A stretch of DNA of 64,000 bases, taken from Streptococcus mitis (GTDB lineage: Bacteria; Bacillota; Bacilli; Lactobacillales; Streptococcaceae). The stretch spans positions 62,001-126,000 of the forward strand of contig NZ_CP047883.1 of assembly GCF_013305725.1 (NCBI RefSeq). Direction: 5' to 3'. Numbering within the stretch: the first letter of the stretch is position 1; the number at the start of each line of letters is the position of its first letter. Of this stretch, positions 1 to 64,000 are shown in pieces. The notes below the pieces were generated by a model that saw nothing but the letters and a program-made list of their open reading frames with translations, was not told where the DNA came from and did no database searches. Made by a program: the position numbers and the translations under genes.

Positions 1-1526
1 TTGTGCGTCCGTCTCCCTTTATCTGTGCAGAATGGGAATTCGGTGGTTTACCAGCTTGGCTCTTGACCAAGAACATGCGAATTCGCTCATCCGACCCAGC
101 GTATATTGAGGCAGTTGGTCGCTACTATGATCAATTATTGCCAAGACTGGTGCCGCGTTTGTTGGACAATGGCGGAAATATTCTCATGATGCAAGTCGAG
201 AACGAATACGGTTCTTATGGAGAAGATAAGGCTTACCTGAGAGCGATTCGAAAATTGATGGAAGAACGAGGGATTGATTGCCCACTCTTTACTTCAGATG
301 GCCCATGGAGAGCTACTTTGAAAGCTGGAACCTTAATCGAAGATGACCTCTTTGTAACAGGCAACTTTGGTTCTAAGGCACCTTACAACTTTTCACAGAT
401 GCAGGAATTCTTTGATGAGCATGGTAAGAAATGGCCACTCATGTGTATGGAGTTCTGGGATGGCTGGTTCAATCGTTGGAAAGAACCGATTATCACACGG
501 GATCCGAAAGAATTGGCAGAAGCTGTTCGAGAGGTATTGGAGCAAGGCTCTATCAACCTTTACATGTTCCACGGTGGTACAAACTTTGGCTTCATGAATG
601 GTTGCTCGGCTCGAGGAACTCTGGATTTGCCACAAGTTACATCTTATGATTACGATGCCCTTCTGGATGAAGAAGGAAATCCAACTGCCAAATATTTGGC
701 AGTCAAGAAGATGATGGCAACACATTTCCCAGAGTATCCGCAGTTGGAACCACTCTATAAGGAAAGCATGAAGGTGGACGCTATTCCACTTGCTGAAAAA
801 GTTTCCTTATTTGAAACCTTAGATAGTCTTTCTAGTCCAACAGAAAGTCTCTATCCAAAAGCGATGGAGGAATTAGGTCAATGTTATGGCTATCTTCTCT
901 ATCGTACTGAGGCAAGTTGGGATGCAGAAGAAGAACGCCTTCGCATCATCGATGGACGTGACCGTGCTCAACTCTTTGTAGATGGTCAACGAATTGCAAC
1001 TCAATATCAGACGGAGATTGGAGAAGATATCTATTGTCAAGGTAATCGAAAAGGTTCTTCACAACTTGACATCTTGATTGAAAATATGGGCCGTGTTAAC
1101 TATGGACATAAGTTCTTAGCTGATACACAACGTAAAGGAATCCGAACAGGTGTCTGCAAGGATTTACACTTCTTACTTAATTGGAAACACTATCCACTCC
1201 CACTAGACAATCCTGAGAAAATTGATTTTTCAAAAGGATGGACAGAAGGACAACCAGCCTTTTATGCTTATGATTTTACAATCGAAGCGCCAAAAGATAC
1301 TTACTTAGACTTGTCTGAGTTTGGTAAGGGAGTTGCCTTTGTCAATGGGCAGAATCTAGGACGTTTTTGGAACGTCGGCCCGACCCTCTCGCTTTATATC
1401 CCTCATAGCTACCTCAAGGAAGGTGCAAACCGCATTATTATCTTTGAGACAGAGGGTGAATATAAAGAAGAGAGTCATTTAACTCGAAAACCTACACTAA
1501 AACATATAAAGGGGGAAAACTTATGA
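1..1526 (+). CDS. bgaC: Beta-galactosidase BgaC, GH35, 3' part only
   Basis: Glycoside hydrolase family 35 enzyme that removes terminal galactose (beta-1,3-linked in the pneumococcal homologue) from host glycans. The frame is open from the left edge and gives 507 residues; the homologue is about 595, so roughly the first 90 are outside the window. The GH35 acid/base motif VENEYGSYGED and the nucleophile region MCMEFWDGWF are both present, followed by a FHGGTNFGFMNG segment and C-terminal beta-sandwich domains. The stop overlaps the start of the PTS IIB gene (ATGA), so translation is probably coupled and the genes form one operon. Confidence 0.93.
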   Translation, partial: VRPSPFICAEWEFGGLPAWLLTKNMRIRSSDPAYIEAVGRYYDQLLPRLVPRLLDNGGNILMMQVENEYGSYGEDKAYLRAIRKLMEERGIDCPLFTSDGPWRATLKAGTLIEDDLFVTGNFGSKAPYNFSQMQEFFDEHGKKWPLMCMEFWDGWFNRWKEPIITRDPKELAEAVREVLEQGSINLYMFHGGTNFGFMNGCSARGTLDLPQVTSYDYDALLDEEGNPTAKYLAVKKMMATHFPEYPQLEPLYKESMKVDAIPLAEKVSLFETLDSLSSPTESLYPKAMEELGQCYGYLLYRTEASWDAEEERLRIIDGRDRAQLFVDGQRIATQYQTEIGEDIYCQGNRKGSSQLDILIENMGRVNYGHKFLADTQRKGIRTGVCKDLHFLLNWKHYPLPLDNPEKIDFSKGWTEGQPAFYAYDFTIEAPKDTYLDLSEFGKGVAFVNGQNLGRFWNVGPTLSLYIPHSYLKEGANRIIIFETEGEYKEESHLTRKPTLKHIKGENL

Positions 1527-1999
1527 CAATTGTAGGATGCCGTATCGATGGACGTTTGATCCACGGACAAGTAGCCAATCTTTGGGCTGGAAAACTAAAT
1601 GTTTCACGTATTATGGTTGTAGATGACGAAGTTGTCAACAACGACGTTGAAAAGAGTGGTTTGAAACTAGCGACACCACCAGGTGTGAAATTGAGTATTT
1701 TGCCAATTGAGAAAGCGGCAGCCAATATTCTTGCTGGTAAATACGATAGCCAACGTCTCTTTATCGTGGCTCGTAAACCAGACCGCTTCCTTGGTTTGGT
1801 AGAAGCAGGTGTACCACTTGAAACCCTTAATGTTGGGAATATGTCTCAAACACCAGAAACTCGCGCTATCACACGTTCTATCAACGTAGTGGACAAGGAT
1901 GTGGAAGACTTCCACAAACTGGCAGAAAAAGGTGTTAAACTTACTGCTCAAATGGTTCCAAATGATCCAATTTCAGACTTTTTGAGCTTATTAAAATAG
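1523..1999 (+). CDS. PTS mannose/fructose/sorbose-family EIIB
   Basis: Cytoplasmic EIIB of a mannose-class phosphotransferase system, which takes phosphate from EIIA and passes it to sugar entering through IIC/IID. The 158-residue length is typical, and the N-terminal motif DGRLIHGQV carries the phosphorylated His (His14). The start overlaps the bgaC stop, and an AAAGGGGGAA ribosome site lies just upstream. Gene order (bgaC, IIB, IIC, IID, IIA, agaS, galM) matches the pneumococcal locus for galactose/GalNAc-containing disaccharides. The exact substrate is inferred from context. Confidence 0.93.
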   Translation: MTIVGCRIDGRLIHGQVANLWAGKLNVSRIMVVDDEVVNNDVEKSGLKLATPPGVKLSILPIEKAAANILAGKYDSQRLFIVARKPDRFLGLVEAGVPLETLNVGNMSQTPETRAITRSINVVDKDVEDFHKLAEKGVKLTAQMVPNDPISDFLSLLK

Positions 2000-2025
2000 G
2001 AAAAAATTTTTAGGAGGTCATTGTT

Positions 2026-2931
2026 ATGATACAATGGTGGCAAATTTTACTTCTCACTTTGTACTCAGCTTATCAAATCTGTGATGAGTTGACGATCGTT
2101 TCATCTGCAGGTTCCCCTGTATTTGCTGGTTTCATTACTGGTTTAATCATGGGAGATGTGACAACTGGTTTGTTTATCGGTGGTAGCTTGCAGTTGTTCG
2201 TTCTTGGGGTTGGTACCTTCGGTGGTGCTTCTCGTATTGACGCAACTTCTGGTGCGGTTCTTGCAACAGCATTCTCAATCTCTCAAGGTATTGATACAGA
2301 CCTTGCGATTACAACAATCGCTGTGCCAGTAGCAGCTCTCTTGACTTACTTCGACGTTCTTGGACGTATGACAACTACTTTCTTTGCACACCGTATTGAT
2401 GCTGCAATCGAACGCTATGACTACAAAGGAATCGAACGCAACTACTTGCTTGGTGCGATTCCATGGGCTCTATCTCGTGCCCTTCCAGTCTTCTTCGCCC
2501 TTGCTTTCGGTGGAGAATTCGTACAAGGTGTTGTAAACCTTGTTAAAGAATACCAATGGGTTGCAGACGGTTTGACTCTTGCAGGTCGTATGCTTCCAGG
2601 TCTTGGATTCGCTATCTTGCTTCGTTACCTTCCAGTTAAACGTAACCTTCACTACCTTGCTATGGGATTTGGTTTGACAGCTATGTTGACTGTTCTTTAC
2701 TCAAACGTACAAAGTCTTGGTGGAGCAGTTGCTGGTATCATTAGCACTCTTCCTGCTGAAGTTGCTGAAAAAATTGGCTTTGTTAACAACTTCAAAGGAT
2801 TGTCTATGATCGGTATCTCTATCGTGGGTATCTTCCTTGCAGTTGTTCACTTCAAGAACAGCCAAAAAGTTGCTGTAGCAGCACCTTCTACACCATCAGA
2901 AAGTGGGGAAATTGAAGATGACGAATTCTAA
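2026..2931 (+). CDS. PTS mannose-family EIIC permease
   Basis: Integral membrane EIIC of the same PTS (301 residues), forming the sugar channel with IID. Several long hydrophobic segments are visible, including the typical glycine-rich stretch GLIMGDVTTGLFIGGSLQLF near residues 38-58. The C-terminus is charged (ESGEIEDDEF). The gene starts at ATG 26 bp after IIB, with a TAGGAGGTC ribosome site, and its end overlaps the IID start by 14 bp. Confidence 0.93.
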   Translation: MIQWWQILLLTLYSAYQICDELTIVSSAGSPVFAGFITGLIMGDVTTGLFIGGSLQLFVLGVGTFGGASRIDATSGAVLATAFSISQGIDTDLAITTIAVPVAALLTYFDVLGRMTTTFFAHRIDAAIERYDYKGIERNYLLGAIPWALSRALPVFFALAFGGEFVQGVVNLVKEYQWVADGLTLAGRMLPGLGFAILLRYLPVKRNLHYLAMGFGLTAMLTVLYSNVQSLGGAVAGIISTLPAEVAEKIGFVNNFKGLSMIGISIVGIFLAVVHFKNSQKVAVAAPSTPSESGEIEDDEF

Positions 2932-3739
2932 TTACAAATTAACAAAAGAAGATTTTAATCAAATTAACAAACGTAGCTTGTTCACTTTCCAATTGGGATG
3001 GAACTACGAACGTATGCAAGCATCAGGTTACCTATACATGATCTTGCCACAATTGCGTAAAATGTATGGAGATGGAACTCCTGAGTTGAAAGAAATGATG
3101 AAAGTTCATACTCAATTCTTCAATACTTCACCATTCTTCCACACAATCATCGCTGGTTTTGACCTTGCCATGGAAGAAAAAGATGGTGTAGGTTCAAAAG
3201 ATGCCGTTAACGGTATCAAGACAGGTTTGATGGGACCATTCGCTCCTCTTGGAGATACTATCTTTGGTTCACTTGTACCTGCTATCATGGGATCTATCGC
3301 AGCAACTATGGCTATCGCTGGCCAACCATGGGGTATCTTCCTCTGGATTGCAGTTGCAGTAGTGTATGACATTTTCCGTTGGAAACAGTTAGAATTTGCC
3401 TACAAAGAAGGGGTTAACCTTATCAACAACATGCAAAGTACTTTGACAGCTTTGATTGACGCTGCATCTGTACTTGGTGTCTTCATGATGGGTGCTCTTG
3501 TAGCAACAATGATCAACTTTGAAGTTTCTTATAAATTGCCAATCGGTGAAAAAATGATTGACTTCCAAGACATCTTGAACTCAATCTTCCCACGCTTACT
3601 TCCAGCAATCTTTACTGCCTTTATCTTCTGGTTGCTTGGTAAGAAAGGTATGAACTCTACAAAAGCAATTGGTATCATCATTGCTCTTGCAGTAGGTCTT
3701 TCATTCATCGGTAAATTCTTGCTTGGAATGGGCGCATAA
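2918..3739 (+). CDS. PTS mannose-family EIID
   Basis: EIID membrane component, 273 residues from the ATG at 2918. An in-frame GTG at 2903 exists, but the ATG is preferred because GTGGGGAA upstream provides a ribosome site and the protein then begins MTNSNYKLTKEDF, as in family members. Family features seen are the N-terminal SLFTFQLGWNYERMQ segment and the GIKTGLMGPFAPLGD motif, followed by C-terminal membrane segments. It lies inside the PTS operon, overlapping EIIC by 14 bp. Confidence 0.93.
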   Translation: MTNSNYKLTKEDFNQINKRSLFTFQLGWNYERMQASGYLYMILPQLRKMYGDGTPELKEMMKVHTQFFNTSPFFHTIIAGFDLAMEEKDGVGSKDAVNGIKTGLMGPFAPLGDTIFGSLVPAIMGSIAATMAIAGQPWGIFLWIAVAVVYDIFRWKQLEFAYKEGVNLINNMQSTLTALIDAASVLGVFMMGALVATMINFEVSYKLPIGEKMIDFQDILNSIFPRLLPAIFTAFIFWLLGKKGMNSTKAIGIIIALAVGLSFIGKFLLGMGA

Positions 3740-3742
3740 TTT

Positions 3743-4147
3743 ATGACGAAATCATTAATTTTGGTGAGTCATGGTCGCTTCTGTGAAGAACTTAAAGGTA
3801 GCACTGAAATGATCATGGGTCCACAAGACAATATTTATACAGTAGCTCTTCTTCCAGAAGATGGCCCAGAAGATTTTACTGCAAAATTTGAAGCTGCTAT
3901 TGAAGGATTGGATGATTTCCTAGTCTTTGCGGATCTTCTCGGTGGAACACCATGTAACGTGGTAAGCCGTTTGATTATGGAAGGTCGTGATATTGACCTT
4001 TATGCAGGGATGAATCTTCCAATGGTGATTGAATTTATCAATGCGAGCCTTACAGGTGCAGATGCGGACTATAAGAACCGTGCTGCAGAAAGCATCGTGA
4101 AAGTTAATGACCTGTTAGCTGGCTTCGATGATGACGAAGATGAATAA
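3743..4147 (+). CDS. PTS mannose-family EIIA
   Basis: EIIA of the mannose class (134 residues), which accepts phosphate from HPr and passes it to EIIB in the cytoplasm. The N-terminus reads MTKSLILVSHGRFCEEL; His10 in VSHG is the expected phosphorylation site. The ADLLGGTPCNV motif around residues 63-73 is also characteristic. It starts 3 bp after IID and is the last PTS gene before a BOX repeat separates it from agaS. Confidence 0.92.
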   Translation: MTKSLILVSHGRFCEELKGSTEMIMGPQDNIYTVALLPEDGPEDFTAKFEAAIEGLDDFLVFADLLGGTPCNVVSRLIMEGRDIDLYAGMNLPMVIEFINASLTGADADYKNRAAESIVKVNDLLAGFDDDEDE

Positions 4148-4300
4148 TACTCTTCGAAAATCAAATTCAAACTACGTCAACGTCGCCTTGCCGTAGGTAT
4201 ATGTTACTGACTCTGTCAGTTCTATCTGCAACCTCAAAACGGTGTTTTGAGCAGCCTGCGGCTAGTTTCCTAGTTTGCTCTTTGATTTTCATTGAGTATA
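4147..4300 (-). repeat. BOX element (boxA-boxB-boxC)
   Basis: The stretch runs from ATACTCTTCGAAAATC to TTTTCATTGAGTAT and contains the boxA core (GTCGCCTTGCCGTAG) followed by boxB-like and boxC-like parts. BOX elements are non-coding repeats of pneumococcus and relatives. It abuts the EIIA stop codon and lies inside the operon, so it may affect mRNA stability or expression of agaS and galM. Strand assignment is a convention. Confidence 0.85.
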
Positions 4301-4347
4301 CGATGTGACAACGTGAAAATCGTTAGAGCATTTTATATAGAATATAC

Positions 4348-4376
4348 ATGGGAATGGGGCTTACTCCCATTCCCAT
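4348..4376 (+). promoter_or_regulatory. Strong hairpin upstream of agaS
   Basis: ATGGGAATGGG and CCCATTCCCAT form a perfect 11-bp stem with a 7-nt loop, about 25 bp before the agaS start. Only a weak T run follows, so it could be a partial terminator/attenuator or an mRNA stabiliser between the PTS genes and agaS. Function is inferred. Confidence 0.5.
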
Positions 4377-4400
4377 ATTTAATAGAAAAAGAGGAATTCA

Positions 4401-5567
4401 ATGTTACATTATACAAAAGAAGACTTGCTCGAATTGGGTGCAGAAATCACTACACGTGAAATCTACCAACAGCCTGATGTATGGAAAGAAGCTTTTGAAT
4501 CTTATCAAGCAAAACGTGAAGAAATTGCAGCCTTCCTACAAGGGATTGCTGATAAACATGACTATATCAAGGTTATCTTGACAGGTGCGGGGACTTCTGC
4601 TTATGTGGGAGATACCTTGGTACCTTACTTTAAGGAAGTCTATGACGAACGCAAATGGAATTTCAATGCTATTGCGACAACAGATATCGTTGCCAATCCA
4701 GAAACTTATTTGAAAAAAGATGTGGCAACTGTCCTTGTATCTTTCGCTCGTAGTGGAAATTCACCTGAAAGTGTGGCAACTGTTGATTTGGCCAAGGCCT
4801 TGGTGGATGAGCTTTATCAAGTGACGATTACTTGTGCAGCGGACGGTAAGTTGGCTCTTCAAGCTCATGGAGATGACCGCAATCTCTTGCTTTTGCAACC
4901 AGCTGCTTCTAATGATGCTGGATTTGCCATGACTTCTAGCTTTACGTCTATGATGTTGACAGCTCTCTTGGTCTTTGATCCTACAGAATTTGCTGTTAAA
5001 GCTGAACGTTTTGAAGTTGTATCTAGTCTTGCCCGTAAAATTCTAGACAATGCAGAAGATGTCAAAGAACTTGTTGACCTCGACTTTAACCGTGTCATCT
5101 ACCTAGGCGCTGGTCCATTCTTTGGACTTGCTCATGAAGCTCAGCTCAAGATTTTGGAACTAACTGCTGGCCAAGTGGCGACCATGTATGAAAGCCCAGT
5201 CGGCTTCCGTCACGGTCCAAAATCTCTTATCAACGAAGATACAGTTGTTTTAGTCTTTGGTACAACGACAGACTACACTCGTAAGTACGACTTGGACTTG
5301 GTTCGAGAAGTTGCTGGTGACCAGATTGCTAGTCGTGTTGTGCTTTTGAGTGATCAAGCCTTTGGTCTTGAAAATGTCAAAGAAGTGGCCCTTGGTTGTG
5401 GCGGTGTCTTGAATGATATTTACCGTGTCTTCCCTTACATCGTTTATGCCCAACTCTTTGCCCTCTTGACTTCACTCAAGGTAGAAAATAAACCAGATAC
5501 ACCATCTCCTACAGGTACAGTAAACCGTGTGGTACAAGGTGTTATCATCCACGAATATCAAAAGTAA
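4401..5567 (+). CDS. agaS: AgaS, SIS-domain galactosamine-6-phosphate deaminase/isomerase
   Basis: Sugar isomerase (SIS) family protein of 388 residues, similar to GlmS-type isomerase domains; AgaS converts galactosamine-6-phosphate to tagatose-6-phosphate with release of ammonia. Two SIS half-domains are visible: LTGAGTSAYVGDT (residues ~54-66) with VSFARSGNSPESV, and a second containing YLGAGPFFGLAHEAQLKI and SPVGFRHGPKSL. A GAGGAATTC ribosome site precedes ATG 4401. Its place after a GalNAc-type PTS supports an amino-sugar role; the substrate is not proven from sequence. Confidence 0.9.
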   Translation: MLHYTKEDLLELGAEITTREIYQQPDVWKEAFESYQAKREEIAAFLQGIADKHDYIKVILTGAGTSAYVGDTLVPYFKEVYDERKWNFNAIATTDIVANPETYLKKDVATVLVSFARSGNSPESVATVDLAKALVDELYQVTITCAADGKLALQAHGDDRNLLLLQPAASNDAGFAMTSSFTSMMLTALLVFDPTEFAVKAERFEVVSSLARKILDNAEDVKELVDLDFNRVIYLGAGPFFGLAHEAQLKILELTAGQVATMYESPVGFRHGPKSLINEDTVVLVFGTTTDYTRKYDLDLVREVAGDQIASRVVLLSDQAFGLENVKEVALGCGGVLNDIYRVFPYIVYAQLFALLTSLKVENKPDTPSPTGTVNRVVQGVIIHEYQK

Positions 5568-5683
5568 TACTGCGTTTATAGATTCTCGATAAAGGGGTTT
5601 GTAAATCATACAAGTAAACCATAGATTGTCAATTCGCTTTCTATGGTTTGTTTGCTTGAGAGAAATAGTAAAAGGAGAAGAGA

Positions 5684-6721
5684 ATGAAAGCATACACAGA
5701 GCGTGTATTTGGAAATGTTGAGGGACAAGATGTTTTGGCCTATCGATTTGAGACGGACGGTGGCTACCAGCTTGAGGTTATGACTTATGGTGCGACCATC
5801 TTGCGCTATGTCACACCTGACAAGGATGGAAATTTTGCCAATGTTATTTTGGGCTTTGATGACTTTGATAGCTATGTAGGCAATAGTCCTAAGCATGGAG
5901 CTAGCGTAGGTCCTGTGGCAGGCCGTATTGCAGGTGCGACATTTGAGCTCAATGGTAAGACCTATGACCTTGAAGTCAACAATGCTAGCAACTGCAACCA
6001 CAGTGGCTCAACAGGTTGGGATTCCGGCTTGTTTGAACTAGTTGAGGTGAGCGACCATGGCTTGACCCTCTACACAGAGCGTACAGATGGGACAGGCGGA
6101 TTTCCTGGCAATCTTAAAATCTGGATCAGTTACCACTTAGAAGAAACTGGTGCCTATGAAATCAGCTACAAGGTAACGACAGATCAAGATACGCTGGTCA
6201 ATCCAACCAACCACAGCTATTTCAACTTGTCCGGTGATTTCACAAAGACGATTGACCGTCATGTCTTCCAACTAAACACAGAGGGCATTTACCCAATCGC
6301 TCCCGATGGTGTTCCGGCCAAAACTCCAGATGCCAATCGTGATGTGGTCAAACACATCTACAATGGTGCCTTGTTGAAGGATATCTTTGCAGAAGAAGAT
6401 GAGCAAATCCAGTTGGTATCTGGCTTAGATCATCCATTTGCTCTTCCTGCAGGTCATGACAATGCTGGTTTCCTTTATGACCAAAATTCAGGTCGCTTCC
6501 TGCTTTTCAAGACAGAAGCTCCTTGTTTTGTAGTCTACACAGCAAACTTTGTGGATGAGAGTGTACTTGTGGCTGGCAAACCAATGGTACAGCACAATGG
6601 GATTGCTCTTGAAGCGCAGGCTTTACCAGATGCCATTCACAGCGACCTCAAAGACCAAGTCATTCTTAAAGCCGGTCAAACCTTTACAAGTAAGACACGT
6701 TATGAGCTTGTTGTGAAATAA
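5684..6721 (+). CDS. galM: Aldose 1-epimerase (mutarotase)
   Basis: GalM interconverts alpha and beta anomers of galactose/glucose, preparing galactose released by BgaC for the Leloir pathway. The protein is 345 residues, the usual length. Visible family motifs are NPTNHSYFNLSG (conserved His in NHSYFNL), the N-terminal GATIL and GRIAGA segments, and GIALEAQALPDA near the C-terminus with the probable catalytic Glu. An AAGGAGAAGAG ribosome site precedes ATG 5684. It closes the bgaC operon. Confidence 0.93.
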   Translation: MKAYTERVFGNVEGQDVLAYRFETDGGYQLEVMTYGATILRYVTPDKDGNFANVILGFDDFDSYVGNSPKHGASVGPVAGRIAGATFELNGKTYDLEVNNASNCNHSGSTGWDSGLFELVEVSDHGLTLYTERTDGTGGFPGNLKIWISYHLEETGAYEISYKVTTDQDTLVNPTNHSYFNLSGDFTKTIDRHVFQLNTEGIYPIAPDGVPAKTPDANRDVVKHIYNGALLKDIFAEEDEQIQLVSGLDHPFALPAGHDNAGFLYDQNSGRFLLFKTEAPCFVVYTANFVDESVLVAGKPMVQHNGIALEAQALPDAIHSDLKDQVILKAGQTFTSKTRYELVVK

Positions 6722-6850
6722 AAAAGCTGGGAAAAAAGTCTTTAAAATTAGGAAAATGCATATTATCAGGTGCTGAAAACTTTGATAATATGCGTTTTAT
6801 TATGGAAAGATTCACTTTATCTTATCCTGAAATGGCCTTATTTTTGAGTT
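6722..6850. repeat. Miniature repeat, copy A
   Basis: This stretch after galM shares an ordered set of blocks with 8247-8385: AGCTGG(G)AAA, AGTCTTTAAAATTA, AAATGCATA-TATCAGGTG-TGAAAA, TGATA-TATGCGTTTTATT, then GAAAGATT and TCCTGAAAT. The central part can fold as a hairpin (GCATATTATC against GATAATATGC). It may also act as a terminator-like structure for galM. I do not recognise the family by name. Confidence 0.6.
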
Positions 6851-6923
6851 GTCTGACTTGACTTTCTTGATGGATTTTATACAATAATTGTAATAATAAA
6901 AATTACAACAGAGGAGATATCCT

Positions 6924-7778
6924 ATGATCTATGAATACAAGAGTCACATTTATTTAGCAGAGGCAGTTTTGAATGTAAAGGATTTGGCAAGTTAAACAGC
7001 CTTTTATCAGCAAATCATTGGTTTAGAAATCTTATCTCAGACTGAGACCGAGACGATTCTAGGACTTGATGGAGAGGCCTTGGTACACCTGATTCAAGCA
7101 CAAGAGAGTGGACAAGTAAGGGAACATTATGGCCTTTACCATCTGGCTATTCTCTTGCCGACACGAAAGGCTTTGGCTGATGTCTTGAAACACCTGATAG
7201 ATTTACAGATTCCTCTCGTCGGCGGTGCAGATCATGGTTACAGTGAAGCTATTTACTTGGAAGATTTGGAGGGAAATGGCATTGAACTCTATCGAGATAA
7301 GCCGGTTTCCACATGGGATATTCGAGAAGATGGACGCATTATCGGAGTGACGGAGGCTCTTGCGGCGCAGGACATTTATGAGCTGGGGGAAAGAGTAGAG
7401 CCCTTTATCCTGGCAGAAGGTATGAGAATGGGGCATATTCATCTTTCCGTCAAGGATAGTCGAAAGTCCAGCCAGTTTTATCAAAAAGTGTTAGGGTTAG
7501 AGGATAAATTCAGTGTGCCTAGCGCTAGTTGGATTGCAGCTGGGAATTACCATCATCATTTGGCAGTTAACGAATGGGGAGGAAAAGATCTGGCTCCGCG
7601 TAAGCAAGGCTTGCCAGGCTTAGCCTTCTATGTCATTGAAGTCGCACATAAAGAGGAACTGTTAACGATTGTCCAGCGAGCACAAGAAGTTGATGCACCA
7701 ATCAAGTGGCTGACATCTAGCCAGCTGGAAATCACAGACCCAGACGGAATTGTGACTCGTATTCGTTTAGCAAGGTAA
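6924..7778 (+). pseudogene. Glyoxalase/VOC-family protein, broken by an in-frame stop
   Basis: Reading from ATG 6924 (ribosome site GAGGAGATATCC) gives 23 codons, then TAA at 6993-6995, then an uninterrupted reading frame to 7778. The residues on either side (KDLAS, stop, TAFYQQIIGLEIL) form the normal start of a VOC domain, so the TAA most simply replaces a CAA. The whole would be about 284 residues with two VOC domains: one before ~130 (GLYHLAILLPTR, GNGIELY) and one after (RMGHIHLSVKD, FYQKVLGLEDKF). A TTG at 7080 could in theory restart translation but has no clear ribosome site. Function is probably a metalloenzyme or thiol-conjugate enzyme; no substrate is visible. Confidence 0.8.
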
Positions 7779-7871
7779 AACTAGAAAACTCTAGTAAATT
7801 ATCAGTATGGCTAGTTTACTTTTTGAAAAGTCTTTGATAACAGAACTGCGTGAGCTGGATGGGCGAGAATT

Positions 7872-7900
7872 TTGACAAAGAAGCTGATTAGAGATATAAT
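7872..7900 (+). promoter_or_regulatory. Promoter of the cstR-like gene
   Basis: A perfect TTGACA at 7872-7877 and TATAAT at 7895-7900 are separated by 17 bp, just before the cstR-like gene at 7928. Confidence 0.85.
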
Positions 7901-7927
7901 GAAGAAAAATCGAGCAAGGAAAAAGAA

Positions 7928-8185
7928 ATGACAAACTCAAAGTATATTACTCGTTTGAAACGTTCAGAGGGCCAGTTGCGTGGGATTCAAAAGATGATTG
8001 AAGAAGATCGTGATTGTGCTGATATTGTGACGCAACTGACAGCCGTGAAATCTAGTGTGGAGCGCGTGATTGAGATGATAATTACCGAAAACCTTACTGA
8101 ATGTATCAATCAGCCACTAGATGATCCTGAAGCTCAAAAGGCACGCCTAGAAAAGGCTATCCGATACTTGATTAAAAGGAAGTGA
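7928..8185 (+). CDS. cstR: CsoR-family repressor of CstR type (persulfide sensor)
   Basis: Small all-helical CsoR-like DNA-binding repressor of 85 residues. Copper sensors of this family use a Cys-His-Cys set. Here Cys30 and Cys59 are kept at CstR spacing, but the position four residues before the second Cys, where CsoR has His, is Asn55. That is the signature of CstR, which responds to hydropersulfides. The gene faces a rhodanese/CoA-disulfide reductase operon whose promoter carries a matching operator, supporting this role. The ribosome site is AAGGAAAAAGAA. The symbol is by homology of residues and context. Confidence 0.82.
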   Translation: MTNSKYITRLKRSEGQLRGIQKMIEEDRDCADIVTQLTAVKSSVERVIEMIITENLTECINQPLDDPEAQKARLEKAIRYLIKRK

Positions 8186-8246
8186 AGTAATTGTTTACTT
8201 TATCATAAAGACAAAAATGCCATCAGTAGAATAGTTTAATGTGAAT

Positions 8247-8385
8247 CAAGAGAGGCTGGAAACAGTCTTTAAAATTAAAAAAATGCATACTATCAGGTGT
8301 TGAAAAACCTTGATAGTATGCGTTTTATTGTGGAGAGATTTACTTCACTTTCTCCTGAAATTGAGTTTTTGTCCAGCTCCTCTTG
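8247..8385. repeat. Miniature repeat, copy B, with terminal inverted repeats
   Basis: Copy B is bounded by AAGAGAGGCTGG and CCAGCTCCTCTT, imperfect terminal inverted repeats. Inside, GCATACTATCA pairs with TGATAGTATGC. It shares most blocks with copy A at 6722. This MITE-like form lies between the convergent cstR and rhodanese genes and ends 2 bp from the rhodanese stop, so it could supply a two-way terminator. Similar GAGGCTGGGACA text recurs at 18594. Confidence 0.6.
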
Positions 8386-8386
8386 A

Positions 8387-8683
8387 TTATTCTACTTGAC
8401 CTGGCCAAGTATTCATACCACCTTCTACGTTGGTAACGGTGAGGCCTTGGGAACTGAGAAATTGACAGGCAGAGGCAGAACGCACTCCTCCTTGACAGAT
8501 GACATGGTATTCATGATCAGGTTTGAGGTCTTTGTAGCCTTGTTCCAAGGTACTTAACGGAAGATTTTTTGCACCTGGTGCATGTCCTGCTTGGAATTCA
8601 TGCGCTTCACGGACATCGATAAGCTCTAAATTTTTATTTTGATATTTTGCATAAAAGTCAGCCATACTGATATTAGTTTCCAT
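8387..8683 (-). CDS. Single-domain rhodanese
   Basis: Rhodanese-like sulfurtransferase of 98 residues, moving sulfane sulfur via a Cys persulfide. The active-site loop reads CQGGVRSA, and the family signature IDVREAHEFQAGHAPGA is near residue 22. It overlaps the end of the upstream CoA-disulfide reductase gene by 11 bp (its ATG lies inside the reductase 3' end), showing co-transcription and probable translational coupling. It is the last gene of a three-gene operon. Confidence 0.92.
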   Translation of the reverse strand: METNISMADFYAKYQNKNLELIDVREAHEFQAGHAPGAKNLPLSTLEQGYKDLKPDHEYHVICQGGVRSASACQFLSSQGLTVTNVEGGMNTWPGQVE

Positions 8684-10328
8684 ATTCTACTCCTTCTGGG
8701 TTAGCCATTTTGTATAGTGAATAAGCGCCGTCAAGGTTTTGGACGGTAAATCCTGCTTGTTTGAGGATACGCTCTGCGATATAGCTGCGCAAACCACTGT
8801 GGCAGCTAACGATGTAGGCTTGGTTCTTGTCTAGTTCATCCAAGTGTTCCCGTAGTTCATTTAGGGGGATATGAATGGTATCGACTTTGAGTCGACCACT
8901 CTGGAATTCGCCACTTGTTCGTACATCTAGGAATTTCTTACCATTAGCTAGTTCGTCTTCGAGCTGGTACCATTGAACATTGTTGCTGAGGCCTTCGATA
9001 AGGTTTAAGGCTGCGTAGCCCAGCATATTGACGGGATCCTTGGCCGAGCCAAATGGTGGCGCATAGGTAAACTCCAATTCTGGTAAGTCAAAGACGGTGA
9101 GATTTCCCTTGATAGCAGTTGCTAGGATATCGATTCGCTTGTCAACACCTTTCTTCCCAACTCCTTGGGCACCATAGATTTTTCCAGTGTTTGGGTCAAA
9201 GAGGAGCTTCAAGGTCATATCAGTAGCGCCTGGATAATAACCAGCATGGTCTTTCCCGCTGACATGAAGGGCCTTGTAAGGAAGTTGATTCATGCTAAGT
9301 ACATGCTCGCTGAGACCAGTCGAAGCAGCTGTCATATCAAAGGTACGAACGATAGCAGTACCGATACTGCCCTTATTTGTACGACCGAGTCCTGCGATGA
9401 CGTCTGCCACTTGGCGTCCTTGTCGATTGGCAGGAGAAGCTAGAGAGATGAGAGCATCTTGGCCTGTAATCTCTTGCTTGACGACGATGGCATCCCCAAC
9501 TGCAAAGATATCTTTTTGACTAGTTTCGTAATGTTCATTGACCAGGATCCCACCACGAAGTCCCAGTTCAACCCCCGCAGCTTTTGCTAATCCATTTTCA
9601 GGTTCAACACCGACAGAAAGGATAGTGAGGTCAGAAGTGATCTTTTGACCATTTTCGAGAATGATGACTTTTCCTTGGTCTTCAAATCGAGTCGCAGACT
9701 GAGAAGTGATAACGCGAACGCCGTTTTTAACCAATTCTTCCTGGACAAAGGCTGCCATTTCTTGATCTAATGGTGGCAAGACATGGGGTGCTTTCTCAAT
9801 GATGGTAACTTGCAATCCACGTTTCGCAAGATTTTCAGCCATTTCAAGCCCGATAAAGCCTGCGCCGATAACGACAGCTTCTTTTGGATGATTGTCCAAG
9901 GCAGCCATAATCTCGTCAAGATCGGGAACATTGCGGAGCGTGTAGGCATTCTTAGCTTCTGCCAAACCTTCAATGGTAGGAACAAATGGTTTAGCTCCTG
10001 GGGAGAGGACCAACTTGTCGTAGCTTTCTGTGAATTCCTGTCCATCGTGTCGCACAGTCACAGTGTGCTCTGCTGGGGAAATACTGATGACCTCATGGAA
10101 AGGACGAACATCCAGATTAAAGCGTGCTTTGAGACTTTCAGGAGTTTGGACCAATAAACTATCACGGTTTGCAATTTCTCCTGAAACATAGTAAGGAAGT
10201 CCGCAGTTTGCAAAGGAAACAAAGGGACCTTTCTCAAAAATAGTGATTTCAGCGTCTTCCATGAGACGTCTGAGGCGGGTTGCTGCTGACATACCGCCTG
10301 CAACTCCCCCGACAATGATAATTTTCAT
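8673..10328 (-). CDS. CoA-disulfide reductase-rhodanese fusion (CoADR-RHD)
   Basis: FAD-dependent pyridine-nucleotide disulfide reductase with a C-terminal rhodanese domain, 551 residues. The FAD motif IIVGGVAGGMSAATRLRR is at the N-terminus, the CoADR active Cys is in SFANCGLPYYVSG (~residue 43), and a second nucleotide-binding GAGFIGLEMAENL lies at ~155. The rhodanese part (from ~455) has FLDVRTSGEFQSGRL and active-site CHSGLRS. Members reduce CoA persulfide or polysulfides and protect against reactive sulfur. The operon lies downstream of a CstR-type operator, so induction by persulfide is likely. Confidence 0.9.
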   Translation of the reverse strand: MKIIIVGGVAGGMSAATRLRRLMEDAEITIFEKGPFVSFANCGLPYYVSGEIANRDSLLVQTPESLKARFNLDVRPFHEVISISPAEHTVTVRHDGQEFTESYDKLVLSPGAKPFVPTIEGLAEAKNAYTLRNVPDLDEIMAALDNHPKEAVVIGAGFIGLEMAENLAKRGLQVTIIEKAPHVLPPLDQEMAAFVQEELVKNGVRVITSQSATRFEDQGKVIILENGQKITSDLTILSVGVEPENGLAKAAGVELGLRGGILVNEHYETSQKDIFAVGDAIVVKQEITGQDALISLASPANRQGRQVADVIAGLGRTNKGSIGTAIVRTFDMTAASTGLSEHVLSMNQLPYKALHVSGKDHAGYYPGATDMTLKLLFDPNTGKIYGAQGVGKKGVDKRIDILATAIKGNLTVFDLPELEFTYAPPFGSAKDPVNMLGYAALNLIEGLSNNVQWYQLEDELANGKKFLDVRTSGEFQSGRLKVDTIHIPLNELREHLDELDKNQAYIVSCHSGLRSYIAERILKQAGFTVQNLDGAYSLYKMANPEGVEYGN

Positions 10329-10348
10329 TGACTTTCTCCTTTATACAT

Positions 10349-10654
10349 CTAGATGATTTTACCTGTCCAAGCACTCATACCGCCTCGGACATTGATGACA
10401 TCATAGCCTTTTTTCTTTAGCTTTTTAGCAGCCATCTTACTACGCATACCAGAATGACAAATGACATAAAGTGTTTCTTTTGTCGCTGGTGTATAAGATC
10501 CGATTTCGGATAGAGGGACATTCTTGGCATTTTTGATATGGCCTCTACGAAATTCCATCGGCGTCCGAACATCCAGTAGCTGAATTGGTTCCTTGAGTTT
10601 GGCTTCTAACTCGCTGGTAGAAATACTGTCAATTTTTGTAAATAAGTGAAACAT
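10349..10654 (-). CDS. Rhodanese-like protein, first gene of the sulfur operon
   Basis: Rhodanese-domain protein of 101 residues with LLDVRTPMEFRRGHI and active-site CHSGMRSKMA. The start is set at the ATG at 10654 because GGAGG sits 6 nt upstream; a TTG 12 bp earlier overlaps that site and is rejected. The leader contains the inverted repeat at 10667-10687, placing this gene directly under CstR-type control. CoADR-RHD follows 20 bp later. Confidence 0.9.
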   Translation of the reverse strand: MFHLFTKIDSISTSELEAKLKEPIQLLDVRTPMEFRRGHIKNAKNVPLSEIGSYTPATKETLYVICHSGMRSKMAAKKLKKKGYDVINVRGGMSAWTGKII

Positions 10655-10666
10655 AGGCACCTCCAA

Positions 10667-10687
10667 ATATACCCTTATGGGGTATAT
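10667..10687 (-). promoter_or_regulatory. CstR/CsoR-type operator
   Basis: ATATACCC and GGGTATAT form a perfect 8-bp inverted repeat around a 5-nt spacer (TTATG). This is the layout of CsoR/CstR operators. It starts at the -10 box of the rhodanese operon and covers the expected transcription start, so bound repressor would block transcription. Confidence 0.8.
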
Positions 10688-10714
10688 TAAACCATGAAGT
10701 CAAGCTTTTGTCAA
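10686..10714 (-). promoter_or_regulatory. Promoter of the rhodanese-CoADR operon
   Basis: On the minus strand TTGACA (10714-10709) is followed after 17 bp by TTTAAT (10691-10686). The CstR-type inverted repeat begins within the -10 box. Confidence 0.75.
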
Positions 10715-10829
10715 GCAAGTTGTTTTGACTTGGGAGGGAATTAGTTTCGAGAGTCTAGAAAGCAGGCTATTCTTGACCTTTCAAAGGCTTTTTGATATGA
10801 TGGGTCCAAAGTGAGTATGAGGTGATAAG

Positions 10830-11393
10830 ATGACCAGTGAATACCAGAAAATGATAGCAGGGGAGCCTTACCGTCCGTCGGATCCTGAATTACGGACCTT
10901 GGCGCAGGCTTCTCGCCAAAAACAGTTTGCCTTCAACCAGGAGTTAGATCCCTTGAAAGGGGCAGAGATTATCAAGACTTGGTTTGGTTCAACTGGAGAA
11001 AATCTCTATGTCAATCCACGCCTGGTGGTTGATTATGGAATTAATATCCATCTAGGGGAAAATTTTTATTCTAATTGGAACTTGACCATGCTGGATGTTT
11101 GTCCGATTCGCATCGGTAACAATGCCATGATTGGCCCCAACTGTCAGTTTTTAACCCCACTCCATCCACTAGATCCGAAGGAACGTAATTCAGGGGTCGA
11201 ATACGGCAAGCCCATCACCATCGGTGACAATTTCTGGGCTGGAGGTGGCGTCATTGTCCTTCCTGGAGTGACACTGGGAAATAACGTAGTGGCGGGAGCA
11301 GGGGCTGTGATTACCAAGTCCTTCGGAGACAATGTTGTTTTAGGTGGCAATCCTGCGCGTGTTATCAAGGAAATCCCTGTGAAAGAAAATTAA
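10830..11393 (+). CDS. Sugar O-acetyltransferase (maltose/galactoside acetyltransferase family)
   Basis: Left-handed beta-helix acetyltransferase of 187 residues. The N-terminus (MTSEYQKMIAGEPYRPSDPEL) is the typical maltose-acetyltransferase cap. Hexapeptide repeats run through IRIGNNAMIGPNCQF, ITIGDNFWAGGGVIV and VTLGNNVVAGAGAVI, ending GGNPARVIKEI. The likely catalytic His lies in FLTPLHPLDP. Such enzymes acetylate sugars with acetyl-CoA, possibly to detoxify non-metabolised ones. The gene ends 12 bp before an IS element. Confidence 0.9.
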   Translation: MTSEYQKMIAGEPYRPSDPELRTLAQASRQKQFAFNQELDPLKGAEIIKTWFGSTGENLYVNPRLVVDYGINIHLGENFYSNWNLTMLDVCPIRIGNNAMIGPNCQFLTPLHPLDPKERNSGVEYGKPITIGDNFWAGGGVIVLPGVTLGNNVVAGAGAVITKSFGDNVVLGGNPARVIKEIPVKEN

Positions 11394-11460
11394 AAAGAAC
11401 AGCTGTGAACTGCACCCCAAAAGTTAGACAGAAAAAATCTAACTTTTGGGGTGTTTTACT

Positions 11461-11997
11461 ATGAAATTAACTTATGATGATAAAGTTCAGATCTATGAAC
11501 TTAGAAAACAAGGATATAGCTTAGAGGAGCTTTCAAATAAATTTGGGATAAACAATTCTAATCTTAGATACATGATTAAATTGATTGAACGTTACGGAAT
11601 AGAAATCGTTAAAAAGAGGAAGAATCGTTACTATTCCTTTAAATTGAAACAAGAAATGATTAAGAAAGTTCTGCTGGAAGGTCGTTCACAAAGAAGTGTT
11701 AGTCTTGATTATGCCCTCCCAAACCAAGGAATGCTTCCAAGTTGGCTGGCGCAATACAAGAAAAACGGGTATACTATTGTTGAGAAAACAAGAGGGAGAG
11801 TACCTAAAATGGGACGTAAACGGAAGAAAACTTGGGAAGAAATGACAGAACTAGAGCGACTTCAAGAGGAGAATGAGCGTCTACGTACCGAGGTAGCCTA
11901 CCTAAAAAAGTTAAAAGAGTTAGAGGAAAGGGACGAAGCCTTAGAGCGAGAAAGGCAGAGACAGTTAGAGAAATGGCTTCAGGAAGATTTCGACTAG
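11461..11997 (+). CDS. IS3-family transposase OrfA
   Basis: DNA-binding OrfA of the IS, 178 residues from ATG 11461. A helix-turn-helix is visible at the N-terminus ([19 protein letters not shown]) with a second copy near residues 60-90, and the C-terminal third is a charged coiled coil ([21 protein letters not shown]) of leucine-zipper type. A few codons before its end it passes an A AAA AAG slippery heptamer, allowing a -1 shift into orfB. Confidence 0.88.
11904..11910 (+). other. -1 programmed frameshift site
   Basis: The heptamer A AAA AAG is in the correct phase of orfA (CTA AAA AAG). Read in the -1 frame, codons are open from here to the orfB stop at 12812, so an OrfAB transposase can be made as in other IS3-family elements. 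Confidence 0.8.
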
Positions 11998-12812
11998 ATT
12001 TACTTCTTGAAACAGCACGTTTAGCTCGTTCGACCTACTACTATCACGTGAAACAGCTAGACAAACCAGATAAGGATCAAGAACTTAAAGCTGAAATTCA
12101 ATCCATTTTTACTGAACACAAGGGAAATTACGGATATCGTCGAATTCATTTAGAATTAAGAAATCGTGCTTATGTGGTCAATCATAAAAGAGTTCAACGC
12201 TTGATGAAAGTGCTCAATTTACAAGCTATAATCCGCAAGAAACGCAAGTATTCTTCTCATAAAGGAGACGTTGGCAAGAAGGCAGAGAATCTCATTCAAC
12301 GTCAATTTGAAGGCTCTAAACCGATGGAAAAGTGCTATACAGATGTGACAGAGTTTGCCATTCCAGCAAGTCCTCAAAAGCTTTACTTATCGCCAGTTTT
12401 AGATGGATTTAATAGCGAAATTATCGCCTATAATCTTTCAACTTCGCCCAACTTAGAACAAGTGAAAGCTATGTTAAACCAGGCCTTCAGTGAGGATCAT
12501 TACACAAATACTATTCTCCATAGTGATCAAGGGTGGCAATACCAACACGATTCTTATCATCGGTTCCTAGAGAGTAAGGGAATTCAGCCATCTATGTCAC
12601 GTAAAGGCAACAGCCCAGACAACGGCATGATGGAGTCCTTTTTTGGTATTTTGAAATCGGAGATGTTTTACGGTTATGAGAAGCACTTTAGATCTTTAGA
12701 AGACCTTGAACAAGCTATTATAGACTATATTGATTACTACAACAATAAACGAATTAAGGTCAAACTAAAAGGACTCAGTCCTGTGCAATACAGAACTAAA
12801 TCCTTTCAATAA
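11973..12812 (+). CDS. IS3-family transposase OrfB (DDE integrase domain)
   Basis: Catalytic part of the IS3 transposase: 279 residues from the internal ATG, longer if made as OrfAB by frameshift. An HTH_21-like segment ([22 protein letters not shown]) is followed by an rve domain with the DDE residues in [18 protein letters not shown] and [13 protein letters not shown]. The domain looks intact, so the element may still be active. Confidence 0.9.
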
Positions 12813-12842
12813 TTATTTGTCCAACTTTTGGGGGTCAGTACA

Positions 12843-13480
12843 CTTTAAGCGTTTTTTCTTTTTTCAATTTTAATCATCACAAAATTTATATATCATTTAA
12901 TCAATTCACTTTTATTTTTTCACGCAGTTCCTATCATATTATTTTTTATAATATGATATAATACGAGTAGAAAACGATTTTGCTACTTGAATTTTACAGA
13001 TTTAAAAGATTTTCCAAAAATTAACATAATGTTATGTTGAAAAGCATTGTTTTTAAAAAGAGTTAAGATTTGAGCGAGTATATATTAGATATAGATGATT
13101 GTTTACTAAAAACACTATTGGAATAGACAGTTTGAAAGGAAGATATGATTAAAAAGTATGATGTAAGATATAATCAGTCAACTAATATAGTGGTTTAATC
13201 TAAAGTAGAAAAGTGGGATGTAATTTTTCATTTACAATTGAGATATATATTTAAAACATAATAAGTTTTTCATGAGATTGACTCAAAAAAATTAAATATG
13301 ACAAAACAAAAGTATAAGAAAGAATATATTAATACTCTGCTGTAAATTATGTAACTTATTTAGTAGGGATGTATTAAATATTGAATGATTTGCTTTTTGG
13401 TTTGTGTCTCTCTAAAAAATTGCTAATAATCAGGAATGAACATTTAAAGAATTAGTTAAATATGTATTAGGAAGAAACAG
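12843..13480 (+). other. AT-rich spacer before the Detocs-like operon
   Basis: About 640 bp of strongly AT-rich sequence with no convincing reading frame, RNA gene or repeat. It presumably contains the dtcA promoter. I see nothing else I can support. Confidence 0.5.
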
Positions 13481-16400
13481 ATGGGTTCAAAGAAAAATAA
13501 AAAAATTAATAAAATTCAAAATAGAAGACAGGTCATCAGCAATTATGATATAGTAGAACTTCAGAAGAAAATTGCCTTAGGAAAAAAGTTATCTGTCAGT
13601 GATATATTTAAAATAAAAAGCTCGAATAATTCAGAAATTAAAAGACAATTTTTTAAAACAACTACAATAGCTAATGAGTATTTTTCTTATCATTCTAATA
13701 AAGCAATTATAAAAAATATTAAGAACACTGATTTTACAGGATTTAATATTCATCTTGAGAGTTTAACTCTTATGAAAGAGCTAGAATGGTTTCTGCTTGA
13801 ATTATTATCGTTTAAAGATGAGATTAATTACTATTTAGGATTGAAATCAGAGTTTGAAGATTCCTTTTTTAGAAGAAATTGTGATTTTGGAGAACATATT
13901 TTAGCAGAAATAAAAGAAAATCTTGGTTTTTCTCTATGGGAATTTGAAAATGAACTGTTAATAAAAATAAATAAAGAGAAACATAATAAGAGTGAACTTA
14001 TAGAAGAAGTTAACTCTTTATATCAAGACGATAAACCTTATTCAAGTTTCAATGCCTTATTACTATCTTTAATTGTTGATAAAATATCAGATGAATCAGA
14101 CTCATTTCTTTATTACCAAACTATTAGTAAAAAAATTGAAGGGATTCCTGAGCCTTTTAAACATGTTCTTTCTTATTTTCTATTATGTGAATCTTATCCT
14201 TTATATAATGAAAAGGAAGTTAGCAAATTGCTAGCACACTCAACTATGTTATCTATAGTTGATAGATTTAATATATTAGTGAAATTACTACTAAATTTTC
14301 CTGAGAATATTAAGAAAAAAATACGTGATAATTTTTCAAGTATATTAAACCAATTTGACGATTATAAAATAAAGAAATTTCTATCAGAAAGGTATGATTT
14401 ATTAGATAATTTAAATAGAAGTGACATTGATTTTATTGAAACACAACAGCAGTTATCGGTTAAAAATTATAAGAACAATAGTAATTTGATTGGTAAGGTA
14501 ATAAAGGAATATTATCTAAGTTATTCAACTGTAGACTTATTGAGTAGATATGTATCATCACAAAATAGAGAAGAAGAAGAACTCTACAAAGACTTAAAGA
14601 TAGAGTATATTCCAGATTTTGTAGATATAATAAATTGTTATGTTAAGATTAAGAATTTTAGTTTTTCTAGTGACCATATAAGTAAGCTTTACTATTACAC
14701 AAGAAAGTATAGTAGTTTCGATTTATTAAACCAATTTAGGTTACATCTAAGAGCATTATCTACAGGGGCGCTAGATGATAGAAGGATTGAACTTTATGAT
14801 AAATACACTACACTATCCTGTCTAAAGTATACTATAGATGCCATAGATGCTGTAAAAATTTTAAATAAAAATATTGATTTTAAAATTTATTTAGATGATA
14901 TTTTTAGTTTAAAAGTTAACAATATAAAATCTGTAGCAGATGTTGAGCTAGGGTTATCTCTATTAAGAAATATCAAGCTGGATATCAATAGTTTAAATAA
15001 TTTTTCGCAATCAATTGAGGATTTGCAATTACCGGTATGGTATTTAGAAGAAGTGAAATATTTTATTTTTAATCATTACTTGGATAGTAATGATTTACAA
15101 AATGCGATAGCAGAATTATCGGATGCCTATTTTAGAAGGAAAAATTCTATCTGTATTTATCCTTTGGATAAAATGAGAGAGTTACTTGATCAAGAAACAT
15201 TATGTTTTGATTTATCGAAAATAGAGGTTCCAATTGTCGCAAAATTATGTAACTCTTCTAAATTAAAATATATTTTCGAAGATTATCTAGAAGAAAACAT
15301 GATAGATTATCCTTCAAATATGAAAATGGGAACAAATAATGAAAACAAAGTGCGCTTTGTGTTAGAATCTATTTGTACACGAGAATTATTATCGGAATTA
15401 ACTATGATTTTAGAATCTGAAGAGCAAGTGACTAATGAACGATTAAGTATTCTTAGTAAATTGAACGAATCGAATGTTGGGGAGTTCGATAATAAATATG
15501 CGAAAGAGATAAGTGAGTTATCACAAGAAGTCTTATTAAAAAAATTAGTACGTTCGGTAAACCGAAGCAAGTTAACTGTTGATAGTGAAAAAATATATCA
15601 AAAAAATAAGGATGAACTTGGTAAGTTCTTTAATGACTTTATTGATACAAAAGAAGAGCGATTATTGGGATATTTTACAAATGATCAATTAAATGAGAAT
15701 AAACAATTACTTTTTATTGGATTGAAAGAATATAATCCCAAAATGGGAGCTTTAGAGCGTTTGTTTACTAAAGTTGTTATAAAATTCTTGTTTGATGATG
15801 ATGGCTTAGATTCATATCTCAGCACAAGGGTAAGACATGGAACTTTACAAGGACAAATTAGACGTGCTTTTAGTAATAATAATTTAATAACAGAAAAGAT
15901 ATCGGATACATCCAATATATACGCTCCAAATGAGTATATAAAAAAAATAGTTGAACCAAATTATGATAAAATATCAAGTATTCTTAATGATTTCTCAGAA
16001 TCAGTGGATGATGAAATAACACGTATAAAGCAAGAAATATTACAAATCAAATACGGAGAGAGAGGGATAGATTCCGGGATTTTTAATTTGAGTGAAAGCT
16101 TTTATGATATAGAAGATGAAGTATATAATAAAGTAAAAGTACTAAATGATCCAAAACAAATATATGATAAAATTGTAGAGTATATCTGGAAAAAAATTGA
16201 TATAAAAGTATTGATGTTACAAAAGATGATTAAAAGTGACATAACAAAAATCTTTATTGACAAACTTACAAACTTGGAACATCGTTTAGATAGGAGTGGG
16301 TTAGAATTATCTATTATTAGAAATAATATCGCAAGTTGTAAGACAGACATTCAAAATTCATTAGAAGAAATAGCAGGATGGTTTGAACGTTCGCAAATTT

Positions 16401-16897
16401 CAGATGATACTGTAGTCCATAGCGAAGATCTAATTTCTGTTTCTAAAAATATAATTTCAAAAATAAATTCTGATTTTGAAAAAATAACATTTAATTTGGA
16501 ATTAAATAAAGACTATAAAATTTCTAGTAGAGAACTTCCATTTTATATCGATATACTCTTGATTTTATTCAACAATGCTATGAAACATAGTGGTGTTAAA
16601 AGTGATGACCTTATTATTAATGCTTCCATAATTGAAAATGAAGATGGATCTACTATTAAGTTTAGCAATAATTACTTAAGTGAAAAGGAAGACTTAATTA
16701 GAGAGTCAATTGAAACTTTGAAACAGAGCTTAGATGAAATAGCAAGTAGTGATAATATTCCAAGGTTAACTAAAGAAGGAGGATCGGGCTACCATAAATT
16801 ATTTAAAATAATAAAAATTAATTTTATTAAGGACCCCTTTTTTGAATTTTGTATATCGAAAGATAAATTTGAAGTGATTATCAGAATGGAAGGATAG
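13481..16897 (+). CDS. dtcA: DtcA-like sensor with C-terminal histidine-kinase ATPase domain (Detocs)
   Basis: Large protein of 1138 residues. The long N-terminal part is helical and repetitive without a motif I can name. A conserved-looking segment RVRHGTLQGQIRRAF lies around His786. The C-terminus is a GHKL/HATPase_c domain: N-box ILFNNAMKHSG (Asn1031) and G-box TKEGGSGYHKLFKI (~1097-1110). In Detocs, DtcA senses phage infection, autophosphorylates on His and passes phosphate to the receivers. No membrane segment is obvious, so it is likely cytoplasmic. It starts with AGGAAGAAACAG before ATG, and the next gene begins 2 bp after its stop. Codon and base use are much more AT-rich than the flanking backbone, pointing to transfer. 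The phosphorylated His is not identified with confidence. Confidence 0.8.
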   Translation: MGSKKNKKINKIQNRRQVISNYDIVELQKKIALGKKLSVSDIFKIKSSNNSEIKRQFFKTTTIANEYFSYHSNKAIIKNIKNTDFTGFNIHLESLTLMKELEWFLLELLSFKDEINYYLGLKSEFEDSFFRRNCDFGEHILAEIKENLGFSLWEFENELLIKINKEKHNKSELIEEVNSLYQDDKPYSSFNALLLSLIVDKISDESDSFLYYQTISKKIEGIPEPFKHVLSYFLLCESYPLYNEKEVSKLLAHSTMLSIVDRFNILVKLLLNFPENIKKKIRDNFSSILNQFDDYKIKKFLSERYDLLDNLNRSDIDFIETQQQLSVKNYKNNSNLIGKVIKEYYLSYSTVDLLSRYVSSQNREEEELYKDLKIEYIPDFVDIINCYVKIKNFSFSSDHISKLYYYTRKYSSFDLLNQFRLHLRALSTGALDDRRIELYDKYTTLSCLKYTIDAIDAVKILNKNIDFKIYLDDIFSLKVNNIKSVADVELGLSLLRNIKLDINSLNNFSQSIEDLQLPVWYLEEVKYFIFNHYLDSNDLQNAIAELSDAYFRRKNSICIYPLDKMRELLDQETLCFDLSKIEVPIVAKLCNSSKLKYIFEDYLEENMIDYPSNMKMGTNNENKVRFVLESICTRELLSELTMILESEEQVTNERLSILSKLNESNVGEFDNKYAKEISELSQEVLLKKLVRSVNRSKLTVDSEKIYQKNKDELGKFFNDFIDTKEERLLGYFTNDQLNENKQLLFIGLKEYNPKMGALERLFTKVVIKFLFDDDGLDSYLSTRVRHGTLQGQIRRAFSNNNLITEKISDTSNIYAPNEYIKKIVEPNYDKISSILNDFSESVDDEITRIKQEILQIKYGERGIDSGIFNLSESFYDIEDEVYNKVKVLNDPKQIYDKIVEYIWKKIDIKVLMLQKMIKSDITKIFIDKLTNLEHRLDRSGLELSIIRNNIASCKTDIQNSLEEIAGWFERSQISDDTVVHSEDLISVSKNIISKINSDFEKITFNLELNKDYKISSRELPFYIDILLILFNNAMKHSGVKSDDLIINASIIENEDGSTIKFSNNYLSEKEDLIRESIETLKQSLDEIASSDNIPRLTKEGGSGYHKLFKIIKINFIKDPFFEFCISKDKFEVIIRMEG

Positions 16898-16899
16898 CA

Positions 16900-17358
16900 G
16901 TGAAAATATTAATTATTGAAGATGATAAAAATAAAAGTACTCAAATTATTGAGCGTTTGAGTAGCTACTTTACAGATATAGATTTTACTGTCAAAAGATC
17001 ATTTCAACAAGGAGTAAAAACACTAAGGAGTTCTAGTTTTGATGTATTACTTCTGGATATGACATTGCCTACATTTGATATTGATATCAATAGCAGTGGA
17101 GGAAAGATTAGAAACTTTGCTGGGATGGATATTTTAGATGTAATGCAGCAGAGGCAAATAGGTCTTAAAACAATTGTAATAACTCAATATGAAAGTTTTG
17201 GGGAAGAATTAGTTACAATATCTCAGATGAAGGATATATTAAAAGATCGATACAACAAAAATTTTGTTGATATAATATATTATAGTTCTTCGTCTAAAAG
17301 TTGGTTTGAAAGTTTAAAGAAATTATTAGGAGATCTATATGAAAGTATTAATTGTTGA
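16900..17358 (+). CDS. dtcB: DtcB-like stand-alone receiver protein
   Basis: 152-residue single receiver domain with no output domain. Acidic pocket Asp8/Asp9, phospho-acceptor Asp53 in LLLDMTLP, a Thr in VITQYES and a Lys in SSKSWF are all present, so it should be phosphorylatable. In Detocs, DtcB acts as a phosphate sink that drains stray signal from DtcA and prevents self-intoxication. The start must be GTG 16900, since no suitable ATG precedes the conserved KILIIEDD strand. It overlaps dtcC by 20 bp. Confidence 0.82.
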   Translation: MKILIIEDDKNKSTQIIERLSSYFTDIDFTVKRSFQQGVKTLRSSSFDVLLLDMTLPTFDIDINSSGGKIRNFAGMDILDVMQQRQIGLKTIVITQYESFGEELVTISQMKDILKDRYNKNFVDIIYYSSSSKSWFESLKKLLGDLYESINC

Positions 17359-18544
17359 TGATAATACTGATAAAATCAAAGAAATAACAAAAGTTTTTAA
17401 TAAAAAAAATTGGGAAATTGACACTTCAACAGGTTCAGTAGAAGCAATGAAAAAACTTAAAGAAACTGAATATGATTTATTAATTTTAGACCTAATTATT
17501 CCTAAAAAAATTGGTGTTGATGACGTGAATTTGAAGAACTCAATTGATTTGTTAGAACGAATTAAAAAGGGGAAAGGGTTAATTGAACCTAAAAATAAAG
17601 TAGCTTTAACGGCAGATACAAATGCGCTTGAACAGGGGCACCCAATTTTTTCTTCAGCATTTATAGAAATAATAAAATATGATCTCTCTTCTCGAGGGTG
17701 GCGTGATAATTTATTTTCAAAAATAGAGATGATTGAGAATTTTACCCCAAATTATTATCAAAAAAGAGGATACCTTTACGATTTTGCAATCATAACCGCG
17801 TTAAAGTCACCAGAATTAGATGCGGTCAAGCAAGTTTTCCCAGATTTAGAACAAATTAATATCGAGGGTGATACTTCGTATTATTTTGGAGTAAAACTAA
17901 CAGATGGAAGAAAAATCTTATTAGCTACTGATAACCAGATGGGAATGGTTGCTATGTCACAATTTACTGAAAAAATAATTCAAACTTTTCGTCCATATAA
18001 TGTTTGTATGTGCGGAATAGCAGCTGGAGTAAAAGGGGAGGTGAATTTAGGTGATATAATGGTATCTAAGGAATCATGGAACTATGATAGTGGGAAAATA
18101 GTTGAAGGCTCTTTCAAACCTGATTATAGTTCTATTTCGATCCATGAGGAATTAGTTTCAAAGATAAATAAAATTGTTGATCTTCCCGTAAAGTTATTTA
18201 AAATAAAAAAAGAATTTTCTGGGCCAACCCCTGAACATGATTTACAAATGAAGATAGGTCCAGTTGCTTCTGGATCAAGTGTTGTAGCAGATACGGAAAT
18301 TTTAAAAAGACCACAAAGTTTGACTAGGAAATTACTTGGTCTTGAGATGGAAATTTATGGGATGTATTTTTCTTGTAAACATACTTCAACACCTAGACCA
18401 GAGAACTTTCTTGCGGTAAAGAGTGTTTGTGATTTTGCTGATGCAGATAAAAATGATAGTTATCAACAATATGCAGCATATACAAGTGCAAGTTTTTTAA
18501 AATTAATTATTGAGGAAGGTGTATTTGATTCTGAAGATTTCTGA
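17339..18544 (+). CDS. dtcC: DtcC-like receiver-nucleoside phosphorylase effector
   Basis: Two-domain response regulator, 401 residues. The N-terminal receiver (1-~130) has Asp7/Asp8, phospho-acceptor Asp51 in ILDLIIP, a Thr in KVALTADT and a Lys in IIKYDLSS. The C-terminal domain (~148-395) is of the PNP/UDP phosphorylase (MTA/SAH nucleosidase-like) fold: CGIAAGVKGEVNLGDIMVS, the LEMEIYG motif (335-341) and the catalytic-type Asp365 in SVCDFADADK. In Detocs this effector, once phosphorylated, cleaves ATP to adenine and ribose-5'-triphosphate and stops phage growth. It begins inside dtcB. The pairing with a kinase-like gene distinguishes it from ordinary nucleoside salvage enzymes. Confidence 0.85.
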   Translation: MKVLIVDDNTDKIKEITKVFNKKNWEIDTSTGSVEAMKKLKETEYDLLILDLIIPKKIGVDDVNLKNSIDLLERIKKGKGLIEPKNKVALTADTNALEQGHPIFSSAFIEIIKYDLSSRGWRDNLFSKIEMIENFTPNYYQKRGYLYDFAIITALKSPELDAVKQVFPDLEQINIEGDTSYYFGVKLTDGRKILLATDNQMGMVAMSQFTEKIIQTFRPYNVCMCGIAAGVKGEVNLGDIMVSKESWNYDSGKIVEGSFKPDYSSISIHEELVSKINKIVDLPVKLFKIKKEFSGPTPEHDLQMKIGPVASGSSVVADTEILKRPQSLTRKLLGLEMEIYGMYFSCKHTSTPRPENFLAVKSVCDFADADKNDSYQQYAAYTSASFLKLIIEEGVFDSEDF

Positions 18545-18641
18545 TGTCTTAATTTTCTTTCAGACTTTTAACTGGAAATATTTTGAAACTAAACGAGGCT
18601 GGGACAATAGTGTCTCGATTTTATCAAAAAAAGCAACGGTT

Positions 18642-18700
18642 TGAACGGCACCCCAAAAGTTAGACAGAAAAAATCTAACTTTTTGGGGTGTTTTATTATG
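18642..18700 (+). mobile_element. 59-bp left-end remnant of the same IS3-family element
   Basis: The sequence TGAACGGCACCCC through the hairpin (ACCCCAAAAGTTAGA and complement) to GGGGTGTTTTATTATG matches the left end of the IS at 11406, in the same orientation, up to the orfA start codon, where the IS200-type element begins. The hairpin could also terminate dtcC transcription. Confidence 0.8.
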
Positions 18701-19500
18701 TGACTATTAGTCCGTCTCGCTCCGTTAGGTGCGAGACAAATAAACCACCCGCTATGCGGGTGCGCGTCGAAGGTTATACCAAAAACTCCAAACGCGATAC
18801 AATAAAGGTGTTCAAGCCAATTGTAAAGCGAAAGGAGAAAAATATGGCACAAAAGGCACATAGTTTATCACACACAAAGTGGATGTGTAAATATCACATT
18901 GTGTTCACCCCTAAGTATAGACGAAAAGTCATTTATAATCAATATCGAAGCAGTTTGGGAGAAATATTTCGTCGATTATGTAGTTATAAAGGTGTTGAGA
19001 TTCTCGAAGGCCATTTAATGCCTGATCATGTACATATGTTAGTAAGTATTCCACCAAGGATAAGCGTTTCAAGTTTCATGGGGTATTTAAAAGGCAAAAG
19101 TGCACTCATGATGTTTGATAAACACGCCAACCTCAAGTATAAGTTTGGGAATCGGCATTTCTGGGCAGAAGGTTATTATGTAAGTACAGTAGGGCTCAAT
19201 GAAGCCACAATTAAGAAATATATTCAAGATTAAAGAAATTATCCAGTGGATGATTTCTTCACGAGTATAAAAATTCGAGAACGAGTAAAGCATGATATAG
19301 CACTAGATAAAATGAGTGTAAAAGAATATGAGGATCCCTTTAGGGATAGTGGTAAGTAATACTAAAGCCTCTTTGAGAGGTTTGTGACGAGTCAAGAGCA
19401 ATAAGGCTTGAACAACGTGAAAGCCAGCGTCTTTAGGCGCTGGCTGGTAATTTGGGCTTATAGCCCTGGTGCAAACCACCCGTTAGACGGGTGGTCATGA
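18701..19500 (+). mobile_element. IS200/IS605-family element with tnpA only
   Basis: About 0.8 kb with subterminal hairpins typical of single-strand transposons: CACCCGC-TAT-GCGGGTG at 18746-18762 on the left and ACCACCCGT-TAG-ACGGGTGGT at 19475-19495 on the right. A further GTCTCGC/GCGAGAC stem lies near 18714-18737. It was apparently inserted next to or into the IS3 remnant. Exact ends are inferred. Confidence 0.82.
18844..19233 (+). CDS. tnpA: IS200-type transposase TnpA, truncated at the C-terminus
   Basis: Tyr-1 HUH transposase. The HUH pair is His62/His64 in MPDHVHML and the catalytic Tyr is Tyr126 in IKKYIQ. The product is 129 residues because a TAA follows YIQD. Past it the same frame is open to a stop at 19357-19359, giving the family's usual ending (VKHDIALDKMSVKEYEDPF). 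Removing a 51-bp segment after ATTCAAGA would restore a protein of 154 residues, the normal length. The helix after Tyr126 is lost, so activity is doubtful. Confidence 0.85.
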   Translation: MAQKAHSLSHTKWMCKYHIVFTPKYRRKVIYNQYRSSLGEIFRRLCSYKGVEILEGHLMPDHVHMLVSIPPRISVSSFMGYLKGKSALMMFDKHANLKYKFGNRHFWAEGYYVSTVGLNEATIKKYIQD

Positions 19501-19738
19501 TTTCTATCTTAGTCTTATAAATTTTTCTTCTTTTTGGTTTGGGAGACATGGCACTGGGGGATGTTGGTTTTAAAAACTATTAACTGTATTTTAGTATTCT
19601 CAAATTGTTTCTAGTAGCCTTTTCAAAAGAATATTAAGCGAAACTAAATTTAAGGAAACTTTCAGAAAAGTTTTAGTTTTGTTTGAGGAATCTTCTGTAA
19701 ACTGTCTAGCTATATCATACGAAGGAGAGGAAAAAGGT

Positions 19739-20971
19739 ATGAAATCAAAAAAATGGACCCTACTCGCAACGAGTTTAACGGCAATGGTGCTGATGGCAGC
19801 ATGTTCCCAGTCAACAACTACATCTAATACCAAGGCAACGACAAATAATGCAACAACTTCAACAAAGATAAACCAAACTTCCTATTTTACAGAGAAGGAC
19901 AATGATACTGCTTATGATGAAAGCACAGCTTCTAAGATTGAGCTATCTGGCTCATCTGCAAACGTCTCTGGAGATGGGGTGACAGTCTCTGAATCAACAG
20001 TGACCATCACAAAATCTGGAACCTATGTGATTTCAGGTCAGTCTGACGGAGTGCAGATCAAGGTCGAGGCAGATAAGTCGGCAGATGTTCACCTAGTCCT
20101 AAAAGGTGCGACTATGACCAATACCAATGCAGTAATTTCTGCGACATCAGCTGGCCATGTCTACCTGACTCTGGCAGAGGGAACCACCAATAGTCTTTCT
20201 GACTCAAGCTCGAACAGTGACGAAAAAGCCGACGCAGCTCTCTTTTCTAAGGCGGATTTAACCATCAACGGGAAAGGAACTCTTAATGTAGAAGGAAAGA
20301 AAAATAATGGTATTAAGGCCAACGACACCCTCCACATCACGGGTGGAACCTATAACATCACAGCAGTTGGCGATGCCTTTAATGTCAATGATGAACTCAA
20401 CATCACTGGTACGACCATGACTATCGATGCCAAAGAAGATGGAGTCAAGGTGGACAATGATGAAGATACTTCAGTCGGAACCATGTACCTATCTAACAAC
20501 AAGATTACCGTTACAGCAGGGGATGATGGCATCCACGCTTCTGGAGACCTCGTCATCGATAGTGGGACTTACACCGTCAAGAATTCGACAGAAGGACTTG
20601 AAGGGAAATCCATCACTATCAACGGAGGGGACATTAGCATCTATTCAACAGATGATGGAGTCAATGCAGCCAACAAAAATGCCCAACAAAGTGAAATCTT
20701 CTTCACCATGAATGGCGGGAACCTGACTGTAGAAGTTGGTCAAGGAGATACAGACCCAATCGACTCGAATGGGAATATCACTGTCACAGGCGGAACCATT
20801 AAAATGATTGGTCAAACAGGTTTTGACTTTGATGGAACAGCGACCTACACAGGTGGGGACATCTATCTCAACGGTGAAAAGCAAACGGAAATCGTCAACT
20901 CTATACCTGGAGGCGGTGGACCGGGTGGGGGACCTCAAGGCGGCGGTCCAGCCCCTGGCGGACAAGGATAA
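19739..20971 (+). CDS. Lipoprotein with carbohydrate-binding beta-helix domain (DUF4353-like)
   Basis: Predicted surface lipoprotein of 410 residues. The start is ATG 19739 after GAAGGAGAGG; the frame extends 20 codons upstream without a better start. The signal peptide MKSKKWTLLATSLTAMVLM ends in lipobox MAAC. A Ser/Thr-rich linker follows, then a repetitive beta-helix-like domain with recurring GTYxI, DDGI/DDGV and NGGDI units (for example GDDGIHASGDLVIDSGTY), and a glycine/proline-rich tail. Members of this family are annotated as carbohydrate-binding; the ligand is unknown. Confidence 0.8.
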   Translation: MKSKKWTLLATSLTAMVLMAACSQSTTTSNTKATTNNATTSTKINQTSYFTEKDNDTAYDESTASKIELSGSSANVSGDGVTVSESTVTITKSGTYVISGQSDGVQIKVEADKSADVHLVLKGATMTNTNAVISATSAGHVYLTLAEGTTNSLSDSSSNSDEKADAALFSKADLTINGKGTLNVEGKKNNGIKANDTLHITGGTYNITAVGDAFNVNDELNITGTTMTIDAKEDGVKVDNDEDTSVGTMYLSNNKITVTAGDDGIHASGDLVIDSGTYTVKNSTEGLEGKSITINGGDISIYSTDDGVNAANKNAQQSEIFFTMNGGNLTVEVGQGDTDPIDSNGNITVTGGTIKMIGQTGFDFDGTATYTGGDIYLNGEKQTEIVNSIPGGGGPGGGPQGGGPAPGGQG

Positions 20972-20975
20972 GCAA

Positions 20976-21009
20976 AATTCTCCTTTCTCGAGAGAGAAGG
21001 GAGATTTTT
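20976..21009 (+). terminator. Rho-independent terminator
   Basis: TCTCCTTTCTC pairs imperfectly with GAGAAGGGAGA, followed by a T run, just after the lipoprotein gene. Confidence 0.7.
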
Positions 21010-21043
21010 GTGTTGTTACTAGAGGAAATGTAAAGACAACTCC

Positions 21044-21071
21044 TTGACACTCCGTCAGTTTTTGATACAAT
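21044..21071 (+). promoter_or_regulatory. Promoter of the nucleoside phosphorylase gene
   Basis: TTGACA at 21044 and TACAAT at 21066 with a 16-bp spacer, about 25 bp before the ribosome site GAGGAGGTGG. Confidence 0.75.
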
Positions 21072-21096
21072 AGTACAAAATTAGAGGAGGTGGGCG

Positions 21097-21861
21097 ATGA
21101 TTCAGAAGCATGCGATTCCCATTTTAGAGTTTGATGATAACCCCCAAGCGGTCCTTATGCCAACACATGAGGGATTAGACTTGAAGTTGCCAAAGAAGTG
21201 TATCTATGCATTTTTGGAGGAGGAGATTGACCACTATGCTCAGGAAGTAGGGGCGGACTGTGTTGGTGAGTTCGTTTCTGCCACCAAGACTTATCCAGTC
21301 TATGTCCTCAACTACAAGGGCGAGGAGATTTGTCTGGCTCAAGCGCCTGTTGGTTCTGCTCCAGCGGCCCAGTTTATGGATTGGTTGATTGGCTATGGTG
21401 TGGAGCAAATCATCTCCACTGGTACTTGTGGAGTCCTAGCTGATATAGAGGAAAATGCTTTTCTCGTCCCTGTTCGCGCTCTGCGAGATGAGGGAACCAG
21501 CTACCACTATGTAGCGCCTTCTCGTTATATGGAGATGCAGATTGAGGCTATCTCTGCCATTGAGCAAGTCTTGGAACAAAGAGGCATTCCTTACGAGGAG
21601 GTCATGACCTGGACGACAGATGGTTTTTATCGAGAGACGGCTGAAAAAGTTGCCTATCGCAAGGAAGAAGGCTGTGCAGTTGTGGAGATGGAGTGCTCGG
21701 CTCTTGCGGCAGTAGCCCAACTACGTGGGGTTGTCTGGGGGGAATTGCTCTTTACCGCAGATTCCTTAGCAGATTTAGAGAACTACGACAGTCGCGACTG
21801 GGGCTCAGAAGCTTTTGATAAGGCACTCGAACTCTGTCTTGCCATTGTGCACCACATGTGA
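21097..21861 (+). CDS. Nucleoside phosphorylase (uridine phosphorylase-like)
   Basis: PNP/UDP family enzyme of 254 residues that splits nucleosides with phosphate for salvage. The motifs ISTGTCGVLADIEENAFLVP and VVEMECSALAAVAQLRG (conserved MEC/MES in place of MEGAA) are present, as is AQAPVGSAPAAQFMDWLI, a probable phosphate/dimer region. A strong GAGGAGGTG ribosome site precedes ATG 21097. Specificity is not clear from sequence. Unlike DtcC it has no receiver domain. Confidence 0.85.
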   Translation: MIQKHAIPILEFDDNPQAVLMPTHEGLDLKLPKKCIYAFLEEEIDHYAQEVGADCVGEFVSATKTYPVYVLNYKGEEICLAQAPVGSAPAAQFMDWLIGYGVEQIISTGTCGVLADIEENAFLVPVRALRDEGTSYHYVAPSRYMEMQIEAISAIEQVLEQRGIPYEEVMTWTTDGFYRETAEKVAYRKEEGCAVVEMECSALAAVAQLRGVVWGELLFTADSLADLENYDSRDWGSEAFDKALELCLAIVHHM

Positions 21862-21894
21862 GTGTTCTGACTGTTTTTATGGTAGAATGTAGTT

Positions 21895-23274
21895 ATGTTA
21901 TTCAAATCTTTTTTGGAAAAAATCAAGACGATACTGGGACGCTTGTCGCCAGCCCGTCGCATCTTTTTAAGTTTTGCCCTAGTGATCTTCTTAGGTTCGC
22001 TTCTTTTAAGTCTCCCCTTTGTGCAAGCAGCTACGTCACAAGCGACCTACTTTGACCATCTCTTTACGACCGTGTCCATGGTCTGTGTGACAGGGCTCTT
22101 TACCCAGCCGGTAGCCTCTACTTACAATATATGGGGCCAGTTGATCTGTATGCTCTTGATCCAGATTGGCGGTTTGGGGCTCATGACCTTTATCGGAATC
22201 TTTTATATCCAAGGCAAGCAAAAGCTCAGTCTTCGTGGTCGGGAGACCATTCAAGAAAGTTTCAGTTATGGAGAAACCCAGTCTCTAAAGGACTTCATCC
22301 GCTCGATCTTTCTGACGACTTTTTTGGTGGAAGGGATCGGTGCCTTTCTCCTGAGTTTCCGCTTCATTCCTGAATTTGGCTGGGGACGAGGGGTGTTAAC
22401 CTCTATCTTTTTGGCTGTTTCAGCTTTCTGTAATGCTGGATTTGACAATTTTGGAAGTACGAGTTTGCTAGCCTTTCAAACGGATCCCTTGATCAATCTA
22501 GTCATTGCTGGTTTGATTATCACAGGTGGTCTAGGATTTATGGTCTGGTTTGATCTAGCAACCCAGTTTGGGAAAAAGAAAAAACGCCGCCTGCGTTTCC
22601 ATACCAAGTTGGTTCTCTTTTTAACGGCGGGAATTCTGCTCTTTGGAACCGTATCGACTTTGTTCATTGAGTGGAACAATCCTGGAACGATTGGAAATCT
22701 CAGCGCTCCAGAGAAATTGCTGGTTAGCTTTTTCCAGACCGTCAGCATGAGAACGGCTGGCTTTGCTTCAATTGACTACACTCAGGCTCGACCAGTTACC
22801 TTACTGATCTACATCTTGCAGATGTTTCTGGGCGGGGCACCAGGAGGGACAGCAGGGGGGCTTAAGATTACGACCTTCTTTGTCTTGTTGGTCTTTGCTC
22901 GTAGCGAACTATTGGGCTTGCCTCATGCCAATGTTGCTCGGAGGACCATTGAACCCCGAACCGTGCAAAAATCTTTCAGTGTCTTTATTATCTTCTTGCT
23001 GACTTTCTTGCTGGGATTGATTCTATTAGGGGTAACCGCAGAAGGAAATCCGCGCTTTATCTACCTCATGTTTGAGACCATTTCAGCCCTTGCGACAGTT
23101 GGAGTGACGGCAAATTTAACACCGGAGCTAGGCAAGATAGCCCTCAGCATCGTTATGTTGTTGATGTTTATCGGCCGTATTGGTCCCTTGACACTACTGG
23201 TCAGTGTAGCGGAATACCAGCCAGACAAGAAAGATACGATTCACTATATGAAAGCAGATATCACCATTGGATAA
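21895..23274 (+). CDS. trkH: Potassium uptake channel TrkH/KtrB
   Basis: Membrane pore subunit of a Trk/Ktr potassium transporter, 459 residues. Selectivity-filter-like loops are visible at TVSMVCVTGLFTQ, SAFCNAGFDNFG, SMRTAGFASID and ALATVGVTANLT, each after a pore helix, as expected for the four-fold repeat. It works with the TrkA-type regulator encoded 13 bp downstream. A -10-like TAGAAT lies just before ATG 21895. Confidence 0.93.
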   Translation: MLFKSFLEKIKTILGRLSPARRIFLSFALVIFLGSLLLSLPFVQAATSQATYFDHLFTTVSMVCVTGLFTQPVASTYNIWGQLICMLLIQIGGLGLMTFIGIFYIQGKQKLSLRGRETIQESFSYGETQSLKDFIRSIFLTTFLVEGIGAFLLSFRFIPEFGWGRGVLTSIFLAVSAFCNAGFDNFGSTSLLAFQTDPLINLVIAGLIITGGLGFMVWFDLATQFGKKKKRRLRFHTKLVLFLTAGILLFGTVSTLFIEWNNPGTIGNLSAPEKLLVSFFQTVSMRTAGFASIDYTQARPVTLLIYILQMFLGGAPGGTAGGLKITTFFVLLVFARSELLGLPHANVARRTIEPRTVQKSFSVFIIFLLTFLLGLILLGVTAEGNPRFIYLMFETISALATVGVTANLTPELGKIALSIVMLLMFIGRIGPLTLLVSVAEYQPDKKDTIHYMKADITIG

Positions 23275-23287
23275 GAAAGGAAGAACG

Positions 23288-23953
23288 ATGTCAGATCGGA
23301 CAATTGGAATTTTAGGCTTGGGAATTTTTGGGAGCAGTGTTTTGGAAGCTCTAGCCAAGCATGACATGAATATCATTGCTATTGATGACCACGAGGAACG
23401 CATTAATCAGTTTGAACCAGTGTTGGCGCGAGGGGTAGTTGGAGATATCACGGATGAAGAACTCCTTCTATCAGCGGGGATTGACACCTGTGATACCGTA
23501 GTTGTCGCAACGGGGGAAAATCTAGAGTCCAGTGTTCTCGCGGTTATGCACTGCAAGAGTCTAGGAGTACCGACAGTTATTGCCAAGGTCAAAAGCCATA
23601 CAGCTAAAAAAGTTCTAGAAAAAATCGGTGCGGACGCAGTCATCTCACCAGAGTTTGAAATGGGGCGCTCATTAGCGCAGACAATCCTCTTTCATAACAG
23701 CGTGGATGTATTTCAGCTAGATAAGAATGTTTCGATTGTCGAGATGAAAATCCCCCAATCGTGGACGGATAAAAGCCTCAGTCAGTTAGATCTACGTGGG
23801 CGATACAATCTCAACGTACTTGGTTTTCGTGCCTACGAAAATGCTCCTCTGGATGTCCAATTCGGACCCAATGACCTCTTGCAGGCAGATGCCTACATCA
23901 TGGCAGTCATTAATAACCAACATTTGGATACCCTAGCTGAACTGAGTGAGTAG
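23288..23953 (+). CDS. trkA: Potassium uptake regulator TrkA/KtrA
   Basis: RCK-domain regulator, 221 residues, binding nucleotide and gating the TrkH pore from the cytoplasm. The Rossmann motif GILGLGIFGSSV is at the start and a TrkA-C domain occupies about the last 70 residues. ATG 23288 is chosen because AAAGGAAGAACG precedes it; an in-frame TTG at 23267 overlaps trkH and is unlikely. Same operon as trkH. Confidence 0.93.
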   Translation: MSDRTIGILGLGIFGSSVLEALAKHDMNIIAIDDHEERINQFEPVLARGVVGDITDEELLLSAGIDTCDTVVVATGENLESSVLAVMHCKSLGVPTVIAKVKSHTAKKVLEKIGADAVISPEFEMGRSLAQTILFHNSVDVFQLDKNVSIVEMKIPQSWTDKSLSQLDLRGRYNLNVLGFRAYENAPLDVQFGPNDLLQADAYIMAVINNQHLDTLAELSE

Positions 23954-24109
23954 GAGAGGAAGGGTACTCTCTTTCCCAAATAATTAACGAGTCAATATAA
24001 GTATTTTATAAGAGGGATTTAAGAAAAATTTTAACTTTTTCTTAATCCTTTTTAATTTTAGGAGATTATACTAGAGTCATCAAAAAAAGAAAGCTCTAAG
24101 GAGAATCCT

Positions 24110-27100
24110 ATGAAATTCAATCCAAATCAGAGATATACTCGTTGGTCTATTCGCCGTCTCAGTGTCGGTGTTGCTTCAGTTGTTGTGGCCAGTGGCTTCT
24201 TTGTCCTAGTTGGTCAACCAAGTTCTGCGCGTGCTGATGTCGTCAATCCGACTCCTGCCCAAGTCGTGCCAGGCGCTGCTTCGGTGAGTGAAAAGAGCGA
24301 CTTACCAGCAGAGGTTCTCAAAAAAGCAGTCGATGTAGCTCTTCCTTCAGAACAGTCTATTCCAACACCTAAAGCAAGTGTGGATACCACAAGCTCTTCA
24401 GAAAAAGCGGACGAAACTGCTAAAGAGCCAGTAGCAGCACCAAAAGAAGTGCAAGCACAATCTGACTCTAAGAAACAAACAGAAGATGCAGTTAAACCTG
24501 TGGAAAGTTCTGCATCTACAGTTGCTGGACAAGACCGTGAAGCAAGTGAAGCTCAGCCAGCAACCACCCCAGCTGAAGTGCAAAAAGGTGTGGCCGACAA
24601 CACTAAAGATACAGTGGATGTTCCGGCATCTTACTTGGACAAAGCGAACTTCCCAGGCCCATTCACAGCCGGTGTCAACCAAGTCATTCCATACGAATTC
24701 TTCGCTGGTGACGGTATGTTGACTCGCCTTATCTTGAAGTCTTCAGACAAGGCCCCATGGTCAGACAATGGTTCAGCTAAAAATCCGGCCCTTCCACCAG
24801 TAGAAAACTTAGGTAAAGGTCTTTACTTCTATGAAGTAGACTTGGCAGGAACTCAAGGCAAATCAGATAAAGATCTTCTTGACCTCTTGAAACAAAATGG
24901 TACACAAAGTTATAAAGCCACTATCAAGGTATACGGTGCTAAAGATGGTAAGGCCGATTTAAGCAACCTCGTAGCGACTAAGGATTTGGATGTCAATTTG
25001 AATGGCTTAACTACTCCAGCTGAAGTGCAAAAGGGCGTAGCTGACAATACTAAAGACACGGTAGACGTTCCAGCTACTTACTTGGACAAGGCCAACTTCC
25101 CAGGCCCATTCACAGCCGGTGTTAACCAAGTCATTCCTTACGAATTCTTCGCCGGTGATGGTATGTTGACTCGCCTTATCTTGAAAGCCTCAGACAAGGC
25201 CCCATGGTCAGACAACGGCTCAGCCAAAAATCCCGCTCTCCCACCAGTAGAAAAATTGGGCAAAGGCCTCTACTTCTACGAAGTGGATTTGGCAGGTACC
25301 CAAGGTAAATCTGATAAAGAGCTTCTAGACCTCTTGAAACAAAACGGAACTCAAAGTTACAAGGCAACTATCAAAGTGTACGGTGCGAAGGACGGTAAGG
25401 CCGATTTGACTAATCTTGTAGCAACAAAAGATTTGGATGTCAATTTGAATGGCTTAACAACTCCAGCTGAAGTCCAAAAAGGTGTGGCTGACAACACTAA
25501 AGATACAGTAGACGTCCCAGCTACTTACTTGGATAAAGCTAATTTCCCAGGGCCATTTACAGCCGGTGTTAATCAAGTCATCCCATATGAATTTTTCGCA
25601 GGTGATGGTATGTTGACTCGCCTTATCTTGAAAGCATCCGACAAGGCCCCATGGTCAGACAACGGCTCAGCCAAAAATCCCGCTCTCCCACCAGTAGAAA
25701 AATTGGGCAAAGGCCTCTACTTCTACGAAGTAGACTTGGCCGGCACTCAAGGTAAGTCAGATAAAGAGCTTCTAGACTTGTTAAAACAAAATGGCACACA
25801 AAGCTATAAAGCTACCATCAAAGTGTACGGCGCAAAAGATGGCAAGGCCGATTTGACTAACCTCGTAGCGACAAAAGATTTGGATGTTAATTTGAATGGC
25901 TTAACTACCCCAGCTGAAGTTCAAAAAGGTGTGGCAGACAATACTAAAGACACAGTAGATGTCCCAGCTACTTACTTGGATAAAGCGAATTTCCCAGGCC
26001 CATTCACAGCCGGTGTCAACCAAGTCATTCCATACGAATTCTTCGCTGGTGACGGTATGTTGACTCGCCTTATCTTGAAAGCTTCAGACAAGGCTCCATG
26101 GTCAGACAATGGTTCAGCTAAAAATCCAGCTCTTCCACCAGTAGAAAAATTGGGCAAAGGTCTTTACTTCTATGAAGTAGATTTGGCTGGTACCCAAGGC
26201 AAATCTGACAAAGAGCTTCTAGACCTCTTGAAACAAAACGGAACTCAAAGTTATAAAGCTACTATTAAAGTGTACGGTGCCAAAGATGGAAAGGCTGATT
26301 TGACTAATCTTGTAGCGACTAAGGATTTGGATGTCAACTTGAACGGCTTGACTACTCCAGCTGAAGTGCAAAAAGGTGTGGCCGACAACACTAAAGATAC
26401 AGTGGATGTTCCGGCATCTTACTTGGACAAAGCTAACTTCCCTGGTCCATTCACAGCCGGTGTCAACCAAGTCATTCCATACGAATTCTTCGCTGGTGAC
26501 GGTATGTTGACTCGCCTTATTTTGAAAGCATCCGACAAGGCTCCATGGTCAGATAACGGCTCAGCTAAAAATCCTGCTCTTCCACCAGTAGAAAAATTGG
26601 GCAAAGGTCTCTACTTCTATGAAGTGGACTTGGCCGGCACCCAAGGTAAATCTGATAAAGAGCTTCTAGACCTCTTGAAACAAAACGGCACTCAAAGTTA
26701 CAAGGCAACTATCAAGGTTTATGGTGCGAAGGACGGCAAGGCCGATTTGAGCAACCTCGTAGCGACTAAAGATTTGGATGTCAACTTGAATGGCTTAACT
26801 ACCCCAGCTGAAGTCCAAAAAGGCGTAGCCGACAACACCAAAGACACAGTAGATGTTCCAGCCACTTACCTAGACAAAGCTAATTTCCCTGGACCGTTCA
26901 CAGCCGGCGTCAACCAAGTTATTCCATACGAATTCTTTGCTGGTGACGGTATGTTGACTCGCCTTATCTTGAAAGCATCAGACAAGGCTCCATGGTCAGA
27001 CAATGGTTCAGCTAAAAATCCTGCTCTCCCACCAGTAGAAAAATTGGGCAAAGGCCTCTACTTCTACGAAGTGGACTTGGCAGGTACCCAAGGTAAATCA

Positions 27101-27562
27101 GATAAAGAGCTTCTAGACCTCTTGAAACAAAACGGCACTCAAAGCTATAAAGCCACTATCAAGGTATACGGTGCTAAAGATGGCAAGGCAGACTTGAGCA
27201 ACCTTGTAGCGACTAAAGAATTGACAGTGAACTTGAATGGGTATAAGTCCCTCAATGAGATGAAATCTCAAATGCCAGCTGCTAGCCAAGATAAGATGAT
27301 GCCTAACAAAGAGCAGGACAAAACCATGAATGCTAGCCAGCCTATGCTAACCTCAAGCAAAATGTCTGATGAAGGCAAGATGGCGTCTGCTAACAAGGTG
27401 TCAAGTCCAATGATGGCTGATCACATGAAAGACCAAAAAGACATGCTTCCATATACTGGTGAAGCCCAAACATCAATGGCTACTCTTGGATTCTTTGGAT
27501 TAGCCTTGGCCGGCCTGTTAGGTGGACTCGGTTTGAAAGCTAAAAAAGAAGAAAATGACTAG
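24110..27562 (+). CDS. pavB: PavB-like SSURE-repeat cell-wall adhesin
   Basis: LPXTG surface protein of 1150 residues. The N-terminus has a YSIRK-type signal (TRWSIRRLSVGVASVVVAS) and an Ala/Pro/Glu-rich spacer. Six streptococcal surface repeats (SSURE) of 149 residues follow, each starting TPAEVQKGVADNTKDTVDVP. A Met-rich linker, LPYTG (~1113), a hydrophobic span and a KAKKEEND tail close it. SSURE repeats bind fibronectin and plasminogen in pneumococcal PavB. The gene lies upstream of the RR08/HK08 pair, which controls pavB in pneumococcus. Confidence 0.93.
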   Translation: MKFNPNQRYTRWSIRRLSVGVASVVVASGFFVLVGQPSSARADVVNPTPAQVVPGAASVSEKSDLPAEVLKKAVDVALPSEQSIPTPKASVDTTSSSEKADETAKEPVAAPKEVQAQSDSKKQTEDAVKPVESSASTVAGQDREASEAQPATTPAEVQKGVADNTKDTVDVPASYLDKANFPGPFTAGVNQVIPYEFFAGDGMLTRLILKSSDKAPWSDNGSAKNPALPPVENLGKGLYFYEVDLAGTQGKSDKDLLDLLKQNGTQSYKATIKVYGAKDGKADLSNLVATKDLDVNLNGLTTPAEVQKGVADNTKDTVDVPATYLDKANFPGPFTAGVNQVIPYEFFAGDGMLTRLILKASDKAPWSDNGSAKNPALPPVEKLGKGLYFYEVDLAGTQGKSDKELLDLLKQNGTQSYKATIKVYGAKDGKADLTNLVATKDLDVNLNGLTTPAEVQKGVADNTKDTVDVPATYLDKANFPGPFTAGVNQVIPYEFFAGDGMLTRLILKASDKAPWSDNGSAKNPALPPVEKLGKGLYFYEVDLAGTQGKSDKELLDLLKQNGTQSYKATIKVYGAKDGKADLTNLVATKDLDVNLNGLTTPAEVQKGVADNTKDTVDVPATYLDKANFPGPFTAGVNQVIPYEFFAGDGMLTRLILKASDKAPWSDNGSAKNPALPPVEKLGKGLYFYEVDLAGTQGKSDKELLDLLKQNGTQSYKATIKVYGAKDGKADLTNLVATKDLDVNLNGLTTPAEVQKGVADNTKDTVDVPASYLDKANFPGPFTAGVNQVIPYEFFAGDGMLTRLILKASDKAPWSDNGSAKNPALPPVEKLGKGLYFYEVDLAGTQGKSDKELLDLLKQNGTQSYKATIKVYGAKDGKADLSNLVATKDLDVNLNGLTTPAEVQKGVADNTKDTVDVPATYLDKANFPGPFTAGVNQVIPYEFFAGDGMLTRLILKASDKAPWSDNGSAKNPALPPVEKLGKGLYFYEVDLAGTQGKSDKELLDLLKQNGTQSYKATIKVYGAKDGKADLSNLVATKELTVNLNGYKSLNEMKSQMPAASQDKMMPNKEQDKTMNASQPMLTSSKMSDEGKMASANKVSSPMMADHMKDQKDMLPYTGEAQTSMATLGFFGLALAGLLGGLGLKAKKEEND
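24563..27244 (+). repeat. Six 447-bp tandem SSURE repeats in pavB
   Basis: Units begin near 24563, 25010, 25457, 25904, 26351 and 26798. Protein identity between units is very high; differences are mostly Ala-Thr/Ser-Tyr, Ser/Ala-Ser and Thr/Ser-Asn-Leu swaps, while synonymous differences are scattered. Copy number is expected to vary by recombination. Confidence 0.92.
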
Positions 27563-27685
27563 TCTAGCTACAGACTTTCTATCTAGGATATGAAAAATCT
27601 AGATATCGTTTAGAATGTTCGTAAAGAGATTAAAATAGTGTTATACTATTGTGGTATAGCACTGTTTTTTTCAAAGGAGAGACAG

Positions 27686-28384
27686 ATGGGAAAGACAATT
27701 TTACTCGTTGACGACGAGGTAGAAATCACAGATATTCATCAACGTTATCTGGTTCAGGCAGGATATCAGGTTTTGGTGGCCCATGATGGAGTAGAGGCCT
27801 TAGAAATCTTCAAGCGAAAACCAATTGATTTGATTATTACAGATATCATGATGCCTCGGATGGATGGTTATGATTTGATTAGTGAGGTTCAGTATCAATC
27901 TCCAGATCAGCCTTTTCTCTTTATCACGGCTAAGACCAGTGAGCAGGACAAGATTTACGGCTTAAGCCTGGGGGCAGATGACTTTATCGCCAAGCCCTTT
28001 AGCCCTCGTGAGCTGGTTTTGCGTGTCCACAATATCTTGCGTCGCCTTCATCGTGGAGGTGAGACAGAAGTCGTCAGTCTCGGGGATTTACGGATGAATC
28101 ACGGTAGCCATGAGGTCCAAGTCGGAGATGTGGCGCTTGATTTGACCGTCAAATCCTTCGAACTTCTATGGCTTTTAGCGAGCAATCCAGAGCGGGTTTT
28201 TTCTAAGACAGACCTCTATGAAAAAGTCTGGCAAGAAGACTATGTGGATGACACCAATACCTTGAATGTTCATATTCATGCTCTTCGACAGGAGTTGGCT
28301 AAATATGCCAGCGCAGAAACGCCTGCTATAAAAACTGTCTGGGGTTTGGGCTACAAAATTGAGAAAGCACGAGGTAGTCAATGA
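27686..28384 (+). CDS. rr08: Response regulator RR08 (OmpR/PhoB type)
   Basis: 232-residue regulator with a receiver domain (LLVDDEVEITDIHQ, phospho-Asp in IITDIMMPRMDGYDL, Lys in IAKPFSPREL) and a winged-helix DNA-binding domain (LTVKSFELLWLLASNPERVFSK, DDTNTLNVHIHALRQEL). The start is ATG 27686 after AAAGGAGAGAC; an upstream in-frame start at 27638 lies in the promoter region. It overlaps the kinase gene by 4 bp. In pneumococcus this pair regulates pavB and other surface genes. Confidence 0.92.
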   Translation: MGKTILLVDDEVEITDIHQRYLVQAGYQVLVAHDGVEALEIFKRKPIDLIITDIMMPRMDGYDLISEVQYQSPDQPFLFITAKTSEQDKIYGLSLGADDFIAKPFSPRELVLRVHNILRRLHRGGETEVVSLGDLRMNHGSHEVQVGDVALDLTVKSFELLWLLASNPERVFSKTDLYEKVWQEDYVDDTNTLNVHIHALRQELAKYASAETPAIKTVWGLGYKIEKARGSQ

Positions 28385-29433
28385 AATTAAAAAGTTATAT
28401 TTTAGTAGGGTATATCATTTCAACACTCCTAACGATTATCGTGGTTTTTTGGGCTGTTCAAAAAATGCTGATTGAGAAAAGCGAGATTTACTTTCTGCTT
28501 GGAATGACCATCGTTGCCAGCCTTGTCGGTGCTGGGATTAGTCTCTTTCTCCTATCGCCGGTCTTTACTTCATTGGGCAAACTCAAGGAACATGCCAAGC
28601 GGGTAGCGGACAAGGATTTTCCTTCAAATCTGGAGGTTCAAGGTCCTGTAGAATTTCAACAATTAGGCCAAGCTTTCAATGAAATGTCCCATGATTTGCA
28701 GGCCACCTTTGATTCCTTGGAAGAAAGCGAACGAGAAAAGGGCTTGATGATTGCTCAACTTTCGCATGATATCAAGACTCCCATCACTTCGATCCAAGCG
28801 ACGGTAGAAGGGATTTTGGATGGGGTTATCAAGGAAGGAGAACAGGACCATTATCTAGCAACCATTGGGCGTCAGACGGAAAGACTCAATAAACTGGTTG
28901 AGGAGTTGAATTTTTTGACTCTAAACACAGCTAGAAATCAGGTGGAAACGACCAGCAAAGACAGTATTTTTCTGGACCAGCTCTTGATTGAGTGCATGAG
29001 TGAATTTCAGTTCTTGATTGAGCAGGAGGAGCGAGATGTCCATTTGCAGGTAATTCCAGAGTCTGCCCGGATTGAGGGAGATTATGCCAAACTTTCTCGT
29101 ATCTTGGTGAATCTGGTCAATAATGCTTTTAAATACTCAGCTCCAGGAACCAAGCTGGAAGTGGTAGCTAAGCTGGAAAATAACCAGCTTTCAATCAGTG
29201 TGACTGATGAGGGACAGGGGATTGCCCCAGAGGATTTGGAGAATATTTTCAAACGCCTTTATCGTGTAGAAACTTCGCGTAACATGAAAACAGGTGGTCA
29301 TGGTCTTGGTCTTGCGATTGCGCGTGAATTGGCCCATCAATTGGGTGGGGAAATCATAGTCAGCAGCCAGTACGGCCTAGGAAGCACCTTTACCCTCCTT
29401 CTCAATCTCTCTGGCAGTGAAAATAAAGCTTAA
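28381..29433 (+). CDS. hk08: Sensor histidine kinase HK08
   Basis: 350-residue membrane histidine kinase. Two N-terminal membrane segments (~5-25 and ~35-60) with a very short external loop are followed by a HAMP-like linker, H-box AQLSHDIKTPITSIQ, N-box LVNNAFKYS and G-boxes DEGQGIAP and GGHGLGLAIA. The short loop suggests intramembrane sensing. The start ATG overlaps the regulator stop. Confidence 0.92.
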   Translation: MKLKSYILVGYIISTLLTIIVVFWAVQKMLIEKSEIYFLLGMTIVASLVGAGISLFLLSPVFTSLGKLKEHAKRVADKDFPSNLEVQGPVEFQQLGQAFNEMSHDLQATFDSLEESEREKGLMIAQLSHDIKTPITSIQATVEGILDGVIKEGEQDHYLATIGRQTERLNKLVEELNFLTLNTARNQVETTSKDSIFLDQLLIECMSEFQFLIEQEERDVHLQVIPESARIEGDYAKLSRILVNLVNNAFKYSAPGTKLEVVAKLENNQLSISVTDEGQGIAPEDLENIFKRLYRVETSRNMKTGGHGLGLAIARELAHQLGGEIIVSSQYGLGSTFTLLLNLSGSENKA

Positions 29434-29439
29434 AACCTC

Positions 29440-29468
29440 TTTACAAATCTAGCTATTCATGGTAGAAT
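29440..29468 (+). promoter_or_regulatory. rpsD promoter
   Basis: TTTACA at 29440 and TAGAAT at 29463 with a 17-bp spacer, starting a leader of about 150 nt before rpsD. Confidence 0.65.
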
Positions 29469-29474
29469 GGATTT

Positions 29475-29627
29475 TGTGCGAAATATCAGCAGGAAAGCAT
29501 GAAGCTCGTCAACAGGTGTCTTATGATAAGTAACCTTGGCTGTTTAGGCGAAGGGCATCTGCACGAATCAGGGCTTTCTAAGTGACTATTTCCACCGAAA
29601 TATTATTTATATCAGGAGGACATACAC
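29475..29627 (+). ncRNA. Structured 5' leader of rpsD
   Basis: The stretch between the rpsD promoter and its ribosome site (CAGGAGGACA) is about 150 nt, GC-richer than usual spacers and without an open frame. In Firmicutes rpsD leaders bind free S4 to repress their own translation, so an S4 autoregulatory leader is the likeliest role. I cannot match a known consensus by eye. Confidence 0.45.
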
Positions 29628-30239
29628 ATGTCACGTTATACAGGACCATCTTGGAAACAAGCTCGTCGCCTTGGCCTTTCACTTACAGGTACAGGTAAAG
29701 AATTGGCACGTCGTAACTACGTACCAGGACAACACGGACCAAACAACCGTTCTAAATTGTCAGAATACGGTTTGCAATTGGCTGAAAAACAAAAACTTCG
29801 TTTCACTTACGGTGTAGGTGAAAAACAATTCCGTAACTTGTTCGTACAAGCTACAAAAATCAAAGGCGGAATCCTAGGTTTCAACTTCATGCTTCTTTTG
29901 GAACGTCGTTTGGATAACGTTGTTTACCGTCTTGGTCTTGCGACTACTCGTCGTCAAGCTCGTCAATTCGTAAACCACGGTCACATCCTTGTTGACGGAA
30001 AACGCGTTGATATCCCATCATACCGCGTAACTCCAGGTCAAGTGATCTCAGTTCGTGAAAAATCATTGAAAGTTCCAGCTATCCTTGAAGCAGTAGAAGC
30101 TACTCTTGGACGTCCAGCATTCGTATCATTCGACGCTGAAAAATTGGAAGGTTCATTGACTCGCTTGCCAGAACGCGACGAAATCAACCCAGAAATCAAT
30201 GAAGCACTTGTCGTTGAATTCTACAACAAAATGCTTTAA
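29628..30239 (+). CDS. rpsD: 30S ribosomal protein S4
   Basis: Primary 16S-binding protein and initiator of 30S assembly, 203 residues, the usual Firmicute length. The N-terminus [16 protein letters not shown] and the S4 RNA-binding domain [32 protein letters not shown] are characteristic. Codon use is strongly biased to preferred codons, as in highly expressed genes. Its terminator region forms one end of a foreign-element insertion. Confidence 0.97.
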
Positions 30240-30256
30240 TTTTAAGATATATCTTA

Positions 30257-30284
30257 CAGAAAGCCTGCAACAGTGGGCTTTTTG
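30257..30284 (+). terminator. rpsD terminator
   Basis: AAAGCC pairs with GGCTTT around a short loop, followed by TTTTTGC. The att-like repeat begins directly after it. Confidence 0.65.
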
Positions 30285-30315
30285 CTTTGTCTTAAAACAT
30301 TGATTTCTGGGTTTG
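30285..30315 (+). repeat. Left attachment-site-like repeat (att)
   Basis: 31 bp beginning CTTTGTCTTAAAAC and ending TTTCTGGGTTTG, repeated at 33825-33855 with a single mismatch. It lies at the rpsD terminator and is followed at once by two TTGTCATCA direct repeats (30313, 30326), like integrase arm sites, and by an integrase remnant. Confidence 0.8.
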
Positions 30316-30334
30316 TCATCATTTTTGTCATCAC

Positions 30335-30603
30335 TTATAACGAACTCACAGCTTTCTCATAAAATGAGACGGCTGTTTTTGCTTTTTCTTTGGAGAGATG
30401 ACTGTAAGTGTCCATAGTCATAGCTAGTGTAGAATGACCTAGACGGTGTTGTAATTCTTTATATGGTATTCCAGAGTTTAGCAAAAGACTAGCGTGTGTG
30501 TGTCTAAAACCGTGGAATCCAATATTAGGTACACCAGCATGTTTGAAACGTGTGTTTAAACGAGTTGATAGTGTTTTATTGTTTGGGTATTGAGGAAATA
30601 AGA
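30335..30603 (-). pseudogene. Tyrosine recombinase (integrase), C-terminal remnant
   Basis: On the minus strand about 89 codons remain, ending in a normal stop at 30335. They contain the catalytic core: HGFRHTHASLLL, QHRLGHSTLAMT and the Tyr in MDTYSHLS. The N-terminal three quarters are missing, so it is inactive. Such integrases drive phage or ICE insertion, and this remnant sits right beside the left att-like repeat. Confidence 0.85.
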
Positions 30604-30785
30604 GAAGTTTAAAAGTCTATCATTTTAAATTTGATGCTTACAAAATGATAAGCAGATAAGCAAAGCAATAACTTGCCTTAGTTGCTCGTAGAATGACAAG
30701 GAGATAGGAGAGATAAAACTCTTCTTAATTGCTTATTTAGTGGTATGAGAGTAGTCTTGAAGTAAGAGTGAACCAAGAGAAAATA

Positions 30786-30910
30786 AAAAAGCACTTAGAA
30801 TAATCTAAGCGCTCAAGAGTAGTGGACGGTGTGCCTGTCCCGTCATCTCATACTATGAAGTTGCGTAGCGACACTATCATTTCTACCTCACTTCTCTTTA
30901 AACTAATTAT
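30786..30910 (-). ncRNA. Possible small transcript inside the integrated remnant
   Basis: On the minus strand a TATAGTATAAT box near 30915 is followed by about 100 nt and ends in a clear terminator (AGCGCTTAGA-TTAT-TCTAAGTGCT then TTTTTT at 30813-30786). Only a 10-codon frame is present. It could be a small RNA or a deletion scar. The rest of 30604-31083 shows only decayed frames, such as a 34-codon one from GTG 30929. Confidence 0.35.
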
Positions 30911-31083
30911 ACTATAAGGAATACCAGCGTGACCACTAACCAAGTAGAAAAGAAACTAAAAAGCATTAAAAATTTTGATAAAGCAATTCAGAGACTAGAC
31001 TTAGACTTGAAGATAAGTGATTGTATGATGTAGGACGTGAGATATTCGCAAGACGATTTATAGATAGATTAAAGCTATTTCAG

Positions 31084-31296
31084 TTATATGAGGTACTGGT
31101 CAATTTTATCAGTAATTTCAACTTTCTTGATTTCATCTTCAAAGAGTTTAATCCATCTGGTTCCAGAATTAACGGATAATCCATCAAGTTCTTCATCATA
31201 GACATCTTTGTCTTCGTAAAGAGCTACGCCTTCAAATATTTGGCCATCAATATCGGTGATTCTGACAACCTTGTTATTAAATTCTATAAGTTCCAA
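31084..31296 (-). CDS. Small acidic hypothetical protein
   Basis: 70 residues, acidic (many Asp/Glu), beginning MELIEFNNKVVRITDIDGQIFEG, suggestive of a small beta-barrel. The start is TTG 31296, with AAAGGAGAGAC upstream. It is the last of three small minus-strand genes in the integrated remnant; the other two are CPCC-type proteins often found among orphan immunity genes. Function unknown. Confidence 0.65.
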   Translation of the reverse strand: MELIEFNNKVVRITDIDGQIFEGVALYEDKDVYDEELDGLSVNSGTRWIKLFEDEIKKVEITDKIDQYLI

Positions 31297-31326
31297 CAGT
31301 CTCTCCTTTAATGCTACTATAGTCTG

Positions 31327-31536
31327 TTATATTATTGGAATTCCTTTAACATAAGCTTCTTTGGCTTCTGCAAGTGTCATTTCATTAGGACCACCATCTA
31401 TATTAGTTTCTCCTGTATTTTGCCACTGACAAACGTCACAGATATCATACACTGCTGTAACAGTACCACATACTGGACAATGGACATATTCGCTGCCGTT
31501 AATGATGATTAAATTCTTTTTTCCAGTCTTATTCAT
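31327..31536 (-). CDS. CPCC-family cysteine-rich protein
   Basis: 69-residue protein with a metal-binding-type Cys set: CPVCGT and CDVCQW, then GETNIDGGPNEMTLAEAKEAY. This is the Cys_rich_CPCC domain, frequently encoded next to polymorphic toxins or immunity genes. It is a paralogue of the N-terminal part of the neighbour upstream, with almost the same GGPN-TLAEAKEAY ending. The start is ATG 31536 with GGGAGTAACC upstream. Confidence 0.8.
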   Translation of the reverse strand: MNKTGKKNLIIINGSEYVHCPVCGTVTAVYDICDVCQWQNTGETNIDGGPNEMTLAEAKEAYVKGIPII

Positions 31537-31577
31537 TTAAGGTTACTCCCAACACTATACAAATATATTAGCTATTT

Positions 31578-31937
31578 CTATACACTTACTTTTTCAATAT
31601 CATTGATTGTAATTGTAATGCTATCCCAGTCTTTCGGGGAATCTCCTATGTCAGCAATAAAAGTATCTTCACTTAACTTTTCGACAATTGTCGCCGTTTG
31701 ACCGTTTTTTAACAACACTGTATCAAATTCTCGAATTTTTACGATTTTTCTCCTTGCGTAAGCTTCTTTGGCTTCGGCGAGAGTGATCTTATTCGGGCCA
31801 CCGTCTATATTTATAATACCTGTATTTTGCCAACGACAGACGTCACAGATATCATAGTCCATAACTTCAGTTCCGCAAACAGGGCAATTTAACCATAAAT
31901 ATCCATCAATTACCCAAGTCTTTTTTGATCTATCCAT
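31578..31937 (-). CDS. CPCC domain-DUF4926 domain protein
   Basis: 119 residues from ATG 31937, chosen because GGAGGGATTT lies just upstream; a longer frame exists but lacks a ribosome site. Residues 1-~65 form a CPCC cysteine-rich domain (CPVCGTEVMDYDICDVCRW). Residues ~70-119 (IREFDTVLLKNGQTATIVEKL) look like DUF4926, an immunity-protein-like domain. Fusion of two immunity-type domains beside a stand-alone CPCC paralogue suggests recombination within an immunity array. Confidence 0.75.
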   Translation of the reverse strand: MDRSKKTWVIDGYLWLNCPVCGTEVMDYDICDVCRWQNTGIINIDGGPNKITLAEAKEAYARRKIVKIREFDTVLLKNGQTATIVEKLSEDTFIADIGDSPKDWDSITITINDIEKVSV

Positions 31938-32130
31938 ATAAATCCCTCCTCCATAAACTCGCCAAACCAGTCTTTTTGGTGAACCGTGAGTATCAACCCG
32001 CCTTTCCATCATTATACTGCAAACCGAGGGGGATTACTAATAATTTAGTGTGTTTTCTAGATGTGGTATGATAGTATTATTAGGTAATAAAAAAAGGACG
32101 TTTGACCGTGCTAGTTTCTTGCCTGCTGAA

Positions 32131-32186
32131 CTCAAGCACAGCCTGCGGCTAGCTTCCTAGTTTGCATTTTGATTTTCATTGAGTAT
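32131..32186. repeat. Partial BOX element (boxC end only)
   Basis: The end GCCTGCGGCTAGCTTCCTAG to TTTTCATTGAGTAT is present without boxA. The rest of the 320-bp gap between the divergent gene sets (32013-32330) shows no gene. Confidence 0.75.
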
Positions 32187-32330
32187 AAGAAATCAAATCA
32201 TGAAAATTAAAGAGACAGTAAAGGATACTTACCATTTTCTAAAAAGCTATTGTAATGGTATCTTGTGGATTGAATATTAGGATAGGAAAGTTTATAATGA
32301 AGTTAAAGTAAAGGAGGTTTCGTTCTAGAT

Positions 32331-32519
32331 ATGATGATACCACCAAGCAAAGAGCTGTTGATTTTTTATAATCAAATTCATGAGTGGGTTGACCAAGTTT
32401 ATCCAGACCAAGATAAACCTACTGTATCATTTAAGAAAGACACTCCACAATCTATTTTAGATTTATTTGATAGTATTAAATCTAAAATAGGTTTTGATTA
32501 CCAAGAACATAAGTATTAA
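32331..32519 (+). CDS. Hypothetical protein, 62 residues
   Basis: Short frame with a strong AAAGGAGG ribosome site about 14 nt before ATG. Sequence: MMIPPSKELLIFYNQIHEWV at the start, then a mixed charged helix region. No family recognised. It begins a run of five small plus-strand genes inside the integrated remnant, likely immunity or accessory genes. Confidence 0.6.
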   Translation: MMIPPSKELLIFYNQIHEWVDQVYPDQDKPTVSFKKDTPQSILDLFDSIKSKIGFDYQEHKY

Positions 32520-32529
32520 AATAATAATT

Positions 32530-32799
32530 ATGGATAAGTTAAACACGAAAAATAAGATAATTGATGTTTATAAAATAGCGCATCGTCTTGTTTCTATTAC
32601 TGTTGAGAATCCTGATTTTTCAAATTTGAAAATCAATCATTTTGTGAGAATTGGAGAAAAAGAGTATAGGGTGCATAGTGTCCCTATGATTCATTCAATT
32701 CCATTTAGTTTAGATACTTTTACAATTGACTACACAGAGGACGACTTGATGAATAAAGTGGCGGTATTTACGCATAGGGAAGTATTTAAAGATGATTAA
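32530..32799 (+). CDS. Hypothetical protein, 89 residues
   Basis: Starts at ATG 32530 (an upstream in-frame ATG at 32494 overlaps the previous gene). The protein is mixed alpha/beta (for example VRIGEKEYRVHSVPMIHSIP) with no known motif. It overlaps the next gene by 8 bp, so the two are probably co-translated. Confidence 0.6.
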   Translation: MDKLNTKNKIIDVYKIAHRLVSITVENPDFSNLKINHFVRIGEKEYRVHSVPMIHSIPFSLDTFTIDYTEDDLMNKVAVFTHREVFKDD

Positions 32800-33061
32800 A
32801 ATTTCAATCAGTTTGTTGCTAGATGCGATTGAAGATAACATCAACGACGAAGAACTTCAATCTATCGATTTCGAGAGTCATATTAGAAAAATTACAAAAG
32901 AATTCCAGGGAGAAAATGGTGAATTATTAGTAAAAGAAGAAGCGTTTGAAACACTCCCTTTGGACAGAGATAAAAAGGATAAAATCATTGAGCAAATAAA
33001 ACAGAATAGTCAAAATGTTTTCGAAGACGATTTCGATACCTTGTTGCAATTATATTTTTGA
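32792..33061 (+). CDS. Hypothetical acidic protein, 89 residues
   Basis: Begins inside the preceding gene. Strongly acidic (MIKISISLLLDAIEDNIND, later FEDDFDTLLQLYF), as is common for immunity proteins, but no family is recognised. Confidence 0.6.
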   Translation: MIKISISLLLDAIEDNINDEELQSIDFESHIRKITKEFQGENGELLVKEEAFETLPLDRDKKDKIIEQIKQNSQNVFEDDFDTLLQLYF

Positions 33062-33105
33062 GAGTCAAGAATAATTCCAGTGCCTTATTTTACACTAAAT
33101 AGAAA

Positions 33106-33348
33106 ATGATAAAGATTGATAAACAAATTATTACGATGTACAAAATAGAAGATGGAACCTCTAAGAGGCAGTATTCTATTGTGAGTGGAGGTTGTAAAGG
33201 TATTGCAACTATCGATAAAACTACTTTGGAATATAGCTATGTTGGAGATGATCTAGGACAATTCGCTTCGTTTGTAAAAGATACTTTAAGTAAAAGTATT
33301 AAGTTAGGAAAAGAATTGCCAGATAAGTTTTTGTATGGCTTTGGATAA
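33106..33348 (+). CDS. Hypothetical protein, 80 residues
   Basis: Short alpha/beta protein (MIKIDKQIITMYKIEDGTSK) with a weak ribosome site. It ends DKFLYGFG. No motif recognised. Part of the small-gene cluster. Confidence 0.55.
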   Translation: MIKIDKQIITMYKIEDGTSKRQYSIVSGGCKGIATIDKTTLEYSYVGDDLGQFASFVKDTLSKSIKLGKELPDKFLYGFG

Positions 33349-33386
33349 GTTGTGGAATATCTTATATAGGAGAATCAAGATATATT

Positions 33387-33614
33387 ATGGCGATATTTGA
33401 TGATTTACGAGTATTGTATGACAATGTTTGGGACGCTTCTTTTGATTATAAGGGTCAAGTATGTGGTATTTTTCCTAATTCTGTTTATGACATTGTAGTC
33501 GTACTTGGAGATAATGAATATAAAGTGGTATCTTTTGATGAGTTAATTTCTTTACAGATAAACGGGAAAACTTTGCTGGAAATCATGAGTGAGGTTGAAG
33601 TGCAATATGGTTGA
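33387..33614 (+). CDS. Hypothetical protein, 75 residues
   Basis: Preceded by TAGGAGAATC. The protein MAIFDDLRVLYDNVWDASFD looks like a small beta-rich domain with a C-terminal helix. No named family; probably an orphan immunity-like gene by context. Confidence 0.6.
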   Translation: MAIFDDLRVLYDNVWDASFDYKGQVCGIFPNSVYDIVVVLGDNEYKVVSFDELISLQINGKTLLEIMSEVEVQYG

Positions 33615-33658
33615 AGGACACTAGAGAAAAAGATAGACAATAAATTCAGATGCACAGA

Positions 33659-33686
33659 TTGAAAATTGAGAAAAAAGTGCTATAAT
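33659..33686 (+). promoter_or_regulatory. Promoter of a small RNA candidate
   Basis: TTGAAA at 33659 and TATAAT at 33681 with a 16-bp spacer, followed by the folded region at 33692-33825, which has no open frame. Confidence 0.7.
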
Positions 33687-33691
33687 GAAGA

Positions 33692-33825
33692 TATGAAGGA
33701 TAGAGGTTGAGAATCTGTCACCAACGCGCCACTTATAAGTGGGTCGAGAAATGCAGGAGCCCCGACAGTCCTGCCTATCCTTGCAAGTCAATCAGCCCTT
33801 AGCTATGAATCTAGGGGCTTTTTTC
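33692..33825 (+). ncRNA. Structured small RNA candidate at the right end of the integrated remnant
   Basis: Between a good promoter and a terminator lies a compact fold. An outer stem AAGGATAG (33696) pairs with CTATCCTT (33775). Inside are CCACTTATAAGTGG (33729-33742) and GCAGGA/TCCTGC (33753, 33769). It ends with AGCCCTTAG/CTAGGGGCT and a T run. It matches no RNA class I can name: tmRNA, SRP RNA, T-box and 6S were considered and lack their hallmarks. The terminator runs into the att-like repeat. Confidence 0.6.
33793..33825 (+). terminator. Terminator of the small RNA candidate
   Basis: AGCCCTTAG pairs with CTAGGGGCT (one mismatch), followed by TTTTTT. Confidence 0.75.
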
Positions 33826-33855
33826 TTTGTCTTAAAACGTTGATTTCTGGGTTTG
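33825..33855 (+). repeat. Right attachment-site-like repeat (att)
   Basis: 31 bp identical to 30285-30315 except one base (AAAACGT against AAAACAT). It marks the probable right boundary of a 3.5-kb integrated remnant next to rpsD. Confidence 0.8.
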
Positions 33856-33972
33856 CTTAGAGATTTGCTAGTAAGATTATTTGCGTATCTAAGTCTATCT
33901 ATTCCAATAATTAAGTGATGTTGATGATATAATGTTTTGGCCCCCTCACTTTAAGGAAGGGAGGTGTTATGT

Positions 33973-34065
33973 ATGCTAGAGTTACTTTCCCTTTTTCTAG
34001 CTCCGTTACTTGTTAACGTACTATCTGAGCTTTTCAAGCTATGGATAAAGAGACGTAGCAAGTAG
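33973..34065 (+). CDS. Fst-family type I toxin peptide, module 1
   Basis: 30-residue hydrophobic peptide starting MLELLSLFLAPLLVN and ending KLWIKRRSK. It has the Fst/Ldr pattern: a membrane helix with an AP motif, a Trp near the end and a basic tail. AAGGGAGGTGTT is the ribosome site. The toxin inserts in the membrane when made in excess. A convergent antisense RNA promoter and a shared bidirectional terminator lie downstream, the standard arrangement. Confidence 0.85.
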   Translation: MLELLSLFLAPLLVNVLSELFKLWIKRRSK

Positions 34066-34093
34066 CATTTAACCCTTTTAGAGGGTAGCAAAA

Positions 34094-34126
34094 AACCCCT
34101 ATCGGTGGCACGGTGGGGCTTTTTAG
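34094..34126. terminator. Bidirectional terminator of Fst module 1
   Basis: ACCCCTATCG pairs with CGGTGGGG, with A and T runs on its two sides, so it can stop both toxin mRNA and antisense RNA. Confidence 0.75.
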
Positions 34127-34159
34127 TTATATATGCTAGAAGCATTATTTTCCCTTTAT
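34094..34159 (-). ncRNA. Antisense RNA (RNAII-like antitoxin) of module 1
   Basis: A minus-strand promoter (TTGAAA at 34194-34189, TAGAAT at 34171-34166, 17-bp spacer) would start an RNA of about 66 nt ending at the shared terminator. This matches the size of known Fst RNAII. It overlaps the toxin mRNA 3' region. Confidence 0.65.
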
Positions 34160-34165
34160 GCTTTC

Positions 34166-34194
34166 ATTCTAACACAACTCCCCCGATATTTCAA
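34166..34194 (-). promoter_or_regulatory. Antisense RNA promoter, module 1
   Basis: TTGAAA and TAGAAT on the minus strand with a 17-bp spacer. The same text recurs at module 2. Confidence 0.75.
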
Positions 34195-34285
34195 GCTTTT
34201 GTTTTTTATACGCGATATTGATGATATAAATCTGCTATGATATAATGTTTGAGCCCCCTCAATTTAATGAAGGGAGGTGTTGCCG

Positions 34286-34381
34286 ATGTTAGAAATTATC
34301 ATCACAATTTTTCTAGCACCCTTAGTAGTCAATATTTTGACAACCTTGTTTGAGAAATGGCTTAACTCACGCAAGAAATAA
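34286..34381 (+). CDS. Fst-family type I toxin peptide, module 2
   Basis: 31-residue peptide starting MLEIIITIFLAPLVVNIL and ending KWLNSRKK, with the same AP motif, Trp and basic tail as module 1. It is preceded by AAGGGAGGTGTT. A promoter TTGATG-17 bp-TATAAT lies upstream, ending about 55 bp before the start codon. Confidence 0.85.
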   Translation: MLEIIITIFLAPLVVNILTTLFEKWLNSRKK

Positions 34382-34400
34382 CCTTTAAGGGGCAATAAGC

Positions 34401-34437
34401 CAAAAAAACCTCAACGCTGGAACGTTGGGGCTTTTTG
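34401..34437. terminator. Bidirectional terminator of Fst module 2
   Basis: CCTCAACG pairs with CGTTGGGG, flanked by an A run on the left and a T run on the right. Confidence 0.75.
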
Positions 34438-34466
34438 TTGCCTTGTTAGACAATTATCATCACTAT
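34401..34466 (-). ncRNA. Antisense RNA of module 2
   Basis: The minus-strand promoter (TTGAAA at 34501-34496, TAGAAT at 34478-34473, 17-bp spacer) gives about 66 nt to the shared terminator, mirroring module 1. Confidence 0.65.
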
Positions 34467-34472
34467 AGTCCA

Positions 34473-34501
34473 ATTCTAACACAACCCCTCCGATATTTCA
34501 A
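34473..34501 (-). promoter_or_regulatory. Antisense RNA promoter, module 2
   Basis: Same -35/-10 text and spacing as at 34166-34194, within a shared block (AACACAAC...CGATATTTCAAGC). Confidence 0.75.
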
Positions 34502-34682
34502 GCTTTTGTTTTGATATTAATCAGAGTGTGTTTGTGGTTTGAGTCCATTACATTGAAATTAGCACACGCGCTACCAAGCTCCATTCTACATCAAAGAAAT
34601 CAATTCTTTTCTAGGGAATTTCCGCCCTCATTTTTGTCTTTTGTGCTAAAATAGACTTATAAATTGAAAATAAGGAATGTTT

Positions 34683-35489
34683 ATGAAATTGGGTAATGGT
34701 TTTTGGAAAGGTTGTCTCTATTTTTGGGGCTTCTTGTTCTTACTGGGCCTTTTGGTTCAATATGCTCTTCCACTTGCGGCTTGTGTCCTGCTAGGATATG
34801 GTGGTTATCGTCTCTATAAACGTTGGCGCTATCCTCTTTTGCAGGATCGTTCGCTCGATGATCGAATTGAGCTTTTAAAAGCCAGGATTCGCCAGGCTGA
34901 TAAAGATATTCAGCAATTAGAGGGAACTTTAGTAGAAAAAGGCTCAGATTCCTATAAGAGTTTGGCTAATCAAGTCTTGATCGAACTGCGGGAAATTCAT
35001 CAGGAGGCGGATCGTCTCAAGTCCTATATCGATGCTGATATCTACAACCGTATTGACAAAAAGGTTCGTACAGTGAGGGCAACTATCGATGTTCAGCTAG
35101 AACGTTTGGATAGGGAAAGTCAGGTAGATCTTGAGAATGCGGAGCCAGAGGAATTAGCTCCAGAATTGTCCCAGACATTAGCCAATATTGCCATTGATCA
35201 TCAGGCCATTTTAGACAAGATTGCTACCTCTGCTGAGGGTGATAAGGAAGAATTGACGGCCATTCATAGTTTGAAGATGGAGAAATTCCAAACGATTTTA
35301 GAAGGCTATTTAAAGATTAAGGCCAATCCGAAGAACTATAATCGGGCAGAAGAACGCTTAGAGCAAGCTAAAGCAGCTATCGAACAATTTGACCTTGAGC
35401 TGGACCAAGTTCTGAGAGAACTCAATGAAACAGATATGCGTGATTTTGATATCAGTTTGCGTATCCTAGAAAAAGATCGTAAAGAATAG
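34683..35489 (+). CDS. xpaC: XpaC-family protein
   Basis: 268 residues from ATG 34683, chosen over ATG 34677 because AAGGAATG gives better spacing. Two N-terminal membrane segments (FWGFLFLLGLLVQYALPLAA) are followed by a long helical coiled-coil region, ending NETDMRDFDISLRILEKDRKE. XpaC (5-bromo-4-chloroindolyl phosphate hydrolysis family) is usually paired with a TelA-family gene, as here. Its molecular role is not known. Its last ~65 residues resemble the N-terminus of HsdR encoded at 37184. Confidence 0.85.
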   Translation: MKLGNGFWKGCLYFWGFLFLLGLLVQYALPLAACVLLGYGGYRLYKRWRYPLLQDRSLDDRIELLKARIRQADKDIQQLEGTLVEKGSDSYKSLANQVLIELREIHQEADRLKSYIDADIYNRIDKKVRTVRATIDVQLERLDRESQVDLENAEPEELAPELSQTLANIAIDHQAILDKIATSAEGDKEELTAIHSLKMEKFQTILEGYLKIKANPKNYNRAEERLEQAKAAIEQFDLELDQVLRELNETDMRDFDISLRILEKDRKE

Positions 35490-35510
35490 GTTAGAAACAA
35501 AGGAGTAACC

Positions 35511-36758
35511 ATGACAGAATTTAATTTTGATATTGACCAGATTGCCAATAATACGGTAGCTAAGGTGGATAAAACAACCCAAATCATCGAGACAAATACT
35601 GGCTCAGACAAGACCTTGACCTTCTTAGAAAAGTTGAGTCCTGAGCAGCAAGAAGGAATCAAGGCGCACGTGCCCCAGTTAGTAGACCAATTTGTCACCA
35701 ATCAAAATGCTCTTTTGGATTTTGGACAATCTGCTGTAGAAGGCGTAAACAATACGGTCAATCGTATCTTGTCAGAACAAAAGAAATTGCAGATTCCCCA
35801 AGTGGATGATCTTCTCAAGAATACCAACCGTGAGTTGCAAGGCTTTGTAGTCAAATACAAGAACGCTGAAATTGCTGAGTTAGAAGAAAAGCCAAACTTT
35901 TTGCAACGCTTGTTTAACAAGAGCAAGAATACGCTACAAGAATTTTACTTTGACTCAAAAACAGTGGAGCAAAAGCTCGATGGTATGGCTGCCGCAGTGG
36001 TCAAGCAAGAAGATGTGCTAGCTCGAAATATCGTCTCTGCTGAGATGTTGATTGAGGACAATACCAAATCCATTGAAAATCTGGTGGGAGTGATTTCCTT
36101 TATCGAAGCCAGCCAGACAGAAGCTGGCAAACGCGCTGCCGAACTGAAAGCTCAAGCTGACCAACTCGATACAAGTTCGGTAGAATACCAAACCAAGTCA
36201 CAAGAATTGGCCCGCATGGCTGAAGTGGTCAATACCCTCGAACAACAGCACACCGAGTATGTCAGCCGTCTCTATGTGGCCTGGGCAACAACACCTCAGA
36301 TGCGCAATCTGGTGAAGGTGTCATCTGATATGCGCCAAAAATTGGGCATGCTTCGTCGCAATACGATTCCAACAATGAAGCTTTCCATTGCTCAACTTGG
36401 TATTTTGCAACAATCCATGAAATCAGGTGTCGTGGCAGATGCCATTGTCAATGCCAATAATGCTGCACTTCAGATGCTAGCTGAAACCAGTAAGGAAGTG
36501 ATTCCGCAAATGGAACGAATTGCTCAAAGCCCGACAGTCGCTGTCGAATCGGTTACCAAACTGGCTGAAAGTCTGGTCGCTCAAAACCAAGGTATCGTCG
36601 CAGCAATTGAATTGGGACGCCAGAAACGTGCCCAACTAGAAACAACCATCGTCAAGTCCGCAGAAATGATCAACGATTCTGTCAAGCTACGCGATGAGAA
36701 AATCGTCCAAGCCCTTCTAGATCAAGGCAAGGCCGCCCAGAAAGAAGTACAAGAATAA
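35511..36758 (+). CDS. telA: TelA-family toxic anion resistance protein
   Basis: 415 residues, mostly long alpha-helices without membrane segments, matching the TelA/YaaN family (tellurite and other stress resistance, nisin tolerance in Listeria). The C-terminal half contains the well-conserved helices (MRNLVKVSSDMRQKLGMLRR, NTIPTMKLSIAQLGILQQ). It follows xpaC by 21 bp with AAAGGAGTAACC and ends at a strong terminator. Confidence 0.88.
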   Translation: MTEFNFDIDQIANNTVAKVDKTTQIIETNTGSDKTLTFLEKLSPEQQEGIKAHVPQLVDQFVTNQNALLDFGQSAVEGVNNTVNRILSEQKKLQIPQVDDLLKNTNRELQGFVVKYKNAEIAELEEKPNFLQRLFNKSKNTLQEFYFDSKTVEQKLDGMAAAVVKQEDVLARNIVSAEMLIEDNTKSIENLVGVISFIEASQTEAGKRAAELKAQADQLDTSSVEYQTKSQELARMAEVVNTLEQQHTEYVSRLYVAWATTPQMRNLVKVSSDMRQKLGMLRRNTIPTMKLSIAQLGILQQSMKSGVVADAIVNANNAALQMLAETSKEVIPQMERIAQSPTVAVESVTKLAESLVAQNQGIVAAIELGRQKRAQLETTIVKSAEMINDSVKLRDEKIVQALLDQGKAAQKEVQE

Positions 36759-36766
36759 CACACAAG

Positions 36767-36800
36767 TCCCCTGCAAGCATAGTTTGCAGGGGATTTTGCT
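36767..36800 (+). terminator. telA terminator
   Basis: TCCCCTGCAA pairs with TTGCAGGGGA, followed by TTTTGC and more T. Confidence 0.85.
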
Positions 36801-36805
36801 TGTTT

Positions 36806-36911
36806 TATACTCAATGAAAATCAAAGAGAAAACTAGGAAGCTAGCCGCAGGCTGTACTTGAGTACGGTAAGGCGACGCTGACGTGGTTTGAATTTGATTT
36901 TCGAAGAGTAT
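36806..36911 (+). repeat. BOX element (boxC-boxA, no boxB)
   Basis: ATACTCAATGAAAATC at one end and TTTTCGAAGAGTAT at the other, with the core GGTAAGGCGACGCTGACG inside. Lies between telA and the restriction locus. Confidence 0.85.
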
Positions 36912-37007
36912 TAGTAGAAGTTTGAAGGTCAGGGAATTCTTGCTAGTTTTAGAGAGAATACCCTAGAAAACCTTTTCACTACTAGTCTTTTATGATACAA
37001 TGGAAGG

Positions 37008-37159
37008 AAGTAAAGGCGCTGTTTTTTCGATGTCGCAACGCCTTGGATGAATGAAAAGGAAGAGTCCCTATGGTTAAGCAAACAAGTCCCATGCAGAGAG
37101 CTGCATTCGAGTCCTCGTACCCAGTTTCCAAACCTGCCAATTTCCTTGGTAGGCTTTTT
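37008..37159 (+). ncRNA. Structured RNA/leader candidate upstream of hsdR
   Basis: A weak promoter (TTTTCA, 17 bp, TACAAT at 36996-37001) precedes a region without a frame that folds. AAGGCG (37013) pairs with CGCCTT (37039); CATGCAG-AGAG-CTGCATT lies in the middle; CCTGCCAA/TTGGTAGG plus CTTTTT at 37133-37159 is a terminator. Termination just before hsdR suggests an attenuator or an independent small RNA. No known class recognised. Confidence 0.45.
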
Positions 37160-37183
37160 GCGTTGTAGAAATGGGGTATGAAC

Positions 37184-40100
37184 ATGGCTTACACCTTATC
37201 AAAAGAATTAGAACAAGAGCTCATCGTTTCAGCACCTGAGTTACAGCCTAGTTATGCTGCCATCGTAGAATACCTAGAAGCTATCAACCAGAAAGAAGCA
37301 TCTGGAAGCAATTCTCAGGAACTCCAGAACCAGCTTACTATTCAGCTGAGACGTTTAGAAGATTTGGTGCAGGGCTATATCCAAATAAAGAAGAACCCAC
37401 ATCACTACCTAGATGCAGATAAAGACCTGACGGCAGCCTATCAAGCCATAAAAGGGACGGAGCAAGATCTTCTCAAAAAATTGCAACATCTCAATCAAGC
37501 AGCCTTGCAGGATTTTCATATCAGCCAGAGACTCTCTCCCAAAGATGAGACTGCTATCCCTGTAGCAGGTAAAGCCAAAACCAAACAGGAATTGGCTATC
37601 GAGCGGGATTTAATTAACCAGCTGACAAAGGGAGAAAGTCAATGGGTGTATCGGCCTGAGTTAAACACAGAAGATCTCCTATGGGGAAACTTTTTTGCCA
37701 AGCTGGAAGCCAATAATGTCCGCATTTTGCAAGACCATCCCCTTACAAATTCAGAGAAAAATCAAATCAAAAACCAGCTCAATTTCGTCAACTTTTATGA
37801 AGCAGCCAAGTGGATAGCAGGGGAAAACGGTATTGCCAAGGTGCAGGTTCAACGTGAAGATGCCAGTCTAGGCACCATTCGCTTGGAAGTCTTGTGGAGA
37901 AACAATGTCGCTGGTGGCAAATCCAGCTATGAGGTTGTCAACCAAGTCATCACAGGCGGAGAAGGGATTCGCCAGCGCCGTGGGGATGTGACTTTGCTGA
38001 TCAATGGTCTACCCATGATTCAAATTGAACTAAAAAGCCGTTCTCATCCTTATATGGATGCCTTCCGTCAGATTAAGAAATACGACCAAGAAGGACAGTT
38101 CAGAGGCATTTTTTCAAGTCTTCAGATGTTTGTCGTCTCTAATGTCACAGACACTCGCTACATCGCAGCTGCCAAAGCCAACAAGCTAAATGAACGCTTC
38201 TTGACCAAGTGGGTGGATAGTGAAAATAGACCTCAACCTCAACTATTTGACTTTGCTGAGTCTGTCTTGTCCATACCGAGAGCCCACGAGATGGTCATGC
38301 AGTATTCTGTCATCGATGACGACAAGAAGGCCTTGATTTTATTGCGTCCCTATCAGGTTCATGCCATTGAAGCCATCCGTGAAGCCAGTCGCAAGCGCCA
38401 ATCAGGCTATATTTGGCATACGACTGGTTCAGGAAAAACCCTGACCTCCTATAAGGTTTCGCGCAATCTGCTCCAGATACCATCCATTGAGAAGACAATC
38501 TTTGTGATTGATAGGACAGACCTCGACCAGCAGACGACCAGTTCTTTTCAGTCTTACGCAGAGAACGATATGATCGATATCGACGAGACCGATGACACAC
38601 AGGAATTGGTTAAAAATCTGGCTTCTGATGACCGCCGTGTCGTTGTGACGACCATCCAGAAAATCAATGCCATGATTCGTCAGTTTGATGAAGGCCGTCA
38701 CCAAAAGGTCTACAATCGTATCAAACAACTCAAACTAGCCTTTGTCGTTGATGAATGCCATCGCGCAGTGACTCCTGAACGCCAGCGCCACCTAGAGCAT
38801 TTCTTTACAAATTCTCTCTGGTATGGGTTTACAGGAACTCCTATCTTTACGGAAAATAAACGTGAACAAAAAGGAGACCTTGCTCAAACGACCGAAGAGC
38901 AGTACGGTGATTGCCTCCACCAATATACCGTCAAAGAAGCCATCCATGACAAGGCGGTTCTTGGTTTTAATGTGGAGTATCAGACAACCATGCCTGGTTG
39001 GGCAGAAGATGAGATTGACGAGGAGCGTTATGATGACGAAGGCCACATGCTTGCCGTTTTAGATGCTATTCTCAATCGCTCAAGACGCAAACTCGGTTTC
39101 CAAAATGGGGTAGGAAAAACCTATGAAGCCATTTTGACCGTTAAAAGCATTGCCCGTGCACAGGCCTATTATAACCTGATTAAGCAAGTCAAAAATGGCG
39201 AGAAGTCTCTAAGCATCTCGGAAAATGTTAAAAAGGTCTTGCCAGACTTTCCTAAGGTTGCCATTACCTATTCTGTGACAGAAAATGAAGCAGACTCCTA
39301 TATCAACCAAGCCTACATGGAGGAGAGTTTAGAAGACTACAATGCTATGTTTGGCACCCACTTTAGCCTAGCAACCATTGCTTCCTACAATAGTGACCTC
39401 AACGACCGCTTGGCTCGTAAGAAAGAACGCTTTGCCTTCCGTGAAGAACAATTGGACCTGGTTATCGTGGTGGACCGCTTGTTGACGGGCTTTGATGCCC
39501 CTTGCCTATCGACCCTGTTCATGGATCGTCAGCCAATGAAACCCCAGCATATCATTCAGTCCTTTTCACGAACCAATCGCCTTTTTGATGAAGGCAAGAA
39601 ATTCGGCCAAATCGTCACCTTCCAAACGCCTGACCGCTTTAAAGAAAAGGTGGATGAAGCTCTGAGCCTCTACTCAAATGGGGGTGAAACTAGTGTCTTA
39701 GCCCCAGAATGGCAGGAGGAGAAGGCCAAGTTCCTGGAAAAGGTTCATCAACTACTGGCTATCGCTCCAAGTCCAGAGCAGGTGCCTGATTTGGATACAG
39801 CGACAGATGCAGAATTAAAACGCTTTGCCAAGGCCTTTCAAGAATTTGACAAGCTCCTATCCTCTATACAAGTCTATTCGGACTATGATGAGAAAGTCAT
39901 CCTCAGAGAGATTGGCCTCAGCCTAGAAGACATTGAGAACTTTGCCGGCCAATATCAAAATGTCATCGAAGAGCTCCGCAGACGCAGAAAAGAAGACCAA
40001 GAAGATGAAGGTGTCCTACTGGATATCGAGTATGAGCTCGAATCCATCCGCACCGATGAGATAAACTATCACTATATCCTCTCTCTCATCCAAGCGTTGA

Positions 40101-40546
40101 TTGAAAATCGGGAAAACCTTATCGGTAAAAAGGAAAAGAGTCTGGTAGATAACTATATCGAAGATTTGAACAAATCCAATCCCAAGTTATCCAGCCTCAT
40201 CTCCAAACTCTGGCAGAATGTCCAATCAGATGCCAAGAGCTATCAGGGACAGTCTATCATCCATAAGTTGGAAGAGATGATTGAGCTAACAACCCAGAAA
40301 AAGATTCGTGAAACGGCAGATTATTGGCAGATAGGGGAGGATGAGCTCCAGTTCGTAGTGGACAACTATCGCATTGGACGAGACAAGCAAAATGGTGAAA
40401 AAGCCATCACCGAGTCTCAAGACTATCTGGCTTATAAGGAAGCCCACGGAGACAAGGCACTACCAAAACTCAAATACAAAAAAGCCCTCAAAGAGGACTA
40501 TATGCGCATGATTTCAGAGGATATCTTACCCTTAAGGGGGAGATAA
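37184..40546 (+). CDS. hsdR: Type I restriction enzyme, HsdR subunit, with extra N-terminal domain
   Basis: Motor/nuclease subunit, 1120 residues from ATG 37184 (GGGG about 10 nt upstream; ATG 37178 is too close to it). The endonuclease motif IQIELKSR is at ~280, Walker [12 protein letters not shown] at ~410, DECH box VDECHRAV at ~523, TGTP follows, and later helicase motifs include [12 protein letters not shown] and QSFSRTNR. The first ~125 residues are unusual: they resemble the C-terminal part of XpaC rather than a standard HsdR start. It first makes an ATP-driven complex with HsdM and HsdS and cuts unmodified foreign DNA. Confidence 0.92.
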
Positions 40547-40706
40547 AATACCGATTTGATTTTTCTTATTTGCTAGATGTTTAACGTTATCTTGTCAAAT
40601 CATACTTTCTATTGTTTCAAAATAGGCAAAATTGAAGAATAGACATCAAAAAAGAAAATCTAAAGTGTAGAAATAAGAAAATGGAGTAATAGAAAGAAGA
40701 AACATT

Positions 40707-41777
40707 ATGGAAAAATTATTTATTATTGGAAATGGGTTTGATATAGCGCATGATTTAAAGACGGATTATCTATATTTCAAGAAGTTCGTTTATCAGCAAG
40801 CCTATGGAAAAGATGAACTGTTAGAGTCGTTGCAAAGTGAAAATGCCATTAAATTATATCTAAATAGAATTGATGAAGAAATATTGCTAGAAGAAATAGA
40901 CGATTATAGTATTCCTGAAATGCAAAGGGGACCAGAAGGGGAAAAACTATATCCAGATGATGTAGATTTGTATAAGTTATTGTATCTGCTAATGGGTCAA
41001 ATTACGGAAACTGAGAAATTTTGGTCTGATTTTGAAGCGAAATTAGCAGATTTTAATAAAGTGTCTATTGCTACTATGGATTTTCTGGATATTGATGACG
41101 AATTGAATGGTTCTTTGATGGCTAATAATGCAAATGAGATAGGAGAAATTCTAGCTGAATATATAGATTATTCTTTAAATAAATTATTTAAATTGTGGAT
41201 AGAAGAAACATATTCTGATTGGAAGGATAGAATTCTGACTAAAGGCGAAGAATCGTACTCTAAATTGTTAAATGATAGCGTTTTGAAAAATTCTGATGCA
41301 TTATTTATCAACTTCAATTATACAAAAACGTTAGAAGATTTATATAGAATTCCTGAAAAGCAAGTTTTTCATTTACATGGAGTTATTGATGGGGGAAAAT
41401 TTATTTTTGGACATGGTTTTGATGATGAATTAAGTGATTTCAATCCTCTAGATGTAGGAGCATATCTTGAAGAAGTTGTTGAAAAGTTAAAGAAACCAGT
41501 TGACAATGTATTGTCTAATTACAATGAACTTTTTGAAAGGTTATCTTCTGTCAAAGAAATTTATTTCATCGGTTTTGGAATTCGTTCAGAACAAAGATGG
41601 GTAGACAGTCCATATTTAAAAACAATATTTAAGGAGGCTCCGAATGCAGATATTTTACTTGATAGTTATTACCGATTTGGAAATATAGTACAAATAAAAA
41701 GAACTCTGAAAAAATTAGGTGCAGATAAAGCATATAAACTAAGATTGATAGATACAAGGGACAATCAATTGTTATAA
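40707..41777 (+). CDS. abiH: AbiH-family abortive infection protein
   Basis: 356 residues. The N-terminus MEKLFIIGNGFDIAHDLKTDYLYFKKF and the internal FINFNYTKTLEDLY, FHLHGVIDGGKFIFGHG and EIYFIGFGIR are the hallmarks of AbiH (phage abortive infection). The gene is AT-rich compared with hsdR and hsdM and is inserted between hsdR and hsdS; it runs directly into hsdS (11 bp). It is likely co-expressed with the restriction genes. How AbiH acts is not known. Confidence 0.88.
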   Translation: MEKLFIIGNGFDIAHDLKTDYLYFKKFVYQQAYGKDELLESLQSENAIKLYLNRIDEEILLEEIDDYSIPEMQRGPEGEKLYPDDVDLYKLLYLLMGQITETEKFWSDFEAKLADFNKVSIATMDFLDIDDELNGSLMANNANEIGEILAEYIDYSLNKLFKLWIEETYSDWKDRILTKGEESYSKLLNDSVLKNSDALFINFNYTKTLEDLYRIPEKQVFHLHGVIDGGKFIFGHGFDDELSDFNPLDVGAYLEEVVEKLKKPVDNVLSNYNELFERLSSVKEIYFIGFGIRSEQRWVDSPYLKTIFKEAPNADILLDSYYRFGNIVQIKRTLKKLGADKAYKLRLIDTRDNQLL

Positions 41778-41788
41778 GGAGGAGATAT

Positions 41789-43015
41789 ATGACAAAACAA
41801 CCAAGCTATCGATTTGTGGGATTTGAAGATGAGTGGAAGGAAAAGTATTTGTATGAAGTTTTAAAAGTTTCTAAAGATAGAAATGTGGATTTAGCATATG
41901 ATAAAAATCAAGTATTGTCTGTATCACGTGAAGCAGGCGTGGTTAATCAAATCGAATATCAAGGAAGATCATTTGCTGGAGCAGATTTATCTAACTATAA
42001 AATAGTAAATAAAGAAAACTTAATTTATACAAAGAGTCCATTAAAAGGCGCTCCTTATGGAATTTTCCAGATATCATATACTACAGGGATAGTATCTCCG
42101 TTATACGCTGTATTCAAATCTACAAAACAAATTTTTGCCCCATTTGTTGGTTTATCACTTACGGATGATAATAAAGCTTCTAAGTATTTATCTCCTATTG
42201 TTACAAAAGGAGCCAAGAACACTATTAATATAACGGATGAAGGTAGTCTTCAAGGTAAATTACTATTTCCTAGTATCTTGGAACAAACGATAATGCATAC
42301 TTTCTTCCAAGATATTGACCAGCTCATTAGCATTCAACAGCGTAAGTTAGAGGTGCTCAAGGAGCAGAAGAAAACCTACCTCAAACTCCTCTTCCCAGCC
42401 AAAGGACAAACTAAACCAGACCTTCGTTTTGCAGGATTTGAAGATGAGTGGAAGGAAAAGTATTTGTATGAAGTTTTAAAAGTTTCTAAAGATAGAAATG
42501 TGGATTTAGCATATGATAAAAATCAAGTATTGTCTGTATCACGTGAAGCAGGCGTGGTTAATCAAATCGAATATCAAGGAAGATCATTTGCTGGAGCAGA
42601 TTTATCTAACTATAAAATAGTAAATAAAGAAAACTTAATTTATACAAAGAGTCCATTAAAAGGCGCTCCTTATGGAATTTTCCAGATATCATATACTACA
42701 GGGATAGTATCTCCGTTATACGCTGTATTCAAATCTACAAAACAAATTTTTGCTCCATTTGTTGGCTTATCACTTATGGATGATAATAAAGCTTCTAAGT
42801 ATTTATCTCCTATTGTTACAAAAGGAGCCAAGAATACTATTAATATAACGGATGAAGGTAGCCTTCAAGGTAAATTACTATTTCCTAGTATGGAGGAGCA
42901 AAGGATAATACATACTTTTTTCCAAGATCTAGACAAGTCTATTGCCAAACAAGAGGAAAAAGTCAACCAACTCAAAGAAAGCAAACAAACCCTACTCAGA
43001 AAAATGTTTATATAA
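41789..43015 (+). CDS. hsdS: Type I restriction specificity subunit HsdS with duplicated TRD
   Basis: Sequence-recognition subunit of 408 residues: TRD1 (~10-165), central helix (LISIQQRKLEVLKEQKKTYLK), TRD2 (~215-370) and C-terminal helix (LDKSIAKQEEKVNQLKESKQ). The two TRDs are almost identical: about 455 bp are repeated 615 bp apart with a few substitutions. Since each TRD reads one half of a bipartite site, the enzyme should recognise a palindromic bipartite sequence. Ribosome site AAGGAGGAGA. Confidence 0.92.
   Translation: MTKQPSYRFVGFEDEWKEKYLYEVLKVSKDRNVDLAYDKNQVLSVSREAGVVNQIEYQGRSFAGADLSNYKIVNKENLIYTKSPLKGAPYGIFQISYTTGIVSPLYAVFKSTKQIFAPFVGLSLTDDNKASKYLSPIVTKGAKNTINITDEGSLQGKLLFPSILEQTIMHTFFQDIDQLISIQQRKLEVLKEQKKTYLKLLFPAKGQTKPDLRFAGFEDEWKEKYLYEVLKVSKDRNVDLAYDKNQVLSVSREAGVVNQIEYQGRSFAGADLSNYKIVNKENLIYTKSPLKGAPYGIFQISYTTGIVSPLYAVFKSTKQIFAPFVGLSLMDDNKASKYLSPIVTKGAKNTINITDEGSLQGKLLFPSMEEQRIIHTFFQDLDKSIAKQEEKVNQLKESKQTLLRKMFI
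41819..42274 (+). repeat. TRD-coding direct repeat, copy 1 of hsdS
   Basis: From GGATTTGAAGATGAGTGG to TTTCCTAGTAT, nearly identical to 42434-42889 (I count about six base differences). Confidence 0.88.
42434..42889 (+). repeat. TRD-coding direct repeat, copy 2 of hsdS
   Basis: Second copy, 615 bp downstream of the first. One difference changes Thr to Met (SLTDDN against SLMDDN); the others seen are silent. Confidence 0.88.
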
Positions 43016-43076
43016 GATACCAAGACCGTAAAAAGCTACACTAAACGAATGAAAGTAGAAATTGATAGGAGACCCT

Positions 43077-44678
43077 ATGTCACAAACAGATTTATCAAGA
43101 GAACTCTACCAATCCCTCTGGAATGCAGCGGATATCCTGCGTGGCCAGATGGAAGCCAATGAATACAAGTCCTACCTCTTGGGCTTGATTTTCTACAAGT
43201 ACCTATCCGACAACATCCTCCAAACCGTCTGTGATAACTTGGACGAGACCTTTGAGTCCTTCCAGCAAGCCCAGCTTCTCTATGAGGAAAATTTTGCGAA
43301 TGCGGATGTCCGTGAAGACCTCATCGAGGTCTTAAATGACGAGTTGGGCTATGTGATTGAACCTTCTCTAACCTTTACCAAGCTGGTTCAGTCTATCCAC
43401 GAAGGAACCTTCCAGCTAGAGTCTCTAGCCCAAAGTTTCCGTGATATCGAGCAGGCCAATGAAAAATTTGAAAATCTTTTCGAAGATATTGACCTCTATG
43501 CGAAAAAGCTAGGCAACACCCCACAAAAGCAAAACAAGACCATCTCTGAGGTTATGAAACAGCTCAACGAACTCAATGTGTCTGGTCATGCTGGTGATAT
43601 CTTGGGTGATGCTTATGAGTACTTGATTGGCCAGTTTGCCAGCGATTCTGGGAAAAAAGCTGGAGAGTTTTATACACCTCAAGCAGTTTCTCACCTCATG
43701 ACTCAGATTGTCTTTGCAGGGCGGGAGCATCAAAAGGGCATGTCGGTTTACGACCCGACCATGGGTTCTGGTTCTCTCTTGCTCAATGCCAAGCGCTATA
43801 GTAAGGAAGCTTCGACAATTTCTTACTACGGTCAGGAGTTGATTACTTCGACCTTCAACCTTGCACGCATGAATATGATGCTTCATGGAGTTGCGATTGA
43901 GAACTATCACCTCAGCCACCACGATACCCTAGACGAAGATTGGCCGACTACGGAGCCGACAGACTTTGATGGGGTTTTGATGAACCCACCCTATTCACTG
44001 AAGTGGTCAGCAGATAGTGGCTTCCTGCAAGATCCTCGCTTTTCAAGTTATGGAGTTCTGGCGCCTAAGTCCAAAGCGGATTTTGCCTTCCTCCTTCACG
44101 GTTTTTACCATCTTAAGCATAATGGTGTCATGGCTATCGTCCTCCCTCACGGAGTCCTCTTCCGAGGAGCAGCCGAGCAAAAGATTCGCCAGCACCTATT
44201 AGAAGAAGGCGCTATTGACACAGTTATCGGCTTGCCAGCAAATATCTTTTACAACACCTCTATCCCGACAACCATTATTATCCTTAAAAAGAATCGCACT
44301 AACAAGGATGTCTTCTTTATCGATGCCTCAAAAGAGTTTGAAAAAGGGAAAAATCAAAACAATATGACCGAAGACCATATTGCCAAGATTTTGGAGACCT
44401 ATCAAAAACGCGAGAATGTCGAGAAGTTTGCTCATCTAGCCAGCTTTGAAGAGATTGTCGAAAATGACTACAACCTCAACATTCCACGCTATGTCGATAC
44501 CTTTGAGGAAGAACCCATTGTTCCCCTCGCCGACCTCGCAGACCAGCTCGCAGAGATTGATAAAGAAATTGGAGAGGTAGAAGCCAGACTCGCACATATG
44601 CGCAGCCAGCTAGTAGGTACAACGCCAGAAGCCCAAGCAGAATTAACCGCCTATCTCGAAAAATTGAATGAGATTTAG
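43077..44678 (+). CDS. hsdM: Type I modification methyltransferase HsdM
   Basis: N6-adenine methyltransferase subunit, 533 residues from ATG 43077 (AGGAGACCCT upstream; the longer frame from 43062 is not used). The N-terminal HsdM helical domain is followed by the SAM motif YDPTMGSGSLLLNA and catalytic NPPYS. A coiled C-terminus contacts HsdS. It methylates the host copy of the HsdS target. It is the last gene of the hsdR-abiH-hsdS-hsdM set. Confidence 0.95.
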   Translation: MSQTDLSRELYQSLWNAADILRGQMEANEYKSYLLGLIFYKYLSDNILQTVCDNLDETFESFQQAQLLYEENFANADVREDLIEVLNDELGYVIEPSLTFTKLVQSIHEGTFQLESLAQSFRDIEQANEKFENLFEDIDLYAKKLGNTPQKQNKTISEVMKQLNELNVSGHAGDILGDAYEYLIGQFASDSGKKAGEFYTPQAVSHLMTQIVFAGREHQKGMSVYDPTMGSGSLLLNAKRYSKEASTISYYGQELITSTFNLARMNMMLHGVAIENYHLSHHDTLDEDWPTTEPTDFDGVLMNPPYSLKWSADSGFLQDPRFSSYGVLAPKSKADFAFLLHGFYHLKHNGVMAIVLPHGVLFRGAAEQKIRQHLLEEGAIDTVIGLPANIFYNTSIPTTIIILKKNRTNKDVFFIDASKEFEKGKNQNNMTEDHIAKILETYQKRENVEKFAHLASFEEIVENDYNLNIPRYVDTFEEEPIVPLADLADQLAEIDKEIGEVEARLAHMRSQLVGTTPEAQAELTAYLEKLNEI

Positions 44679-44701
44679 AGAGTGGGGGAAGAATGAAAAA
44701 A

Positions 44702-44732
44702 CGCAGGTTCACTTGAGCCTGCGCTTTGGTTT
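44702..44732 (+). terminator. hsdM terminator-like hairpin
   Basis: CGCAGGTTCA and TGAGCCTGCG form a near-perfect inverted repeat 23 bp after the hsdM stop, followed by a mixed T run. Confidence 0.6.
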
Positions 44733-44866
44733 CCGAAAATGTTCCGAGAATTATTTTTTCTTCCTAAAATATAATGTTGCTTAAATTTGTTTTTTAAGAC
44801 GATTGTCACGCGAAAAAGTAAATTTGATTGATAATTAAAATCTTTGATTTCATAGGCCTTTAATTA

Positions 44867-46248
44867 TTATTTTAGTATTCTTACTATGATTATGAATATA
44901 GAAATAACAATAATACTAACTAAACTTATCAATAAAATCTCAATGTTATTAGTAAAGATATTTATTACTTGAAGAACAGATACGGAAGCAATAATAAAAA
45001 GTATGGCTTCCATAAGTTTAGTATTTCTTAATTCATTAAATTGATATTTTTCCTTAATCAAGTCATATTCCTCTTGCTTTACTTTTTCCACATATTCATC
45101 GTGAATGAAATCAGAATGTTCTTTAAGATGATTAAAAAGTTCAAAAATGGCTATAAAATTCAGTCTGTACATAAAAACATATGATTTTTTATAATTGTGA
45201 GCCCATTCATTAAACTGAATAAGATGTTTTTCATTTGAAAGGTGGAATTTTTCAAGTCCGTCCATAATAGTTTCTTCAAGGCAAACTAATTGAAAAAAAG
45301 GAGTAGCCGAAGCTAAAAAGAAGCTAGCTTGTTGTAGAAAATTGGACTCAAAATTATTAGAATTATTGTTATTCCAGATGACATAATTAGAACCTTTGTT
45401 TATGTAGTTAATGTATTCTAAATCAAAATAGTCTGTTCTGTAATATTTTGATTTATTCATAGAGGATAGAGCTTGTGAAGTATATGGAGCGTTAATCATC
45501 CAAGTATACAATTTGTCTTTTTTAAAGAATTCTAATTTATTCATATCTTTCATATTAGTAATGAAATGGAGTGTAAAAAAACGTTCGCTTAATTGAATGC
45601 CTCCGCTTATTGAAGATAATTCTTTTTTTATATAATTTAAAATATCATCTAACTGTTGAGAAGAGTCCAAAGAGTATGATTTGTTTCGCTTTTTAAAATC
45701 AGGAAAGAGTTTGGCTATCATTTTGGTATACGGGTGTTGAAAGTCGACATCATAAAAAGAGTCTCTCAAATCCTCAAATAAATCAATTACTATTGATCCA
45801 TTTTGATATACGGTAAGTGTGACAAAGTAGAGGTATATTTTGCTCTCTTTACCAAATTCTATAAGAGGAGAAACACAAATTTAATAAATTGATTACTCTC
45901 TGTGCTATATAACCATTTTTGCTTTTCCTTCTCAAGTTTGATAAAGTATAAGTCAAGATAGTCATTGGTCTTTTTATCAATCGCATCTTTCAAATGATGT
46001 ATTTCAGAGGGGATATTCCAAAATTTATTTTTTTTAGCAATAAGTTGGTTATCTTTAGTACCTATTAAAATCATTATCGTGGCAGGATGATTTTCAAATT
46101 TATTGGTAATAATTTGTGTTAACTTTTTATTATCAATTTTATATAGGTCTGTACTTAACATATAAAAAGAAGTTATTTTAAATTCTTTGATTTTTTTAGA
46201 GACTTCAGAAATTTTTTCTCCCCAATTAATATTGATGGTCTTCTTCAT
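44867..46248 (-). pseudogene. Membrane protein of unknown function, frameshifted
   Basis: Two minus-strand frames belong together. The first, from ATG 46248 (AGGAGCC upstream), ends at 45859 in NQFIKFVFLLL. The second is open from about 45885 in another frame, reading VSPLIEFGKESKIYLYFVTL, and continues to 44867. Removing one T in AAATTTGTGTTTCTCC joins them into one protein of about 460 residues. The C-terminus has two membrane helices (~last 55 residues). I recognise no family. AT-rich, like abiH; it lies between hsdM and rpmG. Confidence 0.7.
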
Positions 46249-46391
46249 ACTAGGCTCCTTGATGATTTTCAAAATAATTATATCAAAAATATTCCCCTAT
46301 TTGATATGAACAATCATATTCAGTTATTTTGCTAAAATTAAAAGAAAAAAGCCATTGAAACGTTGATTTCATAGGCTTTTACTGTGTTAAA

Positions 46392-46541
46392 TTATTTAAC
46401 TTCTGTAAACACAACGTGTTTGCGAAGTTTTGGTGAGTATTTCTTCAATTGAAGACGGTCTGGAGTGTTACGTTTGTTTTTAGAAGTAAGGTACAAGCGT
46501 TCACCAGATTCTTTGTGTTCAAGTGTAATATTTACGCGCAT
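46392..46541 (-). CDS. rpmG: 50S ribosomal protein L33
   Basis: 49 residues: [20 protein letters not shown] and ending [11 protein letters not shown]. This is the Cys-free type of L33, lacking the zinc-binding cysteines. It follows rpmF by 15 bp on the minus strand; a terminator (AAAAAAGCC...GGCTTTT) lies at 46345-46380. AGGGAGATACC is its ribosome site. Confidence 0.95.
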
Positions 46542-46556
46542 GGTATCTCCCTTCTA

Positions 46557-46739
46557 TTATTCAGCTGATGCAGCTTTAGCGATTTTACGTCCTTTGTAGT
46601 ATCCTTTAAGTGATACACGGTGAGAACGTGAGTAATCTCCAGTAGTTTCGTCAAAGTTTACAGATGGAGCTGTTACTTTGTAGTGTGTGCGACGTTTGTT
46701 TTTCTTCGCTTTTGAAGTGCGACGTGCAGGTACTGCCAT
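46557..46739 (-). CDS. rpmF: 50S ribosomal protein L32
   Basis: 60 residues starting [20 protein letters not shown], the standard L32 opening, again without the zinc-binding Cys set. First gene of the rpmF-rpmG pair; AAAGGAGAAATC is upstream. Confidence 0.96.
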
Positions 46740-46968
46740 TTTGATTTCTCCTTTAGGTATTTATATTCGATTCAATCTACTGATTTTCATCAACCATACT
46801 AGAATAACACATTTTTTTTGTAAAGTAAAGTTACTTGACAAAAAAAGATGAAAAAATTAGAAGGTCATTAAGTAAATTAATCGAATTTTCTGAAAATTCA
46901 AGAATTTTCTTCTGTTCATTGCTTTTAAAATGTGCTATAATAGTAAAAACTGAAATGGGAGGGAACAA

Positions 46969-48672
46969 ATGACTGAATTAGATAAACGTCATCGCAGTAG
47001 CATTTATGACAGCATGGTTAAATCACCAAACCGTGCCATGCTTCGTGCGACTGGTATGACAGATAAGGACTTTGAAACACCGATTGTGGGAGTAATTTCG
47101 ACTTGGGCGGAAAATACACCATGTAACATCCACTTGCATGATTTTGGGAAATTAGCTAAAGAAGGTGTAAAATCAGCAGGTGCTTGGCCTGTGCAGTTTG
47201 GGACAATTACCGTAGCGGACGGAATTGCTATGGGAACGCCAGGTATGCGTTTCTCTCTAACATCTCGTGATATCATCGCGGACTCAATCGAAGCGGCGAT
47301 GGGGGGCCACAATGTGGATGCCTTTGTTGCTATCGGTGGCTGTGATAAGAACATGCCTGGTTCTATGATTGCCATTGCCAATATGGATATCCCAGCTATT
47401 TTCGCCTATGGTGGAACTATTGCACCGGGAAATCTTGATGGCAAAGACATTGACTTGGTTTCTGTTTTTGAGGGTATCGGAAAATGGAACCACGGTGATA
47501 TGACGGCTGAGGACGTAAAACGTCTCGAATGTAATGCCTGCCCTGGACCTGGTGGCTGTGGTGGTATGTATACTGCTAATACCATGGCGACTGCTATTGA
47601 AGTTCTAGGTATGAGTTTGCCAGGCTCTTCATCTCACCCAGCTGAATCAGCTGACAAGAAAGAAGACATTGAAGCAGCAGGACGTGCTGTTGTTAAGATG
47701 TTGGAGCTCGGTCTCAAACCATCAGACATCTTGACTCGTGAAGCCTTTGAAGATGCCATCACTGTAACTATGGCTCTCGGTGGTTCTACAAATGCCACTC
47801 TTCACTTGCTTGCCATTGCCCATGCGGCTAATGTTGACTTGTCACTTGAGGACTTCAATACGATCCAAGAACGTGTGCCTCACTTGGCCGACTTGAAGCC
47901 ATCTGGTCAGTATGTCTTCCAAGACCTCTACGAAGTCGGTGGTGTGCCTGCGGTTATGAGATATCTCTTGGCAAATGGATTCCTTCATGGAGACCGCATC
48001 ACATGTACTGGTAAGACTGTTGCTGAGAACTTGGCTGATTTTGCAGACCTCGCTCCAGGTCAAAAAGTCATCATGCCACTTGAAAATCCTAAACGTGCAG
48101 ATGGTCCGCTTATCATCTTGAACGGGAACCTTGCCCCTGATGGAGCGGTTGCTAAAGTATCAGGTGTTAAGGTGCGTCGTCACGTTGGACCAGCTAAGGT
48201 CTTTGACTCAGAAGAAGATGCGATTCAGGCTGTTCTGACCGATGAAATCGTTGATGGTGATGTAGTCGTTGTTCGTTTCGTGGGGCCTAAAGGTGGTCCT
48301 GGTATGCCTGAGATGCTGTCACTTTCATCAATGATCGTTGGTAAAGGTCAAGGAGACAAGGTTGCCCTCTTGACGGATGGCCGTTTCTCAGGTGGTACTT
48401 ATGGTCTGGTTGTCGGACATATCGCTCCTGAAGCTCAAGATGGTGGACCGATTGCTTACCTTCGTACAGGCGATATCGTTACAGTTGACCAGGATACCAA
48501 AGAAATTTCCATGGCCGTATCCGAAGAAGAACTTGAAAAACGCAAGGCAGAAACAACCTTGCCACCACTTTATAGCCGTGGTGTCCTCGGTAAATATGCC
48601 CATATTGTATCATCTGCTTCACGCGGAGCCGTGACAGACTTCTGGAATATGGACAAGTCAGGTAAAAAATAA
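46969..48672 (+). CDS. ilvD: Dihydroxy-acid dehydratase
   Basis: Iron-sulfur dehydratase of branched-chain amino acid synthesis (dihydroxy-isovalerate to ketoisovalerate), 567 residues. Conserved cluster Cys residues are seen in [19 protein letters not shown] and [18 protein letters not shown]; the C-terminus has [28 protein letters not shown] lies about 30 bp upstream and GGGAGGGAAC is the ribosome site. Confidence 0.96.
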
Positions 48673-48680
48673 ACTTAAAA

Positions 48681-48711
48681 AGCAAGCCAATCTCGGCTTG
48701 CTTATTTTCAT
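48681..48711 (+). terminator. ilvD terminator
   Basis: AGCAAGCC pairs with GGCTTGCT around AATCTC, preceded by A and followed by T runs. It could serve both convergent genes. Confidence 0.8.
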
Positions 48712-48732
48712 CTTCAAAAGTAATTTGCCTGT

Positions 48733-49074
48733 TTAACGAGGTGGCAGTCCAAGGGCAATACGACCGTAGCGACTGATTCGTGTAATCTTCCAGGCAGGCG
48801 ACCATGTAACTTCAACCTTGACATCTTCGATACCCTCGATTTGTTTCAGACCTGCAACGATTTCAATAGGCAAACTTTCGGCACAATCGCAGGCAGTATC
48901 GGTGAAGGTCATGACAATCTTACAGAGACCCGTTTCGTCCAGATTGATTTCATAAATCAACCCTAGATTGTAAACATCTAATTCCACATCTGTATCAAAA
49001 ACCTTCTCTAGTTTTTCGATAATTTGGTCTTTTAAGGCCAAAGCGCGGTCATTGATTTTGATATCGTCTCTCAT
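48733..49074 (-). CDS. SufT-like metal-sulfur cluster assembly factor (DUF59/MIP18)
   Basis: 113 residues. DUF59 features: DVELDVYNLGLIYEIN, then MTFTDTACDCAESLP with the conserved Cys pair, and VTWSPAWKITRIS. The family helps insert Fe-S clusters. It lies convergent with ilvD, an Fe-S enzyme, which may be functional or coincidental. Confidence 0.85.
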   Translation of the reverse strand: MRDDIKINDRALALKDQIIEKLEKVFDTDVELDVYNLGLIYEINLDETGLCKIVMTFTDTACDCAESLPIEIVAGLKQIEGIEDVKVEVTWSPAWKITRISRYGRIALGLPPR

Positions 49075-49198
49075 TACAGTCCCTCCACATGATAAATATC
49101 CTCTATTTTCTCATAATTCTGACAATTTGGCAAGTTTTTGATGAATTTTCTGAAAAAATATGATAATATAAAGAAAATGCCGAATCAAGGGGAAGCCT

Positions 49199-50050
49199 AT
49201 GGAGAAGATTGGAAAAGTCTTTAGACAATTACGAGAGTCAAGAAATATCTCGCTGAGACAAGCAACTGGAGGACAATTTTCGCCGTCTATGTTGTCCCGA
49301 TTTGAAACTGGTCAGAGTGAGCTTTCGGTGGAAAAGTTTCTATTTGCTCTGGGAAATATATCTGCCAGTGTGGAGGAAATCCTCTTTCTTGCGAGAGGTT
49401 TTCAGTATGATACAGATTCTGAGTTGAGAAAAGAAATCAAAGATGTCTTGGATCCAAAGAATATAGCTCCGCTTGAGGACTTGTATCGCAAGGAGTATCA
49501 AAAGCATGCCCATTCTCAAAACAAACAGAAACATATTCTAAATGCCATTCTTATCAAGTCTTATATAAAGAGCATGGATGAAAGGGTAGAGTTAACGGCA
49601 GAGGAAGGGAGAGTTCTTCATGACTACTTGTTTTCTACTGAGATTTGGGGAATCTATGAACTCAATTTATTTTCAATCAGTTCTCTATTTTTATCTGTTT
49701 CTCTTTTCACTAGATATGTACGAGAAATGGTACGTAAATCTGATTTTCTAATGGAAATGTCTGGCAATAGAAACCTTTTTCATACTATACTATTGAATGG
49801 CTTTTTAGCTAGCATTGAGTGTGAAGAATTTACCAATGCCTATTATTTTAAACGTGTTATAGAAGAGCATTTCTACAATGAAAATGAAACCTATTTTCGA
49901 ATCGTCTATTTGTGGGCGGAAGGTCTCCTTGATAGCAAGCAAGGTAGAGTCAAGGAAGGCCAGAAAAAGATGGAGGATGCTGTCCGTATTTTTGAGATGC
50001 TTGGTTGTAATAAATCTGCTGAATACTATAGAAATACAACCGATTGTTGA
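49199..50050 (+). CDS. Rgg/GadR/MutR-family transcription regulator
   Basis: 283 residues: an N-terminal HTH (VFRQLRESRNISLRQATGGQ, SPSMLSRFETGQSEL) and a C-terminal helical TPR-like domain, the Rgg architecture that binds short peptide pheromones. AGGGGAAGCC precedes ATG. No small hydrophobic peptide gene is visible in the flanking gaps. The MFS gene downstream is the likeliest target. Confidence 0.88.
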   Translation: MEKIGKVFRQLRESRNISLRQATGGQFSPSMLSRFETGQSELSVEKFLFALGNISASVEEILFLARGFQYDTDSELRKEIKDVLDPKNIAPLEDLYRKEYQKHAHSQNKQKHILNAILIKSYIKSMDERVELTAEEGRVLHDYLFSTEIWGIYELNLFSISSLFLSVSLFTRYVREMVRKSDFLMEMSGNRNLFHTILLNGFLASIECEEFTNAYYFKRVIEEHFYNENETYFRIVYLWAEGLLDSKQGRVKEGQKKMEDAVRIFEMLGCNKSAEYYRNTTDC

Positions 50051-50249
50051 ATATCTGCAAACTAAGAAAATAATTTAAAATTTGAAGCGATAGAACTGTT
50101 GGGCTCTCTCGTGTCACTGTAGAAATTCTATCGTTTCTTTTTGCTCATTTTATTTGTTGCATATATTCAAAGTTTTTCCTCTAAAATTTCTAAGTGCTAT
50201 ACTATAGTCATACTTCACATAAAACTTCGAACAAGAAGGGAGATTATCT

Positions 50250-51497
50250 ATGAAACTATTGTTTAGAAATCAAGCTTATCGACTCTTGACTTTGTCACGT
50301 TTCTTCAATGCTTTTGGTGCTTCGATTTTCAACCTGGTATTTATCGTCTATGCATCGACTTTGCCACAAGCTTCTTTTGCGGTTGCTATGGCGAATATTG
50401 TCATGATTATTCCGACTCTCTTTACAGTTTTTGTAGGGATTCGGGCAGATTACACGAGGGCCAAGGTCAAATGGATGGTCTATAGCGGTTTGTTTCAGGC
50501 GGTTTTATTTTTTCTAGTAGCCCTAGTTGTTCAGCAAGCTAGTCTCTTTGCCTTTTCTAGCCTGTGTTTAATCAATGTCATTAGTGATGTCATCAGTGAT
50601 TTTGCAGGTGGTTTGCGCATGCCTCTCATTAAGGAAAAAGTAGCTGAAGATGATTTGATGGAGGCTTACTCTTTTTCCCAGTTCATTACCTATATTTCAG
50701 CTATTGGTGGTCAAGCTTTTGGAGTCTGGCTCTTAGGGCTATCGGTCAACAATTTTTCCCTCGTTGCGGGAATCAATGCCTGTTTCTTCCTAGTATCAGC
50801 CGTCATCCTCTTTTTAGGAAAAAGCAAATTGAGCCTGTCAATTTCATCTCCTGATGGTGAATCACTAAAAAATGAGAAGCTTTCTATCAAAGACCAGTTC
50901 CTAACGATTTATCGGAATTTACGTCTCGTTTTTCTTAAAGGTGGACAGAAAAACTTTGGTTTTATGCTCTGTGCTGTCTTGCTTATCAATGCCTTGGGTG
51001 GCGCTTTAGGAAGCATCTATAACATCTTCTTTTTGAGCCATTCTCTTTTGGACTTTTCTTACACAGAGGCATTATTTATCAGTCAAGTCTGTGCTTTGTT
51101 AGCAATCATCATCAGTAGCCTTACGGGCAATGATTATTTTGGGAAGCAGTCCTTGCCTAGATTGATGATGTGGGTGACCGTAGGACTCAGTCTAGTTGGT
51201 CTAGCTAATTTATTCAATCAAGTCGTACTTGGTTTACTATTTCTCTGTTCAACTCTGTATGTGTCTGGTAAAGTTCAACCAAAGATTAGTGCCATGCTCC
51301 TGAAAAATCTAGCTCCAGAGGTTCTAGCTCGTACCAGTAATTTTTTAGGTTTATTATTTACCTTATCCATACCTGTGGGAACAGCTTGTTTTTCACTTAT
51401 AGCTGTATGGAATATACAGTTGACTTGGATGCTATTTGTTGGTCTCTCCTTGATAGCTATTCTTTTGACAGTTATTAATCTCAAAAATGATATCTAA
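50250..51497 (+). CDS. MFS transporter, probable exporter
   Basis: 415 residues with about 12 membrane segments; the N-terminal region RLLTLSRFFNAFGASIFNLV and the loop GIRADYTRAKVKW match MFS drug/macrolide efflux-type proteins. The start is preceded by GAAGGGAGATT. It lies 200 bp downstream of an Rgg gene in the same direction; a CGATAGAA/TTCTATCG hairpin in the gap suggests separate or attenuated transcription. Substrate unknown. Confidence 0.85.
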   Translation: MKLLFRNQAYRLLTLSRFFNAFGASIFNLVFIVYASTLPQASFAVAMANIVMIIPTLFTVFVGIRADYTRAKVKWMVYSGLFQAVLFFLVALVVQQASLFAFSSLCLINVISDVISDFAGGLRMPLIKEKVAEDDLMEAYSFSQFITYISAIGGQAFGVWLLGLSVNNFSLVAGINACFFLVSAVILFLGKSKLSLSISSPDGESLKNEKLSIKDQFLTIYRNLRLVFLKGGQKNFGFMLCAVLLINALGGALGSIYNIFFLSHSLLDFSYTEALFISQVCALLAIIISSLTGNDYFGKQSLPRLMMWVTVGLSLVGLANLFNQVVLGLLFLCSTLYVSGKVQPKISAMLLKNLAPEVLARTSNFLGLLFTLSIPVGTACFSLIAVWNIQLTWMLFVGLSLIAILLTVINLKNDI

Positions 51498-51574
51498 ATC
51501 CTAATTTTTTTCTTACTGTTTTAATCCCTCTATTTATGGTAAAATAAGACTATTAAGTTTAAAGAGGATTCCCT

Positions 51575-52855
51575 ATGAAATTACAAAAACCAAAAGGAAC
51601 GCAGGATATTTTACCTGCTGAATCTGCCAAGTGGCAGTATGTTGAGGGCTTTGCCCGTGAGATTTTCAAGCGCTATAACTATGCAGAAGTGCGTACGCCT
51701 ATTTTTGAGCATTACGAGGTCATCAGTCGCTCTGTCGGAGATACGACCGATATCGTAACCAAGGAAATGTACGACTTCTATGACAAGGGTGACCGCCATA
51801 TTACCCTCCGCCCAGAAGGAACTGCGCCTGTTGTTCGTTCCTATGTGGAAAATAAACTCTTCGCCCCAGAAGTGCAAAAGCCAAGTAAGTTCTACTACAT
51901 GGGCCCTATGTTCCGTTATGAGCGTCCACAGGCAGGGCGCTTGCGCCAATTCCACCAGATTGGTGTTGAGTGTTTTGGATCTAGCAATCCAGCTACCGAT
52001 GTGGAAACAATCGCGATGGCAGCTCATTTCTTGAAAGAAATCGGCATCCAAGGTGTCAAATTGCACCTTAACACTTTGGGGAATCCTGAGAGCCGTGCGG
52101 CCTATCGTCAAGCCTTAATTGACTATTTGACACCGCTCAAGGAGACCTTGTCTAAGGATAGCCAACGTCGTTTGGAGGAAAATCCTCTTCGTGTCTTGGA
52201 CTCTAAAGAAAAAGAAGACAAGGTAGCAGTAGAGAATGCACCTTCTATCTTGGACTTCCTTGATGAAGAAAGTCAAGCTCATTTTGATGCTGTGCGTCAG
52301 ATGTTGGAAAATCTTGGAGTAGACTATATCATCGATACCAATATGGTGCGTGGTCTGGACTACTACAATCACACTATTTTCGAGTTTATTACTGAGATTG
52401 AGGGCAATGACCTGACAGTCTGTGCGGGTGGTCGTTACGATGGTTTGGTTTCTTACTTTGGAGGCCCTGAAACTGCTGGATTTGGTTTTGGACTTGGTGT
52501 AGAGCGCCTGCTTCTCATTCTTGAAAAGCAAGGTGTGGCCCTCCCTATCGAAAACGCCCTAGATGTCTATATAGCAGTCTTGGGCGAAGGGGCAAATGTT
52601 AAGGCTTTGGAATTGGTACAGGCTCTTCGCCAACAAGGTTTCAAAGCAGAGCGTGATTACCTCAACCGTAAACTCAAAGCTCAGTTCAAGTCAGCCGATG
52701 TCTTTGCGGCTAAGACCCTCATCACCCTAGGAGAGAGTGAAGTCGAAAGCGGACAAGTGACGGTCAAGAACAATCAAACCCGAGAAGAAGTGCAAGTGTC
52801 GCTTGAGACTATCAGCCAAAACTTCTCAGAAATCTTTGAAAAACTAGGGTTTTAA
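51575..52855 (+). CDS. hisS: Histidyl-tRNA synthetase
   Basis: Class II synthetase, 426 residues, charging tRNA-His. Motif 1 region starts [14 protein letters not shown]; motif 2 contains [16 protein letters not shown]; the HisA/HisB signatures [11 protein letters not shown] and [14 protein letters not shown] and motif 3 [13 protein letters not shown] are present, with the anticodon-binding domain at the C-terminus. AAAGAGGATTCC precedes ATG. Confidence 0.97.
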
Positions 52856-52868
52856 TAACAGAAAGACT

Positions 52869-52900
52869 GGTCAGGAACCTACCCCTGACCTTTTTCTTTT
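52869..52900 (+). terminator. hisS terminator
   Basis: GGTCAGG pairs with CCTGACC, followed by TTTTTCTTTT. Confidence 0.85.
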
Positions 52901-53007
52901 GCAAAATGACAAAAATCATAAACTTTTTGACAAATATGCTTGTCAAAAAGAAAAAGATGTGTTACAATGTAAGCAAGTTAAGAAATAAAGAAATAGGAGG
53001 GAGCCAC

Positions 53008-53322
53008 ATGTGGGTATGGATTTTTTTCCCTTTTCTCGTCTTGATTTATACGAGTCAATCTAAAAAAATCAAGCGGTTAGAGAAGAGGTTAAAGGTAATC
53101 GAAAGAAAAGAGAAAGGAAATATAGATATGTCAAGATTATTGCAAGAATTAATTGGGAAAAATCCAACAATCGTTGGACAAGTGTTTGGAACATCTTTAT
53201 GGGAAGTTGTGGATGTTGATGAGGAATGGGTCAAACTACGTCATATTGATAAAAATGGAAAAGAAAAATTCAAGTTGCAACGTATTGAGGATATCCAAGC
53301 CGTTGAATTTGACGGAGAGTAG
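53008..53322 (+). CDS. Small membrane-anchored protein of unknown function
   Basis: 104 residues from ATG 53008, chosen because TAGGAGGGAGCC is directly upstream. An N-terminal membrane segment (MWVWIFFPFLVLIYTS) is followed by a basic coiled region and a small C-terminal domain (GKNPTIVGQVFGTSLWEVVD) ending with DIQAVEFDGE. It starts a run of seven closely packed genes ending in ABC transporter genes, so it is likely part of that system. Confidence 0.75.
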   Translation: MWVWIFFPFLVLIYTSQSKKIKRLEKRLKVIERKEKGNIDMSRLLQELIGKNPTIVGQVFGTSLWEVVDVDEEWVKLRHIDKNGKEKFKLQRIEDIQAVEFDGE

Positions 53323-53331
53323 GTGTGTAAC

Positions 53332-53538
53332 ATGCAACTAAAAAACCGTCTAAAAGAGCTTCGGGCTCGCGATGGTCTCAACCAAACCGACCTAGCCAAG
53401 CTGGCAGGGGTTTCCAGACAGACCGTTAGCCTACTAGAACGGGACGAATACACCCCGTCCATTGTGATCGCCTTGAGAATATCTCAGATTTTCAATGAAA
53501 CAGTCGAATCGGTATTTCGCTTAGAGGAGGATGAGTGA
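53332..53538 (+). CDS. XRE-family regulator
   Basis: 68-residue stand-alone helix-turn-helix protein: MQLKNRLKELRARDGLNQTD, LAGVSRQTVSLLERDEYTPS, SLALRISQIFN-like third helix. Similar small regulators head streptococcal DUF3169-ABC operons. Start ATG 53332; it overlaps the next gene (ATGA) and probably controls this operon. Confidence 0.88.
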   Translation: MQLKNRLKELRARDGLNQTDLAKLAGVSRQTVSLLERDEYTPSIVIALRISQIFNETVESVFRLEEDE

Positions 53539-53726
53539 TGAACATGTATAAAGTGATTTATTACATGAGTGTTCTTGCCCTCATTGTGAATGCTTTTGCT
53601 ATGATTGGAACATTACTAGGTTGGTTCTATTTTGTTGAAAGTAAGTATTTGTTTTGGCTTAATTTATCCCTCGTGTCCATTTTCAATTGGTTGAAGAAAA
53701 AGGAGAAAAATGATGAACAAGTATAA
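53538..53726 (+). CDS. Two-helix small membrane protein, copy 1
   Basis: 62 residues starting MNMYKVIYYMSVLALIVNAF; two membrane segments and a basic tail (NWLKKKEKN). It overlaps the regulator stop by one base and the next gene by 14 bp. It is a paralogue of the next gene (shared KVIYY start, LGWF motif and basic IEKKSK/LKKKEK tail). Function unknown. Confidence 0.75.
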   Translation: MNMYKVIYYMSVLALIVNAFAMIGTLLGWFYFVESKYLFWLNLSLVSIFNWLKKKEKNDEQV

Positions 53727-53910
53727 AGTGATCTATTATGTAGTTGCCATAGCTCTATTAGTCAGCGTGTGTCTACTAATTGGAGCAAATCTAGGATGGT
53801 TTGATCTCTATTACAGTGATCAATTTATTTGGGCCTACTTTGCCCTCATCCCAGTAATTGATTGGATTGAAAAGAAATCCAAAAATCTAGCAAGTGAAAA
53901 AGGAGAATGA
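53713..53910 (+). CDS. Two-helix small membrane protein, copy 2
   Basis: 65 residues starting MNKYKVIYYVVAIALLVSVC, with the same layout as the gene before it. Two ATGs lie at 53710/53713; AAGGAG spacing slightly favours the second. Tandem duplication within the operon is likely. Confidence 0.75.
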   Translation: MNKYKVIYYVVAIALLVSVCLLIGANLGWFDLYYSDQFIWAYFALIPVIDWIEKKSKNLASEKGE

Positions 53911-53912
53911 AT

Positions 53913-54647
53913 ATGAAAAAGAAACATGGCTTGTTATTTTTAATTCCTTTTGTCTTGGGAGTTTTTTTGTACATGTTTGTAGATATGTTGAAGGCTGGTG
54001 CCGAATTCCACGGAATTATGTTAGATGTAAAAATCTTGATACCATGGATATCAGCTATTTGTTTACTATTAGGTTTCGTTGGCATTGTTTTGACGTTCAA
54101 TTTCTTAAAGAAAAGCAGAAAATTTCACTCCTTGTATCAAGAGGAAATGGATGATGATCTGAATGAGACCTATTATGTGCAAATGTATCGGAATATTGAG
54201 TTTGGAACCATTACTTCTAATATTACAAGTGTAGCGATTTTATTGGCTCTTGTCATCTCAAGTAGTGAAGTAATTGTACTCGATGTAAGTCGTATAACAT
54301 TTTCCCTTTCCTTTTTGGCATTAGTGCTGTTCTTGCAGAGTCAAAAATATCTTTCTAAAACAATTGCGATTGTTCGTCAGTTTGATTTAGTATTTTTCTC
54401 TACACCAAAGGATATCTTGGACCATTTCGATTCTTATGATGAAGGGGAGCGCAAGGCTAATTTGGAACAGAGTTTTCGGATTTTATTCCAATTAAATAAC
54501 TATGTCTTGCCAGCTTTGTACTTTCTGATTGCTCTCTTTTCCTTACTGACAGGAGAGATTCAGTTACTAGCCTTCTTGCTTGTAGGAGCAATCCATATTT
54601 ATATCAATGTGATGCAGTTACCTATGGTAAAACGTTATTTCAAATAA
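53913..54647 (+). CDS. DUF3169-family membrane protein
   Basis: 244 residues with about six membrane segments in pairs; the region between (DDLNETYYVQMYRNIEFGTI) is cytoplasmic. DUF3169 proteins occur next to small XRE regulators and ABC transporters in streptococci; the role is unknown. The start ATG 53913 has AAAAAGGAG at good distance (ATG 53907 is too close). Confidence 0.75.
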   Translation: MKKKHGLLFLIPFVLGVFLYMFVDMLKAGAEFHGIMLDVKILIPWISAICLLLGFVGIVLTFNFLKKSRKFHSLYQEEMDDDLNETYYVQMYRNIEFGTITSNITSVAILLALVISSSEVIVLDVSRITFSLSFLALVLFLQSQKYLSKTIAIVRQFDLVFFSTPKDILDHFDSYDEGERKANLEQSFRILFQLNNYVLPALYFLIALFSLLTGEIQLLAFLLVGAIHIYINVMQLPMVKRYFK

Positions 54648-54657
54648 AGGAGTTTCT

Positions 54658-55482
54658 ATGATTCGTGTTGAAAATGTAAGCAAAAGTTTTGGGAGCAAAA
54701 AGGCTCTTAATCAGATTTCTTTTGAGATTAAGGAGGGTGAAATCTTTGGTTTTCTTGGCCCTTCTGGCTCAGGTAAAACAACCATGATTAACGTCTTAAC
54801 AGGTCAGTTGGCTGCAGATCAAGGTAAAACAGTTTTGTTAGGTAAGAATTCTCAAGATTTAACCTCAAATGATTTGGAACAAATCGGTATTGTTAGTGAT
54901 GGCAGTGGTTTTTATGAAAAGATGAGTCTTTACAAAAATCTGCTCATTTACGCTAAGTTATATGGTCTCAAGTCAGATAGAGTAGTTCAGGTGCTTCAAC
55001 AGGTTGGATTGGCAGATGCTAAAGATATTATCGCAGAAAAGTTATCTACAGGAATGAAACAACGAATGTTCTTGGCTCGTGCCCTTCTGAATGCTCCTAA
55101 GATTCTCTTTCTAGATGAGCCAACCAGTGGCTTAGACCCTACAACATCTAAGATGATTCATACCCTACTTCAAGAATTAAAGCAGGCGGGGACAACTATC
55201 TTTCTGACCACGCATGATATGAATGAAGCAACTCTGCTTTGTGATCGCTTATCTCTTTTGAATAAGGGTAACCTAATAGAGTATGGAAGTCCGCAAGATA
55301 TCATCCAGAAGTACCATGTGGATAAGAAAGTACGTGTGGTTTATAACGACGGACGAGAACAGATAGTTCCATTTGATGAATTACCACATTTAGACACGAC
55401 AGATTTGATGGTGGTTCACTCTTGTGAGCCAACTTTAGAAGAAATCTTTATCAGATTGACAGGAGAAAAGTTAGATGTTTAG
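54658..55482 (+). CDS. ABC transporter ATP-binding protein
   Basis: 274-residue ATPase. Walker A GPSGSGKTTM, signature LSTGMKQRMFLARALL (STGMKQ in place of LSGGQ), Walker B ILFLDEPTSGLDP and the H-loop TTHDMNEA are in order. The DrrA-like C-terminal domain suggests drug or peptide export. It overlaps its permease gene by 8 bp. Confidence 0.93.
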   Translation: MIRVENVSKSFGSKKALNQISFEIKEGEIFGFLGPSGSGKTTMINVLTGQLAADQGKTVLLGKNSQDLTSNDLEQIGIVSDGSGFYEKMSLYKNLLIYAKLYGLKSDRVVQVLQQVGLADAKDIIAEKLSTGMKQRMFLARALLNAPKILFLDEPTSGLDPTTSKMIHTLLQELKQAGTTIFLTTHDMNEATLLCDRLSLLNKGNLIEYGSPQDIIQKYHVDKKVRVVYNDGREQIVPFDELPHLDTTDLMVVHSCEPTLEEIFIRLTGEKLDV

Positions 55483-56173
55483 AAAATTAAATGCCCTACT
55501 ATGGTTAAGATTACAAGTTCTTATCAGCAATTCAACTTTGTTGGCGACTCTATTGTTGCCTTTTGGACTGGCTGTTCTATATAATGAGTTCTTAAACAAG
55601 AGTGGAGAATTGAGTACGTATTTCCTTTCTATGAGTTTGACGATGGTCTTGAGCATGGGAAGTGGTTATATGGTATCGATTATGATGGCAGAAGATAAGG
55701 AAAAACGAAATCTTAAATCACTCATCCTAAGTGGTGTGACAGCAACAGAATATACTTTCAGTATGCTTGTTCTCCCTATTCTGATAATGTTACTTGCTAT
55801 GATTGTACTTCCCATCTATCTTAGAGTAGATGTATCTGGTTATTTATTTGCTTACGTTATCTATTTGCTCCTAGCAACTATTAGTATTATTTTTCTCAAC
55901 CTTCTAATCGGTGCGGTGTCAGATACTCAATCTAAAGCGCAAGTTTATAGTATCTTCCCTATGTTAATTGTCTCTTTTTTACCTATAATTGCTCTTCAAA
56001 ATGATACGGCTCAGAAAGTGTTAGATTACTCGTTCGTCGGTCCTATTGTAAATCTTTTAAATCAAAAGGGTGGAGAAATATCCTTTTCTAATATCGGCAT
56101 GTTACTTGCCTGGGTACTTGTGTTAGGAATAGCGAACCTCTTTGTATTGAAAAATAGCTATAAAGCAAGATAG
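55475..56173 (+). CDS. ABC transporter permease
   Basis: 232 residues with six membrane segments, ABC-2 type, beginning MFRKLNALLWLRLQVLISNS. Partner of the preceding ATPase. Substrate unknown; context with CPBP protease and DUF3169 is reminiscent of peptide/bacteriocin export or immunity loci. Confidence 0.88.
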   Translation: MFRKLNALLWLRLQVLISNSTLLATLLLPFGLAVLYNEFLNKSGELSTYFLSMSLTMVLSMGSGYMVSIMMAEDKEKRNLKSLILSGVTATEYTFSMLVLPILIMLLAMIVLPIYLRVDVSGYLFAYVIYLLLATISIIFLNLLIGAVSDTQSKAQVYSIFPMLIVSFLPIIALQNDTAQKVLDYSFVGPIVNLLNQKGGEISFSNIGMLLAWVLVLGIANLFVLKNSYKAR

Positions 56174-56182
56174 GAGATTTAT

Positions 56183-56824
56183 ATGAAACTACTTAAAAAC
56201 CTTGGCTGGTTTCTTCTAGCCATTCTATCCTTTTACTTTATCTATGGTCTGGTTCAGAGCATGGCGCTGTCAGCTCTTGGACTAGGGGCTTCAATCTTTG
56301 GAGTCTTACCACTTTATGTCGTCCTGTCAGGGGCCTATGTTTATGGAGTTTACAGATGGTATCAGACAGAAAAGGTTAGCATCCAGACGACTGCTTTTAA
56401 TCGTCATATCTGGTTGCCTACTCTGGTTTTGCTAGTGGCGATTACAGCCCAGTTCTTTTTACCAGAAGATCCGTCGGTCAGTCAACAAATCGTATCTCAA
56501 CTGACAGTGGAACAGCCTGCATTTGGTTTCTTTATGGTGGTGGTCTTTGCTCCTTTGACGGAAGAACTTATCTTTAGAGGGATGTTAGCACGCTATCTCT
56601 TTCCTAAGCAGGACAATAGTAAACAAACTCTGATTTTTCTTCTGGTATCCAGTATTCTGTTTGCCTTGATTCATTTCCCAGGTGATGTGCAACAGTTTTT
56701 AGTTTATGCTAGTCTTGGTTTTAGCTTGGGCTTGGCTTATATTAGCAGAAAAGGTCTGGTCTACAGTATTTCTCTCCACGCTTTGAATAATTTAGTCAGC
56801 TTTTTGATGATTCTCATGCTATAA
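56183..56824 (+). CDS. CPBP-family intramembrane metalloprotease
   Basis: 213 residues, several membrane spans. The CPBP (Abi/CAAX) motifs are present: EELIFRGML (Glu-Glu-x3-Arg), FALIHFP (Phe-x3-His) and the third HALNN. Such proteases give immunity to bacteriocins or process prenylated or exported peptides in Gram-positives. It is 9 bp after the permease. Confidence 0.92.
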   Translation: MKLLKNLGWFLLAILSFYFIYGLVQSMALSALGLGASIFGVLPLYVVLSGAYVYGVYRWYQTEKVSIQTTAFNRHIWLPTLVLLVAITAQFFLPEDPSVSQQIVSQLTVEQPAFGFFMVVVFAPLTEELIFRGMLARYLFPKQDNSKQTLIFLLVSSILFALIHFPGDVQQFLVYASLGFSLGLAYISRKGLVYSISLHALNNLVSFLMILML

Positions 56825-56841
56825 TAGAGTCAGGAGGTCAC

Positions 56842-57072
56842 ATGAAACGAGTAATTTTATTAGCAGTGATTCAAGCAGTCGTTCTATTTTTCATTATCGG
56901 AGCGCTAGCTTATGCCTTTAAGGGAGATTTCTTCTACAACTATCTAGCAGTTGTCTTTGCCCCTATTGCAGGTGTCTTGCGCTTTGGGACAGCTTACACA
57001 ACGGAAATTGTCTTGCCTCGAAAGGCAGCTGAAATTGCTGAAAAGCGTAAAGCAGGCAAAAATTCAAAATAA
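56842..57072 (+). CDS. Small membrane protein, unknown
   Basis: 76 residues with two hydrophobic spans and a basic C-terminus (LPRKAAEIAEKRKAGKNSK). GTCAGGAGGTC precedes ATG. It closes the operon before a terminator; no family recognised. Confidence 0.8.
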   Translation: MKRVILLAVIQAVVLFFIIGALAYAFKGDFFYNYLAVVFAPIAGVLRFGTAYTTEIVLPRKAAEIAEKRKAGKNSK

Positions 57073-57077
57073 AAGAG

Positions 57078-57103
57078 TCCGGTGAACTTCATCGGATTTT
57101 TGT
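57078..57103 (+). terminator. Terminator after the ABC/CPBP operon
   Basis: TCCGGTGAA pairs with TTCATCGGA (one G-T pair), followed by TTTTTG. Confidence 0.75.
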
Positions 57104-57226
57104 ATGGGCGTCAATTTTTAGAGTCTTCACTTGATTTTTAAAGACTGGCAAACTTTTCTGATGATTTTCATGAAGAGCCTGCGCTTTTATGGTAAAATAG
57201 TAACAGAATAAAAGAGGAGAGAAATA

Positions 57227-58990
57227 ATGAAACGTAGTATGTATGCTGGTCGTGTTCGTGAGGAACACATCGGACAAGAAATAACCTTGAAAGGATGGGT
57301 TGGCCGTCGTCGTGACCTGGGTGGTTTGATCTTTATCGACCTTCGTGACCGTGAAGGAATCATGCAGTTGGTTATCAACCCTGAAAAAGTCTCTGCAGAG
57401 GTCATGACAACAGCTGAAAGCCTTCGTAGCGAATTTGTTATCGAGGTGACTGGACAGGTCGCTGCGCGTGAGCAAGCCAATGATAAGTTGCCAACTGGTG
57501 TAGTTGAGTTAAACGTGACAGCTCTGACAGTGCTTAATACAGCTAAGACAACACCATTTGAGATTAAGGATGGCATTGAGGCCAATGACGATACACGTTT
57601 GCGATACCGTTACCTTGACCTTCGTCGTCCAGAAATGTTGGAAAATCTTAAACTTCGTGCTAAGGTGACCCACTCTATCCGCAACTACTTGGATGAGTTG
57701 GAGTTTATCGACGTGGAGACACCATTCCTTTCTAAGTCAACGCCTGAAGGGGCGCGTGATTATTTGGTGCCGTCTCGTGTTAATAAAGGGCATTTTTACG
57801 CTCTTCCTCAAAGTCCACAAATCACGAAACAGCTCTTGATGAATGCTGGTTTTGATCGTTACTACCAAATCGTCAAATGTTTCCGTGATGAGGACTTGCG
57901 TGGTGACCGCCAACCTGAGTTCACACAGGTTGACTTGGAAACATCTTTCCTTACTGAGCAAGAAATCCAAGATATCACAGAAGGCTTGATTGCGCGCGTG
58001 ATGAAAGAGACTAAAGGCATCGAAGTGACGCTTCCATTCCCTCGTATGAAATACGATGATGCTATAGCTCTTTATGGTTCTGATAAACCTGATACGCGTT
58101 TTGACATGTTGCTTCAGGATTTGACAGAAGTGGTCAAAGGTGTTGACTTCAAAGTCTTTTCAGAAGCACCTGCTGTAAAAGCAATTGTAGTCAAAGGCGC
58201 TGCGGATAACTACTCACGTAAAGACATCGACAAGATGACGGAAGTAGCCAAACAGTACGGTGCCAAAGGTCTTGCTTGGGTCAAGGTAGTTGATGGAGAA
58301 TTAAACGGACCAGTTGCCAAGTTCTTGACGGACATCCAAGTAGATTTGACAACAGCGCTTGCTCTTGAAGATAAGGACTTGGTTCTCTTTGTGGCGGATA
58401 CGCTTGAAGTGGCCAATGCAACTCTTGGTGCCCTTCGTGGACGTATTGCCAAAGAGCTTGGCTTGATTGATGGCGATAAATTCAACTTCCTTTGGGTGGT
58501 TGACTGGCCAATGTTTGAATGGTCTGAAGAAGAAGGTCGTTACATGAGCGCCCACCATCCGTTTACCCTTCCACAGGAAGAGACTGCTCACGAATTAGAA
58601 GGTGATTTGGCTAAAGTTCGTGCCATTGCTTACGATATTGTCTTGAACGGTTATGAGCTTGGTGGTGGTAGCCTTCGTATCAACCAAAAAGACCTTCAAG
58701 AACGTATGTTCAAGGCTCTTGGTTTCTCAGCCGAAGAAGCAAATGATCAGTTTGGTTTCCTTCTTGAAGCCATGGACTATGGTTTCCCACCACATGGTGG
58801 TTTGGCTATCGGGCTTGACCGTTTTGCCATGTTACTTGCTGGAGAAGAAAATATCCGTGAAGTTATTGCCTTTCCTAAGAACAACAAGGCAACTGACCCA
58901 ATGACACAAGCTCCTTCAACAGTAGCTCTCAAACAACTAGAGGAACTCAGCTTACAAGTAGAAGAAGATGAAACAAGCAAAACGAATTAA
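57227..58990 (+). CDS. aspS: Aspartyl-tRNA synthetase
   Basis: Class II synthetase of 587 residues. N-terminal OB-fold ([22 protein letters not shown]), motif 1 region [18 protein letters not shown], motif 2 [18 protein letters not shown], the bacterial GAD insertion and motif 3 [16 protein letters not shown] are all seen. AGAGGAGAGAAA precedes ATG. The next gene starts inside its 3' end. Confidence 0.97.
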
Positions 58991-59909
58991 GCGGTGGCGC
59001 TATTATCTGCGCCGCTTTGCTCATCAGATAAAAATTTTACGTGTCTTACAAAGCATCTCTCGCGAAAAATATGATGAGAAGATTTCGGCCTCACTGGTCT
59101 ATGGTTTTTTATCAGCAGTAGCGGTCAATTTCTTTTTCCAACCAGGGCATGTGTATTCGAGTGGTGCGACAGGTCTGGCACAGATTATCTCTGCCTTGAG
59201 TAATCACTGGTTTGGTTTTCACATTCCTATTTCGCTGACCTTCTAGGCCATTAATTTTCCTTTGATGGTCTTGGCTTGGTATCAGATTGGCCATAAGTTC
59301 ACCGTCTTTACCTTTATCACCGTATCCATGAGTTCCTTCTTTATCCAGTTTGTCCCTGTGGCGACCTTGACGGAGGATCCTATTATCAATGCCCTTTTTG
59401 GGGGCGTCGTCATGGGCTTGGGGATTGGTTTTGCTCTTCGAAACAATATCTCCAGTGGTGGAACGGATATCGTCAGTTTGACTATTCGCAAGAAAACAGG
59501 TAAGAATGTCGGTAGTATTTCTTTCTTGGTAAATGGGACTATCATGCTGATAGCAGGTGTGACCTTTGGTTGGAAATACGCTCTTTACTCTATGATTACC
59601 ATCTTTGTCTCTAGCCGTGTGACAGATGCGGTCTTTACCAAGCAAAAACGCATGCAAGCTATGATTGTGACCAATCATCCAGACAAGGTAATTGAAAAAA
59701 TCCATAAAAAATTGCACCGCGGAGCAACCATGATCCACGATGCAGAAGGAACCTATAATCACGAAAGAAAGCCAGTTTTAATCACTGTCATTACCCGTGC
59801 AGAGTTTAATGAATTTAAACAGATTATGAAACAGGTGGATCCAAGCGCCTTTGTCTCTGTCTCGGAGAATGTTCATATTTTGGGACGGTTCGTTGAAACA
59901 GATAATTAG
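58968..59909 (+). pseudogene. YitT-family membrane protein with in-frame amber stop
   Basis: Reading from ATG 58968, which overlaps aspS by 23 bp, gives 92 residues (SAVAVNFFFQPGHVYSSGATG) and then TAG at 59244-59246. The same frame then continues open to 59909, so the full protein would be about 313 residues: an N-terminal YitT/DUF161 membrane domain (GGVVMGLGIGFALRNNISSGGTDI) and a C-terminal DUF2179 domain (AMIVTNHPDKVIEKIHKKL). The TAG replaces an expected aromatic residue, consistent with TAC to TAG. A fragment starting at TTG 59262 or ATG 59265 might be made. Confidence 0.85.
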
Positions 59910-59914
59910 TAACT

Positions 59915-59943
59915 AAAAAAACCAGCGCGAGCTGGTTTTTATT
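59915..59943. terminator. Bidirectional terminator
   Basis: AAAAAACCAGC-GCGA-GCTGGTTTTT, symmetric, between the convergent YitT gene and malR. Confidence 0.85.
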
Positions 59944-60925
59944 TTTCGATAATTTTGTGGGCGATTAACTGACGGTAACAAATTTGTTTATTGCTTTTAG
60001 CATCGTTGATAATCTGGAGAATAGTTTCAAGAGAAACACGACCAAGTTCTAGGCTATTGATATCAACATAGGCTGCTAAGTTGAGCTTGGGATTGACTGA
60101 GTCGAAGCTGAGAACAGGGACATCCAGTTGGTGCTTAGCGATATAGTCACAGACCCCTTCGGCTAAGAGACTATCGGTTGTAATGATAGCATCAATCTGC
60201 GGATCATGCTGAAAGAGGAGTTTACTAAACTGATACCCTTTTTCCTCTAGAAATTCATTTGCAAAGTAGGTCAGATTGTCATCAATAGGCAGTTGGTGTT
60301 GTTTGAGTGCTGACTCGTAGCCTGTTAAACGGTCTTGCGTTACGAAGAGTCGCTTAGTCCCTCCAATGAAGGCAATTCGTTTGCAGCCTTTTTTGATAAA
60401 ATATTCGGTCGCATCAAAACCAGCTTGGACATTGTCGTTATCGACAAGAGGGATAAAGGGTGAAATGGATTTTCCTAGGATAAGGAAGGGGAACTGCTCA
60501 TCAGCGACCAGTTTGACCAAGGGATCTTCCTCTTCGGCATAAAGGAAGATCAAACCATCCACACGTTTACCGTAAACCATCTGTGAAATAGCTTTAAGGC
60601 GCTCTTTTTCATCTTTACCTGTTGCAATCTGAATAGCATAGTGGTTTTCAGAAGCGACTTGGGCGATACCACGGAGGACAGATGGGAAGAAAGGATTTTG
60701 ATAGAAGGCGTCTGAGTCGTCAGGAAGAACCAAGCCGATAACTTGGGTATAACTGCTTACCAAACTACGAGCGTTGAGGTTGGGGTGGTAATTGAGCTCC
60801 TTCATAGCCTTGCGAACGCGTTTTTTTGTTTCGTCGCTAATGGTTGATTTATTTTGAATAACACGGGTTACAGTTGAAGGCGAAACACCAGCAGCCTTGG
60901 CCACGTCTTTAATCGTAACGGGCAT
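59939..60925 (-). CDS. malR: MalR, LacI-family maltose repressor
   Basis: 328-residue LacI-type repressor: HTH at the N-terminus (VTIKDVAKAAGVSPSTVTRV), hinge, then a periplasmic-binding-like sugar domain. In pneumococcus MalR represses the maltosaccharide genes malXCD and malMP. GGAGATTTTT precedes ATG 60925. It follows malA by 9 bp. Confidence 0.92.
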   Translation of the reverse strand: MPVTIKDVAKAAGVSPSTVTRVIQNKSTISDETKKRVRKAMKELNYHPNLNARSLVSSYTQVIGLVLPDDSDAFYQNPFFPSVLRGIAQVASENHYAIQIATGKDEKERLKAISQMVYGKRVDGLIFLYAEEEDPLVKLVADEQFPFLILGKSISPFIPLVDNDNVQAGFDATEYFIKKGCKRIAFIGGTKRLFVTQDRLTGYESALKQHQLPIDDNLTYFANEFLEEKGYQFSKLLFQHDPQIDAIITTDSLLAEGVCDYIAKHQLDVPVLSFDSVNPKLNLAAYVDINSLELGRVSLETILQIINDAKSNKQICYRQLIAHKIIEK

Positions 60926-60934
60926 AAAAATCTC

Positions 60935-61735
60935 CTATTTATGGTAATCTGGATCACGGAAATGTGTTTTATAAAAGATAGTGACCAGATACAGAACAAA
61001 AAGAATGTTTTGTACAGTAATCAGGGTTGTCATATTTTGGCCAAATAATCCCAAAATAAGCGTAATCAGAGTTGGTAATCCTAAACAGTTCAAGATAAAA
61101 TGGTAGCACTCTTTAAAGGTCCTAAATGAAAAGAGGCGTGATTTCTTAGTGATATAAAGGAGAAGACTCGCTCCTAGAGAGACGATAAAGAAATTCAAAC
61201 CAAAGAGGAAGCTTGCACCGAGAACTAGGAAGAGACTGATATAGACACGATTTTGCTGGTACCAGTCTTTAGAAATGGCTTGGGTCAAGCTGTCTTTACT
61301 TTTGAAACTCTCAGTCTCAATCGCTCGGTAAGAGATACGGGTCAGCTCTTTACTTTCCTTGCTGATGACCAGTTCTTTCGTATCGAAATGCAGTTGCAAG
61401 TCCTTAGGTAATTCCTTGCTTTGACTTGGACCGATCGCAATAGAAGGCGCTTGACTAGCTGTTCCAGTATAAGTTAATTTGCCATCAACAATTGTAGCAT
61501 GTTCGGAGAGATTCTGAACAACCTCATCTGTCAATGGTTCATAGACATTATCGATAAAGGTTTCTAGCGGATAAGTCTCCTGTGAGCTGTTTTGGATGGC
61601 AATGGGTACCATAGACAAGCTGATAAGGAAGATACTGGTAAAGAGAAGCTGAAACCAGTTGAGTCCGAAACGTTTGGACAGGGGCTTACGAAATCCCCAG
61701 ATACTTGAAAAATATGAAAATGGATATGGAAGCAT
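60935..61735 (-). CDS. malA: MalA, maltodextrin utilisation membrane protein
   Basis: 266 residues with about five membrane segments (one N-terminal at ~27-47 and a C-terminal cluster) and a large extracytoplasmic loop between. It sits between malD and malR as in pneumococcus, where this gene is called malA; its biochemical role is not established. A BOX element separates it from malD. Confidence 0.82.
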
Positions 61736-61854
61736 TTGTATCTTTCTAAAAGGTGTTTTCTATATGAGTATTATTATATAGAGAAATGTGCTTTATTTCA
61801 AGTCTAGGAGACAAATTGCTTGATACAAGGATATTATTTACAGTAGCAATCGCT

Positions 61855-61969
61855 AATACTCAATGAAAATCAAAGAGCAAACTAGGAAGCTAGCCGCAGG
61901 TTGCTCAAAGCACAGCTTTGAGGTTGCAGATAAAGCTGACGTGGTTTGAAGAGATTTTCGAAGAGTATA
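61855..61969 (+). repeat. BOX-like element
   Basis: From ATACTCAATGAAAATC to TTTTCGAAGAGTATA, containing GCTAGCCGCAGGTTGCTC and CAGCTTTGAGGTTGCAGAT; the boxA core is partly lost (only GCTGACGTGGTTTG remains). It lies between malD and malA. Confidence 0.8.
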
Positions 61970-61995
61970 AAATGAAAAAGAGTGGCGGGGATAAA

Positions 61996-62838
61996 TTATC
62001 CCTTGTCGCCACCACTTGTAAGTCCTGAAACAAAGTTCTTTTGTAGGAAGAAGAAGAGAATACAGATTGGAAGGGCGATGAGGATAGCACCTGCTGAGAA
62101 GTAGGCAATCTTCATGTTTTTCGCATTGTTAACGAAGGTTTGGAGACCAACGGCAACAGTAAAGTATTCTTTCTCACGAAGCAAGAAACTAGAGAGGATG
62201 TAGTCCCCGAAAGGTCCCATGAAGGCCCAGAGAGCTTGCACAGCAATCATTGGGCGAACAAGTGGAAGAACAATTTGCCAGAAGCGGCGGAAGTGTCCTG
62301 CACCGTCTAGTTTTGCGGATTCGTCTAGAGACATTGGGACTGTATCGAAGTAACCTTTCATCAACCAAGCATTCATCGGGATACCTCCACCAACATAAAG
62401 GAAGATGAGGAACCAGCTGTGGTTAAGGGCGTTCAACATAAGTGCCATAACGAAGAAGGCTGTCAAAGCGGCCATGGTTGGCACCATTTGGATAATCAAG
62501 AAGAAGACCAAACTTTGTTTACGAGCCAAGAAATTATAACGGCTGTAAGCATAACCAGCAAGTACGATGATACTTGTTTGGACAGCCATGGTAATCAAGG
62601 CGATAATCAAAGTGTTGAGGTACCAAGTACCGTACAAGGTTTCAGAGAAGAGCCCTTGGAAGTTAGCAAAACTAAAGTCGACGTTGCTGTCTAGTTTAAA
62701 GGCTACTACGTTACCAGTCTTGAAGGCTGACATGATAGTAATCAACAGTGGATAGATAATCACGATTGAAAGGCCAACTAAGTAGAGATAAGTAAGGGTT
62801 TGAGTCAGTCTACGTTTGAGTTTGATTGAGTTATTCAT
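61996..62838 (-). CDS. malD: Maltodextrin ABC permease MalD (MalG type)
   Basis: 280 residues from ATG 62838, chosen because GGAGGACGTC lies just upstream. Six membrane segments; the EAA loop for contact with the ATPase reads [20 protein letters not shown]. It forms the maltodextrin import pore with MalC and takes up substrate from the MalX binding protein. Confidence 0.95.
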
Positions 62839-62839
62839 C

Positions 62840-64000
62840 TTAGACGTCCTCCATATCAAATGCGTGTAGTTTCTTGAATGCGATCATAGAGATTGAGATG
62901 ACAATGATAGAGATAATCAAAGTAACAGCTGCCGCCATAGAGTATTGAGGAGATGTACCTGTTGTCAAACGGTAGATCCATGAGATCAAGATATCGGTTG
63001 AACCAGCTCCACCACCGACACTACCAGGTCCTCCAGCATTAAAGAGATACATGATAGAGAAGTTGTTAAAGTTGAAGGTGTATTGGCTAATCAAAGTAGG
63101 TGCCGCAACAGCCAAGATCATTGGGAAAGTGATGTTGCGGAATTTTTGCCAAGCATTGGCACCGTCAATATAAGCTGCTTCGTAAAGGTCGTTAGGAATA
63201 GATTGCAAGATACCCAAAGTCAAAACGTAGATGTATGGGAATCCAAGCCAACCTTGCATCATAATCAAGGCTATCTTAGTCCAAGTTGGATCTGTTTTCC
63301 AAGGAATAAGAGCACCATCAAGGAAAGGAAGGAATTTAGCCAAGATTGGCAATACTTGAGTGTTGATTGCTCCGACACTATCGTTAAACATGTTTGAGAA
63401 TGTCAAGATAGTGATGAAGGCTGGGACAGCCCAAGGAAGAAGGAAAATAACACCAAAGATACGTTTTCCTTTGATAAATGGTTGGTTAGCAATGATGGCT
63501 GTGAAGATACCGATGACGATTTGTAAAGTTGAGGCAGCCAAAGCCCAGATGATAGTCCAAGAAAGAACAGCACCAAAGGCAGAACGGAAGGTACTCAAAC
63601 TCCAGATGTTCGTAAAGTTGGTCAAACCAACCCAATCCAACAATTTGTTTGGTGGCAAGTGTTGGAAGTCATAGTTGGTAAAGGCGATCATCAAGGTTAC
63701 GATAACTGGGAAGATAATCGCAAAAGTCATTGCAATATAAGATGGAATGATCAAGAGATAAGGGAAGCCATTTTCATAGATTCCTTTAATCATATCTTTT
63801 AGCGTAAGTGGTACTGGAATTCCATTGTTAATACGTTTTGCGATAGTATGTGCATCTTTAATATTTGAGAAATAAAAGAGTACATAAACGACTACAAAGA
63901 TTAAATGGAAGGCACCACGAATCAGCATGAAGAGGGAATTATCACGACCTGGCTTGTCACCAAGAGTGATGAGATTGCTCAATTCAGGGGCTGCAAGTGC
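62840..64000 (-). CDS. malC: Maltodextrin ABC permease MalC (MalF type), N-terminus outside window
   Basis: The frame is open to the right edge of the window, so the first codons are missing; the pneumococcal homologue is about 430 residues and some 387 are present. Membrane segments and the EAA loop [20 protein letters not shown] are visible. The TTG at 63982 is an internal Leu codon, not a start. It is separated by 1 bp from malD, its heterodimer partner. Confidence 0.94.

Follow-up and report, generated by a model that had tools for sequence, protein, structure and literature searches.

A probable Detocs-type defense operon within an IS-bearing insertion in Streptococcus mitis

Introduction

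Three tightly packed genes in a 64-kb stretch of a Streptococcus mitis genome (the window, the whole stretch of DNA that was analyzed) raise the question of whether they form an anti-phage phosphorelay and how they came to be there. The original prediction, made from the DNA letters, assigned them to Detocs (DtcA-DtcB-DtcC), a system that is reportedly the work of Rousset et al. 2023. We consider it probable, at roughly 85%, that the genes are a horizontally acquired Detocs-type defense operon acting through a proposed relay from the first protein (A) to the third (C) and ATP cleavage. PMC11728103 describes DtcA as carrying a histidine kinase, DtcB as a buffer by which phosphate signals are absorbed, and DtcC as the response regulator. 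Among Detocs effectors with a PNP domain, the best described cleaves ATP (PMC11249213).

Results

A three-gene operon matching PDC-M60

The operon comprises three intact ORFs, with a 2-nt gap between A and B and a 20-nt overlap between B and C; the packing that had been predicted agrees with the ORF coordinates. A Shine-Dalgarno-like purine run was seen by eye 5' of each start. The features are as follows.

12844..13480, + strand: AT-rich upstream region (22% GC), probably containing the operon promoter
13481..16897, + strand: gene A, DtcA-like kinase (PDC-M60A), ATG start, 1138 aa
16900..17358, + strand: gene B, DtcB-like lone receiver (PDC-M60B), GTG start, 152 aa
17339..18544, + strand: gene C, DtcC-like effector (PDC-M60C), ATG start, 401 aa
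Parts of A: TPR-related helical N-terminus, ~20-722; LSTRxRHG motif with His786; hairpin, 891-966; histidine-kinase ATP-binding domain, ~974-1138
Parts of C: receiver with Asp51; PNP-fold nucleosidase, ~145-394, with Asp365, Glu338 and Met337

A consensus promoter scan of 12800-19700 returned 57 sites, compared with 42.2 (sd 6.0) in shuffles, and no single site stood out.

The assignment could be checked by profile search, and with the PADLOC profiles the adjacent genes matched PDC-M60A (E = 6e-48), PDC-M60B (5.9e-38) and PDC-M60C (2.8e-101). Each protein thus hit the corresponding model, with the best stretch of A running only from residue 592 to residue 1114 (600-1127 of the 1161 profile positions); a further stretch of A also passed. 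In PMC11811056, PDC-M60 is among the unpublished candidates of Payne et al., and DefenseFinder assigns their proteins to named systems. The operon shares with Detocs its three genes, namely a kinase, a phosphate-buffer receiver and a response regulator with a PNP effector, and the residues for these roles are kept. It differs in that the copy here is streptococcal, and the likeness is judged by published descriptions rather than by the tested DtcA/B/C sequences. The streptococcus is an uncommon host of an already known system type, not of a new kind of system.

Gene order and domain set across the family

We scanned genomes of named species and found 110 stretches encoding a relative of C, of which the best 80 were kept. 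Full A-B-C in order on one strand was present in 59 of these best 80 of 110 loci, counting only loci with an A longer than 1050 aa in a single frame and a C match that began near the start of C and reached the end. These loci came from Bacillota, Bacteroidota, Pseudomonadota, Thermodesulfobacteriota, Planctomycetota and other phyla. The predicted Detocs gene order and domain set are in line with this recurrent arrangement and with published descriptions.

The other 21 loci were varied. L091 has the three genes and missed a threshold; L089 holds an incomplete C only and L085 pieces of A and C; seven (L026, L034, L036, L053, L054, L067 and L092) start at a contig end; and in L039, L057 and L072, A, C or both are split across several frames. 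The remaining eight (L094-L097 and L099-L102) encode PNP domains close to that of C, with A and B undetected in the stretch seen. A full A-B-C set also occurs at 3987-9236 of L048, an 11-kb contig labeled Candidatus Nanoarchaeia, which is likely mis-binned; PMC11249213 describes Detocs/PNP as absent from archaeal genomes.

Protein C joins a receiver to a PNP-fold nucleosidase

Pfam detected PNP_UDP_1 (E = 7e-17) and Response_reg (3.8e-8) in C, and the structure model adopted an MTA/SAH-nucleosidase fold with catalytic-type residues kept. The predicted fusion of a receiver to a PNP-fold nucleosidase is thereby borne out, and C has the domain composition of the best-described Detocs effector. 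Across 67 aligned rows, Asp8, Asp51, Met337, Glu338 and Asp365 were present in all. We take Met337, Glu338 and Asp365 to be active-site residues by analogy with MTA/SAH nucleosidase. Among the fold matches of C, PDB titles mention two Asp-to-Asn mutants, Asp198Asn in the H. pylori enzyme and Asp197Asn in a different one.

Although C resembles MTA/SAH nucleosidase (MTAN) in its C-terminal fold and, by the same analogy, in its Asp/Glu/Met residue types, it carries a receiver and scored below both NCBIfam equivalog cut-offs (59.7 bits where 169 are required, and 29.2 where 73.8 are), so that a housekeeping MTA/SAH nucleosidase was not recovered by either model. C scored 337.3 bits on PDC-M60C; PADLOC's 'Effector' model for the PN superfamily gave 69.7. 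In a PNP-domain tree of 89 rows, C clustered with its Streptococcus suis counterpart at 100/100, and a branch of their own, at 98/98, was formed by seven PNP proteins with neither A nor B (seven of the eight loci above); the backbone lacked resolution and the A-B-C rows formed no single clade. L093 was counted twice in this tree, once per group, and L085, L089 and L092 were labeled 'other' though they are incomplete or cut copies of C. Placement of C in the DtcC clade is supported by the profile score, with the tree speaking neither for nor against it, and is best read as a probable assignment from sequence.

The substrate admits a different reading, in which the operon serves defense and C cleaves another purine (dATP, SAH, MTA or a modified nucleotide), not mainly ATP. 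The nearest solved folds are MTA/SAH nucleosidases, which we count against ATP as the presumed substrate here. However, C aligns with PDC-M60C over almost the full length (1-393 on 1-400 of 407), and ATP is what the best-described Detocs PNP effector cleaves (PMC11249213). We judge another purine improbable and retain ATP as the proposed substrate.

Protein B is a lone receiver

Besides its PDC-M60B match, B showed Response_reg just below the Pfam cut-off (E = 4e-6; 27.4 of 30.2 bits). The phospho-acceptor Asp53 was kept in all 68 alignment rows, one of which (L057) is a fragment of a broken C, and Thr95 in 65. The lone receiver with intact Asp53 that had been predicted is present, and B probably corresponds to the phospho-accepting lone receiver of Detocs.

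Protein A is a predicted cytosolic histidine kinase

The structure model of A contains a histidine-kinase ATP-binding domain. The N-box ILFNNAMKHSG and G-box GGSGYHK occur in A as claimed, and the N-box Asn1032 and G-box Gly1103 were present in all 61 alignment rows, as were Trp967 and His786, with Glu1099 in 56. His786, Asn1032 and Gly1103 were also invariant in a wider alignment of 91 rows, and together with Trp967 in alignment A4 (10 rows: A of this operon, seven enterobacterial copies, L024 and L025). The model and motifs confirm the C-terminal HATPase and suggest that A is the histidine kinase expected of a first Detocs protein.

Sequence searches gave less. Neither HATPase nor HisKA, nor any significant domain, was found for A in the copy of Pfam searched, and Pfam and NCBIfam by themselves offered nothing usable for A; all 39 A homologs found carry the precomputed Pfam accession PF27260.1. 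The missing Pfam HATPase and HisKA matches count against the Detocs reading, as do two further results: HATPase_c reached E = 0.01 or better in just one of 29 members of alignment A1, and the best match of A by Foldseek alone, at 1.4e-3, fell short of E = 0.001. Searching PDB sequences with A by itself brought only weak, unrelated matches; the A family profile performed better.

The Kyte-Doolittle mean stayed at or below 1.24 in every 19-aa segment of A, which predicts no transmembrane helix, consistent with the claim that A lacks an obvious transmembrane sensor; the cue should therefore be intracellular. By 100-residue blocks, conservation is lowest in the first 600 residues: identity per block to three S. 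suis-type proteins is 37-59% there and 53-74% elsewhere, and against 83 distant rows the block means are 12-19% there and 20-27% elsewhere. Such low conservation would be expected of a sensor under selection. Close A homologs (P0002-P0004) showed 99, 96 and 93% identity over the region searched (560-1138), and more distant relatives in alignment A1 16-24%.

An unusual histidine and lysine in the proposed relay

His786 is the sole histidine conserved across the A family (61/61); the next-best column, 1036, has histidine in 26 of 61 rows and is the only other column above 40%. His786 lies in the LSTRxRHG motif, 246 residues before the N-box Asn, and in the model it is outside the helical hairpin 891-966 that occupies the DHp position. 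That hairpin has no conserved histidine, which counts against the Detocs reading. Structural matches starting near residues 777-782 of the A model included RetS, ZraS and others, several with rmsd up to 15.9. They might reflect an overlay of the His786 helix on the first DHp helix, but we do not treat them as evidence, given that just the first and last residues of the matches are defined and several had high rmsd. His786 appears to be the best candidate phospho-acceptor of A, or else A works differently.

The receivers are also atypical. Lys12 occurs in every one of the 68 B rows and in all but one of the 67 C rows, and this position is Ile or Leu in three ordinary response regulators from the same loci. 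The usual receiver beta-5 lysine is unconserved in B and C, a further point against the Detocs reading: the C beta-5 column, 113, has Lys in 18 of 67 rows (Lys113 in this C), and columns 126 to 134 of B have Lys in at most seven of 68. Column 136 of B, after the conserved Trp135, has Lys in 38 of 68 rows and Phe in this B, and which B column is equivalent to the usual beta-5 lysine is not certain; a lysine that has moved would fit these counts. We tentatively propose, with more doubt than confidence, that the whole A-B-C family uses a non-standard relay, with His786 as acceptor and the receiver switch lysine moved from beta-5 to Lys12 at the start of helix 1. The accessible portions of PMC11249213, PMC10952713, PMC11728103, PMC11811056, PMC9966839, PMC12405507 and PMC12409349 contain no Detocs sequence or residue detail. 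We claim no novelty in print for the His786 and Lys12 points; the original Detocs paper lay outside the literature scope.

The operon lies in an 8.1-kb insertion

GC content was 26.1% for A, 27.7% for B and 31.3% for C, compared with 39.7% for the 64-kb window. We compared the surroundings with nine same-genus loci that have a good right flank (L113-L121), leaving out the weaker L122-L138. In five of the nine (L113, L116, L117, L119 and L120) the left and right flanks lay at most 60 bp apart; the other four (L114, L115, L118 and L121) aligned on the right flank only. In L113 and L116 (~91-93% identity) the flanks join at 11405/11404 and 19509, separated by 34 and 21 bp, which puts the insertion at about 8.1 kb. 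Besides the operon it carries an IS3-family element, an IS200 element and a 73-bp end of an IS3.

11406..19508, no strand: whole insertion, 8.1 kb; L113 and L116 are continuous across the point without it
11409..12843, + strand: IS3-family element at the left edge, ends approximate and set by eye; NCBIfam transpos_IS3 E = 3e-97, ORF 11973-12812
18628..18700, + strand: left-end fragment (73 bp) of that same IS3-family element, in direct orientation; 89% identity over 73 bp by blastn
18701..19495, + strand: IS200-type element at the right edge, ends approximate, hairpin 19475-19495

The insertion point falls within a terminator-like hairpin after the ORF at 10830-11393. IS3-family transposase ORFs span 11446-12812, upstream of the operon, and the IS200 transposase ORF (18688-19233; domain at aa 64-180) matched Pfam Y1_Tnp (E = 2.2e-40) and NCBIfam transpos_IS200 (4.5e-47). 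A composite transposon of two IS3 copies is not supported, as the right side has just the 73-bp end. The operon had been described as AT-rich, bracketed by IS elements and acquired; each of these points held, and the low GC together with the empty sites in relatives supports horizontal acquisition. A separate PNP_UDP_1 nucleosidase/phosphorylase gene (21097-21861) lies just to the right of the insertion, outside it; its proximity to C looks like coincidence because this flank is common to relatives without the insertion.

Relatives are rare and patchy

Among 284 Streptococcus genomes, A was found at E = 1e-20 or better in two, namely the present genome and the one that carries the S. suis match, and the full C model in two of 147. 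The operon of S. suis 10581 (L023) has the same three genes in the same order, with 69.8% DNA identity over 4990 bp and protein identities of 59% (A), 77% (B) and 67% (C). When positions 8000-24000 of the window were compared with L023 by blastn, the match was confined to the operon (13605-18530), so the surroundings of the two operons differ.

A tblastn search with C hit 89 plasmid records, 43 of them with at least 80% coverage in one place, and two phage records, both partial. The enterobacterial relatives lie on plasmids or near integrase genes. Six enterobacterial copies (A, B or C genes) served as DNA queries against 5,426 complete E. coli genomes; queries 1-3 matched 1, 6 and 4 genomes (3 of these 4 at ≥80% coverage), and queries 4-6 matched 16 (short pieces, none above 80%), 13 (11 at ≥80%) and 1. 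In PMC11728103, E. coli Detocs sits in a yjcB-ssb island; such neighbors were absent around the enterobacterial A-B-C copies inspected (L103-L111), so these could not be linked to that E. coli Detocs. The most divergent enterobacterial type (L106-L108) has a shorter A (966 aa in L106, with a partial M60A match) and a TIR-domain gene and a DUF4231 gene beside A-B-C; a DUF4231 gene also follows C in L103.

An ordinary two-component relay tuning purine/SAH metabolism or signaling, with no role in phage defense, would account for the domains, which are those of a two-component system joined to a metabolic-type nucleosidase, and we know of no phage test of this operon, which we count in its favor. 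Set against it are the rare and patchy occurrence of A in Streptococcus, the foreign GC, the IS-bearing insertion and the plasmid- or integrase-associated enterobacterial relatives, and we regard it as very improbable. That the locus is a decaying cassette whose ORFs outlast its expression or function is scarcely credible: the promoter scan that singled out no site and the IS elements on both sides speak for it, but the three intact frames, ribosome-binding-site-like sequences, kept conserved residues and close A homologs elsewhere (P0002-P0004) speak against it.

Other loci in the window

A type I restriction-modification locus at 37178-44678 encodes HsdR (37178-40546) and HsdM (43062-44678); the interval between them holds a gene for the abortive-infection protein AbiH (40707-41777) and one for a 408-aa protein (41789-43015) with no Pfam match at E = 1e-5. 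This HsdR-AbiH-HsdM locus is a second defense locus in the window. At 24110-27562 lies a gene for a surface protein that has a YSIRK signal, six SSURE repeats and an LPxTG-like C-terminus, seen by eye as LPYTG. Two Rfam skipping-rope sRNA matches (33696-33782, + strand; 30817-30896, - strand) fall in a stretch with few long ORFs.

Discussion

We infer defense, phosphotransfer and ATP cleavage for this Detocs-type operon, and propose that they would follow one another in this way. The helical N-terminus of cytosolic A would sense an intracellular sign of phage infection, and the ATP-binding domain, whose fold is modeled, would phosphorylate a histidine of A, most likely His786. The phosphate would then pass to Asp51 of C, a residue present in the protein. 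In healthy cells, B may drain stray phosphate through Asp53 and keep C silent, the buffer role being that of published Detocs. Once phosphorylated, C would cleave ATP into adenine and ribose-5'-triphosphate at its PNP-type site, and phage growth would be stopped.

The family alignment names residues for mutation, His786 of A and Lys12 of the receivers, with which the working of the relay and its insulation can be addressed. If the tentative relay proposal is true, the moved switch lysine could insulate the A-B-C relay from ordinary two-component systems. The locus gives Streptococcus an intact and mobile, if rare, copy of a presumed ATP-depleting defense operon, and the empty sites in relatives show that it was gained.
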